Below are positions 1-64,000 of a stretch of 64,000 nucleotides of DNA, one piece after another; the stretch's first letter is position 1, and every line of letters starts with the position of its first letter. The notes beneath the pieces are model-generated. The model made no database searches. It saw only the letters and a program-made list of their open reading frames with translations, and was not told the DNA's origin. This DNA comes from Sphingopyxis flava (lineage in GTDB: Bacteria > Pseudomonadota > Alphaproteobacteria > Sphingomonadales > Sphingomonadaceae): the NCBI RefSeq assembly GCF_900168005.1, contig NZ_FUYP01000007.1, positions 1-64,000 of the forward strand. Direction: 5' to 3'. The position numbers were made by a program, and so were the translations under genes.

Positions 1-101
1 GAAGCCGCATATCCGCCTCCAGCCGATACGCCGTCGCCGTGCTGAACGCCGCACACGCCGCCGCTGAACGCGGCGACATTGTCTGTCTCATCTTCTGCGG
101 G
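1..101 (-). mobile_element. 5' end of an IS21-type transposase (IstA-like), cut by window edge
   Basis: On the minus strand a frame starting at ATG 91-89 reads MRQTMSPRSAAA, then AFSTATAYRLEADMRL, and runs off the window. This resembles the N-terminal helix-turn-helix of one IstA subgroup of IS21 transposases, which typically has a KAGFS..TAYRIEADPRLPSQ-like stretch. It directly abuts a pirin gene that stops matching its family at the same place, which fits an insertion or a recombination scar. Only about 30 residues are visible, so the family call rests on one motif. An unrelated helix-turn-helix protein is possible. Confidence 0.5.
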
Positions 102-434
102 TGAATGATATTCCTCATGGATGATCCCGCCAGCCGCCGTCATCCACTGCACGTCGCCCGGGCCAATGACGCCGCCATTGCCAGCGGAATCCCGATGCTC
201 GACCTCGCCATCATATACGATGGTGACGGTCTCGAAGCCGCGATGCGGGTGCTGACCGACGCCGCGTCGGTCCGTGGTCGGCTCGAAATACTGCGGACCC
301 GCATAGTCGAGCAGCAGAAACGGACTGACGTGCCCGCCCAGCGAATTGTAGGAAAAGAGCGAACGAACGGGGAAGCCGTCGCCTACCCAATGGCCGCGAT
401 TGTTGCCGTAACGCCCGAGGATTTGTTTGGTCAT
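102..434 (-). pseudogene. Pirin family protein, N-terminal fragment
   Basis: Reading the minus strand from ATG 434-432, the first 111 residues match the pirin N-terminal cupin: SLFSYNSLGGHVSPFLLLDY, then the metal-site region VGQHPHRGFETVTIVYDG, then GPGDVQWMTAAGGIIHEEYH. The histidines of HPHRG and of IIHEE are the usual iron ligands. After residue 111 the pirin sequence stops (QLWVNLPA is expected next) and transposase-like sequence begins. Full pirins are about 230-300 residues, so over half is missing and the copy is probably non-functional. It is divergent from the LysR gene at 531, a common pirin arrangement. Confidence 0.75.
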
Positions 435-530
435 GCTTTGTCTCCGTCGCGAGGCGCTCCTTGGCTTCCTCGCTGTTACGCCGAAAATAGATCTGCGACC
501 TCGGGGCCGGAAGATTGTAAATCCCGTCGC

Positions 531-1439
531 TGCGTTCTACTTTATTACTTCGTCCAGACGGTCGATCACGGCGGCTTCGCGGCCGCCGGACGCGCGCTCG
601 GCATTCAGAAATCCAAACTCAGCCGCCGCATCCTGCTGCTGGAGGAGCGCCTGGGTGTGCGCTTGCTCAACCGCTCGTCGCGCCATTTTTCCGTCACCGA
701 GATTGGCCGCGAGTTCCATGATCGCTGCGTCGCCATGCTGGTCGAAGCCGAGGCCGCCGAACAGGTGATCGCGCAGGTCCGCGCCGAACCGCGCGGCGTC
801 GTTAGGGTAAGCTGCCCGGTTGCGCTCGCCAACTTCCAGTTCGGCGCGCTGATCGCCCGGTTCATGCTCGAGAACCCCGCCGTCGAGGTGCATCTGGAAA
901 GCAGCAACCGACGCGTCGACGTGATCGCCGAGGGCTTCGATATCGCGATCCGTGTTCGCTTCCCGCCGCTGGAGCCGACCGATCTCGTCATGCGCCGCCT
1001 TGATGAAAGCACGCAGCATCTGGTCGCTAGCCCGGCGCTGGTTACGGAGACGCTGTCATCGCCAGGCGATCTTGCTGGGCTGCCGAGCCTCGATCTCGGC
1101 CCCCCGCATCGCGAGCATTGTTGGCGGCTTGGCCATGACGATGGTCAGGAGGCGGTCATTCCGCACCGGCCGCGTCTCGTTACTGATGACATGGCGGCAT
1201 TGCGCGAAGCCGCGATGGCTGGCGTGGGCGTCGTTCAGCTTCCTACGATGATGATCTGGAGAGATATAGCAGCCGGGCGGCTTGTCCATGTGCTGCCGGC
1301 CTGGCGGCCTCGCGCCGGCATTGTCCATGCGGTGTTTCCTTCGCGGCGAGGCCTGCTGCCCTCCATTCGTGCCCTGCTCGACTTTCTCGATCGCGAATGC
1401 GCGATGCAGCGCCGCGCCGCCGGTAACATAGCGTCATAG
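531..1439 (+). CDS. LysR family transcriptional regulator (start codon unclear)
   Basis: LysR-type regulator, DNA-binding protein of the cytoplasm. The winged helix-turn-helix is clear from LYYFVQTVDHGGFAAAGRAL through SKLSRRILLLEERLGVRLL, and is followed by a LysR substrate-binding domain to the stop at 1437-1439. About 302 residues from 531 is the usual family length. No ATG, GTG, TTG or CTG lies in frame between 441 and 531; the nearest upstream candidate is TTG at 438, which would add an unusual extension of about 30 residues. The true start may have been lost. It probably regulated the divergent pirin gene. Target and ligand are unknown. Confidence 0.75.
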   Translation, partial: CVLLYYFVQTVDHGGFAAAGRALGIQKSKLSRRILLLEERLGVRLLNRSSRHFSVTEIGREFHDRCVAMLVEAEAAEQVIAQVRAEPRGVVRVSCPVALANFQFGALIARFMLENPAVEVHLESSNRRVDVIAEGFDIAIRVRFPPLEPTDLVMRRLDESTQHLVASPALVTETLSSPGDLAGLPSLDLGPPHREHCWRLGHDDGQEAVIPHRPRLVTDDMAALREAAMAGVGVVQLPTMMIWRDIAAGRLVHVLPAWRPRAGIVHAVFPSRRGLLPSIRALLDFLDRECAMQRRAAGNIAS

Positions 1440-2698
1440 CGTTCCGCTTGACTCGCGAAGAGTTGAAAATCGGAGCTCCGGGACTTCAAAGGGCGATTAT
1501 CGGTCAGCTGAGCTTCGTCACTCTGGGCGCCCGCTCTTAAAGGAACCGTTTCCGGCCTCTTGCGGGCGAACAAGGTCAGCCGCAGGCGGTTCGTCAATCA
1601 GAGATAGATGCTTTGATGTTCGGACGAGAAACCAACAATCGCGAGCGATGCCAAAGGGCTGTTTCCGCCTCTGTAGACCGGCGGCCGAGATCAGTTGCTC
1701 GCTGAGGATATAATCGTCCCCGTGCGCGACCCCGAACTCGCCGTCCGATCCGAAAGTCAGCTGCGATAGTAAGGGAACGGTCGCGCCGCGAAGAGGGCCG
1801 TGCACCCGGCAAAGCGCGCTTGGCTTCCAACTGGCAAAGGAGACGGAGAACGATGTCCGCGATACGAGTATGTCCGGAATCAAATGTCGCCCATCTTCGG
1901 GGAACGACGGCGCGCAGCTTCAATTTGAGGCGTTCCCGCCATGCATCGTCAACCGGGGGCATCGCAGCCTTGCTGCGATAACCGGCCGCCGTCGCCTCCG
2001 CCATATCTTCGCAGCAGCGGCGCGTCGTCTCATCCGGATAGGGCGTCATATCATCCAATCTGAAGCCGGTATTCCGCCGCGCCCAGCGCCGTCTGGAGTG
2101 AGCCAGGCCAGGATCTATAATGTGGCAAGAGGTCATCGACACAGCCGATTGGTGCCCGAACCTGCTGCGCACTTGGTGTGTAGACTGCGCGCTCGACGTT
2201 GACTGCGCGAGACAGCTCGCCGCGGGTTGAAGAGCTTCTACTCCAAACAACGCGGCACGACGAGCCGAACCGCGGGATTGGGGCGCGATCGAGGGATGTG
2301 GGTCCCGCCAGGAGCGGGGTGTCGCCGACATGGCGAGTCCCGGTTTGCTCTGCAAGCCCAACCCACTCTTCAAGCGAAAAGCGGAATGAAAAGGGAAGGC
2401 CGCATAATTTTTGCCGCGCTGTCTTGGATCTGAAGAGCTTCGGCAAGGCCTCCGCGCGGTCGCGAGACCGTCCCGGGAGAGGCGGCCTGTCCTTATCTTC
2501 AAGGTCATCGGGCGCGACAGCCCCGTTGAGGCTGACGTGCTGAATAATCTCCCAACTCGCCGATTCGTCTGGGATCTGGTTTGCAAACACGCTTCTCAAA
2601 GCGTGCCATTTCCGCCGGGGGAACCGGTCGCTCCTTTTCTCCTGCCCGCAGCCATCCTCTGGTTCCAGCGGCCGGAACCCTTTTTCTTCCCCTGCGCT
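1440..2698. other. Stretch without a recognisable gene
   Basis: About 1.26 kb between the LysR gene and the MgtC-like gene. Several frames are open on both strands because of high GC, but none carries a family motif that I recognise. The most protein-like is a minus-strand frame from ATG 2049 to 1594, whose first half reads plausibly (VPRRWATF, IADIVLRLL) and whose second half becomes Arg-rich and low-quality. That pattern suggests a frameshifted relic. No tRNA, terminator or repeat stands out. Confidence 0.5.
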
Positions 2699-3199
2699 AT
2701 GGAAGCGATGGAACTCAATCCGCCGACATTGGTGCACTGGGTCGATTTCGACCTGCTGTCGCGACTGGGCGTCGCGGCGCTTCTGGGCTTGTTTCTGGGG
2801 CTCGACCGCGAGATTCGTGGCCATGCAGCCGGGCTTCGCACACACGGGCTTATCTGCTTTTCTGCCGCGATGATGACGGTATCGGTGCTTGCGCTCTATG
2901 GCCAACTGGGCAGCGGGGACCGGATGGACCCGCTCCGTATCTTCGAGGCGACCGGGGGGTTCATCGGTATTATCGGTGCCGGGCTGATCGTATTCAGTCG
3001 CGGCGAAGTGCATAATTTGACGACCGCCGCGCATCTGTGGCTGGCGGCCGTGATCGGCATTGCGTGCGGCGCAGCGCAGTGGCCGCTGGTGGTGATCGGC
3101 TGCTTCATCAGCCTTGTCATGCTGACCCTTCTGCGCATCGCTGAGCGCCGATGGGAAGGGTGCGAGGGTGAATCGGGTCGGTCGCCTGATCAAAAGTGA
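2699..3199 (+). CDS. MgtC/SapB family inner-membrane protein
   Basis: Small polytopic membrane protein of 166 residues, the usual size for MgtC/SapB N-terminal domain proteins. After a short N-terminus come the hallmark LLGLFLGLDREIRGHAAGLR and THGLICFSAAMM, then further hydrophobic helices (FIGIIGAGLIVF, LWLAAVIGIACGAA, VVIGCFISLVMLTLL). The conserved GLxREI and AGLRTH residues are intact. MgtC proteins are linked to Mg2+ limitation and control of the F-type ATPase in other bacteria; the role here is not shown by context. The start at 2699 is chosen because the family homology begins right after it; a longer upstream extension has no homology. Confidence 0.85.
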   Translation: MEAMELNPPTLVHWVDFDLLSRLGVAALLGLFLGLDREIRGHAAGLRTHGLICFSAAMMTVSVLALYGQLGSGDRMDPLRIFEATGGFIGIIGAGLIVFSRGEVHNLTTAAHLWLAAVIGIACGAAQWPLVVIGCFISLVMLTLLRIAERRWEGCEGESGRSPDQK

Positions 3200-3520
3200 C
3201 CGGTTTTCAACAGCTAAAATTCAAATGCGACGAGCCGCGGAAATCCGTGCGTTCCAGCTTGCAGCCCCGTCGCACTCATCATATAAATAGGGGTCTGCGA
3301 AGCGGGGGGAAGCGCGCCACGGACGCGCTCGAAAAAATAGCCGCACGCACCGGGTCGCGCGTCGGAAACGGACGTTAGCTTGGGGCTTTCCATCCACGGC
3401 ATCAAGCGCCGCGCGACTTGTACCTATTCCGCTCCTTCATCCCCTCGTCGCGCGCATCTGTTGAGACCACATTAACCATTGTCGGGCATAGCGCTTACAA
3501 TCAATGATTGTGGGGCGCCG
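3200..3520. other. Intergenic region upstream of the chemotaxis receptor
   Basis: About 320 bases with no plausible gene. Near its right end lie a CtrA-like site (3461-3476) and a perfect 7+7 inverted repeat with a single central base (3497-3511, ACAATCA-A-TGATTGT). The repeat ends nine bases before the start codon at 3521, so it could form a hairpin over the ribosome-binding region or be an operator. Confidence 0.4.
3461..3476 (+). promoter_or_regulatory. CtrA-like binding site
   Basis: TTGA-N7-TTAAC, one mismatch from the alphaproteobacterial CtrA consensus TTAA-N7-TTAAC. It lies 45 bases upstream of a chemotaxis receptor gene, a class of gene often under CtrA control in this group. Short motif, so chance occurrence is possible. 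Confidence 0.35.
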
Positions 3521-4918
3521 ATGAAACATGATCCGATCCGTCCAGCGGAACAATTGCTCGATCAGTCGGTTGCGAGCGATTGCGGGGAGCTCGCTGTCGG
3601 GTGCAGCGACGCCGCTGGACGCATCAAGCGCGCGACCGACCAGATGGACCGCCAGATCGCCGAACTGGGCCGGCTTGAGGAATATGTCGTCGCGCTCGAG
3701 GCCGATCAGCGCCAGATCGCCGATTCGACCGACGAAGCGAAGCTGCTTTCGGCGCGCGCCTGCGAGCAGCTCGATGCCGGTGCCGACCGCGTCAACGCCG
3801 CGGTCACCGAATTTCGCTCGGTGATCGACCTTGTCGCGCGGCTCGGCCAGCATGTCACCAATTTCGCCGCGGTGATGGAGCAGGTGCAGCAGGTGAGTCA
3901 GTCGATCGAGTCGATCGCCAAGACCACGAACATGCTCGCGCTCAATGCCGCGATCGAGGCCGAGCGTGCGGGCGACGCAGGCCGAACCTTTGCAGTTGTT
4001 GCCGCTGAAGTGAAGAAGCTTGCGCAGAACACGCGCGGTGCGACCGATGAAATCCGCCGCTCGATCGGCAGCCTTGCGAGCGAAGCGAGCGGTCTGGTCG
4101 CCGAAATCCAGTCAGGGGTCGAGCAATCGAGCCGTGCTGAAGCCCAATTCGAGACGATTACCGATGCACTTCATGACGCGACCCACCTTGTTGCGCTTCT
4201 TGACGACCAGAGCGACCGCATCGCGCAGTCGAGCGCGATGGTGCACGCGAATGGTGCGCGCGTCCGCGAGGCGCTTGACCGCGTCGTGACGTCGGTGCGC
4301 GACAATAGCGCCACGCTGGAGGGAACGCGCGACTCCATTCTCTCAATGGAGAATGTGTCGAACCGGATGTTCAATGCGGTGATTTCGGCGGGCGTGTCGC
4401 CGCGCGATTCGGCGGTCGCCGAACTCGCGGCGAAGGTGCGCGACGAGTTCGTGGCGCTTGCGGAAAATGCGCTTGCGCGCGGCGAACTGTCGATGGAGCA
4501 ATTGTTCGACACCGACTACGTCCGCGTTCCAGGATCGAACCCGGAACGCTTCCGTACGACGCTGAGCGACTGGGCCGACCGCCACTGGCGTCCGCTTTTC
4601 GATCGTATCGTCACCGAGCATCCCGAGGTGCGCATGTCGTCGGCCGGCGACATGAACGGCTTTCTGCCGACCCACATCACCGACTGCTCGCGCGCGCCCA
4701 CGGGCGATATCGAGCACGACACCGCGCATTGCCGCAACGGCCGCATTCTTTTCGATGAGACCGACGCTGCGGCCAAGCGCAGCAATGCCCCCTTCTTCAT
4801 GGCGGTCTATCGCCAGGAGGGCGATGGCACCAACTATGTGACGGTGCGCAACGTCTATATGCCCGCGGTGATCAACGGCCGCCGCTGGGGCGACGTCGAG
4901 GTCGCTTATCAGCTCTGA
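3521..4918 (+). CDS. Soluble methyl-accepting chemotaxis protein
   Basis: Chemoreceptor of 465 residues with no transmembrane segment, so probably cytoplasmic. Residues 1-120 are coiled coil. Around residues 125-175 is the highly conserved signalling hairpin ([20 protein letters not shown], then [15 protein letters not shown]) that contacts CheA and CheW. Residues about 325-465 form a C-terminal sensory module with a [14 protein letters not shown] segment and a closing [14 protein letters not shown] stretch, a module found behind the signalling domain in several alphaproteobacterial receptors. Ligand unknown. ATG 3521 is chosen over the upstream TTG because the TTG would add only non-conserved residues. 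No che genes are adjacent. Confidence 0.88.
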
Positions 4919-5334
4919 GGCGCTGGCGGCGCTGGGGGCTGCTGCGGATACTGCTCCAACGCCGGATCGAGAAGCGCCCAAGGCGGCGCCTCGCTTGTCC
5001 AGATGGCTATCGTGGGTCTGAGCCCGTGCGCCTCGTCGAGTACGCCGAGGCGCACCGCCCGCATGTCCGGCCGGGCCGAGGAACCGCCCAGGATCGGCGT
5101 ACCGCATGCCGGGCAATGGGTGCGGGTCAGTATGTTCCCGCTGTCGGCGACATAGTCGTGGCTCGCCGTTGGTCCTTCGATGCCGATGTCGGCGGCCCGG
5201 AAAACGGCATTGTGCGTTGGTCCGCCCGCTGCAATCTGCTGGCAATGCCGGCACCAGCATTGCCGCACGGCGAGCGGCTTGCCGAGGATGCGGATTTCGA
5301 CCGCCCCGCACGCGCAGCGGCCGCTATATTCCAT
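4909..5334 (-). CDS. GFA family (glutathione-dependent formaldehyde-activating type) protein
   Basis: 141-residue zinc protein of the GFA/CENP-V family. Cysteines sit at 7 and 9 (CACG), at 26, 28 and 31 (CWCRHC) and at 74 and 77 (HCPAC), the pattern that binds the zinc ions of this fold. The C-terminal 25 residues are Pro/Gln-rich. Family members are annotated as S-(hydroxymethyl)glutathione synthases, but most are uncharacterised, so the reaction is not assigned here. Its 3' end overlaps the convergent chemoreceptor gene by 10 bases, and it lies 4 bases downstream of the MoxR gene, so the two are probably co-transcribed. Confidence 0.8.
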
Positions 5335-5338
5335 CGCG

Positions 5339-6184
5339 TCAGGCGCCCTGCCGGCGCGCCATGAATGCGAGCTTTTCGAACAGCATCACATCCTGCTCAT
5401 TCTTGAGAAGCGCGCCGTGAAGCGGCGGAATGGCCTTGCCGACGTCGCGGTTCTGCAGGACCTCAAGCGGCATATCCTCGGCGAGAAGCAGCTTCAGCCA
5501 GTCGATCAGTTCGCTCGTCGACGGCTTTTTCTTGAGCCCCGGCACCTCGCGGACGTCGTAGAAAATGTCCATCGCCCGGCTGACCAGCGTCTTCTGGATG
5601 CCGGGGAAGTGAACCTCCACGATCTCGGCCATCGTGTCGCGGTCGGGAAATTTGATATAATGGAAGAAGCAGCGGCGCAAAAAGGCGTCAGGCAATTCCT
5701 TCTCATTGTTCGAGGTGATCACGACGATTGGGCGCTCCTTCGCGCTGATCGTCTCGTCGGTCTCATAGACGTGGAACGCCATGCGATCGAGTTCCTGGAG
5801 CAGGTCGTTCGGAAACTCGATGTCAGCCTTGTCGATTTCGTCGATCAGGAGCACGGGCAGCTTCGGGGAGGTGAAGGCTTCCCATAGCTTGCCCTTCTTG
5901 ATGTAGTTGCGGATGTCGTGGACGCGTTCCTCGCCAAGCTGCCCATCGCGCAGCCGCGCGACCGCATCATATTCGTAAAGGCCCTGCTGCGCCTTGGTCG
6001 TCGACTTGATGTTCCAGGTAATGAGCGGGGCGTCGAAGGCCTTGGCGATTTCCTCTGCGAGCACGGTCTTGCCGGTGCCGGGCTCGCCCTTCACCAGCAG
6101 CGGACGGCGCAACATCGTCGCGGCATTGACCGCGACCTTGAGATCGTCGGTGGCGATATAGGCGCTGGTTCCTTCGAAACGCAT
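5339..6184 (-). CDS. MoxR family AAA+ ATPase
   Basis: 281-residue AAA+ ATPase, cytoplasmic, chaperone-like. Walker A GEPGTGKT is at residues 33-40, Walker B VLLIDEIDKA at 111-120, sensor 1 ITSNNEKELPDAFLRRC at about 157-171, followed by a helical lid. MoxR proteins usually act with a von Willebrand A (CoxE-like) partner to mature metalloenzymes or membrane complexes. The partner is not next to it here; the adjacent downstream gene is a GFA protein instead. Start at ATG 6184 gives the family N-terminus. Confidence 0.9.
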   Translation of the reverse strand: MRFEGTSAYIATDDLKVAVNAATMLRRPLLVKGEPGTGKTVLAEEIAKAFDAPLITWNIKSTTKAQQGLYEYDAVARLRDGQLGEERVHDIRNYIKKGKLWEAFTSPKLPVLLIDEIDKADIEFPNDLLQELDRMAFHVYETDETISAKERPIVVITSNNEKELPDAFLRRCFFHYIKFPDRDTMAEIVEVHFPGIQKTLVSRAMDIFYDVREVPGLKKKPSTSELIDWLKLLLAEDMPLEVLQNRDVGKAIPPLHGALLKNEQDVMLFEKLAFMARRQGA

Positions 6185-6328
6185 CGTCGCGCAGCCTTTC
6201 CCTTAACGTGAACGTCAACTGGGATCGGCATAGCGGGGGTGAAGGGGAGGTGCAAGCGGTTGGCGTCGGAGCGCACTGCTGCGCGGAACCCCATGGCTGG
6301 TCGAGGCTTCCTGCCGCCCGGGCGTGGC

Positions 6329-7021
6329 TCAAGCGTGCGTGCGGCTTTCGGCCCGCGCGGCAAGCAGGTCCCAAAGGCCGCTATGCTGGGTAATAAGCTG
6401 CTGTGCGCCAAAGGCGATCGCCCGTTCGGCCGCCGGCGTATCGGCCACAAGATTGGCGAGCCGCGCCGTATCGCGCAGGTCGGGGAGGGTGCAGCGGCGG
6501 GCGGGGAGGTCGAGCCGCTGCGCGCTGATATCGAGCAGGACGCGGATCGTCCGCCAATCGAGCGTCAGCGCCACCGCAGCGCCGACCGCACAGCCGTGAC
6601 GATCGGATTCGGCGAGCATGTCGAGAGCGCGGCGCTGCGCGGCCACCGCCGCCTCGCATTGATCCTGGCCATGGGTGCTCGGCATCGGGCCTGCCGCCGC
6701 GGCAATCGCGGAGAGAACGCTGCGCTCTTCGGCGAAGGCTTGCGCCGCTTCGTCCATCCAGCGGCGCGAAGCCGGGTCGACCGCCTTTCGTGCCGCACTG
6801 TCGATCACGCCCGGATAGCGACCGTGAAGCAAGCAAAGGAAATGCACGGCGTCGGCAAGATTGCGCATGGCCTCCGGACCCGTAGCGAGCGCCCCCGACC
6901 TCACATAGGGATGCGCGCCGGTGCCATCGCTTGCAACGAGCGTGTCGAGCAGCTCGGCAACGCTGCGCGCCTGGGTCCGGGGCTGGGTCGACTGGCTCAA
7001 CAGCTCATCCTTGCTTGTCAC
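6329..7021 (-). CDS. Conserved hypothetical protein
   Basis: 230 residues, mostly alpha-helical and alanine-rich, with no membrane segment or signal peptide. I recognise no domain. The codon bias matches the neighbouring housekeeping genes (high G/C third positions), and the frame is intact, so I accept it as real. It lies 144 bases upstream of moxR on the same strand. Function unknown. Confidence 0.6.
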   Translation of the reverse strand: MTSKDELLSQSTQPRTQARSVAELLDTLVASDGTGAHPYVRSGALATGPEAMRNLADAVHFLCLLHGRYPGVIDSAARKAVDPASRRWMDEAAQAFAEERSVLSAIAAAAGPMPSTHGQDQCEAAVAAQRRALDMLAESDRHGCAVGAAVALTLDWRTIRVLLDISAQRLDLPARRCTLPDLRDTARLANLVADTPAAERAIAFGAQQLITQHSGLWDLLAARAESRTHA

Positions 7022-7285
7022 GCAGAGGCAGGGCCTCTTCCTTTCGCGATCTCACCGCGTGGTCCTGTCATAGAATAACGTCGTAAACGGAGCGTTTATG
7101 AGCGGTCCGGAAATGCGGTGAAGCGTTTGCCTTCACGGCGTCTCGAAGCGGGACGGTGCAAAAAGCAAAAGACCGGCAGGCCCACAAGGGGCGCGCCGGT
7201 CCCTTCATGCGGCCCGTGGATGGCGGGGCCGCGGGGGCCGGGGCGGCAAGCGGGGAGAGGGAAGCCCGCCGCGCCCGGCTTGAAG

Positions 7286-7570
7286 TCAGGCGGCGAGCGC
7301 CAGGCCCGCGTCTTCCTCGATCGGATACTGCGGCTGTGCCGTCACCGCGGCAGGCGCTGCCACCGTGCGCGGATGGATCAGCCGCGAGGCAAGGACAATG
7401 GCGCCGAGCAGGGCATAGGCTGCAAAAGTCTCAATCGGAAAAAAGAAGAGCGGCGCGACGAAGGCAAGGCGCAGCCAAAGCGGATTGAAGCCAAAGTCCT
7501 GGCCCACGGCCTCGCAGATCCCGAAAAACGTGTCGCGGCGGCGGAAGAGATTGGTGGTTTCGCTGTCCAT
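7286..7570 (-). CDS. PspC domain-containing protein
   Basis: 94 residues. The N-terminal half (NLFRRRDTFFGICEAVGQDF, then NPLWLRLAFV) is the PspC domain, with a hydrophobic hairpin at about 30-60. The C-terminal tail is Ala/Pro-rich. PspC-type proteins sit in the inner membrane and are linked to phage-shock or envelope stress, but here there are no pspA or pspB neighbours. I start it at ATG 7570, where homology begins, not at an upstream in-frame codon. Confidence 0.7.
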   Translation of the reverse strand: MDSETTNLFRRRDTFFGICEAVGQDFGFNPLWLRLAFVAPLFFFPIETFAAYALLGAIVLASRLIHPRTVAAPAAVTAQPQYPIEEDAGLALAA

Positions 7571-8009
7571 TTTATTGTCTTTCCTCTTGGCTGCGGGGTA
7601 TTCCCCGATGCTCATATCCCGAGCTTCGCAAGGGGCGTGCCAAATTCGCTAATGCCTGATTTTCCGTCCGATTGACTTTCGGGACACCCTGTGGGCGGCG
7701 GAACCTCGGGGGAAATTTTCCTATCGATCGGGAAACTACGCCATCAGTCCTGTAATTTTTTCATGGCTAGAGCCTTGGGCAGGGGGAGAAGATGCCGCCG
7801 CGCGCGGGCGAGGGCGATCTTCTTAAATCCACCGTTGGGCAAAGCGGCGACCGGTTAGACCGGCCGCCGTTACTGTTCGATGAATGGCGGACGCGATCCC
7901 TCATTCCCGCTCAAGCGAGTGCGGGCGAAAGAGGCTTCTGATCCGCGATCAGCGGAAGGAAGAGGGCGTCTCGGCCCGCACGGCACGAACAAAAGGCCGG
8001 AAGGGGCGG
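7571..8009. other. Intergenic region between PspC gene and rpoD
   Basis: About 440 bases without a convincing gene. It contains a hairpin at 7846-7868 (GGCGACCGGT, loop TAG, ACCGGCCGCC, one internal mismatch), on the 3' side of rpoD. It could be the rpoD transcript end, although no U-run follows on the minus strand. Nothing else stands out. Confidence 0.4.
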
Positions 8010-10016
<2,007 letters not shown>

Positions 10017-10051
10017 CTATCAATCCTGCCTGCGGGCAAATAAGTGGGTCG

Positions 10052-11929
10052 TCAGTCCCGGCTGCTGTCGGACAGCGCGGCCAGGCGGCGGGTCAAATCC
10101 TCGTCCATCGCGCGCAGTTTCTGCTGGCGCGCCAAACCTTCGTCATCCATGGTGCGCTGGAAATCCGCGGTCGCCTCGGCAAGCCGGGCACGAATTTCGG
10201 GCTGCGTCACCAGCACGCCGATATATTCATCGAGATCGCGAAGCGCGGTTTCACGCGCCTCGGCGGCCTCTTCGCCGTCTTCCAGCCGTCGGTTGAACGA
10301 GAAGTGCATTCCGTCGGCTCTGAGCAACGTCATCGCCCTATTATACACTTTCATGGGCTCCAATATGGCAAGCAAGCCCTCGCAATCAAGCCCTTCCTGG
10401 GCGTTTGCGATGTCAAGCATCACGTCCAGCAATTCCGCGTCGGCGGGATTGCCGATCGCGAGCCGCGCCAGAGCCTCATCGTGGCGCCTCAGCGCCGCGG
10501 GATAGCGCAGCAATCCGCCGAGCAGCGCTGCCATATAGGGGGCGCCGATTCCGGCTGCCCCGATCGAACGCGTCTCGGCGCCCGGCGGTTGCAATCTGGG
10601 ATCGGGCGCAAAGCGCCGCGTGCCTCGCTGAGGCGGCGCCCAAGGCACGCGCGAGCTGCGCTCGGGGCGCGCTCGGGCGAACAGGGCGTCGAGGCGCTCG
10701 CGGAAGGCCTCGCGGTAATGATGACGCACATCGGCATCTTCGATCGCGTCGGCATGGCCAAGCAAGCGGGTCTTGAGCGCGGCGCGTTCCTCGGGCGTCA
10801 CGAGCGGTCCTGCTCCGACCTCATGCGCCCACAGCTGCTCGACCAGCGGCTGGGCATCACCGAGCAACGCTGCAAATGCATCGGCACCGCGCGCGCGGAC
10901 GATATCGTCCGGGTCCTGCCCCGCGGGCAGCGTCGCGAAGGCGAGGCTGAAGCCGGGGCGGAGCAGCGGGAGAGCACGCGCCGCGGCGCGCATCGCCGCC
11001 TTCTGACCCGCTGCATCGCCGTCGAAGCAAAGGATCGGCACCGGAACCATTCGCCATAGCATCGCGAGCTGATTTTCGGTTAGCGCGGTGCCAAGCGGCG
11101 CGACCACGTCGGCAACCCCCGCCTCAGCGAGCGCAATCACGTCCATATAGCCTTCGACGACGAGGATCCGGTTCGTCTGCCGCGAGGCGGGCGATGCCTT
11201 GTCGAGATTGAAGAGGGTACGGCCCTTGTCGAACAGCGGCGTGTCGGGGGAGTTGAGATATTTGGGCTCGCCGTCTCCCAGAATGCGTCCGCCAAAGGCA
11301 ATCACCCGTCCGCGCGCGTCGCGGATCGGGATCATCAGCCGCCCGCGAAAGCGGTCGTAAGGCTCCTTGTCGTCGACGGCGATCAGCATGCCGGCCTCGA
11401 CCAGCATGGCGGTGGGAAATTTCCCCAGGGCCTCCTTGAGCGCGCTGCGGCTGTCGGGGGCGAGGCCGAAACCGAAGGCGGTGCGCGTCGCATCGGAAAT
11501 GCCGCGCTTTTTCAAATATTCGCGCGCCGGCGCGCCGTTGCTGCTCGAAAGCTGCTGGGCAAACCACGCGGCCGCGGCATGCGTCACGTCGCGCAGGCTC
11601 GCTTGCGCCTCCGCCTTCTTCGCTGCGCGGGGATCGGGAGCGGGGACGTCCATTCCGGCCTCTGCGGCCAGCTCCTTCACCGCATCCATGAACGACAGTC
11701 CGCGCTGATCGGTCATCCAGCGGATCGCGTCGCCATGCGCTCCGCAGCCAAAACAGTGGTAAAAGCCCTTTTCGTCGTTGATCGTGAAGCTTGGCGTCTT
11801 CTCGTTATGAAAGGGGCAGCACGCCTTATACTCACGGCCCGCGCGCGTGATTTTCACCGTGCGGCCGATCAGCGTCGACAGCGTGACACGCGATCGCAGT
11901 TCATCGAGCCATTGCGGGGTGAGGGTCAT
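10052..11929 (-). CDS. dnaG: DNA primase
   Basis: 625-residue bacterial primase that makes RNA primers for chromosome replication. The N-terminal CHC2 zinc ribbon uses C38, H41, C59 and C62 (CPFHNEKTPSF and HCFGCGAHG). The catalytic core has the RFRGRLMIPI region near 190 and the TOPRIM signature ILVVEGYMDVIAL near 258-270, then LCFDGDAAGQKAA. The C-terminal third is the less conserved helicase-binding domain. It lies between yqeY and rpoD on the same strand, the usual macromolecular synthesis arrangement. Confidence 0.97.
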   Translation of the reverse strand: MTLTPQWLDELRSRVTLSTLIGRTVKITRAGREYKACCPFHNEKTPSFTINDEKGFYHCFGCGAHGDAIRWMTDQRGLSFMDAVKELAAEAGMDVPAPDPRAAKKAEAQASLRDVTHAAAAWFAQQLSSSNGAPAREYLKKRGISDATRTAFGFGLAPDSRSALKEALGKFPTAMLVEAGMLIAVDDKEPYDRFRGRLMIPIRDARGRVIAFGGRILGDGEPKYLNSPDTPLFDKGRTLFNLDKASPASRQTNRILVVEGYMDVIALAEAGVADVVAPLGTALTENQLAMLWRMVPVPILCFDGDAAGQKAAMRAAARALPLLRPGFSLAFATLPAGQDPDDIVRARGADAFAALLGDAQPLVEQLWAHEVGAGPLVTPEERAALKTRLLGHADAIEDADVRHHYREAFRERLDALFARARPERSSRVPWAPPQRGTRRFAPDPRLQPPGAETRSIGAAGIGAPYMAALLGGLLRYPAALRRHDEALARLAIGNPADAELLDVMLDIANAQEGLDCEGLLAILEPMKVYNRAMTLLRADGMHFSFNRRLEDGEEAAEARETALRDLDEYIGVLVTQPEIRARLAEATADFQRTMDDEGLARQQKLRAMDEDLTRRLAALSDSSRD

Positions 11930-11951
11930 GATCTCGATATGCCCACCCCGG

Positions 11952-11971
11952 ACCCCGCCGGCAAGCGGGGT
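11952..11971 (-). terminator. Hairpin between yqeY and dnaG
   Basis: Perfect 7-bp stem (ACCCCGC / GCGGGGT) with a 6-base loop in the yqeY-dnaG gap. There is no U-run, so it is more likely a partial attenuator or an mRNA processing or stability element than a full terminator. Attenuation in front of dnaG is known in other bacteria. Confidence 0.3.
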
Positions 11972-11984
11972 GCGGAAAGAGGGT

Positions 11985-12434
11985 TCAGCCGAGCGCGGCC
12001 TTCACCCAGCCGCTCGCCTTGCTCATGTCGAGCTCGGATCCGTGCCGCTCCTTCACAGCCGCCATCACGCGGCCCATGTCCTTGAGGCTGGTCGCGCCGA
12101 GTTCGGCGACAATCGCCTTGATTGCGGCGGTCGCGTCGGCTTCGGAAAGCTGGGCGGGGAGGAATTCCTCGATGACCGCGACCTCGGCCGCCTCGGCGTC
12201 GGCGAGTTCCTGCCGCCCCCCCTGTTCATACATGGTGATCGATTCGCGGCGCTGCTTGACCATTTTCTGAAGCACATCGGTGACGAGCACATCGTCGGCG
12301 GGCGCGGTGCCGGTGCGCAGTTCGATGTCACGATCCTTGATCTTGGCCAGCATCAGCCGGATCGTGCCCAAACGCGCCTTGTCGCCCGCTTTCATCGCGG
12401 CAACCTGCGCAGCCTTGATGTCATCGCGAATCAT
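11985..12434 (-). CDS. GatB/YqeY domain-containing protein
   Basis: 149-residue YqeY-type protein: a single GatB/YqeY helical domain (AMKAGDKARLGTIRLMLAKI near the start, VIEEFLPAQLSEADATAAI in the middle, then MGRVMAAVKERHG). The domain is the tail of the amidotransferase subunit GatB; stand-alone copies are thought to bind tRNA, with no fixed reaction. It is commonly found just upstream of dnaG and rpoD, as here. Confidence 0.92.
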   Translation of the reverse strand: MIRDDIKAAQVAAMKAGDKARLGTIRLMLAKIKDRDIELRTGTAPADDVLVTDVLQKMVKQRRESITMYEQGGRQELADAEAAEVAVIEEFLPAQLSEADATAAIKAIVAELGATSLKDMGRVMAAVKERHGSELDMSKASGWVKAALG

Positions 12435-12566
12435 GCGTGTCCTCTTTGCGCTGCCATGTGGGAAAGAAGCACTCTTAGCGGGAAGTTTCCAAATCCGATA
12501 GCTTGTGAATCACTTTTTTGACGCCTAGTTGGTCGGCCGTTTAGCCTTCCCTCCGGAGCAATATAA

Positions 12567-13739
12567 ATGGCACCAGCCAACCCATCCGTCGCGCCCAGAA
12601 TCCAGCCTTCGGGCGCGACCGGCGTTCTTGTCCTCGCCGATGGCACGATCCTGTGGGGTATCGGCTATGGCGCGGCCGGCGCAGCGGTTGGCGAAATCTG
12701 CTTCAACACCTCGATGACGGGCTATCAGGAAATTCTGACCGACCCCAGTTATGCGGGACAGATCGTCACTTTCACCTTCCCCCACATCGGCAATGTCGGG
12801 GCGAACCCTGAGGATATGGAGCGCGGCGTGCACGGCGCGCTCGGTGCGATCACGCGCGAGCTTCCAACGAGCCCCAGCAATTTCCGCAGCGTCCAGACGC
12901 TTCCTGCATGGATGGCCGAGCAGGGGGTGATCGGGCTCGCGGGCATCGACACGCGTGCGCTTACTCGCCGCATTCGCGACGCCGGTGCTCCGAACGGAGC
13001 GATCGCGCACAACGCGCAGGGCAAGTTCGATATCGACGAATTGCTCGCGATGGCGCGAAGCTGGTCGGGGCTCGAGGGGCTCGACCTTGCAAAGGATGTC
13101 AGCCGCACCGACACCGGCGCCTGGACCGGCGGCGCGTGGACGCTCGGACATGGCTATGCGAAGGCCGGGGGCGGCGCGCGGCCGCATGTCGTTGCGATCG
13201 ACTATGGCGCGAAGGACAATATTTTCCGCAACCTTGTAAAGGCCGGTGCGCGCGTCACCGTGGTGCCTGCAACCGCGACTCTCGATGAGGTGCTGAGCCA
13301 GGATCCCGACGGCGTGTTCCTCTCGAACGGCCCCGGCGACCCGGCTGCAACGGGCGATTATGCGGTGCCCGTGATCAAGGGTCTGCTCGAGCGCGACATT
13401 CCGCTCTTCGGCATCTGTCTTGGCCACCAGATGCTGGGGCTCGCGGTCGGCGCAAAGACGGTGAAGATGCACCAGGGCCACCGCGGCGCCAATCATCCGG
13501 TCCAGCGCGCCGACGACGGCGTGGTTGAAATTACCAGCATGAACCATGGCTTTGCGATCGATGCCGCGACGCTGCCCGAAGGGGTGGTTGAAACGCACAA
13601 GAGCCTGTTCGACGGATCGAACTGCGGCATCGCGATCACCGGCAAAAAGGCGTTCAGCGTGCAATATCATCCCGAGGCCAGCCCGGGGCCGCAGGACAGC
13701 TTCTATCTGTTCGAAAAATTCGTGGGCGGCCTGAAATGA
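12567..13739 (+). CDS. carA: Carbamoyl-phosphate synthase small (glutaminase) subunit
   Basis: 390 residues. It hydrolyses glutamine and passes ammonia to CarB for carbamoyl phosphate, which feeds arginine and pyrimidine synthesis. The N-terminal CPSase small domain contains GYQEILTDPSYAGQIV; the C-terminal class I glutamine amidotransferase has the nucleophile C284 in FGICLGHQML and the His/Glu pair H368 and E370 in QYHPEAS. The stop codon overlaps the next ORF (ATGA), so the two are translationally coupled. Confidence 0.97.
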   Translation: MAPANPSVAPRIQPSGATGVLVLADGTILWGIGYGAAGAAVGEICFNTSMTGYQEILTDPSYAGQIVTFTFPHIGNVGANPEDMERGVHGALGAITRELPTSPSNFRSVQTLPAWMAEQGVIGLAGIDTRALTRRIRDAGAPNGAIAHNAQGKFDIDELLAMARSWSGLEGLDLAKDVSRTDTGAWTGGAWTLGHGYAKAGGGARPHVVAIDYGAKDNIFRNLVKAGARVTVVPATATLDEVLSQDPDGVFLSNGPGDPAATGDYAVPVIKGLLERDIPLFGICLGHQMLGLAVGAKTVKMHQGHRGANHPVQRADDGVVEITSMNHGFAIDAATLPEGVVETHKSLFDGSNCGIAITGKKAFSVQYHPEASPGPQDSFYLFEKFVGGLK

Positions 13740-14041
13740 GCATGGACGATGAACTCGGTGCGCTGGCCGCTGATGCCGCAGCGCACCCGGAACGCTGGGG
13801 CGAGGGCGTGCGGCTCCACATCACCTGTGCCCGGCGCTTGCCCTATGAGGCGGTGCAGCTCGCCCACGCGCGCGGCTTTGCCGAGGCACGCGGGGTCGGG
13901 CGCCACCACCTGATATTCGAATATGAAGATGTCGTCCCCGATGCGGCATGGATCGCATCAATCGTCCGTCCCGTGCTCGCTTTCATTGCCCAGGTTGGCG
14001 GGACGAACCCGCAGATCGGCGTCGATCGGAACGGGCAGTGA
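13736..14041 (+). CDS. Small protein coupled to carA, function unknown
   Basis: 101 residues, starting inside the carA stop (ATGA) and therefore probably translated by coupling. No membrane segment or signal. It contains CARRLPYEAVQLAHARGFAE and then an HHLIFEYEDVVPDA stretch. I do not recognise a family. Position between the two carbamoyl-phosphate synthase subunits and codon use like the neighbours argue that it is a real gene. Confidence 0.65.
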   Translation: MSMDDELGALAADAAAHPERWGEGVRLHITCARRLPYEAVQLAHARGFAEARGVGRHHLIFEYEDVVPDAAWIASIVRPVLAFIAQVGGTNPQIGVDRNGQ

Positions 14042-14260
14042 GCCCGGGCACCGCGCTCGCTCAGTCGCGTCCCGCCGGGGCGGGGAAGGAGGCGCGAGGC
14101 GGCAAGGCCGCGCCGCTGCCCTCGCCGTCTTTTCACCGCCGCGGCGGGGCCGCATCGCGGCCGGCGCACCATTCTCGCCCGGCCTTCGCCTGCCGCCCTT
14201 TTGACATCCTCACCCTTTCCTTCCCCTTGCGGGGAAGCCTTTTGAAGATAGCTGCCTGAA

Positions 14261-17200
14261 ATGCCCAAAAGAACCGACATTCAATCCATCCTCGTCATCG
14301 GCGCAGGCCCGATCGTTATCGGTCAGGCGTGCGAGTTCGACTATTCGGGGACGCAGGCGATCAAGGCGCTGAAGGAGGAGGGCTACCGGATCGTCCTCGT
14401 CAACTCCAATCCGGCGACGATCATGACCGATCCCGACCTTGCCGACGCGACCTATGTCGAACCGATCACGCCGGAAATCGTGGCAAAGATCATCGAAAAG
14501 GAGCGTCCCGACGCCGTGCTGCCGACAATGGGCGGACAGACCGCGCTCAACACTGCGCTCGCGCTTGCGCAGGACGGTACGCTCGCAAAGTTCGGGGTCG
14601 AGATGATCGGCGCCGATGCCGAGGCGATCGACAAGGCCGAGGACCGGCAGAAATTCCGTGACGCGATGGACAAGATCGGTCTCGAAAGCGCGCGCTCGGG
14701 CGTCGCGCACACGCTCGAGGAAGCGCTGAAGATTCTTGAGCGCACCGGCCTTCCCGCGATTATCCGGCCCTCCTTCACGCTCGGCGGTACCGGCGGCGGC
14801 ATCGCGTACAACCGCGAGGAATTCGAGCAGATCGTCCGCGGCGGCCTGATCGCGTCGCCGACCACCGAAGTCCTGATCGAGGAATCGCTCCTCGGCTGGA
14901 AGGAATATGAGATGGAGGTGGTGCGCGACCGCAAGGACAATTGCATCATCATCTGCTCGATCGAGAATGTCGATCCGATGGGGGTGCACACCGGCGACAG
15001 CATCACCGTCGCGCCGGCGCTGACGCTGACCGACAAGGAATATCAGATCATGCGCAACGCCAGCATCGCGGTGCTGCGCGAGATTGGGGTCGAGACGGGC
15101 GGGTCGAACGTCCAGTTCGCGGTCAATCCCAAGGACGGCCGCCTGATCGTGATCGAAATGAACCCGCGCGTGTCGCGCTCCTCGGCGCTTGCGTCGAAGG
15201 CGACGGGCTTCCCGATTGCGAAGGTCGCGGCAAAGCTTGCGGTCGGCTACACGCTCGACGAGATCATGAACGACATCACCGGTGTCACGCCCGCGTCGTT
15301 CGAACCCACGATTGACTATGTTGTTACCAAGATTCCGCGCTTCGCCTTCGAGAAATTCAAGGGCGCTGAGCCGGCGCTGTCGACCACGATGAAATCGGTC
15401 GGCGAGGTCATGGCGATCGGCCGCACGATCCACGAGAGCCTGCAAAAGGCGCTGCGCGGGCTCGAAACCGGATTGAGCGGCTTCAACGTCGTCGACCGGT
15501 TGAAAGGCGCATCGCACGACCAGCTCCGCAACGAGCTCGCCCAGCCTACCCCCGACCGGCTGCTCAACACCGCGCAGGCGATCCGCGAGGGTCTGCCGCT
15601 TAAAGAGATCAACCGCGTTGCAGGCTATGACATCTGGTTCCTCGAACGCATCGCAGAGATTGTCGCGGCGGAAGAGAGTGTGTGCCGCAACGGCCTGCCG
15701 CGCGATGCCGAGGGATTGCGGCGATTGAAGGCGATGGGCTTTTCGGACAAGCGCCTCGCCTATCTTGCGCTCCAGTCGGCGAATCTGCAGCCGGGCACAA
15801 GGCGTGCGACCGCGCACGGCAGCGGGCTTATCCACGATGCCGTCAAGGCGATGACCGGCGGCGTGACCGAGGCCGAGGTGCGCGCGCTGCGCCACCGCCT
15901 CGGCGTGCGCCCGGTGTTCAAGACGATCGACACATGCGCAGCGGAGTTTCAGGCGCGAACGCCCTATCTCTATTCGACCTATGAAGCGCCGACTTTCGGC
16001 GAGGCGGAATGCGAAGCGAACCCGAGCGAGCGCAAGAAAATCGTCATTCTCGGCGGCGGACCTAACCGGATCGGGCAGGGAATCGAGTTCGACTATTGCT
16101 GCTGTCACGCCTGCTTTGCTCTGGATGAGGCGGGCTATGAAACGATCATGGTCAACTGCAATCCCGAGACGGTGTCGACCGACTATGACACCTCCGAGCG
16201 CCTCTATTTCGAGCCGCTGACCGCCGAAGATGTCCTTGAGATCCTGCATGTCGAGCAGTCGAAGGGCGAGCTTGTCGGGGTGATCGTCCAGTTTGGCGGT
16301 CAGACGCCGCTCAAGCTTGCGCAGGCGCTCTCTGACGCGGGCATACCGATCCTCGGCACCTCTCCCGACGCAATCGACCTTGCCGAGGACCGCGAGCGTT
16401 TCGCCGCACTCGTGAACAAGCTCGGTCTGAAGCAGCCCGCAAACGGCATCGCGCGCAGCCGCGAGGAAGCCGTCGCGGTCGCGGCGCGTATCGGTTATCC
16501 TGTGCTCACGCGCCCCTCCTATGTGCTCGGCGGCCGCGCAATGGAGATCGTCGACGATCAGGCGCAGCTTGAGCATTATATCGAAACCGCGGTGCAGGTT
16601 TCGGGCGACAGTCCGGTCCTGATTGACCGCTATCTGCGCGATGCGATCGAGGTTGACGTCGACGCGCTGTGCGACGGCACCGACGTCGTCGTTGCAGGTG
16701 TCCTCCAGCATATTGAGGAAGCCGGCGTCCATTCGGGCGACAGCGCCTGCTCGATCCCGCCCTATAGCCTGCCGGCGTCCGTCGTGGCCGAGATCGAGCG
16801 GCAAGCCGATGCGCTTGCGCGCGCGCTCGAGGTGCGGGGGCTGATGAACATCCAGTTCGCCGTGCAGGGGGACGAGGTCTATCTTATCGAGGTCAATCCT
16901 CGCGCGAGCCGGACCGTCCCGTTTGTCGCGAAGGCGGTGGGCTCGCCGATCGCGAAGATCGCGGCGCGCGTCATGGCGGGCGAGCGCCTCGCCGACCTGC
17001 CGAAGATCAACCGCAATATTCCGCATGTCGCGGTGAAGGAAGCGGTCTTCCCCTTCTCGCGTTTCCCCGGCACAGATCCGGTGCTCAGCCCCGAGATGAA
17101 ATCGACGGGCGAAGTGATGGGAATCGACAGCGATTTCAATCTGGCCTTTGCCAAGGCACAGCTTGGCGCGGGCGACCGGCTGCCGACCGGGGGGCGATTG

Positions 17201-17581
17201 TTCGTGTCGGTCAAGGACAGCGACAAGCCGCGGATCATCGAGTCTGTCCGGCGGCTTGCGGACTGGGGATGGCAAGTGATTGCGACCGGCGGGACCGCCG
17301 ACTATCTCGCAGGCCAGGGGATCGCTGTCGAGCGCGTCAACAAGGTTGCCGAGGGGCGGCCGCACATCGTCGACCGCATCAAGGACGGCGACGTGCAGCT
17401 GATCTTCAACACGACCGAAGGGTGGCAGAGCCTGCAGGACTCGCAATCGATCCGCGCCTCGGCGCTTGCGGCCGATATCGCCTATTACACGACTGCGGCC
17501 GGAAGCGACGCTGCGACCCAGGCCATCGGCGCACTGCGCGCGCATAGTCTTGAAGTGAAGCCTCTTCAGGACTATTATTGA
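14261..17581 (+). CDS. carB: Carbamoyl-phosphate synthase large subunit
   Basis: 1106 residues, full family length. Two homologous ATP-grasp halves: the first opens with [20 protein letters not shown], the second with [20 protein letters not shown] near residue 590. The C-terminal 140 residues are the MGS-like allosteric domain ([14 protein letters not shown]). It makes carbamoyl phosphate from bicarbonate, ATP and CarA-derived ammonia. It lies 219 GC-rich bases after the small ORF that follows carA; I saw no clear terminator in that gap. Confidence 0.98.
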
Positions 17582-17676
17582 GACACCGCTCCCATCCCCG
17601 ACATTGACGGAAACAGCGGCGCAGCCGCCCGGCGAACTTCGCTGGCGCTGGATTATTGACAAAGGACAACAGGATA

Positions 17677-18153
17677 ATGGCAAGCGTTGAAAAGGTACCG
17701 ATGCTGGCAGAAGGCTATGAGAAGCTAAGCGCGCAACTCGCCGCTCTCAAAGCCGAGCGACCGCAGATCGTCGATGCGATCGAGGAAGCGCGCGCGCATG
17801 GCGACCTGTCGGAAAATGCCGAATATCACGCCGCCAAGGAGCGCCAGGGGCAGGTCGAAGCCTCGATCGGCGATCTCGAAGACCGGCTGTCGCGCGCCCA
17901 GATCATCGACCCGACGACGTTGTCGGGAGACCGCATCGTGTTTGGCGCGACGGTCACCCTCGTCGACGAGGACGACAAGCCGGTGAAATACCAGATTGTC
18001 GGGCAGGCGGAAGCGGACGCCAAGGAAGGCAAGATCAGCTACAACTCGCCGCTCGGCCGCGCGCTGATCGGCCGCCGCGTCGACGACGAGGTGGAAGTCA
18101 CTGTGCCCTCGGGCGACAAATATTATCTGGTGACCAAGATCGAGTTCATCTGA
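17677..18153 (+). CDS. greA: Transcription elongation factor GreA
   Basis: 158 residues, standard length. The N-terminal coiled coil carries the tip acidic motif [14 protein letters not shown], which reaches into the RNA polymerase secondary channel to stimulate cleavage of backtracked transcripts. The C-terminal FKBP-like domain follows ([20 protein letters not shown]). ATG 17677 is chosen because homology starts there and an AGGA sequence precedes it. It follows carB, as in many alphaproteobacteria. Confidence 0.97.
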
Positions 18154-18173
18154 GCGACGTCGGACCCCGCGCG

Positions 18174-18809
18174 ATGAACCGGCAACAGGCGCCCCTGACG
18201 ACGGGCTTTGCCCTCTTCTGCGTCGCCGTCGCGGTCATTCTCGCGGTGACCGGATACGAGCATCAGGCGTTCGTCGGCGCAGGCTTCATTCCGGCGCGCT
18301 TCGGCGCCGAGCTGGTCGCGCCGCCGGGGGTGATGCTGCCCTTCTTTCTGACGCCGCTGAGTTCGGCCTTTCTGCACGGCGGGGTTCTGCACCTTGCCTT
18401 CAACCTCGTCGTGCTCTTGTTCATCGGCCGCCAGCTCGAACCGCCGCTGGGTTCGGCGGCGACCGCCGCGCTGCTGGCCGCGGGTGCCTATGCGGGGTCT
18501 TTCGCGCAATGGCTTGCGGATCCGGGCTCGACAGTCCCCGTGGTCGGCGCGAGCGGAGCCATCTCCTCGCTGATCGCGGTCTTCGCGCTGATTTTCAGCC
18601 GCTCCGAAGCGCCGGCGATTGGCCCGATCCCGAGCCACTGGGTACGCGCGCTCTGGCTCGCCGCGGCGTGGATCGGCGTCCAGCTTCTGCTCGGCTTTGC
18701 AGGCGGCGCGGGCTTCGGTTCGATTGCGATCTGGGCGCATGTTGGCGGCTTCATCGCCGGACTGCTGATGGCGCGCCCCCTGCTCCGGTGGCGGTTCGGG
18801 GGGCGGTAG
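18174..18809 (+). CDS. Rhomboid family intramembrane serine protease
   Basis: 211 residues with about six hydrophobic helices. The catalytic serine is S127 in GASGAI; the paired histidine is H189 in AHVGGFIAG; the oxyanion-side H73 and N77 are in HLAFNLVV. This is the full set of rhomboid active-site residues, so the enzyme should cut substrates within the inner membrane. Substrate unknown. It begins 20 bases after greA on the same strand and may be co-transcribed with it. Confidence 0.9.
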   Translation: MNRQQAPLTTGFALFCVAVAVILAVTGYEHQAFVGAGFIPARFGAELVAPPGVMLPFFLTPLSSAFLHGGVLHLAFNLVVLLFIGRQLEPPLGSAATAALLAAGAYAGSFAQWLADPGSTVPVVGASGAISSLIAVFALIFSRSEAPAIGPIPSHWVRALWLAAAWIGVQLLLGFAGGAGFGSIAIWAHVGGFIAGLLMARPLLRWRFGGR

Positions 18810-18828
18810 AGAATTCGGCCTCCCGCTT

Positions 18829-19389
18829 TTATGGGAGGGGGGCCGGGGCACCCAGCAACCCGCCCGCGAGCAGCATCGCGACCCTCACGTCGATCCCGCA
18901 GCCCTCGGCGCGCTTTTCGGACACAAAGGACTCGATCTTGGCCAGCGGCACGCGGTGGACGATGATGTCTTCGTTATCGACCCCGCCGCCCGGGCCGACC
19001 TTCGTGAGCCCCGTCGCGACGAGCAAGGTAAAGCTTTCGCTCACCATGCCCGGGGAGCTGAAGAATTCGCCGACCATCTGCCAATGCGAAGCGCGGTAAC
19101 CCGTTTCCTCTTCAAGTTCGCGTTCGGCGGCGGTTTCGGAGGCTTCGCCGGCGCAATCGTCACCGACCAGCCCTGCGGGGAGTTCAAGGCAGTTGCGACC
19201 AAGCGGCACGCGATATTGCTCGACCAGGATCACATGACGCCCGTCCGGTGCCTCGTCGATGGGGAGGATTACCGCGGCATGAATGCCGCGCGAGCGCGAC
19301 ACATATTCCCACATTCCCTGCTGCCTGACGGTGATGAAGCGGCCTTCCCAGCGTGTCTCTATGGGGGTGCCGGGGGCAGGGCGGGTCAT
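18829..19389 (-). CDS. Nudix hydrolase, ADP-ribose pyrophosphatase-like
   Basis: 186 residues. A complete Nudix box (GX5EX7REUXEEXGU) spans residues 76-98, with R90, E91, E94 and E95 as metal-binding residues. The preceding LELPAGLV and the VEQYRVPL stretch resemble the ADP-sugar pyrophosphatase subgroup, so ADP-ribose or a related nucleoside diphosphate sugar is the likely substrate. I start it at ATG 19389; a longer upstream frame is open but lacks homology. Confidence 0.88.
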   Translation of the reverse strand: MTRPAPGTPIETRWEGRFITVRQQGMWEYVSRSRGIHAAVILPIDEAPDGRHVILVEQYRVPLGRNCLELPAGLVGDDCAGEASETAAERELEEETGYRASHWQMVGEFFSSPGMVSESFTLLVATGLTKVGPGGGVDNEDIIVHRVPLAKIESFVSEKRAEGCGIDVRVAMLLAGGLLGAPAPLP

Positions 19390-19502
19390 GGCAATTCCTT
19401 TCAGGAGGGAATGACGCTCATCCGGCTCGATACGGGCCTGCCGGCGAGAGGGGGGGCAAGCCCCGCGCTGCGCTTTGGCGAGCAAGGGGGAGCGGAAGGC
19501 GG

Positions 19503-20183
19503 CTAAATTTCGATCAGGCGGTCGGGCAGTTCGTTGGGATTGTCTTCGCCCTTCGGGAAATGTTCGGCAAGGACGATCCCCATCCGGCGCACTGCCTCGG
19601 CCATGCCCGCGCCCGGCTTGCCTTGGCGAACCTGCTCGATCAGCGCTTCCATCGCGTCGCCCCACACCGCCGGCGCGACCTTGGCGGCGATGGCGTCGTC
19701 GGCAACGATGTCGGCCCGATGCTCGCGCAGGCTCACATAGAGGAGCACGCCGGTACGCCCCAGCGTCTTCGCCTCGGCGCCGACCTTGAAGAGGTCGACC
19801 GCGCGGACCCGGACGCGCGCCGCGAGAATCGCGCGCGGCGTGAGCGCGATCCGTAGCGGCCGCCAGAGCAGGATCAGCCACACGCCGATCCATTTGAGGA
19901 CGCCGATCGCGATCACTGTCCCCAGCCACTGGTTCGCGGTCAGCTCGTGCCCCCAGCCGCCCGTCAATCGGTCGTAGAGGCCCTGGTAAAATTCGGGGAA
20001 AAGCGCGATCACCGACATGGCAAGAAAGGCGAGGACGCTCGCCCAGACGAGCGCGACATCATCATAATCGTTCGACTGCCCCGCAATGACGGTGACGATC
20101 TCGCCGCTCGTATGCGCCTCGGCTGCAGCGACCGCGGCGGTAACGAGGCCATGGTCGGCTTCGCTGACGTGACTGACTTTCAT
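19503..20183 (-). CDS. TPM-domain membrane protein (third of cluster)
   Basis: 226 residues. N-terminal short helix, then two transmembrane helices at about 45-65 and 90-105 (VWASVLAFLAMSVIALF; LGTVIAIGVLKWIGVWLILL), followed by a TPM-type domain (KTLGRTGVLLYVSLREHRAD, ADDAIAAKV). TPM proteins accompany LemA in many genomes and are thought to act at the cell envelope. It is the last gene of the lemA-TPM-TPM-TPM run and starts 12 bases after the preceding gene. Confidence 0.8.
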   Translation of the reverse strand: MKVSHVSEADHGLVTAAVAAAEAHTSGEIVTVIAGQSNDYDDVALVWASVLAFLAMSVIALFPEFYQGLYDRLTGGWGHELTANQWLGTVIAIGVLKWIGVWLILLWRPLRIALTPRAILAARVRVRAVDLFKVGAEAKTLGRTGVLLYVSLREHRADIVADDAIAAKVAPAVWGDAMEALIEQVRQGKPGAGMAEAVRRMGIVLAEHFPKGEDNPNELPDRLIEI

Positions 20184-20195
20184 GGCCTTCTTCCC

Positions 20196-21014
20196 CTACC
20201 AGCCACCCGAAGCGCCGCCACCGCCGAAGCTGCCGCCGCCCCCGGAAAAACCACCGAAGCCGCCGCCTCCGCCGCCCCAGCTGCCGCCGCCCCACGACGA
20301 GCCCCCGCCGCTACCGCCGCCCCAGTCGTCATGGCCCCAGATGATGATCGGGGCGCCGCCCCACGGCCGGTGCCGACGGTGGCGCTTTCCGCGCCGGCCG
20401 AAGCTACTCAGCATCGGCAGAATGAAGAAGAAAAAGACGATGAAGCCGACGAAGATCAGCCCGCCGATATCGCCATCGTCGGCGCGGTCGCGCTCGGCCT
20501 GGTCGGCTGCCGCGGCGCGCGCCGCGGCTTCTTCGGGCGGAAGCTCGACCTGCTCTGCGATCGCATCGACGCCGGCCTGGATACCGCCGGGATAATCGCC
20601 CTGCTTGAACCTCGGCGTCACCTGATCGCGGATGATCCGGCCGGCGAGTGCGTCGGTCAGCACCGGTTCGAGACCGTAGCCGACAGCAATGTGCATCCGC
20701 CGCTCGTTCGGGGCGATCAGGAAGACGACGCCGTCGTCGGCCTCCTTGTCGCCGATCCCCCAGGCGCGGCCGAGCTGATAGCCATAATCGGCGACGTCGC
20801 GGCCCTCGAGGCTGTTGACCGTCGCGACCACGAGTTGGTGCCCGCTCGTCCTTTCGAGCTCTTCGAGCTGCGCATTGAGCGCGGCTTCGCGGTCGGCCGG
20901 AATGATCCCGGCCTCATCGACGACGCGCGCTGTGAGCTTCGGGAAATTTTGCGCGGCCGCCGGGGAGGCGGCAAGCGCCAGACCAAGGGCCCAGCCGAGC
21001 AGCAGCGCTCTCAT
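20196..21014 (-). CDS. TPM-domain protein with glycine-rich tail (YgcG type)
   Basis: 272 residues. Signal peptide (LLLGWALGLALAASPAAAQ), an extracytoplasmic TPM domain of about residues 25-160 (LTARVVDEAGIIPADREAAL, LVVATVNSLEGRDVADYGYQ, WGIGDKEADDGVVFLIAPNE), a single transmembrane helix near 185-200, and a C-terminal tail of repeated GGGS/GGGG units with Trp and Phe. This is the standard architecture of YgcG-type proteins encoded beside LemA. Its start overlaps the stop of the upstream TPM gene by 4 bases. Confidence 0.85.
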   Translation of the reverse strand: MRALLLGWALGLALAASPAAAQNFPKLTARVVDEAGIIPADREAALNAQLEELERTSGHQLVVATVNSLEGRDVADYGYQLGRAWGIGDKEADDGVVFLIAPNERRMHIAVGYGLEPVLTDALAGRIIRDQVTPRFKQGDYPGGIQAGVDAIAEQVELPPEEAAARAAAADQAERDRADDGDIGGLIFVGFIVFFFFILPMLSSFGRRGKRHRRHRPWGGAPIIIWGHDDWGGGSGGGSSWGGGSWGGGGGGFGGFSGGGGSFGGGGASGGW

Positions 21015-21523
21015 CGCGTTTCTCCCGTCTGCGCGGCAATCGCCTCGACCCCGTCGAAGAGACCGCCGGCATAATCACCCTTTGCGAAATAGGGGGTCAT
21101 CCGCTGGACGATCTTCAAAGCCTTGGCGTCGGTCAATATTGTCTCCATCCCGCTCCCCGTCGCGATGCGCATTTGCCGTTCGCTGGGCGCAATCAGGATC
21201 AGGATTCCGTCGTTGCGGTCGCTGTCGCCGATCCCCCACCGATTGCCGAGGCAGGTGCCGAAATTGTCGACCCGCGCGCCGCTGAGGCTCGCTGCCGTGA
21301 CCACGACCATCTGGTGCTGTGTCGCCTTCTCGTAGCGCGCCAGGCGATCGGCAAGGCGCGCCTCCGTGCGCGAATCGAGCAGGTCTGCCGCGTCGGTGAC
21401 CCGGCCCTGGGATGCCAGCTGCGGCACGCCCTTGCACGCGGCGCTCTCGCGCGCGGCGCCTGCCTTGCACCCGCCAGCGGCCAGCAGGATCGCGAATGGA
21501 AGGGCAAGGGCGGCGCGGCGCAT
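21011..21523 (-). CDS. Secreted or lipid-anchored TPM-domain protein
   Basis: 170 residues. A hydrophobic signal (LALPFAILLAAGGC) ends in a lipobox-like AAGGC, so it may be a lipoprotein. The rest is a single TPM domain (VVVTAASLSGARVDNFG, WGIGDSDRNDGILILIAPSE) closely resembling that of the next gene, which points to duplication. One base separates it from lemA upstream. Confidence 0.8.
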   Translation of the reverse strand: MRRAALALPFAILLAAGGCKAGAARESAACKGVPQLASQGRVTDAADLLDSRTEARLADRLARYEKATQHQMVVVTAASLSGARVDNFGTCLGNRWGIGDSDRNDGILILIAPSERQMRIATGSGMETILTDAKALKIVQRMTPYFAKGDYAGGLFDGVEAIAAQTGETR

Positions 21524-21524
21524 C

Positions 21525-22121
21525 CTATTGCCCGAAGTCGACCTTCGGCGCCTCGTTCGCGTTGGGGCTGATCGCCTTGTAGGGCGTCATCGGCTTTGCG
21601 CCGTGGACGATCTTCGCGCCGATGATGTCGGGGAAGGTGCGGATCGTCGTATTATAGTCCTGGACCGCGCTGTTATAGTCCTGGATCGAGATGTTGATGC
21701 GGTTCTCGGTGCCTTCGAGCTGCGTCATGAGGTCCGCAAAGCGCGCCTGGCTCTTGAGGTCGGGATATTGTTCGACCGTGACGAGCAGACGGCCCAATGC
21801 GCTCGACACATTGCCTTGCGCCTGCTGAAACGCCTGCACCTTGGCAGGGTCATCAAGGTCGTCGGTCGAGAGCTTGACCTGCGTCGCCGAGGCGCGCGCC
21901 TGGATCACGCCTTCGAGCGTCGACTGCTCGATCTTCGCGGCGCCCTTCGCCGTTTCGACGAGGTTGGGGATCAGGTCGGCACGCCGCTGATAGGCTGCCT
22001 CGACATTCGCCCACTTGGCCTTGGCGGCCTCTTCCTTGGTAGGAACGCTGTTTATGCCGCAGGCGGACAGGCTCATCGCGGCGACCGGCACGATCATCCA
22101 GCGGGCGGAACGAAAGCTCAT
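21525..22121 (-). CDS. LemA family lipoprotein
   Basis: 198 residues. The N-terminus has a signal with lipobox (AAMSLSAC), then a LemA helical bundle (AKWANVEAAYQRRADLIPNL, ARASATQVKLSTDDL, EGTENRINISIQDYNSAVQ). LemA proteins are envelope proteins of unclear biochemical role, frequently encoded with TPM-domain proteins as here. It is the first gene of a four-gene minus-strand unit. Confidence 0.92.
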   Translation of the reverse strand: MSFRSARWMIVPVAAMSLSACGINSVPTKEEAAKAKWANVEAAYQRRADLIPNLVETAKGAAKIEQSTLEGVIQARASATQVKLSTDDLDDPAKVQAFQQAQGNVSSALGRLLVTVEQYPDLKSQARFADLMTQLEGTENRINISIQDYNSAVQDYNTTIRTFPDIIGAKIVHGAKPMTPYKAISPNANEAPKVDFGQ

Positions 22122-22242
22122 GGATCAGTCTCCCTCCAGCGGCGTTTTGCCGCAACAACACACATAATAGGAAGCCGCTTGCCTTTGCGCAATCGCCGCG
22201 GCACCAATTGGCGCTCCGCCCAATTTGCCGGGGAGTGTGAAC

Positions 22243-22659
22243 ATGTTGAACGAATTCAAGGAATTTATAGCCAAGGGCAATGTCATGGACCTCGCGGTCG
22301 GTGTCATTATCGGCGGCGCCTTTGCCACCATCACCACGTCACTGACCGAAGACCTGATCATGCCGTTCGTTGGCTGGTTGTTCGGCGGGGTGGATTTCTC
22401 GAGCAAGTTTATCCTGCTCGGAGGCGTTCCCGAAGGCGTTGCGGCCACCGATTATGCCAAGCTCAAGGAAGCGGGCGTCGCGATGATCGGCTACGGCGCC
22501 TTCATCACCGCGGTGATCAATTTCCTGATCCTCGCCTTCATCATCTTCCTGCTCGTCAAATGGGTGAACCGCGTCATGCGCCGTGGCCCCGACGCGCCTG
22601 CGGGTCCGAGCGAAGTCGATCTGCTCACCGAAATTCGTGATGAACTGCGAAAAAAATAA
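22243..22659 (+). CDS. mscL: Large-conductance mechanosensitive channel
   Basis: 138 residues, normal MscL length. The N-terminal amphipathic helix and pore helix TM1 ([20 protein letters not shown]) lead into the [16 protein letters not shown] region, a short periplasmic loop, TM2 ([20 protein letters not shown]) and a cytoplasmic helix ending in a Lys-rich tail. It opens under osmotic downshock in the inner membrane. GGGGAGTG precedes ATG 22243. It lies just upstream of ssrA. Confidence 0.96.
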
Positions 22660-22744
22660 GGGAGTTGAGCCTCTTTCGAGATGAAAATCCCGCGTGCGCC
22701 CTTTCCAAGTGCGGGCGGGTTTCCTATATCGGTTGAGCCGGTTT

Positions 22745-23100
22745 CGATCGGCTATGAGGATAAATGGTGTCGTGGAATAGACACAGCGGACCCGGGGGCA
22801 GTACCCGGCGGCTCCACCACAAACCCGCACGCTTTCGAAGGGGTGCGCGGGCTTCTGACGGGGCCGAACCAGGATCGACGTGTGTTCAAAGACGGTGCTT
22901 TCTTCCGGGCTGAGTAACCCGTTAAAGGCTCAAAACCAATAAGTGCTAACGATAACGAAGCACTCGCTCTTGCTGCCTAACCGATAAGCCTCACGGCCTA
23001 AGGTTAGACAAATAGAACGCGGTTCGGACCGAACCGGGCAACAGAATCGGATACCAGCGGCTGGGGACGAGCCGGGCAACAGAATCGTCCCACCTTCCCA
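22745..23100 (+). ncRNA. ssrA: Circularly permuted two-piece tmRNA
   Basis: The gene order is permuted as in alphaproteobacteria: the acceptor piece comes first, ending in ...GGCTCCACCA at 22819, and the coding piece follows, starting GGGGCCGAACCAGGATCGAC at 22860. Between them a short GC-rich hairpin linker would be removed in processing. The tag frame at 22945-22980 encodes ANDNEALALAA and a stop. The product rescues stalled ribosomes with SmpB. Outer ends are approximate. The 3' part contains two copies of CCGGGCAACAGAATCG (23034-23049 and 23072-23087). Confidence 0.92.
22945..22980 (+). other. tmRNA proteolysis-tag reading frame
   Basis: Codons GCT AAC GAT AAC GAA GCA CTC GCT CTT GCT GCC TAA give ANDNEALALAA. 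Tags starting AND(N) and ending ALAA or AVAA are typical; the terminal LAA is the recognition end for ClpXP-type proteases. Confidence 0.92.
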
Positions 23101-23147
23101 TTATTCATCAAACGGGCGCCGGGACCGACCGCGTTTCCTATCTTGCA

Positions 23148-23450
<303 letters not shown>

Positions 23451-23585
23451 TTATCGCGCCGATTCCTACCGCGTCAATCCTTTCGCAGGGGCCGCGCGAG
23501 TCGCGGCTTGCCTTCATCGGGTTTCTCATCGAAACTCGTTAGCGAATCCGGCACAGCGACCGGCCAAGGCATCGAGGAGACGAGG

Positions 23586-25343
23586 ATGGCGAAGGACATG
23601 CCCGGCGAGCCGGTAGTGCCGCTCGATCCTGCCTGGCCCAAGATGTCACTGGACGAGGCGACCGCCGTGCTCACCGCGCCGGGCGCGCGGTTCGAAATGG
23701 ATACGGCTGTGATCCGCGGAAATGTGACGCGCGTCTGGAAAAATGCGCCGCACGATCTCGGTGCGCTTCTCGACCTTTCGCGAACGCATGGCGAGCAGCT
23801 CTTCACCATTCTCGACACCGAGCGCGTAAGCTTCGAGGCGAACTACCGCGCCGCCTCCGCTTTTGCCCAGACGCTCATGAGCTTTGGGGTCGGCAAGGGT
23901 GACCGGGTTGCTTTCGCGATGCGCAACCTGCCCGAGTGGCCGATGATCTTCTTTGCGGTCACATCGATCGGTGCGATCGCGGTGCCGCTTAACGCCTGGT
24001 GGACCGGCGGCGAGCTTGCTTACGGAATCCAGGATTCAGAAGCGAAGATACTGATCGTCGATGTGGAGCGCTACGAGCGGGTCCGCGAGCATCTTGCCGC
24101 GCTGCCGGCGGTCGAGCGGCTCATCGTCGCGCGCGCGGGCGCGCCGATAGCGGGCATGATGGCGCTTGAAGATATGGTGGGCGACCCCAAGGGCTGGGCC
24201 GGGCTACCGGACGCGGAGCGTCCCCGCGCTGATCTTGCAAGCGACGATGATGCGGCGATCTTCTATACCAGCGGGACGACCGGCCAGCCCAAAGGGGCGC
24301 TGGGCACCCACCGCAACCTCGTCACCAACATATTGTCGGGCGGTTTTTCCGCAGCGCGCAGCTTCCTGCGCCGCGGCGAGCCGGTGCCCGAACCGACTCC
24401 GCGCACGACGCTGACCGTCATTCCGCTGTTTCATGTCACTGCCTGTTCGGCGACGCTGATGGGCGCGATGGCGGCGGGCAACACCCTGATCTTCATGCGC
24501 AAATGGGACGCGGCCCGTGCGATGGAAATCATCGAGCGCGAGAAGGTCAGTGTGACCGGCGGCGTCCCGACAATCGCCTGGCAGCTCATCGAACATCCGG
24601 ACCGCGCCAAATATGACCTCTCGTCGCTGGAAGCGATCGCCTATGGCGGCGCGCCCTCGGCGCCCGAACTTGTAAAGCGCATCTACGAAGAGTTTGGCGC
24701 GCTGCCAGGCAATGGCTGGGGGATGACCGAAACGATGGCGACGGTCACTTCGCACGGCGCTGAGGATTATCTCGCGCGCCCGACGAGCGCCGGCCCGCCG
24801 GTCCCCGTCGCCGACCTCGAGATCCGCGCCGAGGACGGCGTAAGCGTGTTGCCGGTGGGCACGGTGGGTGAGCTTTGGGCGCGCGGGCCGATGATCGTGA
24901 AAGGCTATTGGAACAAGCCAGATGCCACCGCCGAAACCTTTGTCGGCGGTTGGGTGCGCACCGGCGATCTTGCCAGGCTCGACGACGAGGGTTTCCTCTA
25001 TATTGTCGACCGCGCGAAGGATATGGTGCTGCGCGGGGGCGAGAATATCTACTCATCAGAGGTCGAGAACGCCCTCTACGAGCATCCGGCGGTGACCGAC
25101 TGTGCGGTCATTGGCATCCCGCACCGCACGCTCGGCGAGGAGCCCGCGGCGGTTGTCCACCTCGCCCCCGGCGCGCACGCGAGCGAGGCCGAACTGCAGG
25201 ACTGGGTGCGCGCGCGACTTGCGGCGTTCAAGGTGCCGGTCGCCATCCACTTTGTTCCCGAAACACTGCCGCGTAACGCCAATGGAAAGATATTGAAGAA
25301 GGATCTGAAGACGCTGTTCGCGGATCGGGAGATGGCGGCTTAG
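23586..25343 (+). CDS. Class I adenylate-forming acyl-CoA ligase
   Basis: 585 residues. It activates a carboxylic acid as acyl-AMP and then acyl-CoA. The P-loop YTSGTTGQPKGALGTHRN lies near residue 228, the A5 motif GNGWGMTE near 377, the hinge TGDLARLDDEGFLYIVDR near 455-475, and the catalytic lysine in NANGKILKK near 567. Length and the LRGGENIYSSEVENALY segment fit medium/long-chain fatty-acyl or steroid-type ligases; the substrate cannot be told from sequence. GAGG precedes ATG 23586. Confidence 0.9.
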   Translation: MAKDMPGEPVVPLDPAWPKMSLDEATAVLTAPGARFEMDTAVIRGNVTRVWKNAPHDLGALLDLSRTHGEQLFTILDTERVSFEANYRAASAFAQTLMSFGVGKGDRVAFAMRNLPEWPMIFFAVTSIGAIAVPLNAWWTGGELAYGIQDSEAKILIVDVERYERVREHLAALPAVERLIVARAGAPIAGMMALEDMVGDPKGWAGLPDAERPRADLASDDDAAIFYTSGTTGQPKGALGTHRNLVTNILSGGFSAARSFLRRGEPVPEPTPRTTLTVIPLFHVTACSATLMGAMAAGNTLIFMRKWDAARAMEIIEREKVSVTGGVPTIAWQLIEHPDRAKYDLSSLEAIAYGGAPSAPELVKRIYEEFGALPGNGWGMTETMATVTSHGAEDYLARPTSAGPPVPVADLEIRAEDGVSVLPVGTVGELWARGPMIVKGYWNKPDATAETFVGGWVRTGDLARLDDEGFLYIVDRAKDMVLRGGENIYSSEVENALYEHPAVTDCAVIGIPHRTLGEEPAAVVHLAPGAHASEAELQDWVRARLAAFKVPVAIHFVPETLPRNANGKILKKDLKTLFADREMAA

Positions 25344-25431
25344 GAAGTATCCCCGTTCAGCGCGCCGGATAAACGCTATGATTCCCCTTGTCGCTTGATA
25401 AAAGCGTGCGGGAGCTGAAGGGGGCCGCGTT

Positions 25432-28410
25432 TTGGAATTGCTGGCGTTTCTGGCGCTTATCATCTTCTTTGTCCTGTTGATGGACGCACGAAGCCGCCTG
25501 AAGCGGGCGGAGGCGACGCTGCAGGAAGCCGCGAAGCGGATCGGCGCGCTGCAGCGCCACACCGGGTTGCTCCCGCCGAAGGCCGAGGAACCACCGCCTC
25601 CCGATACGTCGCTCCGCACGGAACCGCCCGAACCCGTTTATCCGCGGGCGGCGGTCGCAGGCGCGCCGATGCCATCGGTTGCCAAGGATGTCCGCGAGGA
25701 GGTTCCCAAGACTCATTCGCAAGGCAGGCCCCCAGCCGCACCGCGCCCTACGCCTAAATCGCAAATCGGATCCGAAGCGGCCCCGCCGCGGCGCATAGCG
25801 TCGCGGTTCGAAGATCTGTTCGGCAAGACTCTGCCGATCTGGGCCGGCGGGGTCACGCTCGCGATCGCAGGGGTTCTCATCGTCCGCTACGCAATGGACG
25901 CGGGCTTCTTCGCGCGGGTCTTTACCCCCGGCGTCCAGATCGCCGCAGGGCTCCTCTTTGGTCTCGTGCTGATCGGGGGCGCCGAATATGCGCGGCGAAA
26001 CGACGCGCGCCTGCGCGACGTGCGCGTGCCGCAGGCGCTGGCGGGCGCCGGCGTGGCGACGCTTTATGCCGCGATCATGGTGGCCGCCAACATCTATCTG
26101 CTCATCGGACCACTGCTGGCCTTTGCGGCGCTTGCGCTCGTCACCGCCGCTTCGCTTGGGCTGTCGCTTCGCTTTGGTCCGCCAAGCGCAGCGCTTGGCC
26201 TTTCCGGCGGCCTTGCTGCGCCTGCGCTCGTCGGCGCCCTCGCGCCCGATGTGCCGCTGATCGCGGTGTATCTCGCGCTGACGATCGCGGCGCTCGCCGG
26301 GGTCGCGCGGATACGGCGCTGGCCGTGGCTGGCACTCGCCGCGCTGATCGGCGGTGCAGCATGGGGGCTGTGGATGGTGCTCACCCAGCGCGCCCTCGAT
26401 GCGCTTGGCTCCTTGTCGATCGGCGGGTTCGTCCTGTTGCTCGCGATTGCGATCCCGATGCTGTCGTTTGAGGGACCGCGGGCCGCGCTGCTGCGCACGG
26501 CGTCGGCGATCGTCGGCGCCCTCCAGTTGGCCCTGCTCGTTGGTTATGGCGGGTTTGCACCGCTTCATTGGGGCCTTTTCGTGCTGATTGCTGCATCGGC
26601 GCAGTGGCTCGCTTGGCGCGAGGCGGGCTTTGCAATCGTCCCGACGATCAGCGCCGCCTTGTCGCTGTTGCTGCTCGCGGCATGGCCGGACGCAGCGCCT
26701 TTCTGGTTCACCCTCATTGGCCCGGCGCTCCTCGCCGTTCACGCCCTTCCGCTCCTCGCCCGCCTCTGGGGTGGGCCAGGGATGCTGCGGCGCGCGCTCG
26801 AGCTGTGCGCGATCGCGATCGCAATGCCTGCGCTAACCAAATGGCAGCTCTGGGGTATCGGCGATGCAGCACTTGCGCTCGTTGCGCTCGGCGGCGCGGC
26901 ACTCGCGGGAGTGGGGATGGCGCGTGGCTGGCGCCTCGAGGCGCGCCTCGCCGACAGAAGCTTTTCCTTTCTGACCGCCGCCGCCGGAGCGCTTCTCGCG
27001 CTGGCGATCCTCCTTCTCCTGCCGCGCTGGATGGCGCCGCTCGCCATCGGTCTGGTCGCGGGAGCAATGCTCTTTTTTGGCAAGACGGCTGGCGATCGGC
27101 GGATCGAGCCTGTGGCGACAGTCTTTCTCGGCGCGGCGATGCTCGCTCTTCTCGCGGCGCCGCTGGCATTCGCGGAACTGCCGCGGCTCGTCGAGGGCGC
27201 GAGCGGCGGCGCGGGGCAAGCCTTCCTGCGCTGGGCGGGCGTCGGCGCGGTCGCCGCCTTGTTCGCGGTGCGCGGCGAGGGGGCGATCGTCCGGCGCCTT
27301 AGTCAGTTCACCGCAGCGCTGCTTGCCTATGGCGCCTTCGCCCAGATCGCCTCGGCGGACTGGCTGATGCTGGTCCCCGCGCTCGGCGGCGGTGCGGCCC
27401 TGCTGACGGCGCGGCGCGTTCCGCTTGCGCGCGTCGATACAGCGGCGCTTGGTTTTGCGGCTCTGAGCCTTGGCTGGGCCGTTTGGCCGATCGGCGCGTG
27501 GTCGTCCGCGGCGCTGCTCTCGCTCGCCGGGCAGCCGATGCCCATTAATGCCGCCAGGCTCCCTGCCGACGGGCTGGTGCTGCGGCTCTTCCTTCCCGCG
27601 CTGGCGTTCGGCGTGCCGCTCTGGTGGGTCCGCGGTGCCTTGCCGCGCTGGTCGCTGCTGGCCGCGCTCTGCGCCTGCATCATCGTCGGCGGCGTCGCGG
27701 TCCACAGTCTATATCGCCTCGGCTTCGCGGCGCTCGCCGGCGGCGACTTTGTCGCGACCGGAATCGCGCAGCGCCTCCTATGGGAGGCGCTTCTGATTGG
27801 CGGCGGCTGGCTCGCGAGAGAGCGTGGGATGTTGGCGCTCGCGCGGCCGCTCGTGATCGCGGGCACGCTCCATGCGTTTGTCTATGGCCTTCTCCTCCAT
27901 AACCCGCTCTGGGCCGGCCAGGCGGTTGGCGGCTGGCCTCTCATCAATCTCCTTGCGCTGCTGTTCTTCATGGCGGGGGCTGGGGCGGTGCTCGCGCCGC
28001 GGCTCTTCCCTTCCGCCTCTGCTTCGCTCGAGCGCGGGGTTCAGATCGTCCTGATGCTGCTCGTCGCGGGATTCGCCTGGGCAACATTGCGCCAAATTTT
28101 CCACGGTAGCCTGCTCGTCGAGCCAGGCGTCGCGCCCGCGGAGAATATCCTGCGATCGCTGCTCATCCTCGCGCTCGCGATCGGCTTCCTCCTGTGGGGA
28201 ATCCGCACCGCGCGCCATGACTGGCGCATCGCTTCGCTCTTGCTGATGCTCGGGGCGGTGGGCAAGGTGTTCCTGTTCGACGTCTCTGGGCTTGAGGGGC
28301 TGCTGCGCATCGGCTCGTTCGTGGCGCTCGGCTTCAGTCTGATCGGCATCGGCTGGCTCTACAGCCGTCAGCTGGCGGGCGCCTCGTCCCCGCAGAGAGG
28401 TAATCCATGA
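25432..28410 (+). CDS. DUF2339 family polytopic membrane protein
   Basis: 992 residues. A short N-terminal helix, then a coiled/Pro-rich segment to about residue 120 (TLQEAAKRIGALQRHTGLLP), then about 25 or more hydrophobic helices to the C-terminus, the layout of DUF2339 proteins. The start of the membrane domain has the family-like FEDLFGKTLPIWAGGVTLAI. Function unknown; the domain has been suggested to be transport or envelope related. TTG 25432 is the start, preceded by a GGAG sequence. Its stop overlaps the next gene's start (ATGA), implying coupling. Confidence 0.85.
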   Translation: MELLAFLALIIFFVLLMDARSRLKRAEATLQEAAKRIGALQRHTGLLPPKAEEPPPPDTSLRTEPPEPVYPRAAVAGAPMPSVAKDVREEVPKTHSQGRPPAAPRPTPKSQIGSEAAPPRRIASRFEDLFGKTLPIWAGGVTLAIAGVLIVRYAMDAGFFARVFTPGVQIAAGLLFGLVLIGGAEYARRNDARLRDVRVPQALAGAGVATLYAAIMVAANIYLLIGPLLAFAALALVTAASLGLSLRFGPPSAALGLSGGLAAPALVGALAPDVPLIAVYLALTIAALAGVARIRRWPWLALAALIGGAAWGLWMVLTQRALDALGSLSIGGFVLLLAIAIPMLSFEGPRAALLRTASAIVGALQLALLVGYGGFAPLHWGLFVLIAASAQWLAWREAGFAIVPTISAALSLLLLAAWPDAAPFWFTLIGPALLAVHALPLLARLWGGPGMLRRALELCAIAIAMPALTKWQLWGIGDAALALVALGGAALAGVGMARGWRLEARLADRSFSFLTAAAGALLALAILLLLPRWMAPLAIGLVAGAMLFFGKTAGDRRIEPVATVFLGAAMLALLAAPLAFAELPRLVEGASGGAGQAFLRWAGVGAVAALFAVRGEGAIVRRLSQFTAALLAYGAFAQIASADWLMLVPALGGGAALLTARRVPLARVDTAALGFAALSLGWAVWPIGAWSSAALLSLAGQPMPINAARLPADGLVLRLFLPALAFGVPLWWVRGALPRWSLLAALCACIIVGGVAVHSLYRLGFAALAGGDFVATGIAQRLLWEALLIGGGWLARERGMLALARPLVIAGTLHAFVYGLLLHNPLWAGQAVGGWPLINLLALLFFMAGAGAVLAPRLFPSASASLERGVQIVLMLLVAGFAWATLRQIFHGSLLVEPGVAPAENILRSLLILALAIGFLLWGIRTARHDWRIASLLLMLGAVGKVFLFDVSGLEGLLRIGSFVALGFSLIGIGWLYSRQLAGASSPQRGNP

Positions 28411-29429
28411 TCCGTTCGCCGCTTTTTCCTGCCTTGGCCCTCACGGTGCTGGCGAGCGCCGCCGCATGCAGCAACGGCGATGTGCCGGTGGAGCGGCAGG
28501 CGGCCGCGGGCGCGCGTCATTGCCCGGCGATCGGCGACGCCCCGGTTCATCTGCCCGGCGGCAGCTTCGCCATGGGTGAGGACGATGTCTATGCCGAGGA
28601 GGGGCCGGTGCGGCAGACGCGGGTTGATGGCTTCTGGATTGACCGGCACGAGGTCACCAACCGCCAGTTCGCCGCCTTCGTAAAGGCGACCGGTTACATC
28701 ACCGTCGCCGAAAAGCCGGTCGACCCCAAGCAGTTCCAGGTTCCGGCCGACCAGATTCCGCCCGATATGCTGAAACCGGGTTCCGCAGTCTTCACCCCAC
28801 CCGAATTCCCGTCGAACAATTACAATGACTGGTGGAAATATGTCCCCGGCGCAAACTGGAAGAAGCCCTATGGCCCGGACGGTCCCGACTGGGTACCGAA
28901 CGAGCCCGTCGTCCACCTCGCCTGGGACGATATGGTCGCATACGCCAAATGGGCGGGCGGGCGCATCCCAACCGAGGCCGAGTGGGAATATGCGGCGAGT
29001 GCGGGCAAGCCCTCGCGCAACGTCCAGCCCACCGAGGCGAACAGCTGGCAGGGCTCCTTTCCCAACTACAACGCCGAAGCCGACGGCTTCAAAGGCGTCG
29101 CGCCCGTTGGCTGCTATCAACCCAATGCGAACGGCCTTTACGACATGGTCGGCAATGTGTGGGAGGTCACGTCCGATTTCTTCCGCCCTGGCCACGACCC
29201 CGCGGACCGCGACAATCCGAAGGGCCCCGACGAAGACCAGGCCTATGACCCCTTCAACCCCGGCATGCCCTCGCGCACCGTGAAGGGGGGCAGCTATCTC
29301 TGCGCGCCCAATTATTGCCAGCGCTACCGTCCTGCCTCGCGTCAGGGGCGGGATCCGGGCCTCGGTACCAGCAATGTGGGTTTTCGCCTTGTCTACGACG
29401 GGCCGCCGGCGCGGCCCGTCAACCAGTGA
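28407..29429 (+). CDS. Formylglycine-generating enzyme family lipoprotein
   Basis: 340 residues. The N-terminus is a signal with a probable lipidation cysteine C21 ([10 protein letters not shown]), so it should act outside the cytoplasm. The rest is an FGE-sulfatase domain: [76 protein letters not shown]. The two cysteines C299 and C304 match the redox pair of true formylglycine-generating enzymes, which many family members lack. Probable role: conversion of the active-site cysteine of a sulfatase. A Cys-type sulfatase is encoded at 41617-43449. Confidence 0.88.
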
Positions 29430-31077
29430 TCGCGGGCAGGTCGAGCCCTTGCTCGCGTGCGCAGGCGATGGCTTCGGCATAGCCTGCATCGGCGTGGCGC
29501 ATCACGCCGGTCGCGGGGTCGTTCCACAGAACGCGGCCGAGGCGCTCGGCAGCCTCATCGCTGCCGTCGGCGACGATCACCATGCCAGCGTGCTGCGAAT
29601 AGCCCATGCCGACACCCCCGCCGTGGTGGAGCGACACCCAGGTTGCGCCGCTCGCCGTGTTGAGCAGCGCGTTGAGAAGCGGCCAGTCGCTGACCGCATC
29701 GCTGCCGTCGCGCATCGCCTCGGTTTCGCGGTTGGGGCTCGCAACCGATCCCGAATCGAGATGATCGCGGCCGATCACGACGGGCGCCTTGAGTTCGCCC
29801 TTTGCGACCATCTCGTTGAACGCGAGGCCGAGCCGGTGGCGCTCGCCGAGCCCCACCCAGCAGATGCGCGCGGGCAGGCCCTGAAACTGGATGCGCTCGC
29901 GCGCCATGTCGAGCCAGCGGTGGAGATGCGCATTGTCGGGGAGGAGCTGCTTCACCATGGCGTCGGTCTTGTAGATATCTTCCGGATCGCCCGACAGCGC
30001 GGCCCACCGAAAGGGGCCGACGCCGCGACAGAAAAGCGGGCGGATATAGGCAGGAACGAAGCCGGGAAAAGCGAAGGCGTCGGTGACGCCCTCATCAAAG
30101 GCAAGCTGGCGGATATTATTGCCATAATCCACCGTCGGCACGCCGGCCTTCCAGAAGGCGAGCATCGCGCGCACATGCACCGCCATCGAAGCGCGCGCTG
30201 CGCGGTCGACCGATTGCGGGTCGCTCTCGCGCTTCGCGAACCATTCCTCAAGGCTCCAGCCCTGCGGCAGATAGCCATTGATCGGATCGTGGGCCGAAGT
30301 CTGATCGGTCACCAGGTCGGGGCGCACGGCGCGGCGCACAAGTTCAGGATAGACATCGGCGGCGTTGGCGCAGAGCCCCACCGAGATCGGTTCTTTGGTC
30401 CGCTCGATCATTTCTAGCGCCTCGTCGAGGCTTTTCGCCTCGACATCGAGATAGCCGGTCTCGAGCCGCATCGCGATCCGGCTCGGCTGGCATTCGATTG
30501 CAAGGCAGCTCGCGCCGGCCATCACCGCCGCGAGCGGCTGTGCGCCGCCCATGCCGCCCAGCCCGGCGGTCAGGATCCAGCGGCCTGAAAGGTCGCCGCC
30601 ATAATGCTGGCGCCCTGCCTCGACGAAGGTTTCGTAAGTACCCTGAACGATCCCCTGGCTGCCGATATAGATCCAGCTTCCCGCGGTCATCTGACCGTAC
30701 ATCATCAGGCCCTTCTTATCGAGCTCGTGGAAATGATCCCATGTCGCCCATTTGGGGACGAGGTTCGAATTGGCGAGCAGCACACGCGGGGCGTTGCGGT
30801 GCGTCCTGAACACGCCCACCGGCTTTCCCGACTGGATAAGGAGCGTTTCATCGTCCTCAAGGCGCCTCAGCACCTCGATGATGCGGTCGAAGCACTCCCA
30901 GTCGCGCGCTGCGCGGCCGATGCCGCCATAGACCACCAGCTCGTGCGGTGCCTCGGCAACACGCGGGTCGAGATTGTTCATCAGCATGCGCAGCGGCGCC
31001 TCGCTCAGCCAGCTCTTGGCATTGAGCTCGGGACCGGTTGGCGCCGCGATGCGGCGCTGATTGTCGAGGCGGGTCAT
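29419..31077 (-). CDS. hutU: Urocanate hydratase
   Basis: 552 residues, normal for urocanase. It converts urocanate to imidazolone propionate using tightly bound NAD+. Signature stretches: [20 protein letters not shown] at the start, [34 protein letters not shown] (NAD-binding), [12 protein letters not shown], and the C-terminal [20 protein letters not shown] with [20 protein letters not shown] 31077 is the family start. It is the last gene of the minus-strand hutI-hutH-hutG-hutU unit; its start overlaps hutG by 4 bases. Its 3' end overlaps the convergent FGE gene by 11 bases. Confidence 0.97.
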
Positions 31078-31877
31078 GGCCGTCCTTTCGCAAAGGCGAG
31101 CGCGGCTGCGAGGAGCTGACGCAGCACGGGTCGGATGGGGGGATGGGGATCGATCGGAGGCGGCCAATCGAGCTCGGAGAGTATCTCCGGCTCGGCCATA
31201 TAGCCTCGCATCGCGAGCTCCATCTGGATCGCGTGAACGCCGTCTTCGGGGCGGCCGTAATGGCGGGTCGTCCAGCCCCCCTTGAAGCGTCCGTTGACGA
31301 CATGGCTTTTGCCGCTTGCCGCACAGATATTCGCGATCGCGGCTTCAAGCTCCTCGGCGCAGGTCACGCCGCCGTTGGTGCCGATGTTGAACTGCGGCAG
31401 CTCGCCCTCGAAAAGGCGCGGCACGCGGCTGCGTATCGAATGCGCGTCATAGAGGACGACGCGGCCATGCGCATCGCGCAAGCGCGCGAGCTCGGCCGAT
31501 AGCGCCTCATGATAGGGTCGGTGATATTGCTGAAGGCGCCGGGTGATCTCGGCTTCATCGGGGACGCCGAAACGATGGAGCGGAGCGCCGTCGAAGGTCG
31601 TGCTCGGACAAAGCTCGGTCGTCGCCTGGCCGGGGTAGAGCGACGCGCCCGAGGGATCCCGGTTCATGTCGACGATGCTGCGCGAGATATCGTTCGCAAT
31701 GAGCGTCGCGCCCATGTCGGCCGCGAAGGCGTAGAGGTCTTCGATCCACCAGTCGGTGTCGAACAGCGCGCGCGCGGGCGAGATGAACTGGTCGTCGAGT
31801 CCGGCGAGGTCGGTGCCGCCGTGCGCGAAGGCGACGACGAGCGGCTCGGTGCCGCGCCGGATCCTAGGCCCGTTCAT
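31074..31877 (-). CDS. hutG: N-formylglutamate deformylase
   Basis: 267 residues. The last step of the five-step histidine pathway: N-formylglutamate to glutamate and formate. N-formylglutamate amidohydrolase features include [15 protein letters not shown] near the start (metal site), a [12 protein letters not shown] segment, [20 protein letters not shown] and [14 protein letters not shown]. The presence of HutF in the same regulon confirms the formylglutamate route over the formamide route. Overlaps hutH and hutU by 4 bases each, so it is translationally coupled. Confidence 0.95.
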
Positions 31878-33391
31878 GGCGCGACCCCGGGGAGATCGAG
31901 CGCTGTGACGAGGGCGCCCGAACGCACGAGCGCAATCGCGGCCTCCATGTCGGGTGCCATGTAGCGATCGCCCTTCAGGGTCGGCACGGCAGCGCGCAGC
32001 CGCTCCCGCACGGCCTCGATCGGGGGGCTCGACGCGAGCCCGGCGTGGAAATCGCAGCCCTGCGCGCCGGCGAGCAACTCGATGCCGAGGATCGCGTCGA
32101 CATTCGAGGCCATAGCCTCGAGCCGACGCGCGCCGTGCGCTGCCATACTGACATGATCCTCCTGATTGGCCGAAGTCGGGATCGAATCGATGCTCGCGGG
32201 CATTGCGCGCTGCTTGTTCTCGGAAACCAGCGCCGCGGCGGTGACCTGCGGGATCATGAAGCCCGAATGGAGCCCGGGTTCGGGAGTCAGAAAGGCGGGC
32301 AGGCCTGAGAGCGCCGGGTCGACCAGCATGGCAATGCGCCGCTCGGCGAGGCTGCCGATCTCGCACAAAGCCAATGCGATCATGTCCGCGGCGAAGGCCA
32401 CGGGCTCGGCGTGAAAGTTCCCGCCCGATAGCGCTTCGTCGGTTTCAGCGAAGATCAGCGGATTGTCCGATACGCCATTGGCCTCGATCGTGAGCGTCGC
32501 GGCCGCCTGCCGCAGCAGGTCGAGCACGGCGCCCATCACCTGCGGCTGGCAGCGCAGACAATAGGGGTCCTGGACGCGCAGGTCATCGACGCGGTGCGAC
32601 GCGCGGATCGCCGAGCCTTCCATCAGCGCGCGCAGCGCCGCTGCGGTCTCGATCTGACCCTTGTGACCGCGAAGTTCGTGGATGCGCGCGTCGAAGGGTG
32701 CGTCGGATCCCTTGGCGGCCTCGGTCGAGAGAATTCCGGTGACGAGCGCGCTGCGATAGAGACGCTCGGCCTCGATGAGCGCGTGGAGCGCATAGGCGGT
32801 CGAGAATTGCGTGCCGTTGAGCATCGCGAGCCCTTCCTTGGGGCCGAGGGCGACGGGCGCGAGCCCGGCGTCCGCGAGCGCTGCTTCGGCCGGACGCCGC
32901 TCGCCCTTCACGAACACCTCGCCCACCCCGATCATCGCTGCGGTCATATGGGCGAGGGGAGCGAGGTCGCCCGAGGCGCCGACCGACCCCTGCGCCGGAA
33001 CCAGGGGGATCAGGTCGCGGTGCAGCATCGCCTCAAGCAGGGCGACGGTGGCGGGGCGGACGCCCGAGGCGCCGCGCGCGAGGCTTGCAAGTTTCAGTCC
33101 CATCATGAGCCGTACGACCGGAACCGGCGCAGGATCACCCACGCCTGCAGCGTGACTGAGGACAATATTGCGCTGAAGCGCGGTCAGATCGGCGTCGTCG
33201 ATGCGCACGCTCGCGAGCTTTCCAAAGCCCGTGTTGATCCCGTAGACGGGCGTGTGATGCGCAAGGATGCGGGTCACTGCAGCGGCGCTTTCGGCGATCA
33301 GAGGAGCGGTTGCGGGATCGAGGGTCGCGGGCGTTCCGCCCCGCAGGTCGCGCCACGCCGCGATCGTCATATGTCCCGGCTCGATGATCAT
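31874..33391 (-). CDS. hutH: Histidine ammonia-lyase
   Basis: 505 residues. First pathway step, histidine to urocanate plus ammonia. The self-cyclising Ala-Ser-Gly that forms the MIO cofactor is A139-S140-G141 in [18 protein letters not shown]. Other family marks: [23 protein letters not shown]-like [15 protein letters not shown], and the [13 protein letters not shown] segment. A start at residue 8 (MTIAAWRDL) is also possible. Overlaps hutI by 4 bases. Confidence 0.97.
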
Positions 33392-34599
33392 TGTGCGTCC
33401 TTGATGCGCTGATGAAGCGGGTTGAGGCCGATGCGGTAAACGAGCTCGGCGGGGTCGGCGGTGTTCCAGATCGCAAGGTCACAGGCCTTGCCGGCCTCGA
33501 GCGTCCCGATCTCGGCCGACAGGCCGAGCGCTGCCGCAGCGTTGACGGTGACCCCGCGCAGTGCTTCTGTCACGGTCAGTCCGAACAGCGTCGCACCCAT
33601 GTTGAGCATCAACAGAAGCGAGCTTGTCGGCGAGGTGCCGGGGTTGCAGTCGGTCGCGAGCGCGATCCGCACCCCGTGGCGCCGCATGGCCCCGACGGGG
33701 GGCAGACGCGTCTCGCGCATGAAATAATAGGCGCCGGGCAAGAGCACCGCGACCGTCCCAGCCGCCGCCATCGCACGAACGTCCTCGTCGCTTGCATGTT
33801 CAAGATGGTCGGCCGAGAGTGCGCCGCGCCGCGCGGCGAGTGCGCTGCCATGGAGCGCCGACAATTGCTCGGCGTGGATCTTGACCGCCAGGTCATGGAC
33901 TTCGGCCGCTGCGAACACCCGCTCGCACTGGGCGGGCGAGAAACCGATCCCTTCGCAAAAGGCGTCGACCGCGCTCGCGAGCGGCGCCGCGGCGGGAATC
34001 ATCTCGCGGACGACGAGGTCGATGTAGCCGTCGCTGTCATCCGCATATTCGGGAGGCAGCGCGTGGGCGCCGAGGAAGGTCGGCGCGAGGCGGATCCGGC
34101 GCGCACGGGCGAGTGCGTGAGCGGCGCGGAGCATCTTGAGCTCGCTCGCGGTATCGAGGCCATAACCCGACTTGATCTCGATCGTCGTCACCCCCTCGGC
34201 GATCAGCGCATCAAGGCGAGGGAGCGCCGTCTCAACCAGTTGGGCCTCGCTTGCCGCACGCGTCGCGCGCATTGTCGAGACAATGCCCCCGCCCGCACGG
34301 GCAATATCCTCATAGCTCGCGCCCTCAAGCCGCATCGCCCATTCGCTCGCGCGGCTTCCGGCGTGGATGAGATGGGTGTGGCAGTCGATCAGTCCCGGCG
34401 TGATCAGCCGTCCTTCGCAATCGAGCGTTCGCGCCGCGCCCGCGGGCGCCTCCTTCGCAGGCCCCGCATAGACGATGCGGCCATCGTGCGCCGCGACAAC
34501 GCCATCGTCGACCAGGCCGAGGTCGTCGCCGGTCATCGTCGCGAGTCGGGCATTTTTCCAGCAAAGGTCCATCTGGACAGTGTCGTGCAAGCCGGTCAT
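33388..34599 (-). CDS. hutI: Imidazolonepropionase
   Basis: Amidohydrolase-type enzyme opening imidazolone propionate to N-formimino-glutamate. Metal-site motif [20 protein letters not shown] near residue 70-90, [19 protein letters not shown], and [20 protein letters not shown] with the catalytic aspartate. Two starts are possible: ATG 34599, which overlaps the operator palindrome and would make the transcript nearly leaderless, or ATG 34572 ([10 protein letters not shown]), where family homology begins. I list the longer form but the shorter is quite possible. First gene of the minus-strand hut unit. Confidence 0.94.
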
Positions 34600-34615
34600 T
34601 ATGTCTAGACATAAT
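34598..34615. promoter_or_regulatory. HutC-type operator (perfect palindrome)
   Basis: ATTATGTCTAGACATAAT, a perfect 18-bp palindrome between the divergent hutI and hutF starts. Its TGTCTAGACA core is like the TGTATAGACA-type operators of HutC repressors in other bacteria, and hutC itself is two genes away. One operator here could control both divergent transcripts. HutC repressors are normally released by urocanate. Confidence 0.85.
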
Positions 34616-34628
34616 ATGAAGGACTCGC

Positions 34629-35978
34629 ATGACGGCATATTGGTTCGAACGCGCCTTTATCGGCGATCGCTGGCAAGCCGAGGTACGGCTCACCGTCGCC
34701 GAAGGCCGCGTCGCGTCGATCGAAACCGGCGTCGCGGCGCAGCGCGGCGACGAACGCCACCAGGCGGCTCTGCCCGGCTTGTGCAACGTTCACAGCCACG
34801 GCTTTCAGCGCGGTATGGCTGGCCTTTCTGAGCGGCAGAGCCGCGCAGATGACAATTTTTGGAGCTGGCGCGAAATCATGTATCGCTTCCTCGACCGGCT
34901 CACGCCCGAGGACGTCGCCGCGATCACCGCGCAGGCTTATGCCGAGATGCTCGAAACCGGCTTCACTCGCGTTGGCGAATTCCATTATCTTCACCATGAT
35001 CCAGCAGGTGCGCCCTATGCCGATCGTGCCGAAATGGCGGGCGCGATCGCAGCGGCGCGCGCGGCGAGCGGGATCGGGCTGACACTGCTGCCGGTCTTCT
35101 ATGCGCACGGCGGCTTCGGCGGGGCACCGCCGGCCCCGGGCCAAAGGCGCTTCCTCTCGAGCATCGACGAATTTGCCGCGCTCTTCGATGCGGCGCGCGG
35201 CAAGCTTTCCGGCGATGATCGGATCGGAATTGCGCCGCATTCGCTGCGTGCGGTGACGCCGGAGGAGCTCGCAGCGCTGCTCGTCCTGTCGCCGACGGGT
35301 CCGGTCCATATCCACGCAGCCGAGCAGTTGAAGGAGGTCGAGGACTGCGCCGCGTGGAGCGGCGCGCGCCCGGTCGAATGGCTGCTCGCCAATGCAGGCG
35401 TCGACGAGCGCTGGTGCCTTGTTCACGCGACGCATCTGACCAGCCCCGAAATCCGCGCGCTCGCGCAAAGCGGCGCGGTTGCGGGGCTGTGTCCGGTGAC
35501 CGAGGCCAATCTTGGCGACGGCATATTTCCCGGGGCCAGCTATCTCGCGGCGGGCGGACATTTCGGGTTCGGTACCGACAGCAATATCCTTATCGATGCG
35601 GCGCAGGAGCTGCGCGCACTTGAATATTCGCAGCGCCTCGCGCACCGGGCGCGCGCCTTGCTTGCGGACGCGGACATGCCCTTCGTCGGCATGCATCTGT
35701 TTGTCCGGGCGCTCCACGGCGGCGCGCAGGCGCTGGGCGGATCGGGGGGACTTGCCATTGGCGAAGCGGCGGACATGGTGTCGCTCGATATGGATCACCC
35801 CGCCTTTGCCGGCGCTGATGATGCCACTCTTATAGACCGCTGGATATTTGCGGCGCGCGCCGGGGCTATCGACTGCGTCTGGCGCGCTGGCGTCAAGCGC
35901 GTCGAGGCAGGGCGGCACCTCGATGCGGAGGCCATCGCTGCCAGCTATCGCTCTTGCCTTGCGCGACTTCTTGCATGA
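34629..35978 (+). CDS. hutF: Formimidoylglutamate deiminase
   Basis: 449 residues, amidohydrolase superfamily. Converts N-formimino-glutamate to N-formylglutamate and ammonia. Metal-binding [15 protein letters not shown] near residue 55, GEFHYLHHD near 120, [29 protein letters not shown] and [16 protein letters not shown]. It follows a GAAGGA sequence 14 bases downstream of the operator. Its last bases overlap hutC (ATGA). Confidence 0.95.
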
Positions 35979-36670
35979 ATCCCGCAAGGCGGATCCGCGA
36001 CGAGATTGCAGCCTCGATCCGCTCGGGCACCTGGCGGCCGGGCCACCGCATCCCGACCGAGCAGGAGCTTGCCGCGCACTATGGCTGCGCGCGCGCAACG
36101 GTCAGCAAGGCGCTCAGCGAACTTGCAGCGTCGGGGCTGATCGAAAGGCGTCGCAAGGCCGGATCCTTCGTCGCCCACCCGCCGGTTCATTCGGCGGTGA
36201 TGACCGTCCCCGACCTCAGCGAGCTGGTTGCGTCGCGCGGGGAGGCCTATCGCTGGCAAGCTCTAACCATCGAACGCGCGGCGGGCGACGGCGACCTTTC
36301 GAGGCCAGCGCTGGCGATCGAGGGCATCCATTTCGCCGGCGATCATCCGTTCGCGCTCGAACAGCGGCGCATCGCGCTCGGCGAGGTCGCTGGCGCGGCG
36401 GACGCCGATTTCGAGGCGCAGGCTCCGGGAACGTGGCTGCTCGCGCATATCCCGTGGACCGAGGGGCGCCACGTCATCCGGGCGGTGACGCCCACGCGCA
36501 AGGAGGCAAGATTGCTCGGGATAAGCCCTTCTCTTGCTTGCCTTGAACTCGATCGCACAACCTGGCGCGCCGCGCGGATCGTCACCCGCGTCCGTCAGCT
36601 CTTTCGGGGGGATCGTTTCGATCTGATCGCCGAATTCCGTCCGGGCCCTGAAAGCGCAAGGCCTGGCTGA
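35975..36670 (+). CDS. hutC: Histidine utilisation repressor, GntR/HutC family
   Basis: 231 residues. Winged helix-turn-helix at 1-70 (RIPTEQELAAHYGCARATVS, KALSELAASGLIERRRKAGS), then a UTRA ligand-binding domain. The family binds the palindrome at the hut promoters and is induced by urocanate. The start ATG 35975 overlaps the hutF stop, so the repressor is produced from the operon that it controls, giving feedback. Confidence 0.93.
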   Translation: MNPARRIRDEIAASIRSGTWRPGHRIPTEQELAAHYGCARATVSKALSELAASGLIERRRKAGSFVAHPPVHSAVMTVPDLSELVASRGEAYRWQALTIERAAGDGDLSRPALAIEGIHFAGDHPFALEQRRIALGEVAGAADADFEAQAPGTWLLAHIPWTEGRHVIRAVTPTRKEARLLGISPSLACLELDRTTWRAARIVTRVRQLFRGDRFDLIAEFRPGPESARPG

Positions 36671-36690
36671 TTGCCTTTGCATTCTCAACT

Positions 36691-37860
36691 AAATTTGCCG
36701 AACGTCCCGATCACTTCTGCGAGTGGCTGGCTCGCCGCGGCCTCGGCTGCGAAGGCGCGTTTGTCACTCGCGCCGTCTATGGGCGCTACCTGCGCGAGGC
36801 GCTCGGCGCGGCGATGGAGCGTTACGGCCGCCGGCTGAAGCTTGTAGATGACGAGGTGCTCGACATCGAGGAGCGGGGCGGCCGCGTGACGCTTGGTCTC
36901 GTCAATGGCGGACGGATCGAGGCCGATTGCGCAGTGCTCGCGGTCGGCAATCTGCCGCCGCACGATCCTCCTGCGGTTGCGGACGGGCGGCTGCCGGCCC
37001 GCATCTATGTCGGCGATCCCTGGGCGACGCCTTTCGAGGAAGGGCTTGCGCCTGGCGCCCCGGTTCTGGTGATCGGAACGGGGCTGACGGCGCTCGACGT
37101 TATCCTGCGGCTCGTCAGCCACGGTTTCGATGGTCCGATCGTGGCCATGTCGCGGCGGGGCCTCCGCCCGCATCGCCACGTCGAGAATTTGCCGCGACCG
37201 AAACCCGTTCTGGCCAAGCCTGCGCCCGAACTCTCCGCGCTCGTCCGTTGGGCGCGGCGCGCAGCGCGCACTACCGACTGGCGGCTGGTCGTGGATTCGC
37301 TGCGTCCGATCACCCAGATGATGTGGGCGTCGGCCGATGGACCGAAGCGCGCGCGCTTTCTGAGGCACCTGCGTCCCTTCTGGGACGTGCATCGTCACCG
37401 CCTGGCCCCATCGGTTGCCGACCGGATCGACGCTCTCGTCGCCTCAGGTCAGCTATGCTTCGAGCCCGGAAAGATCGCGAAAGTCTCGGCGACTGAGAGT
37501 GGGGCAGCGGTGGAGTGGCGTCCGCGCGGGTCGGACGAGCTCAAGATCCTCCATGTCGCGCGTATGATCAATTGCACCGGGCCGCAGGGCGATTTGCTGC
37601 GCTCATCCGATCCGCTCGTCCGGCGAATGCTCGCGGCGCGGCGCATTCGGCCCAATGCGCTGCGGCTCGGTCTCGATATCGACCGCGAAGGCCATGTCAT
37701 CGACGGCCACGGGCGGGCTTCGGAGCATATTCTGGCGATCGGGCCTATGACGCGAGGCGATCATTGGGAAGTGGTCGCGGTCCCCGATATTCGCGTCCAG
37801 GTGAGCGCGCTTGCGCGGCGGCTGGTGAATGCGCATTGGATAGCCGGCGAGGAGCTCTGA
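36691..37860 (+). pseudogene. FAD/NAD(P)-binding protein lacking its N-terminal FAD Rossmann domain
   Basis: From about 36691 an open frame reads FAERPDHFCEWLARRG, the segment that normally sits about 65-70 residues into FAD-NAD(P)-binding proteins of this type, and continues with the second dinucleotide motif VLVIGTGLTALDVIL and an intact C-terminus. The first domain with its GxGxxG is absent: the hutC stop lies only 20 bases before the homology begins. The frame has a stop at 36649-36651 and no good start codon before the internal ATG 36814. Either a deletion removed the 5' end or a shortened protein is made. I favour a decayed gene. Confidence 0.7.
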
Positions 37861-37900
37861 GCTGGATCGAAAACCCCAGGACGCGGCGCTGACACCCTTT

Positions 37901-37939
37901 GTCCCCCGTCCGCCGCGCTTGGCAGCCGCGACGGGGGAC
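37901..37939 (+). terminator. Strong hairpin after the FAD-binding gene
   Basis: Perfect 10-bp stem GTCCCCCGTC / GACGGGGGAC with a 19-base loop, 40 bases after the stop. No clear T-run follows, so it may be a Rho-independent terminator of weak type or an mRNA stabiliser. Confidence 0.4.
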
Positions 37940-37960
37940 GAGGTTCTATGTGCACAAATA

Positions 37961-37975
37961 GAACATTTAGAGAAC
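37961..37975. promoter_or_regulatory. LexA (SOS) box, alphaproteobacterial type
   Basis: GAACATTTAGAGAAC is an exact GAAC-N7-GAAC, the LexA operator of alphaproteobacteria. No SOS gene is adjacent: the upstream gene is a truncated oxidoreductase and the next gene (38131) is a nitronate monooxygenase-like protein. It may be a remnant, or control a small transcript or the downstream operon. Confidence 0.55.
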
Positions 37976-38045
37976 AAATTCGCCACGTCAACCCCCGATG
38001 CCAGCGTTGTCGCATCCCCTTTGTAGGAAAGCTTGTCCACCTCCG

Positions 38046-38063
38046 GTTGACGTAAAGGTAAAC
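38046..38063. promoter_or_regulatory. Imperfect dyad upstream of the CoA-metabolism operon
   Basis: GTTGACGTAAAGGTAAAC pairs with its complement at 12 of 18 positions and resembles the ACGT-containing dyads bound by MerR-family regulators of acyl-CoA and branched-chain degradation (LiuR type). It overlaps a TTGACG -35-like hexamer. Assignment is tentative. Confidence 0.3.
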
Positions 38064-38130
38064 TTGTCTATCCGGCTTGATAGAGATCGGGGCGCGACAG
38101 GCTCCGGCAGGAGAAGGGAAAGCGCAGGCG

Positions 38131-39048
38131 ATGTTCGACAATATGGCGCTGCCGCTGATGTGCGCCCCGATGAGCTTTGCCTCGTCGCCTGTCCTCGCCG
38201 AGGCCTGCTGCAAGGCGGGAGTGATCGGCGGCTGGCAGGGCGGGACCTATACGCCGCTTGAGGAATTCGAACGCTATCTTGAGGGTCTTGCCGACATTGG
38301 CGGCGCGCCGCCGATCGTCAATCTGCCCGCGCGCATCGCAGGCGAGGAGACGGGGGAGCCCAAGCTTGCGCTTCTCGAAAAGCACCGCGCCCCGCTCGTC
38401 CTTTGCAGCCTCGGCAATCCGGCAGCGCTGATCGAGCGCGTCCACGGCTGGGGCGGCAAGGTCGTGCAGGATGTGACGACAATGCGCCATGCCGAAAAGG
38501 CGATCGAGGCCGGCGCGGACGGGCTGATGCTGACGTGCGCGGGCGCGGGAGGCCACACCGGATTTCTGACCCCCCTGGCGTTCGTTCCGGCCGTTCGCCG
38601 CATCTATGATGGTCCGCTGATTGTCGCGGGAGGCATTGCCGACGGCGCGGGTATTGCAGCCGTGCTTGCGCTCGGCGGCGACATTGCTTGCATGGGGACC
38701 CGGTTCATCGCGACTCCCGAGAGCGGCGTTGTAGACGGGCATCGCGCGATGATTCCCTCGACCGGGATCGACGAGATCGTCCTTGCATCGGCGATGAACG
38801 GCGTTCCTGCCAACTGGATGCGTCCCTCGATCGAAGCGGTGGGGCTCGACTATCGGACGCTCCCCAAGGAGCGCACCGCCATGCCCGAGGGCGTGCTGCC
38901 GTGGCGCGATATCTGGAGCGCCGGGCAGAGCGTTGCCTTGATCGACGCAGTCGAATCTGTTGCCGATCTCGTCGCGCGTCTGACGGCGGAGTTTGAACAG
39001 GCCGGGATCGGCATCGACTGGCGCGCGCGTCTTGCACGCCTCAAGTGA
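38131..39048 (+). CDS. Nitronate monooxygenase family flavoprotein
   Basis: 305 residues, TIM-barrel FMN enzyme of the 2-nitropropane dioxygenase family. Key stretches: PLMCAPMSFASSPVLAEACC at the start, KVVQDVTTMRHAEKAIEAGA, CAGAGGHTG (FMN phosphate/catalytic loop), IVAGGIADGAGIAAVLALGG and ACMGTRFIATPES. Many members in this group are misnamed and act on other CoA or enoyl substrates, so the reaction is open. AGGAGAAGGG precedes ATG 38131. First gene of a three-gene plus-strand unit with an SDR and an enoyl-CoA hydratase. Confidence 0.85.
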   Translation: MFDNMALPLMCAPMSFASSPVLAEACCKAGVIGGWQGGTYTPLEEFERYLEGLADIGGAPPIVNLPARIAGEETGEPKLALLEKHRAPLVLCSLGNPAALIERVHGWGGKVVQDVTTMRHAEKAIEAGADGLMLTCAGAGGHTGFLTPLAFVPAVRRIYDGPLIVAGGIADGAGIAAVLALGGDIACMGTRFIATPESGVVDGHRAMIPSTGIDEIVLASAMNGVPANWMRPSIEAVGLDYRTLPKERTAMPEGVLPWRDIWSAGQSVALIDAVESVADLVARLTAEFEQAGIGIDWRARLARLK

Positions 39049-39067
39049 ATGGAGCCTTGAAAGAAAC

Positions 39068-39844
39068 ATGAGCAATGTCCCGCAATTTGATCTCTCCGGC
39101 CGCGTCGCGCTGGTGACCGGCGCCTCTTCGGGCCTCGGTGCAGGTTTTGCAAAAGTGCTTGCGGCCGCGGGAGCGAAGGTGGTTCTTGCAGCGCGCCGCG
39201 CGGACAAGCTCGCCGAGCAGGTAGCCGAGATCGTGGCCGCGGGCGGCGAGGCGGTCGCCGTCGCGCTCGACGTGACCGACGAAGCATCGACCAAGGCGGC
39301 GTACGACGCTGCCGAGGCCGCCTTCGGTCCGGTCGACACGATCGTCGCAAACGCGGGCGTTGCGACCGAGAAACTGGCGCTCGGCCTGTCGGCGGACGAG
39401 GTCGACGGTCTGCTCGCGGCGAATGTCCGCGGCGTTTTCCTCACCGTGACCGAGGGCGCGCGGCGACTTGAAGCTGCGGGAAGCCGCGAAAAGCAGCACG
39501 GCCGCATTGTCATCATCGGGTCGATCACGGCCGACAAGGTTTTTCCTGCAACCTCGGTCTATGGTGCGACCAAGGCCGCGGCGCGCCACATGGGCAAAGC
39601 CTTTGCGCGCGAATGGGCGCGGCGCGGGATCAATGTGAACATCATCCAGCCTGGCTATTTCGAGTCCGAGATGACTGCCGACCTGTTTGCCAGCGAGGCG
39701 GGGAGCAAATTCGTTGCCACCTTCCCGCGCCAGCGCTTGCGGCCGCCGAGCGATCTCCACGCGCCGCTGCTGCTTCTTTGCTCGGACGCGGCGCAGGGCA
39801 TCACCGGCGCGGTAATTACCGTCGATGATGGACAGACGCTATGA
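39068..39844 (+). CDS. Short-chain dehydrogenase/reductase
   Basis: 258 residues. NAD(P)-binding TGASSGLG at 17-24, NAGVA at about 97, catalytic S152, Y165 and K169 (GSITADK, SVYGATKAAA), and the C-terminal GAVITVDDGQTL typical of SDRs. Substrate probably a 3-hydroxyacyl-type compound given the neighbouring enoyl-CoA hydratase. The stop overlaps the next gene by 4 bases. Confidence 0.93.
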   Translation: MSNVPQFDLSGRVALVTGASSGLGAGFAKVLAAAGAKVVLAARRADKLAEQVAEIVAAGGEAVAVALDVTDEASTKAAYDAAEAAFGPVDTIVANAGVATEKLALGLSADEVDGLLAANVRGVFLTVTEGARRLEAAGSREKQHGRIVIIGSITADKVFPATSVYGATKAAARHMGKAFAREWARRGINVNIIQPGYFESEMTADLFASEAGSKFVATFPRQRLRPPSDLHAPLLLLCSDAAQGITGAVITVDDGQTL

Positions 39845-40632
39845 GCTGCGAACTTCTGATCGAAACCCGCGGGCAGATCGAGATTGCCACGCTCAACCGG
39901 CCCGAGCGTCTCAACGCCCTCAATGAGGGGCTGGTCGACGAACTCAACGCCTATTTTGGTGCGCTCGCCGAGCGCAAGGAGATACGCGTGGTGATCCTGC
40001 GCGGGGCAGGACGCGGCTTTTGCGCCGGACTCGACATCCAGGAGGATCGCTCGTCGGACGAAACCCCGGTGCTTCGCACACTGCGCACCCAGACGAGCAT
40101 CGGCAATATCTACCGCAAGATGCGCGCCTGCCCGCAGCCGATCGTCGCGCTCGGTCATGGGGCCGCTGCAGGGGGCGGTCTGTCGCTGCTGCTCGCGTCA
40201 GACGTGCGCTACGCTGCGCCTTCCTTCCGCTGCAACGCCGCCTATATCCGCATCGGCCTCGGCGGCTGCGACATGGCGTCCAGCTATTTCCTTCCCCGCC
40301 TCGTCGGCGCCAGCCTGGCCTCGGAAATGATCCTGACCGGGCGCTTTATCGATGCCGAGCGCGCGCTTGGCGCTGGGCTGATCAGCGAGATCGTCGACGA
40401 GGACAAGCTGCTTGATCGCGGTCTCGCGCTCGCGGACGAAATGCTGGCGACCAGCCCCTGGGGGCTTCGGCTTTCCAAGCAGGCGCTCAATCTCAATATC
40501 GACGCGCCGAGTCTTGAGGCAGCGATGGCGATCGAGGACCGTCAGCAGGTGATATTATCCGCGACCGAGGACCATAAAGAGGCGCTCGCTGCCTTCCTCG
40601 GCAAACGCACGCCCAGCTACCGCGAGCGCTAG
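39841..40632 (+). CDS. Enoyl-CoA hydratase/isomerase family protein
   Basis: 263 residues, crotonase fold. ATLNRPERLNALNEGLVDEL, GAGRGFCAGLDIQED (oxyanion-hole region), GHGAAAGGGLSLLLASDVRY and AERALGAGLISEIVDEDKLL. Coupled to the SDR gene (ATGA), so the two likely act on successive steps of a CoA-ester pathway. Substrate unknown. Confidence 0.92.
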   Translation: MSCELLIETRGQIEIATLNRPERLNALNEGLVDELNAYFGALAERKEIRVVILRGAGRGFCAGLDIQEDRSSDETPVLRTLRTQTSIGNIYRKMRACPQPIVALGHGAAAGGGLSLLLASDVRYAAPSFRCNAAYIRIGLGGCDMASSYFLPRLVGASLASEMILTGRFIDAERALGAGLISEIVDEDKLLDRGLALADEMLATSPWGLRLSKQALNLNIDAPSLEAAMAIEDRQQVILSATEDHKEALAAFLGKRTPSYRER

Positions 40633-40642
40633 GTTCGGGGCG

Positions 40643-41494
40643 TCAGCGCGCACTCGCCGCCATGATCGTGCCCCCATCGGGGCCGATCGCGGCGAGCGCC
40701 CACCCGTCCTCTGCCGGGCGGCCGACGAGATAAAGCGGTTCGCCGGCAAAGGCTGGCGCCTGCGCGCGCATCGTGAACGCGGCGAGCGCGTTCGCGCCAA
40801 GCTCGCGCTGTGCGAGATCGAGGAGCAGGGTTGCGGTCAGCGGACCGTGAACGACGAGACCGCGATAGCCTTCCGCCTCGGTCGCATAGGGCCGGTCGTA
40901 ATGGATGCGGTGGCTGTTGAAGGTGAGCGCGGAATAGCGAAACAGCATCGCCTCGGTTGGGACGATTGTCCGTTGCCATGTCCAATCCGAAAGGTCTGGC
41001 GCCTCGGCGGCGGGAGCGGAGGCAGGGGAGGCCGGCAGCGCCCCGGCGGCCGCAGCCTCGCGAAACACGATTGTCTGTCGTTCGCGGACCGCGGTGACGC
41101 CGTCGGCCAGCGTGTCATGGTCGACCTCGACAAATACGAGCTCGCCGCTGCCCCCCCTCTTCTCCCGGATCGTTGCTATGGTCGAGCGCCGGATGACCGA
41201 TGCTCCTGCCCGGATCGGTGCCAGGAAGCTTACGTCGCTTGCCGCCCACATCCGGCGGGGGAGGGCAATCGGCGGCATGAAGCTGCCCTCGGCATCGACG
41301 CGCAGCGGATGGCCATCAGCGCCGAGCGCGGCGGTCGGAGCGTCGGGGAGGCAAAGGCACCAGTGAATCGCCTGCGCCGCCGTCTCGCCAGTTTCGGCAC
41401 TGTCGATGGTCGCGCGGAACCGAGCCAGCGCGGCGGGGGTCAGCCGATCCTCTTGTTCGAAACTCCGCCCGATCCACCGGTCCCAGTTGCTCAT
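40643..41494 (-). CDS. HTD2/MaoC-like (mesaconyl-CoA hydratase type) dehydratase
   Basis: 283 residues. N-terminal FAS1-like/hot-dog half (LPRRMWAASDVSFLAPIRAG, then VDHDTLADGVTAVRERQTIV) and a C-terminal MaoC-like hot dog with LTFNSHRIHYDRPYAT and HGPLTATLLLDLA. This layout is that of mesaconyl-C4-CoA/itaconyl-CoA hydratase-like proteins. Convergent with the enoyl-CoA hydratase gene. ATG 41494 is where homology begins. Confidence 0.85.
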   Translation of the reverse strand: MSNWDRWIGRSFEQEDRLTPAALARFRATIDSAETGETAAQAIHWCLCLPDAPTAALGADGHPLRVDAEGSFMPPIALPRRMWAASDVSFLAPIRAGASVIRRSTIATIREKRGGSGELVFVEVDHDTLADGVTAVRERQTIVFREAAAAGALPASPASAPAAEAPDLSDWTWQRTIVPTEAMLFRYSALTFNSHRIHYDRPYATEAEGYRGLVVHGPLTATLLLDLAQRELGANALAAFTMRAQAPAFAGEPLYLVGRPAEDGWALAAIGPDGGTIMAASAR

Positions 41495-41568
41495 GCCATC
41501 TCCATCGCTTCTGTCCTCAGGCGCAAAGCACGGAAACGGCCTTCCTGCCAAGGCGCGATTGACTTAAG

Positions 41569-41599
41569 AATATATTGACATATCCTGTGCCAATATATT
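41569..41599. promoter_or_regulatory. Inverted repeat upstream of the sulfatase gene
   Basis: AATATATTG (41569-41577) and CAATATATT (41591-41599) form a perfect 9+9 inverted repeat with a 13-base spacer, just before the sulfatase start at 41617. A similar half site (AATATAATGACA) lies in front of the TetR gene, so this is a candidate operator for that regulator. Confidence 0.55.
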
Positions 41600-41616
41600 G
41601 TCGGGGAGATCGGGTC

Positions 41617-43449
41617 ATGCCGTCGACGTTCGCATGGGGGGTGAACCGGCGGCGGGGCGCGCGGCGCGCGGCAGCACTGGCATTGGGCATTTCGCTTCTT
41701 GTCTCGCCGCTCGCCGCCGCCCCAGCTCCGGCGCCTGCGGGTCACCCCAACATCGTCCTCCTTGTCGCCGATGACTGGGGCTTTTCGGACGTTGGCTCGT
41801 TCGGGGCAGGCTATGCAACGCCCAATATCGACGCGCTCGCCCGCGCAGGCGTGCGATTCTCGAATTTCCACGTCTCGGGCTCCTGCTCGCCGACGCGCGC
41901 GATGCTGCAGACAGGGGTCATGAATCACCGCAGCGGGCTCGGCAACATGCCTGAGACGATCCCCCCCGAGCATGTAGGAAAGCCCGGCTATGACACGGTG
42001 ATGAACCACCGCGTGGTGACGATCGCCGAGATGCTGGGCGCAGCGGGCTATCGCACCTACTTCACGGGAAAATGGCATCTCGGCAGCGATGCCACGCGCT
42101 TGCCCGGCGCGCGCGGATACGACCGGGCTTTCAGCCTCGCCGATGCGGGCGCCGACAATTTCGAGCAGCGCCCGATCGAGGGCATGTATGACGAGGCGCG
42201 CTGGACCGAGGATGGCAAGCCTGCGACGCTGCCCAAGAATTATTATTCCTCGCGCTTCGTCGTCGACAAGATGATCGACTATATCGACAGCGGCGCGGCG
42301 AGCGGCCGACCCTTCCTTGCGTCCGTGAATTTCCTGGCCAATCATATTCCGGTGCAGGCGCCCGACAGCGACATTGCGCGCTATTCGGCGATGTATCACG
42401 ATGGTTGGACCGCGCTTCGCGAAGCCCGCGCAAGGCGTGCAGCGGAGCTCGGTATCGTCCCGGCGGGCGCGCCGAGGGTGACCATGGCGACGACCCCCGA
42501 CTGGTCGAAGCTGAGCAAGGATGAGCGCAAGGCGGCGGCGCGGGTGATGCAGGCCTATGCGGGCATGGCGAGTGCGATGGACCGCGAGGTGGGCCGGCTG
42601 GTCGCCCATCTGAAGGCGACCGGCCAATATGAGAATACGGTCTTTGTCTTTCTTTCGGACAATGGGCCCGAGCCGACCGATCCCTATAACCGGCTGCGGA
42701 ACCGCATTTTCCTGAACCTCGCCTATGACACGTCCTTCGCCAATATCGGCCGCCGCAACAGTCTGAGCGCCATCGGCCCCGGCTGGGCGAGCGCCGCGGC
42801 CTCGCCGCTGTCGGGCTACAAGTTCAGTGCCGCCGAGGGCGGTCTGCGCGTGCCGCTGATCATCGCCTGGCCCGGCAATGGAAGGGTGCGCGCGAGCGTC
42901 ATCAGCAATGGCTTTGCGCATGTCACCGACATTGTGCCCACCCTTGCCGAGCTTGCTGGCGTTCCGCTCCACGGCGGGACTTGGAACGGGCGCGCGGTCG
43001 AACCCGTTGCGGGACGCAGCCTCGTTCCGATGCTGGAAGGCATGGATGGCAGTGTTCACGGCGATGCTCCGCTCGGCTATGAGCTGTCGGGAAATGCGGC
43101 GCTGTTCCGGGGCGATTACAAGCTGGTGCGCAATCTGCCGCCGACCGGCGATGGCCAGTGGCGGCTCTACAATATCCGGACCGACCCCGGCGAGACGCAG
43201 GACCTTGCGGCCGCCATGCCCGATCGCTTCGCCGCGATGCAGGCCGATTACCGCAGCTTCGCGAAGGAGAATGGCGTTCTTGACATGCCGCCGGGCTACA
43301 CCGCCGACGCGCAGATCAACCGCTATGCGTGGGAACAGCAGGGCCGGAAGCGTGCGATCCAGGCGGGGGCGGTTCTCGCGGCTATCGTTGCGGTGTTGAT
43401 CGCGTTGATCCGGGTCTGGCGCCGGCGGAGAAAGGCCCCGAAGCGCTAA
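41617..43449 (+). CDS. Cys-type arylsulfatase, exported
   Basis: 610 residues. An N-terminal Arg-rich signal peptide (RRAAALALGISLLVSPLAAA) directs export. Metal ligands DDWGFSDVGSFG follow, and the catalytic motif is C90-S-P-T-R94 in SGSCSPTRAMLQTG, the form that needs conversion to formylglycine. TGKWHLG and LSDNGPEPTDPYN are further sulfatase marks. A single helix near the C-terminus (VLAAIVAVLIALIRVW) with a basic tail could anchor it. The lipoprotein FGE at 28407 is the likely maturase. TetR downstream may regulate it. Substrate unknown. Confidence 0.92.
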   Translation: MPSTFAWGVNRRRGARRAAALALGISLLVSPLAAAPAPAPAGHPNIVLLVADDWGFSDVGSFGAGYATPNIDALARAGVRFSNFHVSGSCSPTRAMLQTGVMNHRSGLGNMPETIPPEHVGKPGYDTVMNHRVVTIAEMLGAAGYRTYFTGKWHLGSDATRLPGARGYDRAFSLADAGADNFEQRPIEGMYDEARWTEDGKPATLPKNYYSSRFVVDKMIDYIDSGAASGRPFLASVNFLANHIPVQAPDSDIARYSAMYHDGWTALREARARRAAELGIVPAGAPRVTMATTPDWSKLSKDERKAAARVMQAYAGMASAMDREVGRLVAHLKATGQYENTVFVFLSDNGPEPTDPYNRLRNRIFLNLAYDTSFANIGRRNSLSAIGPGWASAAASPLSGYKFSAAEGGLRVPLIIAWPGNGRVRASVISNGFAHVTDIVPTLAELAGVPLHGGTWNGRAVEPVAGRSLVPMLEGMDGSVHGDAPLGYELSGNAALFRGDYKLVRNLPPTGDGQWRLYNIRTDPGETQDLAAAMPDRFAAMQADYRSFAKENGVLDMPPGYTADAQINRYAWEQQGRKRAIQAGAVLAAIVAVLIALIRVWRRRRKAPKR

Positions 43450-44060
43450 AACTCCGGCATCGCGGCAATCAGCGCCGCGACCATATGGGTCAGCACCGAT
43501 CCCGCATCCTCGCGCGTCAGCGCCTGGTCCCGGCGGAGCGCCCGCCAGGTCTGGAAGGACAAGGCCGCGATCAGCGCCTCGACCCGGATGCGGTCGGTCT
43601 GAACGCTGTCGGGGAGCAAACGCAGCACCAGATCGCGCTCGAGCCGCACCACGCGCGAATATTCCGCCATGAGAAAGGGCGATTGATAGCGCTTGATGTT
43701 CGCAGCAAGGCGGAACGGCAGCATGGTTTCGAAAACCTGGATGCGCCGCTGGCTAAGGTCGCGCAGGTTCGCCCGCCAGTCGCCACCGTCATATGGCGCC
43801 GTGACGATCGGCATGACCCGCTCGGCAATCGTCGCTGAAATCTCGCTGTAGAGCGAGTCCATGTCGTCGAAGTGGCGAAAGACGGTGCGCAGACCGACGC
43901 CCGCTTCCTCGGCGACGCGCGCCGCGCTTGGCATCGGGTCGCCCGCCTCGATCAGCGTCAGCATCGCGCCGACGATGCGGCGCCGGCTGGTCATGCTGCG
44001 CAAGCGGCGCCCGTCGAGTGGTTTTGGCGCCGCTGCCACGGATTTCGCCCTGATCGTCAT
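43446..44060 (-). CDS. TetR family transcriptional regulator
   Basis: 204 residues. N-terminal helix-turn-helix: RRRIVGAMLTLIEAG, AARVAEEAGVGLRTVFRHFD, then a helical ligand domain of TetR_C type. The 3' end overlaps the sulfatase stop by 4 bases. It faces the sulfatase gene convergently. The short dyad at 44131-44152 in its promoter resembles the inverted repeat in front of the sulfatase, suggesting autoregulation and control of that gene. Confidence 0.88.
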   Translation of the reverse strand: MTIRAKSVAAAPKPLDGRRLRSMTSRRRIVGAMLTLIEAGDPMPSAARVAEEAGVGLRTVFRHFDDMDSLYSEISATIAERVMPIVTAPYDGGDWRANLRDLSQRRIQVFETMLPFRLAANIKRYQSPFLMAEYSRVVRLERDLVLRLLPDSVQTDRIRVEALIAALSFQTWRALRRDQALTREDAGSVLTHMVAALIAAMPEF

Positions 44061-44130
44061 CACCTTTACGCAGACCCGAGTTGAAGCGCCGGGTCAAGCC
44101 CGATGCCGAAGCGGCTTGCACCCATTCTAA

Positions 44131-44152
44131 TATAATGACACATATAGTTATA
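44131..44152. promoter_or_regulatory. Candidate TetR operator in its own promoter
   Basis: TATAA and TTATA arms flank a 12-base spacer. The left half with its flank, AATATAATGACA (44129-44140), matches AATATATTGACA in front of the sulfatase (41569-41580) at 11 of 12 positions. This is the last chromosomal-looking element before phage-like sequence. Confidence 0.4.
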
Positions 44153-44457
44153 AGGACGGCCCAGAACTCCTAGACTTTCGACGCAATTTGTCCCGGTGTG
44201 CCACCGAGGTGTGCCAGTGCACAGCCCACTGGCGCACTTTGGCGCACTGTGGCGCACACATTGTCACGATATGATGCGCCGCATTTATTACTGTTTCCGA
44301 GGTAGACCAGGTGGACACTCGTATGCTCTGGGACCTCAGCGCGGACGCGCGCGGGGGTTTGAACATACGCAATACCTGGCTGACCTGAGGATGGGTGGGC
44401 AACCCTCAGCAAGAGTGACAAAACGCCCACATACAATACATCAAAATTCGCCCTGAT
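44153..44457. other. Host/phage junction without a gene
   Basis: About 300 bases between the TetR promoter and the first phage promoter. No frame here is convincing, no tRNA is present, and there is no integrase. It holds the repeat array at 44195-44260. The exact join cannot be placed without the other end. Confidence 0.6.
44195..44260. repeat. Short-repeat array of GTGTGCCA / TGGCGCAC units
   Basis: Two direct copies of GGTGTGCCA (44195-44203 and 44208-44216) are followed by a hairpin (CCAGTG / CACTGG) and then three head-to-tail 10-bp units GGCGCACT(T/G)T-like at 44231-44240, 44241-44250 and 44251-44260. The second type is nearly the reverse complement of the first. A 10-bp period places the units on one face of the helix, as expected for an operator, iteron or recombinase arm-site cluster. 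Confidence 0.65.
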
Positions 44458-44485
44458 GTTAATTTAGGCTCACTACGCGGGGAGG
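44458..44485 (+). promoter_or_regulatory. Phage RNA polymerase promoter 1 (T7-type)
   Basis: TTAATTTAG then GCTCACTAC then GCGGGGAGG. The CTCACTA core and purine-rich initiation region match the T7/T3 promoter plan (CTCACTATAGGGAGA). Two close copies at 47244 and 58072 make the assignment firm. The transcript start is followed by a small hairpin (AGGGC-GCTA-GCCCT). It drives the small membrane protein and the RNA polymerase gene. Confidence 0.8.
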
Positions 44486-44536
44486 GCGCTAGCCCTACCC
44501 TATAGATACATAAGGATAACATAAGGAACCCATATC

Positions 44537-44731
44537 GTGCTCTCAGTGATACCTTCCGCGCTCGCGCGTGTGCTCCTTCTGATCCTTCCTGTTTTCCTTG
44601 TGATCCTAGGCGTGGTGACTGGAGCGCACATTGGTGAGTGGATGGCCGGCTGGTTCGTCGGTTCGCTTCTTTGGCTGGGCCTCTTGGACAGAGCCGCCAT
44701 CACCCCACAGAAAGGAGACAAGAATGAGTGA
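44537..44731 (+). CDS. Small phage membrane protein upstream of RNA polymerase
   Basis: 64 residues from GTG 44537, preceded by AAGGA. Two hydrophobic stretches: LARVLLLILPVFLVILGVV and AGWFVGSLLWLGLL. Its stop overlaps the start of the RNA polymerase gene by 8 bases, so the two are translated together. No family recognised. It is the only early gene I can see before the polymerase, so it might act on the host envelope or in lysogeny, but that is speculation. Confidence 0.65.
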   Translation: MLSVIPSALARVLLLILPVFLVILGVVTGAHIGEWMAGWFVGSLLWLGLLDRAAITPQKGDKNE

Positions 44732-47213
44732 CGCTCGTGAGCTAATCCGACGCCAGCTTGTACTTGAAGATGAAGCCCATACCCTGGGCGCAGCCCGCTA
44801 CAGACAGACTAGACCCATGCCGTGGAAGGACGAAACGGGCCTCGCTGATGAGGAGGCAAACCTCCCACCGGGCCAGCAACTCATTAAGTTCGCCACAGAG
44901 CCGACCGCTGCCCTCATTGCTGAGAGGGTCGAGGCTGCCCGAGAGGGTGCTGCTGGTCGTCGTCTGTCGGCAGTAAAATGGTTGGAGCTGGCCTCGCCCG
45001 AAGAGGTCGCGTACATCGCCGCCCGCGTTGCAGTCAATTCGGCGGCGCGAGTGGACAGCTTCCAAACCACGGCGGCGCTCGCCGGGGACGCGATCATAAA
45101 TCATGTGGAGATGTTGCTCTTCCAAGAGAAGAACCCAGCGGGATACGTGGGTCTGATCCGAGCGAACTACCGCCGCACTCGCGGCTCAGCCAAGCGTAAG
45201 GAGGCCCTGCGAAAGCTATTGGCCAATGAGGAGGCGCGAATAGCAATTCCCAAAGCTGAGAAAATCCAGCTTGGGGCCTTTGCGTTGGAGGCACTTGTGG
45301 ACGCCACCGGTCTCTTCTCACTCGACCGCGTTCCTGACCACAGAGGGGACCGCGTGTATCGCATTCAGCCCACTGAAGCGGTTGAGGCGTGGTTGGAGAA
45401 GCAACACGCGCGGTGCGAGCTCCTAGAGCCACTGCACATGCCCATGATTGTCAGGCCCAAACGCTGGCGGTCCCTGACCGTAGGTGGATACCTGACGTCG
45501 CCTGGGCATAACCCTACTGCGTTCATCAAGGCGCCCCGTAATGGCGGTCCTGGTGGGGACGCTGCGGCAACTCGGGACTACCTACGCCAACTAGCGAACC
45601 AGGACCTCAGCGAAGTGTACAAGGCGGTCAACCATATCCAAGAGACCGCCTGGGCGATTAATAAGCCCATCCTGGCTATCGTCCGTGAGGTGTGGGACAG
45701 TGGCGGGTCGCTTGCGGGTCTTCCGCCTCGGCTGGACAAACCGCTGCCGGCTCGTCCACATGACATTGACACCAATGAGGAGGCGCTGGCGATCTGGAAA
45801 AGAGATGCGGCGCGCGTCTACGAGGAGAATGCAGCCAACCGCTCGCAGCGCTTCGGTGTTCAGCAACGCCTTTGGATGGCCGAACGGTTCGCCAACGAGG
45901 ACGCTATATGGTTCCCACACTCCCTGGACTTCCGTGGTCGCGTCTACCCGACACCTGCCGTGGGGTTCTCCCCGCAGTCCGACGACCTCGGCAAGGCACT
46001 CCTAAAGTTCGCCGTAGGTAAACCTGTCGGCCCCACTGGTGGGTACTGGCTGGCTATCCATCTGGCTAACCTCTTCGGGGTGGATAAGGTGTCCTTCGGT
46101 GAGCGCGTCGAGTGGGTAGGGGAACATGCTGCCCAGATCATCGACAGCGCGCTTAACCCGCTCGACGGTGAACGGTTCTGGACTACCGCAGACAGCCCAT
46201 GGATGGCCCTGGCGGCCTGCATGGAGTATGTCGGGTTCCTGGATCAGGGTGAGGACTTCATCTCGCACCTGCCGATCCCGCTCGACGGTAGCAACTCCGG
46301 CCTGCAACACTTCAGTGCTCTATTGCGGGACCCTGAAGGCGCCGCTGCTGTCAATCTGGTACCCTCAGGGGAACCCCAGGACGTCTACTCCGTGGTGGCC
46401 GAGAGAGCGCAGGCCGTGGTGGACGCGGATGATGATCCCGACGCCGCGCCGTGGAAGAACGGCAAGGTGACCCGAAAGGTCTCCAAGCGCCCGACCATGA
46501 CCTACGTGTACAGCGCGACCCGCTTTGGGATGCAGGACATGGTGTGGCAGACTCTCCAAGAGATCGATGCTGCTAACGCCGCGCGAGGTGAACAGCCGCA
46601 CCTGGAGGGGGCAGACAACTATGAGGCCGCGCGCTATCTGAGCCATGTGCTCTATGGCGCTATCGGTAACGTGGTTTCTGCTGCCCAAGGCGCCATGGAC
46701 TGGCTCCGAGAGGTGGCCAAGGTGGCGTCTGACGCCGGCCAGGCCATCCAATGGACCGCACCTGACGGGCTCCTAGTCCGCCAGTCGTACCGCAATGTCT
46801 ATGGCAAGCGGATTAAGGTGCACTGGCAGGGCCGCCGCCTTCAAGTTACGTTGGCCGTCCTGGGGTCCGCACTGGACACCCGAGGGCAGACTAACGGGAT
46901 CGCCCCAAACTTCGTGCACTCACTCGACGCTGCGCATTTGCGCGCCGTCGCGCGCGCTGCAAAGCGGGCGGGGATCGACAGCTTGGCCGTCATTCATGAC
47001 AGCTTCGGCACACATGTAGCTGACACGGACAAACTCGTCCGGCTGCTGCGTGACACGTTTGTTGCACAATATGAGGATGACATACTGATGGATTTCTACA
47101 ATGAGGTAGTGGCGCAACTGCCCCCAGCATGGGCCAGAGAGGTTCCGCCGCCGCCACAGAAAGGAGACCTGGACCTGAATGAGGTCCGCCACTCGTCATA
47201 TCTGTTTGCATAA
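44724..47213 (+). CDS. Single-subunit (T7-type) DNA-directed RNA polymerase
   Basis: 829 residues (T7 enzyme 883). Motif A DGSNSGLQHFSALLRDP carries catalytic D521; motif B has K588 and Y596 in KRPTMTYVYSATRFG; motif C is HDSFGTH with D759. NFVHSLDAAHL precedes it, and the chain ends in YLFA, like the C-terminal foot FAFA of T7. In the specificity loop, T7 R746, R756 and Q758 correspond to R696, R705 and Q707, but T7 N748 is K698. ATG 44724 has an ideal AAAGGAGAC; a longer open frame upstream overlaps the small membrane gene and lacks homology. It transcribes the phage genes from its own promoters. Confidence 0.97.
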   Translation: MSDARELIRRQLVLEDEAHTLGAARYRQTRPMPWKDETGLADEEANLPPGQQLIKFATEPTAALIAERVEAAREGAAGRRLSAVKWLELASPEEVAYIAARVAVNSAARVDSFQTTAALAGDAIINHVEMLLFQEKNPAGYVGLIRANYRRTRGSAKRKEALRKLLANEEARIAIPKAEKIQLGAFALEALVDATGLFSLDRVPDHRGDRVYRIQPTEAVEAWLEKQHARCELLEPLHMPMIVRPKRWRSLTVGGYLTSPGHNPTAFIKAPRNGGPGGDAAATRDYLRQLANQDLSEVYKAVNHIQETAWAINKPILAIVREVWDSGGSLAGLPPRLDKPLPARPHDIDTNEEALAIWKRDAARVYEENAANRSQRFGVQQRLWMAERFANEDAIWFPHSLDFRGRVYPTPAVGFSPQSDDLGKALLKFAVGKPVGPTGGYWLAIHLANLFGVDKVSFGERVEWVGEHAAQIIDSALNPLDGERFWTTADSPWMALAACMEYVGFLDQGEDFISHLPIPLDGSNSGLQHFSALLRDPEGAAAVNLVPSGEPQDVYSVVAERAQAVVDADDDPDAAPWKNGKVTRKVSKRPTMTYVYSATRFGMQDMVWQTLQEIDAANAARGEQPHLEGADNYEAARYLSHVLYGAIGNVVSAAQGAMDWLREVAKVASDAGQAIQWTAPDGLLVRQSYRNVYGKRIKVHWQGRRLQVTLAVLGSALDTRGQTNGIAPNFVHSLDAAHLRAVARAAKRAGIDSLAVIHDSFGTHVADTDKLVRLLRDTFVAQYEDDILMDFYNEVVAQLPPAWAREVPPPPQKGDLDLNEVRHSSYLFA

Positions 47214-47243
47214 TAGTCATCATAAGAGGACAATCCTTCTGAG

Positions 47244-47270
47244 TTAATTAGGGCTCACTACTCGGAGACC
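47244..47270 (+). promoter_or_regulatory. Phage RNA polymerase promoter 2 (T7-type)
   Basis: TTAATTAGG then GCTCACTAC then TCGGAGACC, in the 93-base gap after the RNA polymerase gene. It matches promoters 1 and 3 over the CTC(A/C)CTAC core, and shares CGGAGACC with promoter 3. It should drive the DNA-metabolism genes from 47307. Confidence 0.85.
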
Positions 47271-47306
47271 TGAACCATTTTCTGGGCCCGCCTGTGAAGA
47301 GAGTTT

Positions 47307-47603
47307 ATGACAATACACCCCTCGTGGGAGGCCAAGCCGGCCTCCATTCGTTTCGCCCTGGCCGCCTCGGCGGTCGTAGGTGATATCCGAGAACCCGCGG
47401 TGGCCATTCTGGATCGCCTCCAGCGATACCCAGCGGCCAAGCAGATCGAAGCCGCTATGGCTGCCGCGGTGGTTCTCGCAACCTCGGTGGGACTCGACGC
47501 CCACGACCTAGTGACCAGAGCCAAGCGGCAACTGGTCGATCTTGAAGCAACCGAGACGTCCTTCCTGGCCCTCGCTGATTACGCGAAGGGAGAGCTGAAG
47601 TGA
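47307..47603 (+). CDS. Phage protein, unknown function
   Basis: 98 residues, helical, soluble. RFALAASAVVGDIREPAVAI and RYPAAKQIEAAMAAAVVLAT are its most regular segments. It is the first gene after promoter 2. Its stop overlaps the next start (GTGA). No family recognised. Confidence 0.7.
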   Translation: MTIHPSWEAKPASIRFALAASAVVGDIREPAVAILDRLQRYPAAKQIEAAMAAAVVLATSVGLDAHDLVTRAKRQLVDLEATETSFLALADYAKGELK

Positions 47604-47737
47604 TTGAGCGCCTTCTACGCCGCGCGCGGGTCGAGCGTCAGCGTTATGGTGAGGTGTCGGTGGACACTTTGGCCCTCCTGGATGCCGAGGGGTATCTCTT
47701 GGAGTACCTAGAGGACGACCTTGAGAGCGGCGCTTAA
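47600..47737 (+). CDS. Very small phage protein, unknown function
   Basis: 45 residues from GTG 47600 (overlapping the previous stop) to TAA 47735-47737, too short for a usual ORF list. The N-terminus is basic (MIERLLRRARVERQRYGEVS) and the C-terminus acidic (LLEYLEDDLESGA). A GGAGAG sequence precedes it, and tight coupling on both sides argues that it is translated. Confidence 0.6.
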   Translation: MIERLLRRARVERQRYGEVSVDTLALLDAEGYLLEYLEDDLESGA

Positions 47738-48131
47738 GGAGTTTCGTCGTCGATCCGCGCTCAGCCTGGACGGGCCTTACGCCACCGACATGCGGGAGCT
47801 GACGGTCGGCCAGCCCGCCCCGCCACCCAAACCGCCACAACGATCCGCCTGGCAGCGTAAAGGACCCTTGGTTCAGCTAGAGCCATGCCCGTTCTGTGGC
47901 GGCGAAGCGGAGGTTTACAGCGTTGCCGGCTCCTACGGCTATTACGCCTCCAAGACGGGGGTGCGGTGCACAGATGAGCACTGCCACGTGCGTCCATGGG
48001 TCGCGTTCGATGATGAAGAGTACGACTGGAATGTGCGCAAACATGTTGCCGTCAACTCTTTGGAGAAGGCGGTCCAAGCCTGGAATACCCGCATTCCCCT
48101 TAACAAAATTCCTAACACAAGGAGCACCTAA
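47721..48131 (+). CDS. Zinc-finger protein similar to restriction-alleviation protein Lar
   Basis: 136 residues from TTG 47721, or about 113 if ATG 47790 is used. The C-terminal 75 residues fit the Lar/restriction-alleviation fold: EPCPFCGGEAEVYSV (first Cys pair), VRCTDEHC (second pair), and the closing KAVQAWNTR like the usual AI.LWN.R. Lar modifies type I restriction in its host. Many phages carry such a module with unproven function, so antirestriction is inferred. Confidence 0.65.
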   Translation: MRAALKEFRRRSALSLDGPYATDMRELTVGQPAPPPKPPQRSAWQRKGPLVQLEPCPFCGGEAEVYSVAGSYGYYASKTGVRCTDEHCHVRPWVAFDDEEYDWNVRKHVAVNSLEKAVQAWNTRIPLNKIPNTRST

Positions 48132-48136
48132 TCTAA

Positions 48137-48817
48137 ATGCTACGTGCCCGTAACGATTACCCCCTGATGCACACGCCCCGCGGCGTTGCCATCTGGCCGG
48201 CGCTCAATGAGCCGGACTTCAAGTACAAGAAAGAATTTGGCGAATACCATGCTCGCATCCGGCTGGAGCCGGGAGCACCTGGGCTCGCGGAGCTCATTGA
48301 AGCCGCCGAGGCTATCCGTGATGAAGCCTATGACGCCAAGGTCGAGGAGCTGACCCGCCAGAAGAAGGGTGCGCTGCTGAAGCAGCTTACCAAAGCTGAC
48401 GTCATCAAGCCCGAGATCAATCAAGAGGACGGCGAAGAGACCGGCTTCCTGGTACTCCGCGCTGCCGCTTCGGCGGGCGGTAAGAAGAAGGACGGCTCGA
48501 CCTTCACCAAGCGTCCCCACCTTTTCAACTCGCAGGGTCGCCCGTTGAAGAACCCGCCGCCCATCGGCAGTGGATCAGAGCTGATCCTGAGCGTACGCCC
48601 CATGGATTATGAGACCGATGGCGGGAAGACTATCGGTGCACGTTTCGAGCTTGAAGCGGTCCAGGTTCTCAAGGCCGTCTCCTTCGGTGAGCGGTCGGCT
48701 TCGGATTATGGCTTCTCTGCCGTCGAGGATGCTGATGTGGTCGAGGACCAGGAAGGCAACGCCTACGGCTTCCAGAACCAGGGCGGTGACGCTGATGAAG
48801 GTCCCGACGATTTCTAA
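48137..48817 (+). CDS. Single-stranded DNA-binding protein (T7 gp2.5-like)
   Basis: 226 residues (T7 gp2.5 is 232). Position right before the nuclease and amidase genes is that of gp2.5. The body contains TPRGVAIWPALNEPDFKYKK near the start and an OB-fold-like TKRPHLFNSQGRPL segment. The C-terminus is strongly acidic and ends PDDF, the acidic-plus-terminal-Phe tail that gp2.5 uses to bind the polymerase and helicase. Sequence identity to T7 is low, so the call leans on order and tail. Confidence 0.8.
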   Translation: MLRARNDYPLMHTPRGVAIWPALNEPDFKYKKEFGEYHARIRLEPGAPGLAELIEAAEAIRDEAYDAKVEELTRQKKGALLKQLTKADVIKPEINQEDGEETGFLVLRAAASAGGKKKDGSTFTKRPHLFNSQGRPLKNPPPIGSGSELILSVRPMDYETDGGKTIGARFELEAVQVLKAVSFGERSASDYGFSAVEDADVVEDQEGNAYGFQNQGGDADEGPDDF

Positions 48818-48844
48818 GGAAATCGCGGACGTCACCTGTCTGAC

Positions 48845-49255
48845 GTGGAAGTAACCCACAGCTTCTTCCTCCCAGTCACTCCTAAAGCCACCCAACGGTC
48901 CCGCTGCACTTGCCGGGGCCGTTACCCATCGGTTTACACCGACCCGGCCTATAAGGAGTGGCGCGCGGGGGTCGTCGAGGCGCTCAATAAGCTCGCACAG
49001 TACGAGGACTTTTCGCCCTACCGCGAGCAGAATGTCCGCTTTGAGATGGAGGTCGTGGTCACCAAGCCACGCACATCGAAGCGCACCCGCCCTCGCGGGG
49101 ACGCCGACAACTACGAAAAAGGTGTCTGGGACGCCATCACCGCTTCGGGACACTGGTGGGCTGACGACGATCAGATCGTCGAGAACCGCACAGTGAAGCG
49201 TTGGGCTCAGCCCGACGAACCCGAAGGGTATCATATAAGGATTACATTCCTATGA
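48845..49255 (+). CDS. RusA family Holliday-junction resolvase
   Basis: 136 residues. The RusA signature is clear: TKPRTSKRTRPRGDADNYEK, VWDAITASGHWWADDDQIVE, with the catalytic acidic residues in DADN and ADDDQ. RusA resolves branched DNA during replication and packaging. In T7 this place is occupied by the unrelated endonuclease I (gp3), so this is a functional replacement. Start GTG 48845; overlaps the amidase start (ATGA). Confidence 0.9.
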   Translation: MEVTHSFFLPVTPKATQRSRCTCRGRYPSVYTDPAYKEWRAGVVEALNKLAQYEDFSPYREQNVRFEMEVVVTKPRTSKRTRPRGDADNYEKGVWDAITASGHWWADDDQIVENRTVKRWAQPDEPEGYHIRITFL

Positions 49256-49659
49256 GGAAGATCACCGATATTGTGATCCACTGTTCAGCCACCCCCGAAG
49301 GCAAGGATTTCGGCGCGGCGAGTATCGACCGCTGGCACAAGGAGAGAGGGTGGGCCGGGATCGGCTACCACTATGTGGTCAAACGGGACGGTACGATTGA
49401 GCCGGGACGACCGCTGGAGAAGGCGGGAGCGCACGTCGCGGGCCATAACGCCAACTCGGTCGGCATCGTCTACATCGGCGGGCTGGCCAAGGACGGCAAG
49501 AAGGCCAAGGACACCCGGACCCCCGAGCAGAAGACCGCACTGCGGACAATCGTAGCAGAGATGCGCCGTCGCTTCCCTGAGGCGCGCGTTCTCGGACACC
49601 GGGACTTCCCCGGCGTTCGCAAGGACTGCCCCTCGTTTGACGTGAGGACCCAACTGTGA
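49252..49659 (+). CDS. N-acetylmuramoyl-L-alanine amidase (T7 lysozyme-like)
   Basis: 135 residues. IVIHCSATPEGKDFGAASID, WHKERGWAGIGYHYVVKRDG, HVAGHNANSVGIVYIGG and GHRDFPGVRKDCPSF follow T7 gp3.5 throughout. Zinc ligands are the His of VIHCSA, the His of GHRDF and the Cys of KDCPSF. In T7 the protein cuts peptidoglycan and also inhibits the phage RNA polymerase; the second role is plausible here because a T7-type polymerase is present. No signal peptide, so it needs a holin. Confidence 0.93.
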   Translation: MRKITDIVIHCSATPEGKDFGAASIDRWHKERGWAGIGYHYVVKRDGTIEPGRPLEKAGAHVAGHNANSVGIVYIGGLAKDGKKAKDTRTPEQKTALRTIVAEMRRRFPEARVLGHRDFPGVRKDCPSFDVRTQL

Positions 49660-49793
49660 ACGACCCAATCGTCCTTCTTCTCGCCGCTTTGGCGGTTCTG
49701 ATCCCCGTCGCGGTGTGGCCCGTCGCGGTGTGGGGTGGACTGCGTTTAGTCGAGAAAATCCTCGACGAGATCGCAGACACGAGTGGTCTGTAA
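49656..49793 (+). CDS. Very small membrane protein after the amidase
   Basis: 45 residues from GTG 49656 (overlapping the amidase stop) to TAA 49793. One hydrophobic helix (IVLLLAALAVLIPVAVWPVA) followed by an amphipathic EKILDEIADTSG tail. Coupled to the amidase gene, it is a candidate holin or pinholin, but single-helix proteins are hard to assign. Confidence 0.5.
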   Translation: MNDPIVLLLAALAVLIPVAVWPVAVWGGLRLVEKILDEIADTSGL

Positions 49794-49804
49794 CTGGAGC
49801 AGCT

Positions 49805-49915
49805 ATGAGCACTCTCTTAGAGTACGCAGCCGCCTTCCTTGGCGGCGTCGTGGTGACACTCGGCGTCCTCGGCTTCATGCTTTGGCGTACAGCTAGAAAC
49901 CTGAGGCTCTGGTGA
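49805..49915 (+). CDS. Very small membrane protein
   Basis: 36 residues from ATG 49805, preceded by GGAGCAGC. One transmembrane helix (AAAFLGGVVVTLGVLGFMLW) with a basic C-terminal end (RTARNLRLW). Its stop overlaps the next ATG. With the preceding gene it forms a pair of single-helix proteins right after the amidase, so a lysis role is possible. Confidence 0.5.
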   Translation: MSTLLEYAAAFLGGVVVTLGVLGFMLWRTARNLRLW

Positions 49916-50214
49916 TGCGTCGTCGATCCACATGGGTTGAGATCGTCGCGTCTCACCTGGCCGTCCGTGGTCATATCTCCGAAGGTTCGGCGCTGATCGA
50001 GTACGGACGCTTCCGTCTTGGTGACGCGATTTACCGCCTACGCAACGAGAAGGCGCACCTCCTGCCGGAAGGCATGGAGATCGTGACCATCCACAAACAA
50101 GATACGCAAGGAAATCGCTATGGCGAATATCACCTCGTCCCGCAGGGGACGCAAAGGACCGCGAACCAAATCATTCAAGCCCGATCCGAAGCGGCTGAGG
50201 CCGCTGCGCTATAA
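49915..50214 (+). CDS. Phage winged-helix-like protein
   Basis: 99 residues from ATG 49915. STWVEIVASHLAVRGHISEG, YGRFRLGDAIYRLRNE and KQDTQGNRYGEYHLV look like a small winged helix-turn-helix, of the kind seen in phage helix-turn-helix domain proteins. It may bind DNA. The last third is Ala/Gln-rich. It overlaps the next ORF by 95 bases in another frame. Confidence 0.55.
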   Translation: MRRRSTWVEIVASHLAVRGHISEGSALIEYGRFRLGDAIYRLRNEKAHLLPEGMEIVTIHKQDTQGNRYGEYHLVPQGTQRTANQIIQARSEAAEAAAL

Positions 50215-50317
50215 GACCGCCCTCGGGCTGGCCTTTGAGGGGCTCATGGAGCGGCTGGGTATCAACAGTCCGCCCGCCCCCACCAAGGTGATTGCCGCCT
50301 GGGAAGGGACGCGGTGA
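50120..50317 (+). CDS. Small basic phage protein overlapping its neighbour
   Basis: 65 residues from ATG 50120, with AAGGAAA upstream. Very basic N-terminus (SRRGRKGPRTKSFKPDPKRL), then an amphipathic helix (KTALGLAFEGLMERLG). Ninety-five bases overlap the previous gene in a different frame, but the downstream half is alone, which supports that it is used. No family recognised. Confidence 0.5.
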   Translation: MANITSSRRGRKGPRTKSFKPDPKRLRPLRYKTALGLAFEGLMERLGINSPPAPTKVIAAWEGTR

Positions 50318-50320
50318 GGC

Positions 50321-50578
50321 TTGGTTTTGGAATTGTATAACCCTGAGCGGCTCGCAAAGTTAATCAATGCGGGCCGCGCGGCGGACCTGATTGTCCGCGT
50401 TGCCGAGCTTGAGACCCTCCGCAAAGAGGCTGAGGCCTCTCGCCCGCTCCTACTGAACTTCCCAGGAAACCCGGAGCCGGTCGGCGTTCCTAACACCATC
50501 GCCGGCACGGTCATCGGAGCCATCATAGCCGCCTTGGAGAAATCCCTGGAGGATACACTAGCTGAAACACGAAACTGA
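50321..50578 (+). CDS. Phage protein, unknown function
   Basis: 85 residues from TTG 50321. AKLINAGRAADLIVRVAELE and a C-terminal helix (VIGAIIAALEKSLEDTLAE). It overlaps the probable CTG start of the primase gene by 17 bases. No family recognised; the start is not certain. Confidence 0.5.
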   Translation: MVLELYNPERLAKLINAGRAADLIVRVAELETLRKEAEASRPLLLNFPGNPEPVGVPNTIAGTVIGAIIAALEKSLEDTLAETRN

Positions 50579-52241
50579 TAGCGCGTTGCTCCACAAGGGG
50601 CCGTGCGATTTCTGTGGAAGCTCTGACGCCAGAGCCCATTATGACGATGGCCATAGTTTTTGTTTCGCCTGCCCTGAAGAGACCGCGTATCAGCCCGCAG
50701 ATGACCAGCAGCGCGAGGCGTCAGCGCCTTTGCCCAGCGATCTACTCCGAGGAGACCACGCGCCTCTCCGCGCTCGCGGCCTGACCCTAAAGACCGTCGA
50801 GCAATACGACTATCGGGTCGGGACACACAACGGCGAGACAGTGCAAATTGCCCCCTACCACGACGCCTCGGGGCGGGTGGTGGCGCAGAAGGTTCGCCCT
50901 CGCGACAAGAGCAAGATGCACTGGCGTGGCAAAAAGAAGTCGGCGCTGCCACTCTTCGGCCAGTCTAAGTGGAAAGCCGGTGGCCGGATGATCGTGGTCA
51001 CCGAAGGCGAGCTGGACGCGATGAGTGCGGCGCAAGCCATGGGGAACACCTGGCCTGCCGTATCCATCCCTGACGGCGCCCATAGCGCTGCCAAGGCGGT
51101 CGCCAAGGCGGCTGACTGGTTGGAGAGCTTTGAGCGGGTCGTGTTCATGTTTGACATGGACGACGATGGCCAGGAGGCGGCTGTAGAGGCTGCTGCGATC
51201 ATCACCCCCGGCAAGGCCTATATCGCTTCGCTTCCCCTCAAGGACGCCAGTGATATGCTCCAGGCGGGCCGCGCGAAGGAGATCGTCAACGCTGCGTGGA
51301 ATGCCCGAGAGTACCGCCCTGACGGTATCCTCGACGTGGCCGCGCTGCGTGAGAAGGCGATCCTTCCTCCGTCATATGGCCTGCCGTTTCCCTTCCCGTC
51401 GCTCACTAAGGCGACTTATGGGATACGTCGCGGGGAGCTCATCGGCTACGGCGCGGGGGTCGGGACCGGTAAGACGACGCTGTTCAAGCAGCTCATGCTT
51501 ACCACGATGTTCCCCGACATGATCGAGCCGCATGATGACCTGCCGGTGACCCTTACAGGGCCGCGCAAGGTTGGGGCGATCCTCCTGGAGGAAAACCCGG
51601 TCAAAACTTTGCGGACCCTGGCGGGCATGAGGATTGGCGTTCGCGTCCACGTCCCTGGCGTGGAGTTTGATGAGGCCGCCCTCCGTCACGCTATCGACGA
51701 GATGGACGGGCTCTTCTTTCCCTACAATCACTTTGGGGCGAAGGACTGGGCCAGCGTCAAAGAGCGCATCCGCTACATGGTGTTGGGCTTGGGCATCAAG
51801 GATATCTTCCTGGACCACCTGACCGCACTCATCGCGCACGAAGAGGACGACCGCAAGGCGCTCGACGCCATCATGTCGGACCTCGCGTCGATGGTGGAGC
51901 AGTACGACTTCACGCTGCATTTCATCTCACACCTTACCACTCCGAAGGGCACCGCCCACGAGGAAGGCGGGCGTGTGTTGGAAAAGCACTTCACCGGGTC
52001 ACGGGCAATCGCTCGCTGGGCCCACAATCTTTACGCGCTGGAGCGCGATAAACAGGACCCCGACAGCCCCACGATCTTCCGCATCCTGAAGGAGCGCGAG
52101 ACCGGTGACGCCACTGGCGTGACCTTCGGGCTGGCCTACGACCGAGACACCGGTCTGTTGCGAGAGGTCGAGCTAGAGGAGAATAGATTTGGGTTCACCG
52201 ACCAATCCGCTGGAGGGTCAACCGAAGACGAGGATTTCTAA
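50562..52241 (+). CDS. Primase-helicase (T7 gp4-like)
   Basis: About 559 residues if the CTG at 50562 is used, 551 from TTG 50586. An exact GGAGG at 50548-50552 sits 9 bases before the CTG, and the extra residues (KHETDSALLHKG) align with the N-terminus of T7 gp4 just before its zinc site, so I prefer CTG. Zinc ribbon CDFCGSSDARAHYDDGHSFC, TOPRIM VVTEGELDAM and MFDMDDDGQ, helicase Walker A GAGVGTGKTT, HEEGGRVLEKHF, and an acidic tail ending DEDF. It primes and unwinds DNA for phage replication. Confidence 0.93.
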   Translation: MKHETDSALLHKGPCDFCGSSDARAHYDDGHSFCFACPEETAYQPADDQQREASAPLPSDLLRGDHAPLRARGLTLKTVEQYDYRVGTHNGETVQIAPYHDASGRVVAQKVRPRDKSKMHWRGKKKSALPLFGQSKWKAGGRMIVVTEGELDAMSAAQAMGNTWPAVSIPDGAHSAAKAVAKAADWLESFERVVFMFDMDDDGQEAAVEAAAIITPGKAYIASLPLKDASDMLQAGRAKEIVNAAWNAREYRPDGILDVAALREKAILPPSYGLPFPFPSLTKATYGIRRGELIGYGAGVGTGKTTLFKQLMLTTMFPDMIEPHDDLPVTLTGPRKVGAILLEENPVKTLRTLAGMRIGVRVHVPGVEFDEAALRHAIDEMDGLFFPYNHFGAKDWASVKERIRYMVLGLGIKDIFLDHLTALIAHEEDDRKALDAIMSDLASMVEQYDFTLHFISHLTTPKGTAHEEGGRVLEKHFTGSRAIARWAHNLYALERDKQDPDSPTIFRILKERETGDATGVTFGLAYDRDTGLLREVELEENRFGFTDQSAGGSTEDEDF

Positions 52242-52992
52242 AGCCGCGGACCACGCTGATGACTGCGACTGGCATCTGGACCAATACCCCTGGGAGTGCA
52301 CCTGTGGTGCCGCGTGGGCGGAATACAGACCACGCCGAGACGGAGAACCGCCTGCGGATTACGTTCCCGGCAGTATGGTCGATGTTCGTAAAAACCGGCT
52401 CACCAGGGACTGGGTACGCATTAGTTGGGAACCTTATTGGAACTCGCGCGCCGTCTATCGTTACCAGCCCGCCCCTCCGAAAGGCACAGTGGGTGTGGAC
52501 GCGCTTCGCGAACAAATTGACCCGTCAATTACTGACTGGGGCGAGCCGCTGCCCGCTTCTCCGAAAGGCACAGTGGGTCTGGACGGCTCAATCAGCGGGC
52601 GGCGCGCGAGCGTTGTGATCATGGATGATATTGAGGCAGATAACCGCTCATCGCTTCCTGAGGATGACGGTGACCGCCTAGCTTACCCGATGTTCGACGG
52701 GCTACTGGCCTACTTCCCCAACGCCCTCGCAGAGGTCGCCATGGTGTCCATGATTGGAAACCAGCAGCACAATCCTGGCCAGCCCATGCACTGGGCGCGA
52801 GGCAAGTCTACTGACCACGCCAACAAGGCCGTCCGCCATCTGGTTGACCACGGCAAGCGTGACGCCCGCGGCGTCCGCCACACGGCTCGTGCTGCCTGGC
52901 GCATCCTGGCGCTCCTCCAAGAGGAGATCGAGCGGGACGAAGGCCGGCCCCTGTCTCGTGCATCGCGCGCCCCGGAGCCTGATGAAGCGTGA
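52189..52992 (+). CDS. Phage protein with C-terminal dATP/dGTP-diphosphohydrolase-like helical domain
   Basis: 267 residues from TTG 52189 with GAGGAG upstream, inside the primase 3' end. The first 60 residues hold CDWHLDQYPWECTCGAAW, a possible zinc-binding stretch. Two copies of PPKGTVGVD/SPKGTVGLD follow. Residues about 155-255 (LLAYFPNALAEVAMVSMIGN, HWARGKSTDHANKAVRHLVD, ARAAWRILALLQEEIE) resemble the N-terminal domain of phage dATP/dGTP diphosphohydrolase proteins (DUF5664 type). The activity is not established. Confidence 0.6.
   Translation: MGSPTNPLEGQPKTRISKAADHADDCDWHLDQYPWECTCGAAWAEYRPRRDGEPPADYVPGSMVDVRKNRLTRDWVRISWEPYWNSRAVYRYQPAPPKGTVGVDALREQIDPSITDWGEPLPASPKGTVGLDGSISGRRASVVIMDDIEADNRSSLPEDDGDRLAYPMFDGLLAYFPNALAEVAMVSMIGNQQHNPGQPMHWARGKSTDHANKAVRHLVDHGKRDARGVRHTARAAWRILALLQEEIERDEGRPLSRASRAPEPDEA
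52475..52584 (+). repeat. In-frame 84-base-spaced direct repeat
   Basis: CTCCGAAAGGCACAGTGGGT occurs at 52475-52494 and 52559-52578; each copy is followed by one differing base and TGGACG. The copies are exactly 84 bases apart (28 codons), so the encoded protein repeats PKGTVG(V/L)D. It suggests a recent internal duplication of a linker. Confidence 0.8.
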
Positions 52993-53285
52993 TGCTCTAC
53001 CTCGCTCTCGCGGGGGCGAGCTTCGTCTTCGTGTTCCTGAAGGCCTTCCAGCAACGGAATGTCGCCTTCGATAACTACATCGCAGTGATGCCCATCAGCA
53101 TCATGATGGCCTCCGTAGAGGTCTTCACGATCACCAAGGTGGCCGCCGCAGGGTGGCAGATAGGCGTGGTCCTATCTGTTGGCACGGCCAGCGCTTTGGG
53201 CGCCATCTCCGCGATGCACCTCCACAAATGGCTCTTTGCCGATGGCGGCCCGCGCCGCTTCTTCAACAAGGAAAAGACTGAATGA
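52992..53285 (+). CDS. Phage membrane protein, holin candidate
   Basis: 97 residues from ATG 52992 (overlapping the previous stop). Three hydrophobic stretches: LYLALAGASFVFVFL, YIAVMPISIMMASVEVF and WQIGVVLSVGTASALGAISA, with a charged C-terminal end (NKEKTE). Size and topology fit a class I holin, but similar proteins are widespread in phages with no proven role. Coupled to the next gene by a 4-base overlap. Confidence 0.55.
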   Translation: MLYLALAGASFVFVFLKAFQQRNVAFDNYIAVMPISIMMASVEVFTITKVAAAGWQIGVVLSVGTASALGAISAMHLHKWLFADGGPRRFFNKEKTE

Positions 53286-53587
53286 ACATTCGGGGTATCA
53301 TTTCCCGCATCATCGCCGCCGTCCTCGGCTTCATCCGCCCCTCGGTCGCGAAGATCGTCAAGCAGTTTGAGGCCATCCAAGCGCGGCTGGATAAGCTGAT
53401 TGCGCTGCACGAGCATAAGCTCGACCGCATCGACATTGATCTTGAGGCCTCAAAGGCCCGAGCGCGCGCCGCCGCAGAGCGTGAAGAAGAGCGCCGCTTC
53501 GGACTGTATCAGGACCGTGACCGGCGCGTCAGTGAGCTCGAACGAGCCCAGCGCGTTCGCGATAAGATCAACAGCCTCATTAGTTGA
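53282..53587 (+). CDS. Phage coiled-coil protein with N-terminal amphipathic helix
   Basis: 101 residues. An N-terminal hydrophobic/amphipathic helix (IRGIISRIIAAVLGFIRPSV) is followed by a long charged coiled coil (HEHKLDRIDIDLEASKARAR, AEREEERRF). It may attach to the membrane next to the protein of the preceding gene. No family recognised. Confidence 0.6.
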   Translation: MNIRGIISRIIAAVLGFIRPSVAKIVKQFEAIQARLDKLIALHEHKLDRIDIDLEASKARARAAAEREEERRFGLYQDRDRRVSELERAQRVRDKINSLIS

Positions 53588-53700
53588 TCCCTGTCCCCGC
53601 CATATTTGGATGAACTAGAGGGGGAAAGCTCCGCGGAATTAACCTTTCGCCGCGTCGAGCCGGGGCCCCTCTGCCCACATTCCTACAGATTGGAGGTCGG

Positions 53701-55743
53701 ATGCTAGTCTTCGACACCGAAGGTGATGGGTTCGTGGAGGACATGTCTAAGCTCCATTGCTTGAACATTATCGACCGAACCACCGGAGCACGGCTCCGCT
53801 TCAATGACCACCCTGAACTAGCCGCACGTCCCCCTGACGGTTCCCTTGAGGAAGGCGCAAGGCTCCTTATGGAAGCCGAGGAGATCGGCGGTCACAACAT
53901 CATCGCCCATGATATTCCAGCCATCCAGAAGATTTTCCCTTGGTTCGCCCCTAAGGGCCGCGTGAAGGACAGCTTAGTCTACTCGCGCGTTATCTGGACG
54001 GACCTCAAGGATATCGACTTCAAGGCTATACGGCGCCGCAAGCGCCCGCCTGAGTTTGAGAAGCGTCACCTGATAGGGCGACACTCGCTGGAAGCCTGGG
54101 GTTATCGTTTGATGGCCTATAAGGGTGACTATGGCCCGATGATGGAAGAGCGCGGGAAGGCGTTAGGCCTGACCGGCGATGACCTTCTGGCCTACGTCTG
54201 GGGCACCTTCAACCCCGAGATGGATGATTATTGCGAACAGGACTGCGAGGTCACGGTCAAGCTCTTTGAGAAGATCGAAGACACCGGCTACTCTGAGGAG
54301 AGCCTGGAGCTAGAGACCCAGGTAGCCAAGATCATCGACATGCAGAGGGCCTATGGGGTCCTCATCGACGTGCCTGCCGCGGAGCGGCTGGCCGGAGAGA
54401 TGACCGCGGCGCTAGCCTCGCTGGACGAGCAGCTTCGTGCGGCTTTTCTGCCATGGTATGCGCCGGTCGTCGAGAAGGGGCGGGTGGCTGTCCGTCAGCC
54501 CTCTCGTCGCTCCTGGATCAAGGGCGTAACGTCCGACGACGAGATCGTGAAGTTCCCTGTAGACGCGGGCGCAAGCTACTGCCCGGTGAAGCTGGTGGAG
54601 TTCAAGGCGTCGTCCCGCGACCACATCGCTGACAGGCTGAAGAAGCTCTACAGTTGGCAACCCCAGGAGTTCACGCCATCGGGCAAGCCGAAGGTGGACG
54701 AAACCACCCTAGACGGCCTCGACTTCCCACAGAAGCGGCTCCTGCTGGACTATCTAGTGATAGCCAAAAGCCTGGGGACGCTGGCTACCGGGGACAAGTC
54801 GATCCTGAAGTTCGTTGGCAAAGACGGGCGGATGCACCCGAAGGTCAACTCCAACGGGGCGGTGACGGGCCGCATGACGCACTATGACCCCAACGTAAAC
54901 TTCCCCAAGGTGAAACCAGGGGAAGACGGTAAGCCTCTCCTCGGGGTGGCAGGCGGCTTCGGTGTCGAGCTGCGGTCGCTAGTGACCGTCCCCAAGGGCC
55001 GAAAACTTGTTGGCGTAGACGCCGAGGGCTTAGAGGACCGGATGCTCGCCCACCACATGGGTCGGTATGATGGCGGGGCGTACACCGATACCCTTCTAAA
55101 TGGTGACAAGAAGAAGGGGACCGATAACCACTCGATCACGACGCGGCTCATTGGGCTGAACCTCCGCGATAGCGGCAAGCGCTGGCGCTATGCCTACCTC
55201 TACGGCGCCGGCAACTGGAAGCTGGGTGCTATCCAGTATGACGACATGACTGAAGAGCAGCGCGAAGCGTTCAACGCCAAGTACCCTCCCGGCAAGCCGA
55301 GGAATGACGCCCTCACGCGCTTGGGCGCGGCGGGCAGGAAGAAGATCGAAGTCGGCTTCCCAGCCCTCGGAGCCCTTCAGGCCAAAATCCAGGAGAAGGC
55401 GCGGTCTGGATCGCTTCGCGGTCTGGACGGGCGCAAGCTGCACGTTCGCGGACAGCACTCGGCGCTCAACACACTCCTCCAGGGAGGTGGCGCCATTGTG
55501 ATGAAGAAGGCGCTGGTCCTGGCTTACGAGGCCTTCACGGCCAAGGGTTGGGAGTTCGGGCGCGACTACGCATTCGTGCTCAACGTCCATGACGAGTTCC
55601 AGATTGAAGCAGAGGAGCATATTGCGAAAGAGATCGGGGCGATTGCCGCCGATGCCATCAGGCAAGCCGGCGAAGCCTTCAACCTCCGCTGCCCGCTCGC
55701 GGGTAGCCAAGATATCGGGGACAACTGGGCTCTTACGCATTGA
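53701..55743 (+). CDS. DNA polymerase I family replicative polymerase (T7 gp5-like)
   Basis: 680 residues (T7 gp5 is 704). Proofreading exonuclease at the N-terminus: ExoI FDTEGDGFVED, ExoII GGHNIIAHDIPAIQK. Polymerase motif A VGVDAEGLEDRMLAHHMGRY, motif B RDSGKRWRYAYLYGAGNWK, motif C NVHDEFQIEAEEH; the end FNLRCPLAGSQDIGDNWALT matches T7. The T7-like thumb insertion that binds host thioredoxin appears to be present (segment ending YCPVKLVEF..SSRDHIADRL), so thioredoxin may be its processivity factor. GGAGG precedes ATG 53701. Confidence 0.96.
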   Translation: MLVFDTEGDGFVEDMSKLHCLNIIDRTTGARLRFNDHPELAARPPDGSLEEGARLLMEAEEIGGHNIIAHDIPAIQKIFPWFAPKGRVKDSLVYSRVIWTDLKDIDFKAIRRRKRPPEFEKRHLIGRHSLEAWGYRLMAYKGDYGPMMEERGKALGLTGDDLLAYVWGTFNPEMDDYCEQDCEVTVKLFEKIEDTGYSEESLELETQVAKIIDMQRAYGVLIDVPAAERLAGEMTAALASLDEQLRAAFLPWYAPVVEKGRVAVRQPSRRSWIKGVTSDDEIVKFPVDAGASYCPVKLVEFKASSRDHIADRLKKLYSWQPQEFTPSGKPKVDETTLDGLDFPQKRLLLDYLVIAKSLGTLATGDKSILKFVGKDGRMHPKVNSNGAVTGRMTHYDPNVNFPKVKPGEDGKPLLGVAGGFGVELRSLVTVPKGRKLVGVDAEGLEDRMLAHHMGRYDGGAYTDTLLNGDKKKGTDNHSITTRLIGLNLRDSGKRWRYAYLYGAGNWKLGAIQYDDMTEEQREAFNAKYPPGKPRNDALTRLGAAGRKKIEVGFPALGALQAKIQEKARSGSLRGLDGRKLHVRGQHSALNTLLQGGGAIVMKKALVLAYEAFTAKGWEFGRDYAFVLNVHDEFQIEAEEHIAKEIGAIAADAIRQAGEAFNLRCPLAGSQDIGDNWALTH

Positions 55744-55777
55744 CCTTATGATACAACATAGAAGTGGCGGCTGACGA

Positions 55778-56227
55778 ATGCGTCGAGTGAAATCACGCCT
55801 ACGCCTGGAGCCCAGTGTTAAGCAAAAAACGAGAGCTTCAGTAAAACGCGCGACTCCCCAAAAGCCACGCAAGGTCTACGAGAAAGACCCCAGAGCTGAC
55901 CTTTTCTGGAACGCCAAGCGCCGAGCCCGAAAGGCCGGCATCCCCTTCACCATAACCATGGATGACATTGTGATCCCGAGCCACTGCCCAGTGCTCGGTA
56001 TCCCGGTCTTTCGCATGACGGGCTCGAAAGGGGGCGGGGATAACTCGCCCTCACTCGACAAGATCAACCCCAACCTGGGGTACGTGAAGGGAAACGTGAT
56101 CGTCATTTCAGGGCGGGCGAACCGGCTGAAGGCCGACGCCTCAATCAAGGAGCTGCGCGATATCGCCAGCTTCTACGCAACGCTGCGCCGCGGGGTCCGC
56201 GTGACCGGCGCTAAGGAGATTACATGA
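55778..56227 (+). CDS. HNH-type endonuclease-like protein
   Basis: 149 residues, basic N-terminal half. The C-terminal half reads VIPSHCPVLGIPVFRM, then SPSLDKINPNLGYVKGNVIV, then ISGRANRLKADASIKELRDI, the pattern of small phage HNH/endonuclease VII-like proteins that follow polymerase genes. It could be a free-standing homing endonuclease or a DNA-processing enzyme. Overlaps the next gene by 4 bases. Confidence 0.7.
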   Translation: MRRVKSRLRLEPSVKQKTRASVKRATPQKPRKVYEKDPRADLFWNAKRRARKAGIPFTITMDDIVIPSHCPVLGIPVFRMTGSKGGGDNSPSLDKINPNLGYVKGNVIVISGRANRLKADASIKELRDIASFYATLRRGVRVTGAKEIT

Positions 56228-56496
56228 CAACGCGAGCTGAAGTCTACGCAGCCCTCGATACGGAGCGCGCCTATCAGGACGCCTTATGGACACCAGAGAC
56301 CACGATTAGTGGCGGGCTGCATACAGTCACCGAGTGGCTTGTCTACATGGACAGTTATCTTCGGGAGGCGTTTGACCAAGTTTCACGCGGCCCAGACCCT
56401 GCGGCAACGCTGGCGGCGCTAAACACCGTCAGGAAAATAACAGCCATGGGTGTCGCGTGTATGGAGCAAAATGGTGCTCCGGTTAGGAAATCGTGA
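56224..56496 (+). CDS. Conserved small phage protein, unknown function
   Basis: 90 residues, soluble, helical. AEVYAALDTERAYQDALW, VTEWLVYMDSYLREAFDQ and TVRKITAMGVACMEQNGAP are features that recur in many phage proteins of unknown function. Stop overlaps the start of the spanin gene. Confidence 0.65.
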   Translation: MTTRAEVYAALDTERAYQDALWTPETTISGGLHTVTEWLVYMDSYLREAFDQVSRGPDPAATLAALNTVRKITAMGVACMEQNGAPVRKS

Positions 56497-56915
56497 TGCC
56501 TGACCTCCCCTACCGCAAGGTGGCCGGGATTTCCCTTTTCGTGATCGGGGCTTTGGCCCTGTTGTGGTTCTTCTTCATCCGCCCAGAGGCGGCCCTGAAG
56601 GACGCAGCGATTAACCGCGCGGACCGTACAGTGGCCGAGGCCCAAACCGAGGCGGCCAAGGATACCGTCCGCATCATAGTGGACCATAACGCCACCGTAG
56701 AGACCATCCAAAGTAGAACCGAGGTTACCAATCGTGACATTCAATCCGCTCCGGGAGCTGCGCAGGAAATTGATCCTGCTGTTCACGCTGCCGGTATTCG
56801 CGCTCTCTGCCTGCACCACGGTCGTGACGAGCCTACATGCGCCGTCCTGCTTCACCGAGATGGTGGAAGCGAGCGGGCTCCAGGAGCCGACACCTCACGC
56901 GCCGTTACCCAGTGA
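56496..56915 (+). CDS. Rz-like inner-membrane spanin
   Basis: 139 residues from ATG 56496. Short cytoplasmic N-terminus, one membrane helix (GISLFVIGALALLWFFFI), then a long helical periplasmic part (AALKDAAINRADRTVAEAQT, EAAKDTVRIIVDHNATVETI) and a variable C-terminal end. This is the i-spanin layout. An Rz1-type lipoprotein starts inside it in another frame (56734), the classical embedded spanin pair that fuses inner and outer membranes at lysis. Confidence 0.8.
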   Translation: MPDLPYRKVAGISLFVIGALALLWFFFIRPEAALKDAAINRADRTVAEAQTEAAKDTVRIIVDHNATVETIQSRTEVTNRDIQSAPGAAQEIDPAVHAAGIRALCLHHGRDEPTCAVLLHRDGGSERAPGADTSRAVTQ

Positions 56916-57087
56916 GCCCTCAGTGGGCGCCTGGGTTACCTACGGGAACACTGAGGGCGGCCAGCTAGATATCGCCAACGCTGACAAGGTGGCCATCGTC
57001 GGGATTGGCAAGACGTGTGACCGGTGGGCCAACGAGGCCAAGAAGAAGCTGGAGAAGCGTGGTCTCTTTAAGAGGATATTTGGATGA
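56734..57087 (+). CDS. Rz1-like outer-membrane spanin lipoprotein, partly embedded in Rz
   Basis: 117 residues in a second frame. It starts 182 bases before the Rz stop and runs 172 bases beyond it. Signal sequence with lipobox: RRKLILLFTLPVFALSAC, so lipidation at about C27. The mature part has a Pro-rich stretch (PTPHAPLPSEPSVG), typical of Rz1, and then a longer domain than classical Rz1. Overlaps the next gene by 4 bases. Confidence 0.8.
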   Translation: MTFNPLRELRRKLILLFTLPVFALSACTTVVTSLHAPSCFTEMVEASGLQEPTPHAPLPSEPSVGAWVTYGNTEGGQLDIANADKVAIVGIGKTCDRWANEAKKKLEKRGLFKRIFG

Positions 57088-57296
57088 GCCGAGCATCATA
57101 TATCTATCTACTTGGCCCTGATGGATACGGGGACCACTACGGGTTCACGGTAAAGCACGAAGCGCAGGCCTTCGCCCGCCGCGCAATGCTTGACGGGTAT
57201 AATCTTCCCGATGTTGTATCACGCATTCCTGATGGTGGTTCACGCACAGGCAGGGCCCCGAAGACCATGACCTTAGAAGAGTTTATCAACTCTTGA
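57084..57296 (+). CDS. Small phage protein, unknown function
   Basis: 70 residues. YIYLLGPDGYGDHYGFTVKH, then AQAFARRAMLDGYNLPDVVS. Soluble. No family recognised. Coupled on both sides by 4-base overlaps. Confidence 0.6.
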   Translation: MSRASYIYLLGPDGYGDHYGFTVKHEAQAFARRAMLDGYNLPDVVSRIPDGGSRTGRAPKTMTLEEFINS

Positions 57297-58075
57297 GCCT
57301 CACCCTCCTAATCGACGCCGACCTAATCGCCTACGTTGCCTCAGCGGCCACACAAAAGGCCTACGACTTTGGCGATACGGTCGCCGTCTGGCATGACTTT
57401 GAGGAAGCCAAGACCGCAGCCGACTGGGAAATCCAGAAGATCATCTCCAGGTTGGACCCGGATGACGTGACCTTGTGTTTCTCGGACGACTTCAACTCAT
57501 TCCGCAAGGATCGGATTGACCCGACCTATAAGGGAAACCGGGTGGGCGAGAGGCCTGAGGAGCTCTACCCGCTCAAGGAGTGGCTTAAGGGAACCTACGA
57601 GAGCGCTTATCGGCCCGCACTGGAAGCCGATGACGTCATGGGGATCATCGCTACGGACCCTTCGCGATCCGATGAGCGCATCATTGTGTCAGCCGACAAG
57701 GACATGATGACCATCCCCGGTCTCCTGTATCGCCCGCAACTGGACACAGACCTGCGCCGGAAACCCCCTATCCTGACCATAACCCCCCTTGAGGCTATCC
57801 GCTTCCATTTCTGGCAGGCCATCGTGGGGGACCAGACTGACGGCTATCCTGGCGCCCGAGGTGTCGGCAAGCTGTCCCCCTGGGCCCAGGACGTGCTTGA
57901 GGCCGAGAGTGAAGAGGAGGCCTGGGATGAGGTCCTAGGCGCTTTCTCGTCTGTAGGGCTGACCGAAGAGGACGCCGTGCGGCAGGCCCGCCTGGCCCGC
58001 ATCCTACAGCATCAGGACTATGACGGAACCCGCCCGATCCTCTGGCTTCCGCCTTATATTCCAGAGGTTTGTTAA
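57293..58075 (+). CDS. 5'-3' exonuclease (T7 gp6-like)
   Basis: 260 residues from TTG 57293 (overlapping the previous stop). LLIDADLIAYVASAA, CFSDDFNSFRKDRIDPTYKG, ALEADDVMGIIA, IIVSADKDMMTIPG and VGDQTDGYPGARGVGK follow the acidic metal-binding pattern of the FEN/T7 gp6 family. It removes primers and degrades host DNA in T7. The stop lies within promoter 3. Last gene of the replication block. Confidence 0.92.
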   Translation: MSLTLLIDADLIAYVASAATQKAYDFGDTVAVWHDFEEAKTAADWEIQKIISRLDPDDVTLCFSDDFNSFRKDRIDPTYKGNRVGERPEELYPLKEWLKGTYESAYRPALEADDVMGIIATDPSRSDERIIVSADKDMMTIPGLLYRPQLDTDLRRKPPILTITPLEAIRFHFWQAIVGDQTDGYPGARGVGKLSPWAQDVLEAESEEEAWDEVLGAFSSVGLTEEDAVRQARLARILQHQDYDGTRPILWLPPYIPEVC

Positions 58076-58098
58076 TTTAGTCTCCCTACTCGGAGACC
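58072..58098 (+). promoter_or_regulatory. Phage RNA polymerase promoter 3 (T7-type)
   Basis: TTAATTTAG then TCTCCCTAC then TCGGAGACC. It overlaps the exonuclease stop codon, and shares CTAC-TCGGAGACC with promoter 2 and TTAATTTAG with promoter 1. One core change (CTCCCTA for CTCACTA). It would start the late (fibre, head) transcript, but an intrinsic terminator lies 44 bases downstream. Confidence 0.8.
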
Positions 58099-58141
58099 CA
58101 GAAGCTCCCCGTTCTACAAACGGTATAACAAGAAAACTCCG

Positions 58142-58176
58142 AGGCCTCCTGCCGTCTGCCGCAGGGGGCCTTTTTT
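58142..58176 (+). terminator. Intrinsic terminator between replication and structural blocks
   Basis: AGGCCTCCTGC and GCAGGGGGCCT (58142-58152 and 58161-58171) form an 11-bp stem with one G-U pair, followed at once by six T. It is the strongest intrinsic terminator in the window. In T7 the comparable terminator lies after the capsid gene; here it precedes the tail fibre and portal. Confidence 0.88.
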
Positions 58177-58305
58177 CGTTCCCAGCCTGTGGGTGAAATT
58201 AAATCCAAGGACGCGGGTTACAGACACCTTCCCGACCGATGTGACGGACATGAATGACACTCATGGCGGGTTAATCGGTCAATTATGATGCGTTGAGGAT
58301 ACTTA

Positions 58306-59898
58306 ATGAGCACAATTGCCCAGTACACTGGGGATGGCGCGACCAAGCAATTTGATATTACTTTCAGCTACAGAGATAGTGAAACTGTAAAGGTTAGCGT
58401 TGACGGTGTGGCGACAGCTTACACTTTCGTCAACCCCAGTCGCGTTGAGCTTGACGTCGCGCCGAGCTCGGGGGCTGAAGTCCGGGTCTACCGTGAGACT
58501 AACGTCGCCACTCCTGTGGTGGATTTTGAAGATGGCGCAATCATCCGCGCCTCCGACCTTGATGAAGCTGTCGGCCAGGTCCGTGACAGAGCGGAAGAGC
58601 TTGGCAGCGAGACTTCGGCGCTCAGTGCTCGGGCACTATTGATGCCCGCAGGTGAGACCGCAGCCACCCTCCCAGACCAAGCATCGCGGAGCGGTAAGTT
58701 TCTAGGCTTTAGTCCAATTGATGGCGCTCCCGTGGCTGCCGAAGGTACGAATACAGCCGATTTGCTTCGGCCTGACCTCGCTTCCACCGACAGTGATAAG
58801 GGTGCTGCGTTGGTCGGCGTTGAAGGCGGCGGCACAGTTCAGGACGCATTATCCGGTCTCCCCGATAGTCTGCACTATCAGGCGCCGACGAGTTCGAACG
58901 TCTCCGGTTTTGATATGGATTTCCGCGCAGGCCAAGGAGGAACATCGCCCGTAGCCGGTACAATCCACGACTACACCGACGCTAGTCGGACGTGGCAGCT
59001 CGATAAAGTCGGCGGCAGCATCGGTACGGGTGGCTATGTGCTGGGGCTTCGGCGCGCGAATAATCATATTCGCCGCCCCGACAAGCCAGGGACCTATATC
59101 AGCGAGGCAGGCTTCCTGCGCTGCTCCTACGACCGGTTCACCCAGACCGCCGAAGTCACCGGCTCGATCAGTGGCAATGTCCTCACGGTCACGGACGTGG
59201 CCTCAGGCGCGCTCGCGGTTGGTAGTTTCGTTGAGGGCTCCGGGGTTGAAGAAGGGACGACGATTGCCGCGCTTGGCACCGGCACCGGAGGGACTGGTAC
59301 CTACACTGTTGCGGTTCGGGGAAATTCCGCCGCCACACAGACGGTCGCAAGCACGACGCTGACCGGTAAGACGAAATCGGAAGTTTTGGCATTCTACGTT
59401 GATCAGACTGGCGGCTTCGGCTGGTCTACCGATCCGGCCAAGATGACGACAGCAAAGGCTAACGGAGCGAGCTACGCTTTCCAGTTGACCGCCAGCAACG
59501 AGCAGCAGTTCCTCCTATCGCTGACCTCGGCATCAGGTCAGGTGCTGACAATCCAGGACGCGGTAAGCGGGACGCGCACCGACTTCGTTAGTCCGGCTGG
59601 CCAGACCAGCGGAATGCGCTTTCAGGCAACGGCGGGCGGGATCGACCTCGCGCCTGCGACGAACCAGCCGATCACTATGCGAGGCCGCGCTGTCCCCGAC
59701 GCCAACAACAGCTACTACCTCGGGACGTCAGCGGCAAACTGGCTGCGCGTCTATGCAGATGCTTACTATGTCGGCGGCACGAAGGTACTGGGGGCGCAGC
59801 AGGCCGCCATTGCGGACAGTGCTGGAGGCGACGAGCAGACTAAGATCAACGAGATACTCGCAGCAATGCGCGCGCACGGACTGATCGCAGCAACATGA
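58306..59898 (+). CDS. Tail fibre protein with T7 gp17-type N-terminal domain
   Basis: 530 residues. Residues 1-100 (QYTGDGATKQFDITFSYRDS, VVDFEDGAIIRASDLDEAVG) are the T7 fibre N-terminal, tail-attaching domain. The middle is beta-rich with Gly/Thr repeats (TDVASGALAVGSFVEGSGVE, LGTGTGGTGTYTVAV), and the end (DEQTKINEILAAMRAHGLI) is common in phage fibre proteins. It should decide host adsorption. In T7 the fibre gene is near the right end; here it stands before the portal. Confidence 0.85.
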   Translation: MSTIAQYTGDGATKQFDITFSYRDSETVKVSVDGVATAYTFVNPSRVELDVAPSSGAEVRVYRETNVATPVVDFEDGAIIRASDLDEAVGQVRDRAEELGSETSALSARALLMPAGETAATLPDQASRSGKFLGFSPIDGAPVAAEGTNTADLLRPDLASTDSDKGAALVGVEGGGTVQDALSGLPDSLHYQAPTSSNVSGFDMDFRAGQGGTSPVAGTIHDYTDASRTWQLDKVGGSIGTGGYVLGLRRANNHIRRPDKPGTYISEAGFLRCSYDRFTQTAEVTGSISGNVLTVTDVASGALAVGSFVEGSGVEEGTTIAALGTGTGGTGTYTVAVRGNSAATQTVASTTLTGKTKSEVLAFYVDQTGGFGWSTDPAKMTTAKANGASYAFQLTASNEQQFLLSLTSASGQVLTIQDAVSGTRTDFVSPAGQTSGMRFQATAGGIDLAPATNQPITMRGRAVPDANNSYYLGTSAANWLRVYADAYYVGGTKVLGAQQAAIADSAGGDEQTKINEILAAMRAHGLIAAT

Positions 59899-59928
59899 TC
59901 GCCAATTCAAACCCCCTGAGAAAGTCTA

Positions 59929-60138
59929 GTGACAAAGTTACCGCTAACAACGCCAGAGCTCATTGACTTTCTCGATGAGCTCATACCGGAGCCGGCGCCC
60001 CTCCCTGGGGACAGCCATGAAGCCGTCATGTACGGCGCAGGCCGTCGCTCTGTGGTGCGGCAGTTGCGGGCTTTGCAGGAGGGCGGCGTTCCCGAACCAT
60101 TAAAACAGAAACGAGGTGCAGGGCGTGTGCATCGTTAA
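59929..60138 (+). CDS. Small phage protein upstream of the portal
   Basis: 69 residues from GTG 59929. LPLTTPELIDFLDELIPEPA, then a helix with YGAGRRSVVRQLRALQE. Short proteins of this shape are found near the head genes of other T7-like phages; function unknown. Overlaps the next gene by 14 bases. Confidence 0.6.
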   Translation: MTKLPLTTPELIDFLDELIPEPAPLPGDSHEAVMYGAGRRSVVRQLRALQEGGVPEPLKQKRGAGRVHR

Positions 60139-60328
60139 GACGCCAAAAATCAAGGAGTCCACCACTCCTGGGAAAGACAAGCCTCTTCCGATCCTGCGTA
60201 ACACGTTGCTCGACGGTATCGACCCTTCGACGCAAGCACTAAGGATCGGGCGGAACAATCTCAGGATTGACCGTGCCCCGCCCACCGCCTCCACGGCATT
60301 GCGGATAGCGAGTGGCCCAGAAGGCTGA
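60125..60328 (+). CDS. Small virion-type protein upstream of the portal
   Basis: 67 residues from GTG 60125, with ACGAGG 8 bases before it; a GTG at 60116 is in frame but poorly placed. CIVKTPKIKEST, then LPILRNTLLDGIDPSTQALR and IGRNNLRIDR. The pattern recurs in small proteins of podoviruses that lie just before the portal gene. Its stop overlaps the portal start by 17 bases. Confidence 0.6.
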   Translation: MCIVKTPKIKESTTPGKDKPLPILRNTLLDGIDPSTQALRIGRNNLRIDRAPPTASTALRIASGPEG

Positions 60329-61874
60329 CGGGCTGAGGTCAGGTGAGGCGAAAACCCGATATGAGCAGCTAAAGAGGGCGCGTGAGAATGTTCTTACGCA
60401 GGCTCGCGAAGCTGCACGTCTCACCATTCCGGGGCTCGTCCCCGCGGAGGGGGCTACAGACCCCCACCAAGTTTCAGAGCAGCCGTACACCGCCAATGGC
60501 GCGCGTTTCGTCAACAACCTCTCAGCTAAACTGCTGCTGGCACTGTTCCCCCCTGAGCGACCATTCTTCCGTCTCGATATTGGCCCTGACGTGGCCGAGG
60601 AGATGGGGGCGGCTTATGGAGAGGCCCAGGAGAAGCTGGCGGATATCTCACGGCGAGCCATGGTGCTTGCCGAGGATAGCGCCTCGCGCACAATCTGGAT
60701 GGAAACCCTCCGTCACCTTGTTGTGGCAGGGAACGCCCTTGTGTATCAACCCGATGATGGGACGCAGATGCGCATGTGGCGCATTGACCAGTTTGTGGTG
60801 GTTCGCGGTCGTGATGGTCTCCTCCAGGAGGCGGTCATCAATGACAAAATCTACCCCAGCGAGCTCAGTGAAGAGGTCCGCGCGGCCTGCAACGTCAAGT
60901 ACGATCCCAGCAAGCCGGACCAGAACGATCCTGTAGACCTATACACCCATATCTACCTCAACGGTGACCGTATGGAACACTATGAGGAGATCAATGGGAT
61001 TGAGGTCCCCGAAAGCCGCGGCTCGGTGGAGCGCAAGAGCGGCGGATGGCAGGCCCTTCGGTGGCAGGCTGTCCCTGGGTCAGATTACGGTCGTGCCTAT
61101 GTGACCGAGTACGCTGGCGACTTCCTAAGCCTGGAAGACGCCCACAGCTCCATCCTGAAGTTCGCCATTGAGGCTGCCCGCATCCTCCGCTTCGTGGACC
61201 CCAACGCGGGCATCGACGTTGAAGAGGTGACGCGCGCTGAGAGCGGCGATTTCCTGACAGGCATGATTGATCGTGTCCAGACGCTTCAGCTCGACAAGAA
61301 CCAGGACTTCCAGATCGTCTGGAACCAGGCACAGAGCATCGAGCGCAGGCTCAGCCAAGCATTCCTGATTGCCTCTAACGCCATCCGCGATGCGGAGCGT
61401 GTGACGGCAGAGGAAATCCGAGCCATCGCGCAGGAGCTGGAAGACAGCCTCGGCGGGACCTACACGGTCCTCTCTGCTGAGGTTCAGCGGCCTTACGCGA
61501 GCCGCCTTCTCTATATCCTGTCGAAACAGAAGAAGGCACCTAAGCTCCCAGAAAGCGTCTCAGTGGTCATCGTGACGGGCTTCAACGCCCTCGGACAGAA
61601 CCACGAGAGTGCGGCCCTCAAGGGCTGGCTAATGGACGTCAGGGATGCGCTAGGCGAGGCATGGATCAGTCAGAACCTGGATGGCCAGGCTGTCGCATTA
61701 CGCCTCGGTGTAGGCCGTGGTGTGGTTGACGTAAGCAAGCTCATCAAAGCTGCTGAAGATGTGGCTGAGGACGCCCAGGCGGGCGCCTTGACACAGGCCG
61801 GTATCAGTGCCGCCCCTCAGATTGCCAAAGGTGTAATCGACGCGGCATCGGCGGCTAATCAAGAAGGAACCTAA
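60312..61874 (+). CDS. Head-tail connector (portal) protein, T7 gp8-like
   Basis: 520 residues from GTG 60312 (T7 gp8 is 536). GEAKTRYEQLKRARENVLTQ, ARFVNNLSAKLLLALFPPER, QAFLIASNAIRDAERVTAEE and SVVIVTGFNALGQNHE match the T7 portal layout. It forms the dodecameric ring for DNA packaging and tail attachment. Stop overlaps the next ATG. Confidence 0.93.
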   Translation: MAQKADGLRSGEAKTRYEQLKRARENVLTQAREAARLTIPGLVPAEGATDPHQVSEQPYTANGARFVNNLSAKLLLALFPPERPFFRLDIGPDVAEEMGAAYGEAQEKLADISRRAMVLAEDSASRTIWMETLRHLVVAGNALVYQPDDGTQMRMWRIDQFVVVRGRDGLLQEAVINDKIYPSELSEEVRAACNVKYDPSKPDQNDPVDLYTHIYLNGDRMEHYEEINGIEVPESRGSVERKSGGWQALRWQAVPGSDYGRAYVTEYAGDFLSLEDAHSSILKFAIEAARILRFVDPNAGIDVEEVTRAESGDFLTGMIDRVQTLQLDKNQDFQIVWNQAQSIERRLSQAFLIASNAIRDAERVTAEEIRAIAQELEDSLGGTYTVLSAEVQRPYASRLLYILSKQKKAPKLPESVSVVIVTGFNALGQNHESAALKGWLMDVRDALGEAWISQNLDGQAVALRLGVGRGVVDVSKLIKAAEDVAEDAQAGALTQAGISAAPQIAKGVIDAASAANQEGT

Positions 61875-62164
61875 TGAGCAAGAAACCCAGCCAGACGGCG
61901 CCCGCAGAGGCGCCTGAGGCTCCCACAGAGGCTGCCTCCGAGGTAGCCCCTGAGGTTGCCCCTGAGGCCAGCCCCGAGGCTCCCGCAGAGGATACCCAGG
62001 AAGACGCCGCAGAGGCACCTGAGGCCGCCCCAGAGAGCACAGGACGTGTCGTAGAGGATCACACCGAGGAACCCTTCCCGGAAAGCGAAAGCTCGCCCTA
62101 CGACCGCAAGCCCAAGGTCGAACGCACCGAACGTAACGGGCGTGTCATTGAGACCTATCTGTAA
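61874..62164 (+). CDS. Ala/Pro/Glu-rich phage protein
   Basis: 96 residues, first two thirds a low-complexity run of PEA/PEV/APE units (EAPEAPTEAASEVAPEVAPE). The last 30 residues are normal (SSPYDRKPKVERTERNGRVI). The DNA contains repeated GAGGC(T/C)CC units. Probably disordered; function unknown. It lies between portal and scaffold. Confidence 0.6.
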   Translation: MSKKPSQTAPAEAPEAPTEAASEVAPEVAPEASPEAPAEDTQEDAAEAPEAAPESTGRVVEDHTEEPFPESESSPYDRKPKVERTERNGRVIETYL

Positions 62165-62176
62165 GGGAGCCGCCAA

Positions 62177-63064
62177 TTGGCAGACGAATTGAACAATGAG
62201 GAAGGCCAGAAGCCCGCAGCGGGTGAAGGCCTTAGCGATGAAGTTGCGCGCCTTGCGGCTATTGGCCGTGGCGAGCTCGACCCTAACGCTTCCGTAGAGG
62301 ACCCAGACGACTCCCAGAAGGGAGTTCCTGAGCGCCCTGCGGACGTCCCTGAGAAATTCTGGGATGCTGAGAAGGGCGAGATGCGCGCAGACGCTATCCT
62401 CAAGAGCTATCTGGAGCTCGAAAAGAAGTCCAAGAAGGCAGCCGAAGAGGCCGCCGCCAAGGAGAAAGCGGAGAAGGATAAGGGCAAGAAGGGTGAAGGC
62501 GAGGGCGAAGAGCCCGCTGCGCTCGACCCTGGTCTCCTCACGTCCGCGCAGGAAGAGTGGGCCACCTCGGGTGACCTCTCGGAAGAGACCCGCGAGAAGA
62601 TTATAGCGGGCGGCATTCCTGAAGAGCTCCTGGACACCTACTTGGAGGGCGTTAAGGCTCTCTCCGCATCTCTCACTGCCAAGGTCTATGAGGCCGCTGG
62701 CGGGGAGGAAGATTACAAGGCCGCGGTTGAATGGGCACGTGAGAATTGGACTGACGCGAAGGTCACCAAGTTCGACGCGGCGCTGGATGACCCCGATCTT
62801 ATGCCGGTGATGGTCAACGCTCTGATGAGTGACTACCGCGCAGTTTCGCCCGGTGAGGGCAAGCTGACGCGCCAGCAAGGTGGGGCGCCTACGGGCGACC
62901 TCTACTATGATGCCGAAGAGTTCACCAAGGACTTGGCGGCGGCTGATGCAAAGAATGATGCTCTCGCGCGCCGTAAAGCCGTCGAGAAGCTCCAACGGTC
63001 CAAGAAGGCTGGCACCCTGAAGCACGTAACTCCGCGCTCCGGGGCTGCCAAACTTCTAGGCTAA
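62177..63064 (+). CDS. Capsid assembly scaffolding protein (T7 gp9-like)
   Basis: 295 residues from TTG 62177 with AGGGAG upstream. Highly charged and helical: SYLELEKKSKKAAEEAAAKE, then KFWDAEKGEMRADA before it, and VYEAAGGEEDYKAAVEWARE. Position between portal and capsid, acidity and low complexity fit T7-type scaffolds, which guide procapsid assembly and leave. Confidence 0.88.
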   Translation: MADELNNEEGQKPAAGEGLSDEVARLAAIGRGELDPNASVEDPDDSQKGVPERPADVPEKFWDAEKGEMRADAILKSYLELEKKSKKAAEEAAAKEKAEKDKGKKGEGEGEEPAALDPGLLTSAQEEWATSGDLSEETREKIIAGGIPEELLDTYLEGVKALSASLTAKVYEAAGGEEDYKAAVEWARENWTDAKVTKFDAALDDPDLMPVMVNALMSDYRAVSPGEGKLTRQQGGAPTGDLYYDAEEFTKDLAAADAKNDALARRKAVEKLQRSKKAGTLKHVTPRSGAAKLLG

Positions 63065-63083
63065 TAGAACACCCGAGGCCGTC

Positions 63084-63110
63084 AGATACGGCACACTACG
63101 GGTTCAGACC
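63084..63110 (+). promoter_or_regulatory. Possible fourth phage promoter before the capsid gene
   Basis: AGATACGGCACACTAC then GGGTTCAGACC. It keeps CACTAC and a G-run at the right place, and upstream bases resemble T7 (ATACG). It matches promoters 1-3 less well, so it is a candidate only. T7 has its strongest promoter at this location. Confidence 0.35.
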
Positions 63111-63162
63111 ATCGCGAGGTCTGACAGCGCACAGGGGCGCCCGCTGGTCACTACGGCGCCCC
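63104..63162 (+). other. Two hairpins in the capsid leader
   Basis: Stem TCAGACC (63104-63110) / GGTCTGA (63118-63124), loop 7; then GGGGCGCC (63134-63141) / GGCGCCCC (63155-63162), loop 13. No T-run follows either. They could be RNase III-type processing sites or mRNA stabilisers ahead of the most expressed gene. Confidence 0.5.
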
Positions 63163-63286
63163 ACACTACCCGAATACCAAAGACAATCCCCGTACCGGGA
63201 CCGGCTGAGGCCGACAATCCCAACGCCAGCGGTGGACCTGAGGAAAGGGACACAAGAAACCCAACCTCCAATAATGATAAGGAAAA

Positions 63287-64000
63287 ATGGCTAATAGCAA
63301 CCCTTCCCGCCCCGGTCTTCGTGAGGGCGGATCGGACGCGCTTGAGCTGATGCTCGACGTCCGCGGTGGTGAAGTTCTCACCGCGTACAACGCAGCGGTC
63401 GTGATGCACGATAAGCACAAGACCCAGTCGCTCAAGGGCGCCAAGTCGGTGAAGTTCCCGGCATTCTGGAACGCCACCGCCGAATATCACACCCCTGGCG
63501 TTGAAATCCTCGGTGGGTCGATCCCGTCGCAGGATATCACCGTCACTCCTGACGACAAGCTCATCAGCGCGGTCTTCGTGGCTGACGTCGATGAAGCGCT
63601 GTTCGATGTTGATGTTCGTTCTCCGTATACCGAAGCCATCGGTCGCGAGCTCGCAGAGCACTATGACCGCAACGTGATGCGCGCCATTCTGGTCGCTTCG
63701 CGCGCGGGTGCGCTCTTTACGGGTGACCAGGGCGGCGGCTCGCTCACTGACGCTAACTTTGCATCGAGCGCTACGGCGCTGTTCGATGGCATCAGCGAAG
63801 CCAAGGAGCTCATGGACACCAAGCGTGTCCCTGTGGACAGCCAGCCGGTCTATGGGGTTCTCCCCACGGCCCAGTGGTACATCATGGCTCGCTCGGATCG
63901 GAACCTGAACCGCGACTATAACGGCGGCCAGTCGGATATTCGCCGTCACGTCTTGACGACTATTGACGATGTTCAGATCACCAAGTCGAACGTCGCCAAC
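63287..64000 (+). CDS. Major capsid protein (T7 gp10-like), cut by window end
   Basis: First 238 codons from ATG 63287, with AAGGAA upstream. SNPSRPGLREGGSDALELML, AYNAAVVMHDKHKTQ, KFPAFWNATAEYHTPGVEIL and EAIGRELAEHYDRNVMRAIL show the HK97-like T7 capsid family. The frame is open to the last base; T7 gp10A is 345 residues, so about 100 residues lie outside. Confidence 0.93.
   Translation, partial: MANSNPSRPGLREGGSDALELMLDVRGGEVLTAYNAAVVMHDKHKTQSLKGAKSVKFPAFWNATAEYHTPGVEILGGSIPSQDITVTPDDKLISAVFVADVDEALFDVDVRSPYTEAIGRELAEHYDRNVMRAILVASRAGALFTGDQGGGSLTDANFASSATALFDGISEAKELMDTKRVPVDSQPVYGVLPTAQWYIMARSDRNLNRDYNGGQSDIRRHVLTTIDDVQITKSNVAN

Follow-up and report, generated by a model that had tools for sequence, protein, structure and literature searches.

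The structural genes of a T7-like prophage of Sphingopyxis flava are entered through a predicted phage promoter and, a short distance beyond it, a hairpin with a T tract; the two elements are conserved as a pair among related phages, and no other forward promoter copy was found downstream. The pair probably serves to throttle or to guard the genes that make the particle. The window analysed here is a 64,000 nt stretch of the S. flava genome (contig NZ_FUYP01000007.1, nt 1–64000), for which an initial annotation had read the promoter and hairpin in three possible ways: attenuation, an obstacle to host polymerase, or the production of a small phage RNA. The conservation of the pair at the entry to the structural operon points to a real attenuator or roadblock at this place.

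Judging by gene content, the final third of the window holds the left half of an integrase-bearing, T7-like (autographivirus) prophage, apparently dormant in the bacterial chromosome. All of its genes named here for the window are on the forward strand. The gene for a single-subunit, T7-type RNA polymerase (nt 44631–47213; PF00940, E 6e-113; phrog_414, E 4e-242) is followed by an amidase gene, then by replication genes, and these by an exonuclease gene in the position of T7 gene 6 (nt 57293–58075, its limit given by the ORF end; phrog_107, E 2e-53; PF02739, E 4e-10). On the far side of the hairpin are genes for a tail fibre (nt 58306–59898; PF03906, E 2e-17), a small conserved protein of unassigned function (nt 59929–60138; phrog_4970, E 2e-8), the portal or head-tail connector (nt 60312–61874; PF12236, E 9e-62) and a head-assembly (scaffold) protein (nt 62177–63064; phrog_1052, E 1e-25). 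Beyond the window the contig carries more structural genes, a T7-type terminase, an integrase at about 86.1–87.3 kb, and a gene with a weak match to a transcription regulator (phrog_9665, E 9e-7) that found no match in a Pfam search. The tail-fibre gene, which separates the hairpin from the small gene at nt 59929, appears to have been moved or inserted; L008 is among the relatives in which a small gene is directly 3' of the hairpin, and by eye a gene related to the one at nt 59929 seems to be the first past the hairpin in several relatives.

Three forward copies of a 28-nt direct-repeat family (D3) are present in the window. P1 (nt 44458–44485) is upstream of the RNA polymerase gene, P2 (nt 47243–47270) is directly 3' of it, and P3 (nt 58071–58098), the late copy, lies across the exonuclease gene end so that the stop codon falls within it. 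Each was recovered by the repeat search, an exact pattern and a matrix scan, and P3 also by a 22-mer search, in which the 22-mer from nt 58078 occurred once in the window at up to 3 mismatches and in 0 of 100 shuffles. In the whole 4.16-Mb genome the exact pattern finds only these three copies. Several like copies in phase with the phage gene blocks are what is seen with T7-type late promoters, and P1–P3 are predicted to be promoters for the phage single-subunit polymerase. In matrix scans of the window prophage, of Caulobacter phage S2B and of a phage recorded as Mycobacterium phage jiawei, the structural region showed no further forward copy (highest remaining score 11.6, versus 31.6–40.2 for the promoter copies). 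Barring an unrecognised promoter, phage polymerase that transcribes the structural genes, whether from P1, P2 or P3, should therefore pass the hairpin. A fourth, diverged copy is found past the terminase gene on the minus strand, facing back towards that gene (contig about nt 77,532–77,557; L004:13532–13557), with a score of 28.2 versus 39.3 for P1–P3. No minus-strand copy like it was detected in S2B or jiawei, and it could be a source of antisense RNA or have a role at the genome end. P3 also contains an inverted repeat, GTCTCC-N6-GGAGAC (nt 58080–58097), which was rejected as a functional element because it is missing from P1 and P2.

The hairpin (nt 58141–58172, forward strand) and its T tract (nt 58171–58176) resemble an intrinsic terminator in pairing and fold, and have counterparts in relatives. 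The stem pairs nt 58143–58152 with nt 58161–58170 around a loop of 8 nt, with one A-U and one G-U pair below. The fold of nt 58137–58176 reaches -23.6 kcal/mol (z -4.49), and none of 200 shuffles was as good. Class I (intrinsic) terminators take this form, a stable, GC-rich hairpin with a U tract immediately behind it, and a terminator is accordingly the predicted element. The initial annotation had given '11-bp stem plus six T', which counts one T twice, a trivial slip that leaves the hairpin and T tract as real features, and its gap of 44 bases was borne out, the end of P3 and the stem being about 44 nt apart. Aligned to the T7 promoter, P3 would presumably start transcription near nt 58092, about 49 nt before the hairpin. 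A stop at the T tract would then give a leader RNA of 85 nt (nt 58092–58176, forward strand, both ends being predicted), the fold of which has a z of -3.36; 2 of 200 shuffles folded equally well. Over nt 50000–64000, a simple terminator scan gave no excess (12 matches, shuffle mean 11.6), so the significance of the hairpin rests on its own strength and on the relatives. Hairpins as such are not rare, as a scan for them lists others that are mostly weaker or in coding regions, the forward-strand matches numbering 8 in nt 44064–64000 of the window, 9 in S2B and 4 in jiawei. An Rfam search assigned no family (best, STnc100, 17.8 bits versus a gathering score of 47).

A DNA-level search with nt 57900–58700 gave no match among phage records, and a first scan of genome contigs with the polymerase as query found no relative. 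At the protein level, an exonuclease 66% identical to that of the window is present in a Novosphingobium genome (L131), and the polymerases of S2B and jiawei are 50–55% identical to that of the window prophage. Both of these phages have three promoter copies at the matching places, and in each a hairpin with T tract separates P3 from the gene that follows. S2B (L005) has, in addition, a hairpin with T tract at reverse-complement coordinate 8772, after the polymerase gene and just upstream of its P2 (8808).

For a wider comparison, 133 loci from exonuclease-based searches were scored, and the 14 with an exonuclease score of at least 250, including the window itself (L003), were treated as the near set. 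A loose test (a terminator-like hairpin no more than 260 nt past the exonuclease stop) was passed by 13 of the 14 near loci and by 36 of all 133, which come in part from a search represented by its best 80 of 578, so the trait belongs mainly to the near branch. Under a strict test (within 200 nt, cut-off -18 kcal/mol) the hairpin was found at 12 of the 14 near loci, or 11 of 13 without the window; shuffled sequences gave a mean of 1.25 (maximum 3; 20 sets), the reverse strand 0/14, and control windows 2/338. The two strict-test misses are L133, which has a long hairpin by eye, and L067, where another gene directly follows the exonuclease gene. Of 63 distinct loci with a portal gene (again partly from the best 80 of 578), a strong terminator lies between the exonuclease and portal genes in 16, and in 15 of the 16 it begins 40–96 nt after the exonuclease stop. 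The hairpin sequences vary between relatives while their position is constant, and in near and mid relatives they are GC-rich and short, except in L058.

A second sample was chosen by polymerase rather than exonuclease. Of 79 polymerase loci, 35 were picked by hand, and since 5 yielded no exonuclease, 30 contigs remained, 19 of which have the hairpin (shuffle mean 2.8, maximum 5, in 10 sets; reverse strand 4/30; control windows 8/360). Seven contigs repeat the first set, either as the same records (L290, L295, L304, L306) or with the same sequence (L289, L300, L305); among the 23 new ones the count is 13, with the reservation that in the second sample L299 and L313 have the same hairpins as L291 and L309, and that L297 repeats L296. 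The 11 contigs that failed are of several kinds. By eye, the hairpin is present but its T tract poor in L296/L297 (identical), L311 and L312, while L314, L315 and L318 have no hairpin and L310 is ambiguous; the algorithm seems to have overlooked L300, L307 and L316.

In 21 of these 30 contigs the sequence at the P3 site matches a promoter beside the contig's own polymerase gene, a pass being scored when either flank of that gene beat all of 20 shuffles, so that two or three passes are expected by chance. Hairpin and promoter match occur together in 16 of the 30. That P3 follows the polymerase promoter of its own genome while the layout is kept indicates that promoter sequences have drifted together within genomes and the P3–hairpin layout has stayed. 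Individual cases are less clear. L008/L290 has the hairpin and no clear promoter match, and L246/L306 passed an earlier promoter test (17 vs 15) and failed the later one (17 vs 17). The earlier test had matched 3 of 8 loci (L107, L052, L246), with the limit that for L131–L133 the stretch searched may stop short of the promoter; L239 matched in the later tests only. In 20 hand-typed pairs of P3 and flanking copy, the A of the GGAG start of P3 is missing from 16 flanking copies, which is a hint only, as at least 2 of the comparisons were misplaced.

In 15 leaders, with start sites placed by eye and the L133 hairpin by hand, the distance from start site to hairpin is 29–61 nt (mean 44.9, sd 7.6), and that from exonuclease stop to start site is 11–58 nt (mean 19.9, sd 13.0). 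The former distance varies less, and the hairpin thus seems tied to the promoter and not to the upstream gene. L133 is unusual in having two promoter-like copies in tandem 3' of the exonuclease gene, followed by its long, hand-placed hairpin about 35 nt after the second. Several candidate elements of the leader were rejected. An antiterminator formed by RNA alone finds no alternative fold, the terminator stem having a probability of 0.97–1.00 in the 14 leaders scored (L133 was not among them). Abortive RNAs pair no better with the hairpin of their own phage (-6.43 kcal/mol) than do those of other phages (-6.28) or shuffles (-6.34), leaving no signal of antitermination by this route. The motif TCTCC between start site and hairpin, present in 8 of 12 leaders (shuffles: mean 3.5, maximum 9), is not convincing, and a conserved 5' stem-loop is not claimed, the mean z over 15 leaders being only -1.06.

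The site of P3 is that of the T7 promoter phi6.5, which also directly follows the exonuclease gene and precedes the structural genes, and a promoter is annotated there in K11 as well. In contrast to the window prophage, T7, K11 and Keila have no hairpin-plus-U terminator at that place. T7 has an RNase III site, R6.5, within the phi6.5 leader, and carries further late promoters, whereas none was found in the window prophage. The order of late promoter, terminator and late genes is shared with phage lambda, in which Q lets polymerase read through the pR' terminator (PMC6266700). Lambda differs in relying on host polymerase together with Q, while the window prophage has a single-subunit phage polymerase and a promoter of that type, without a known factor. 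In form (GC-rich hairpin, U tract) the window hairpin is like T7 Tphi and other class I terminators, but Tphi follows the capsid gene and the window hairpin is in a leader. Eight enzyme–terminator pairs in one study show the T7, T3 and SP6 polymerases stopping partly at class I hairpins (12–86%), the T7 enzyme stopping 54% at Tphi (PMC11347151). S2B and jiawei each have a second hairpin directly after the capsid gene, and a hairpin at contig nt 64658 may be its counterpart after a putative capsid gene in the window prophage. LUZ100, a T7-like Pseudomonas phage with temperate features, is comparable in its integrase upstream of the polymerase gene, its MarR-like regulator and its phage promoter directly upstream of the polymerase gene; it differs in having eight phage promoters versus three forward ones in the window prophage. 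Its map places a terminator directly after the capsid gene, and the sections of the report at hand describe none right after a late promoter (PMC10134795). In JG068 the predicted terminators precede the DNA-binding module and follow the capsid gene (PMC3765740). A search of the open-access literature, covering few subscription papers, retrieved no description of a terminator directly after a T7-like late promoter.

The reading we prefer, and to which we give about an even chance, is that the hairpin acts within the late leader as a partial terminator, throttling late transcription, freeing a short RNA and halting polymerases that come from upstream. The phage single-subunit polymerase would start at P3, in place of phi6.5, and some 49 nt on would meet the hairpin-plus-U terminator ahead of the first structural gene. 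Some polymerases would stop there and release an RNA of about 85 nt; the remainder would read through to produce structural-gene mRNA, so that the hairpin would set the level of late transcription. It would also catch host polymerase coming from upstream, as well as phage polymerase from P1 and P2. Partial stopping by the phage polymerase, with throttling and shielding as what selection keeps, is what we infer from these features. A partial terminator is preferred because the published stopping by T7, T3 and SP6 polymerases is itself partial, and the further hairpin after the capsid gene in S2B and jiawei implies that these polymerases should regularly read through strong hairpins. Against this, stopping at class I hairpins varies so much between polymerases that the efficiency here is unpredictable, and a terminator ahead of genes for abundant structural proteins would be costly unless the promoter is strong.

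The main rival, tentative but deserving some weight, supposes that, in the prophage or at an early stage of infection, the hairpin bars host RNA polymerase from the structural genes, and that it leaves the phage polymerase mostly unaffected, a role whose counterpart in T7 is that of the early terminator TE. The strength of the hairpin with its T tract suits this role, and a search for integrase makes shielding in lysogeny plausible. It covered 17 records and matched 8, of which 4 are whole bacterial genomes and hence uninformative; among the 13 virus records the matches were L008, L107, S2B and jiawei, which together with the window prophage make a link of the hairpin to lysogeny plausible. 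Nine virus records gave no match, including the 36.8-kb L052 contig that has both promoter and hairpin, and these count against the role, weakly so because most of them are fragments. A barrier to host polymerase could sit upstream of P3, yet the hairpin is placed at a narrow distance downstream. That narrow spacing, and an order of parts matching lambda pR', terminator and late genes, would also be expected of a regulated gate, where transcription from P3 would end in a short RNA, itself perhaps active, unless a phage factor or signal allows readthrough into the late genes. Such a gate is unlikely, given leaders with no alternative antiterminator fold, no pairing signal from abortive RNAs and no Rfam family. 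Equally unlikely is its broader form, by which these temperate T7-like phages subject the entire structural operon to a regulated terminator close to the promoter, by means of a hypothetical antitermination factor or signal, the abundant leader RNA being a by-product or a regulator.

It is quite improbable that the hairpin acts instead in mRNA processing or stability, being cut by RNase III or protecting the late mRNA in the manner of T7 R6.5, with the T tract incidental. The matching promoters of T7 and K11 do lack a U-tract hairpin, and L296/L297, L311 and L312 keep a hairpin in spite of a poor T tract, as noted by eye; most hairpins found end in a T run, however, although the search itself demanded one, and the short, GC-rich hairpins of near and mid relatives (L058 apart) in our judgement suit a terminator over an RNase III site. 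A chance neighbourhood of promoter and hairpin, which the lack of excess in the generic scan would permit, is very improbable in view of the position-specific conservation relative to shuffles, control windows and the reverse strand.

Control of late genes in T7-like phages is usually ascribed to the number and strength of promoters, and a conserved terminator within the late leader would add a layer of control in the temperate T7-like branch. It would also provide matched promoter–leader–terminator sets for many single-subunit polymerases, and bears on the quietness of lysogenic T7-like prophages. In this connection, a 13-nt direct repeat occurs at nt 44136 of the window and nt 87302 of the contig, and may, tentatively in view of its shortness, be the attachment core that marks the prophage ends. 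If so, integration separates the integrase and regulator genes at the right end from the polymerase gene at the left end, which might help to silence the prophage. A minor observation concerns jiawei (L006; OR464703.1), the record of which names a Mycolicibacterium host; its closest kin by polymerase search are the window prophage and Caulobacter phage S2B, and the host label may merit checking.
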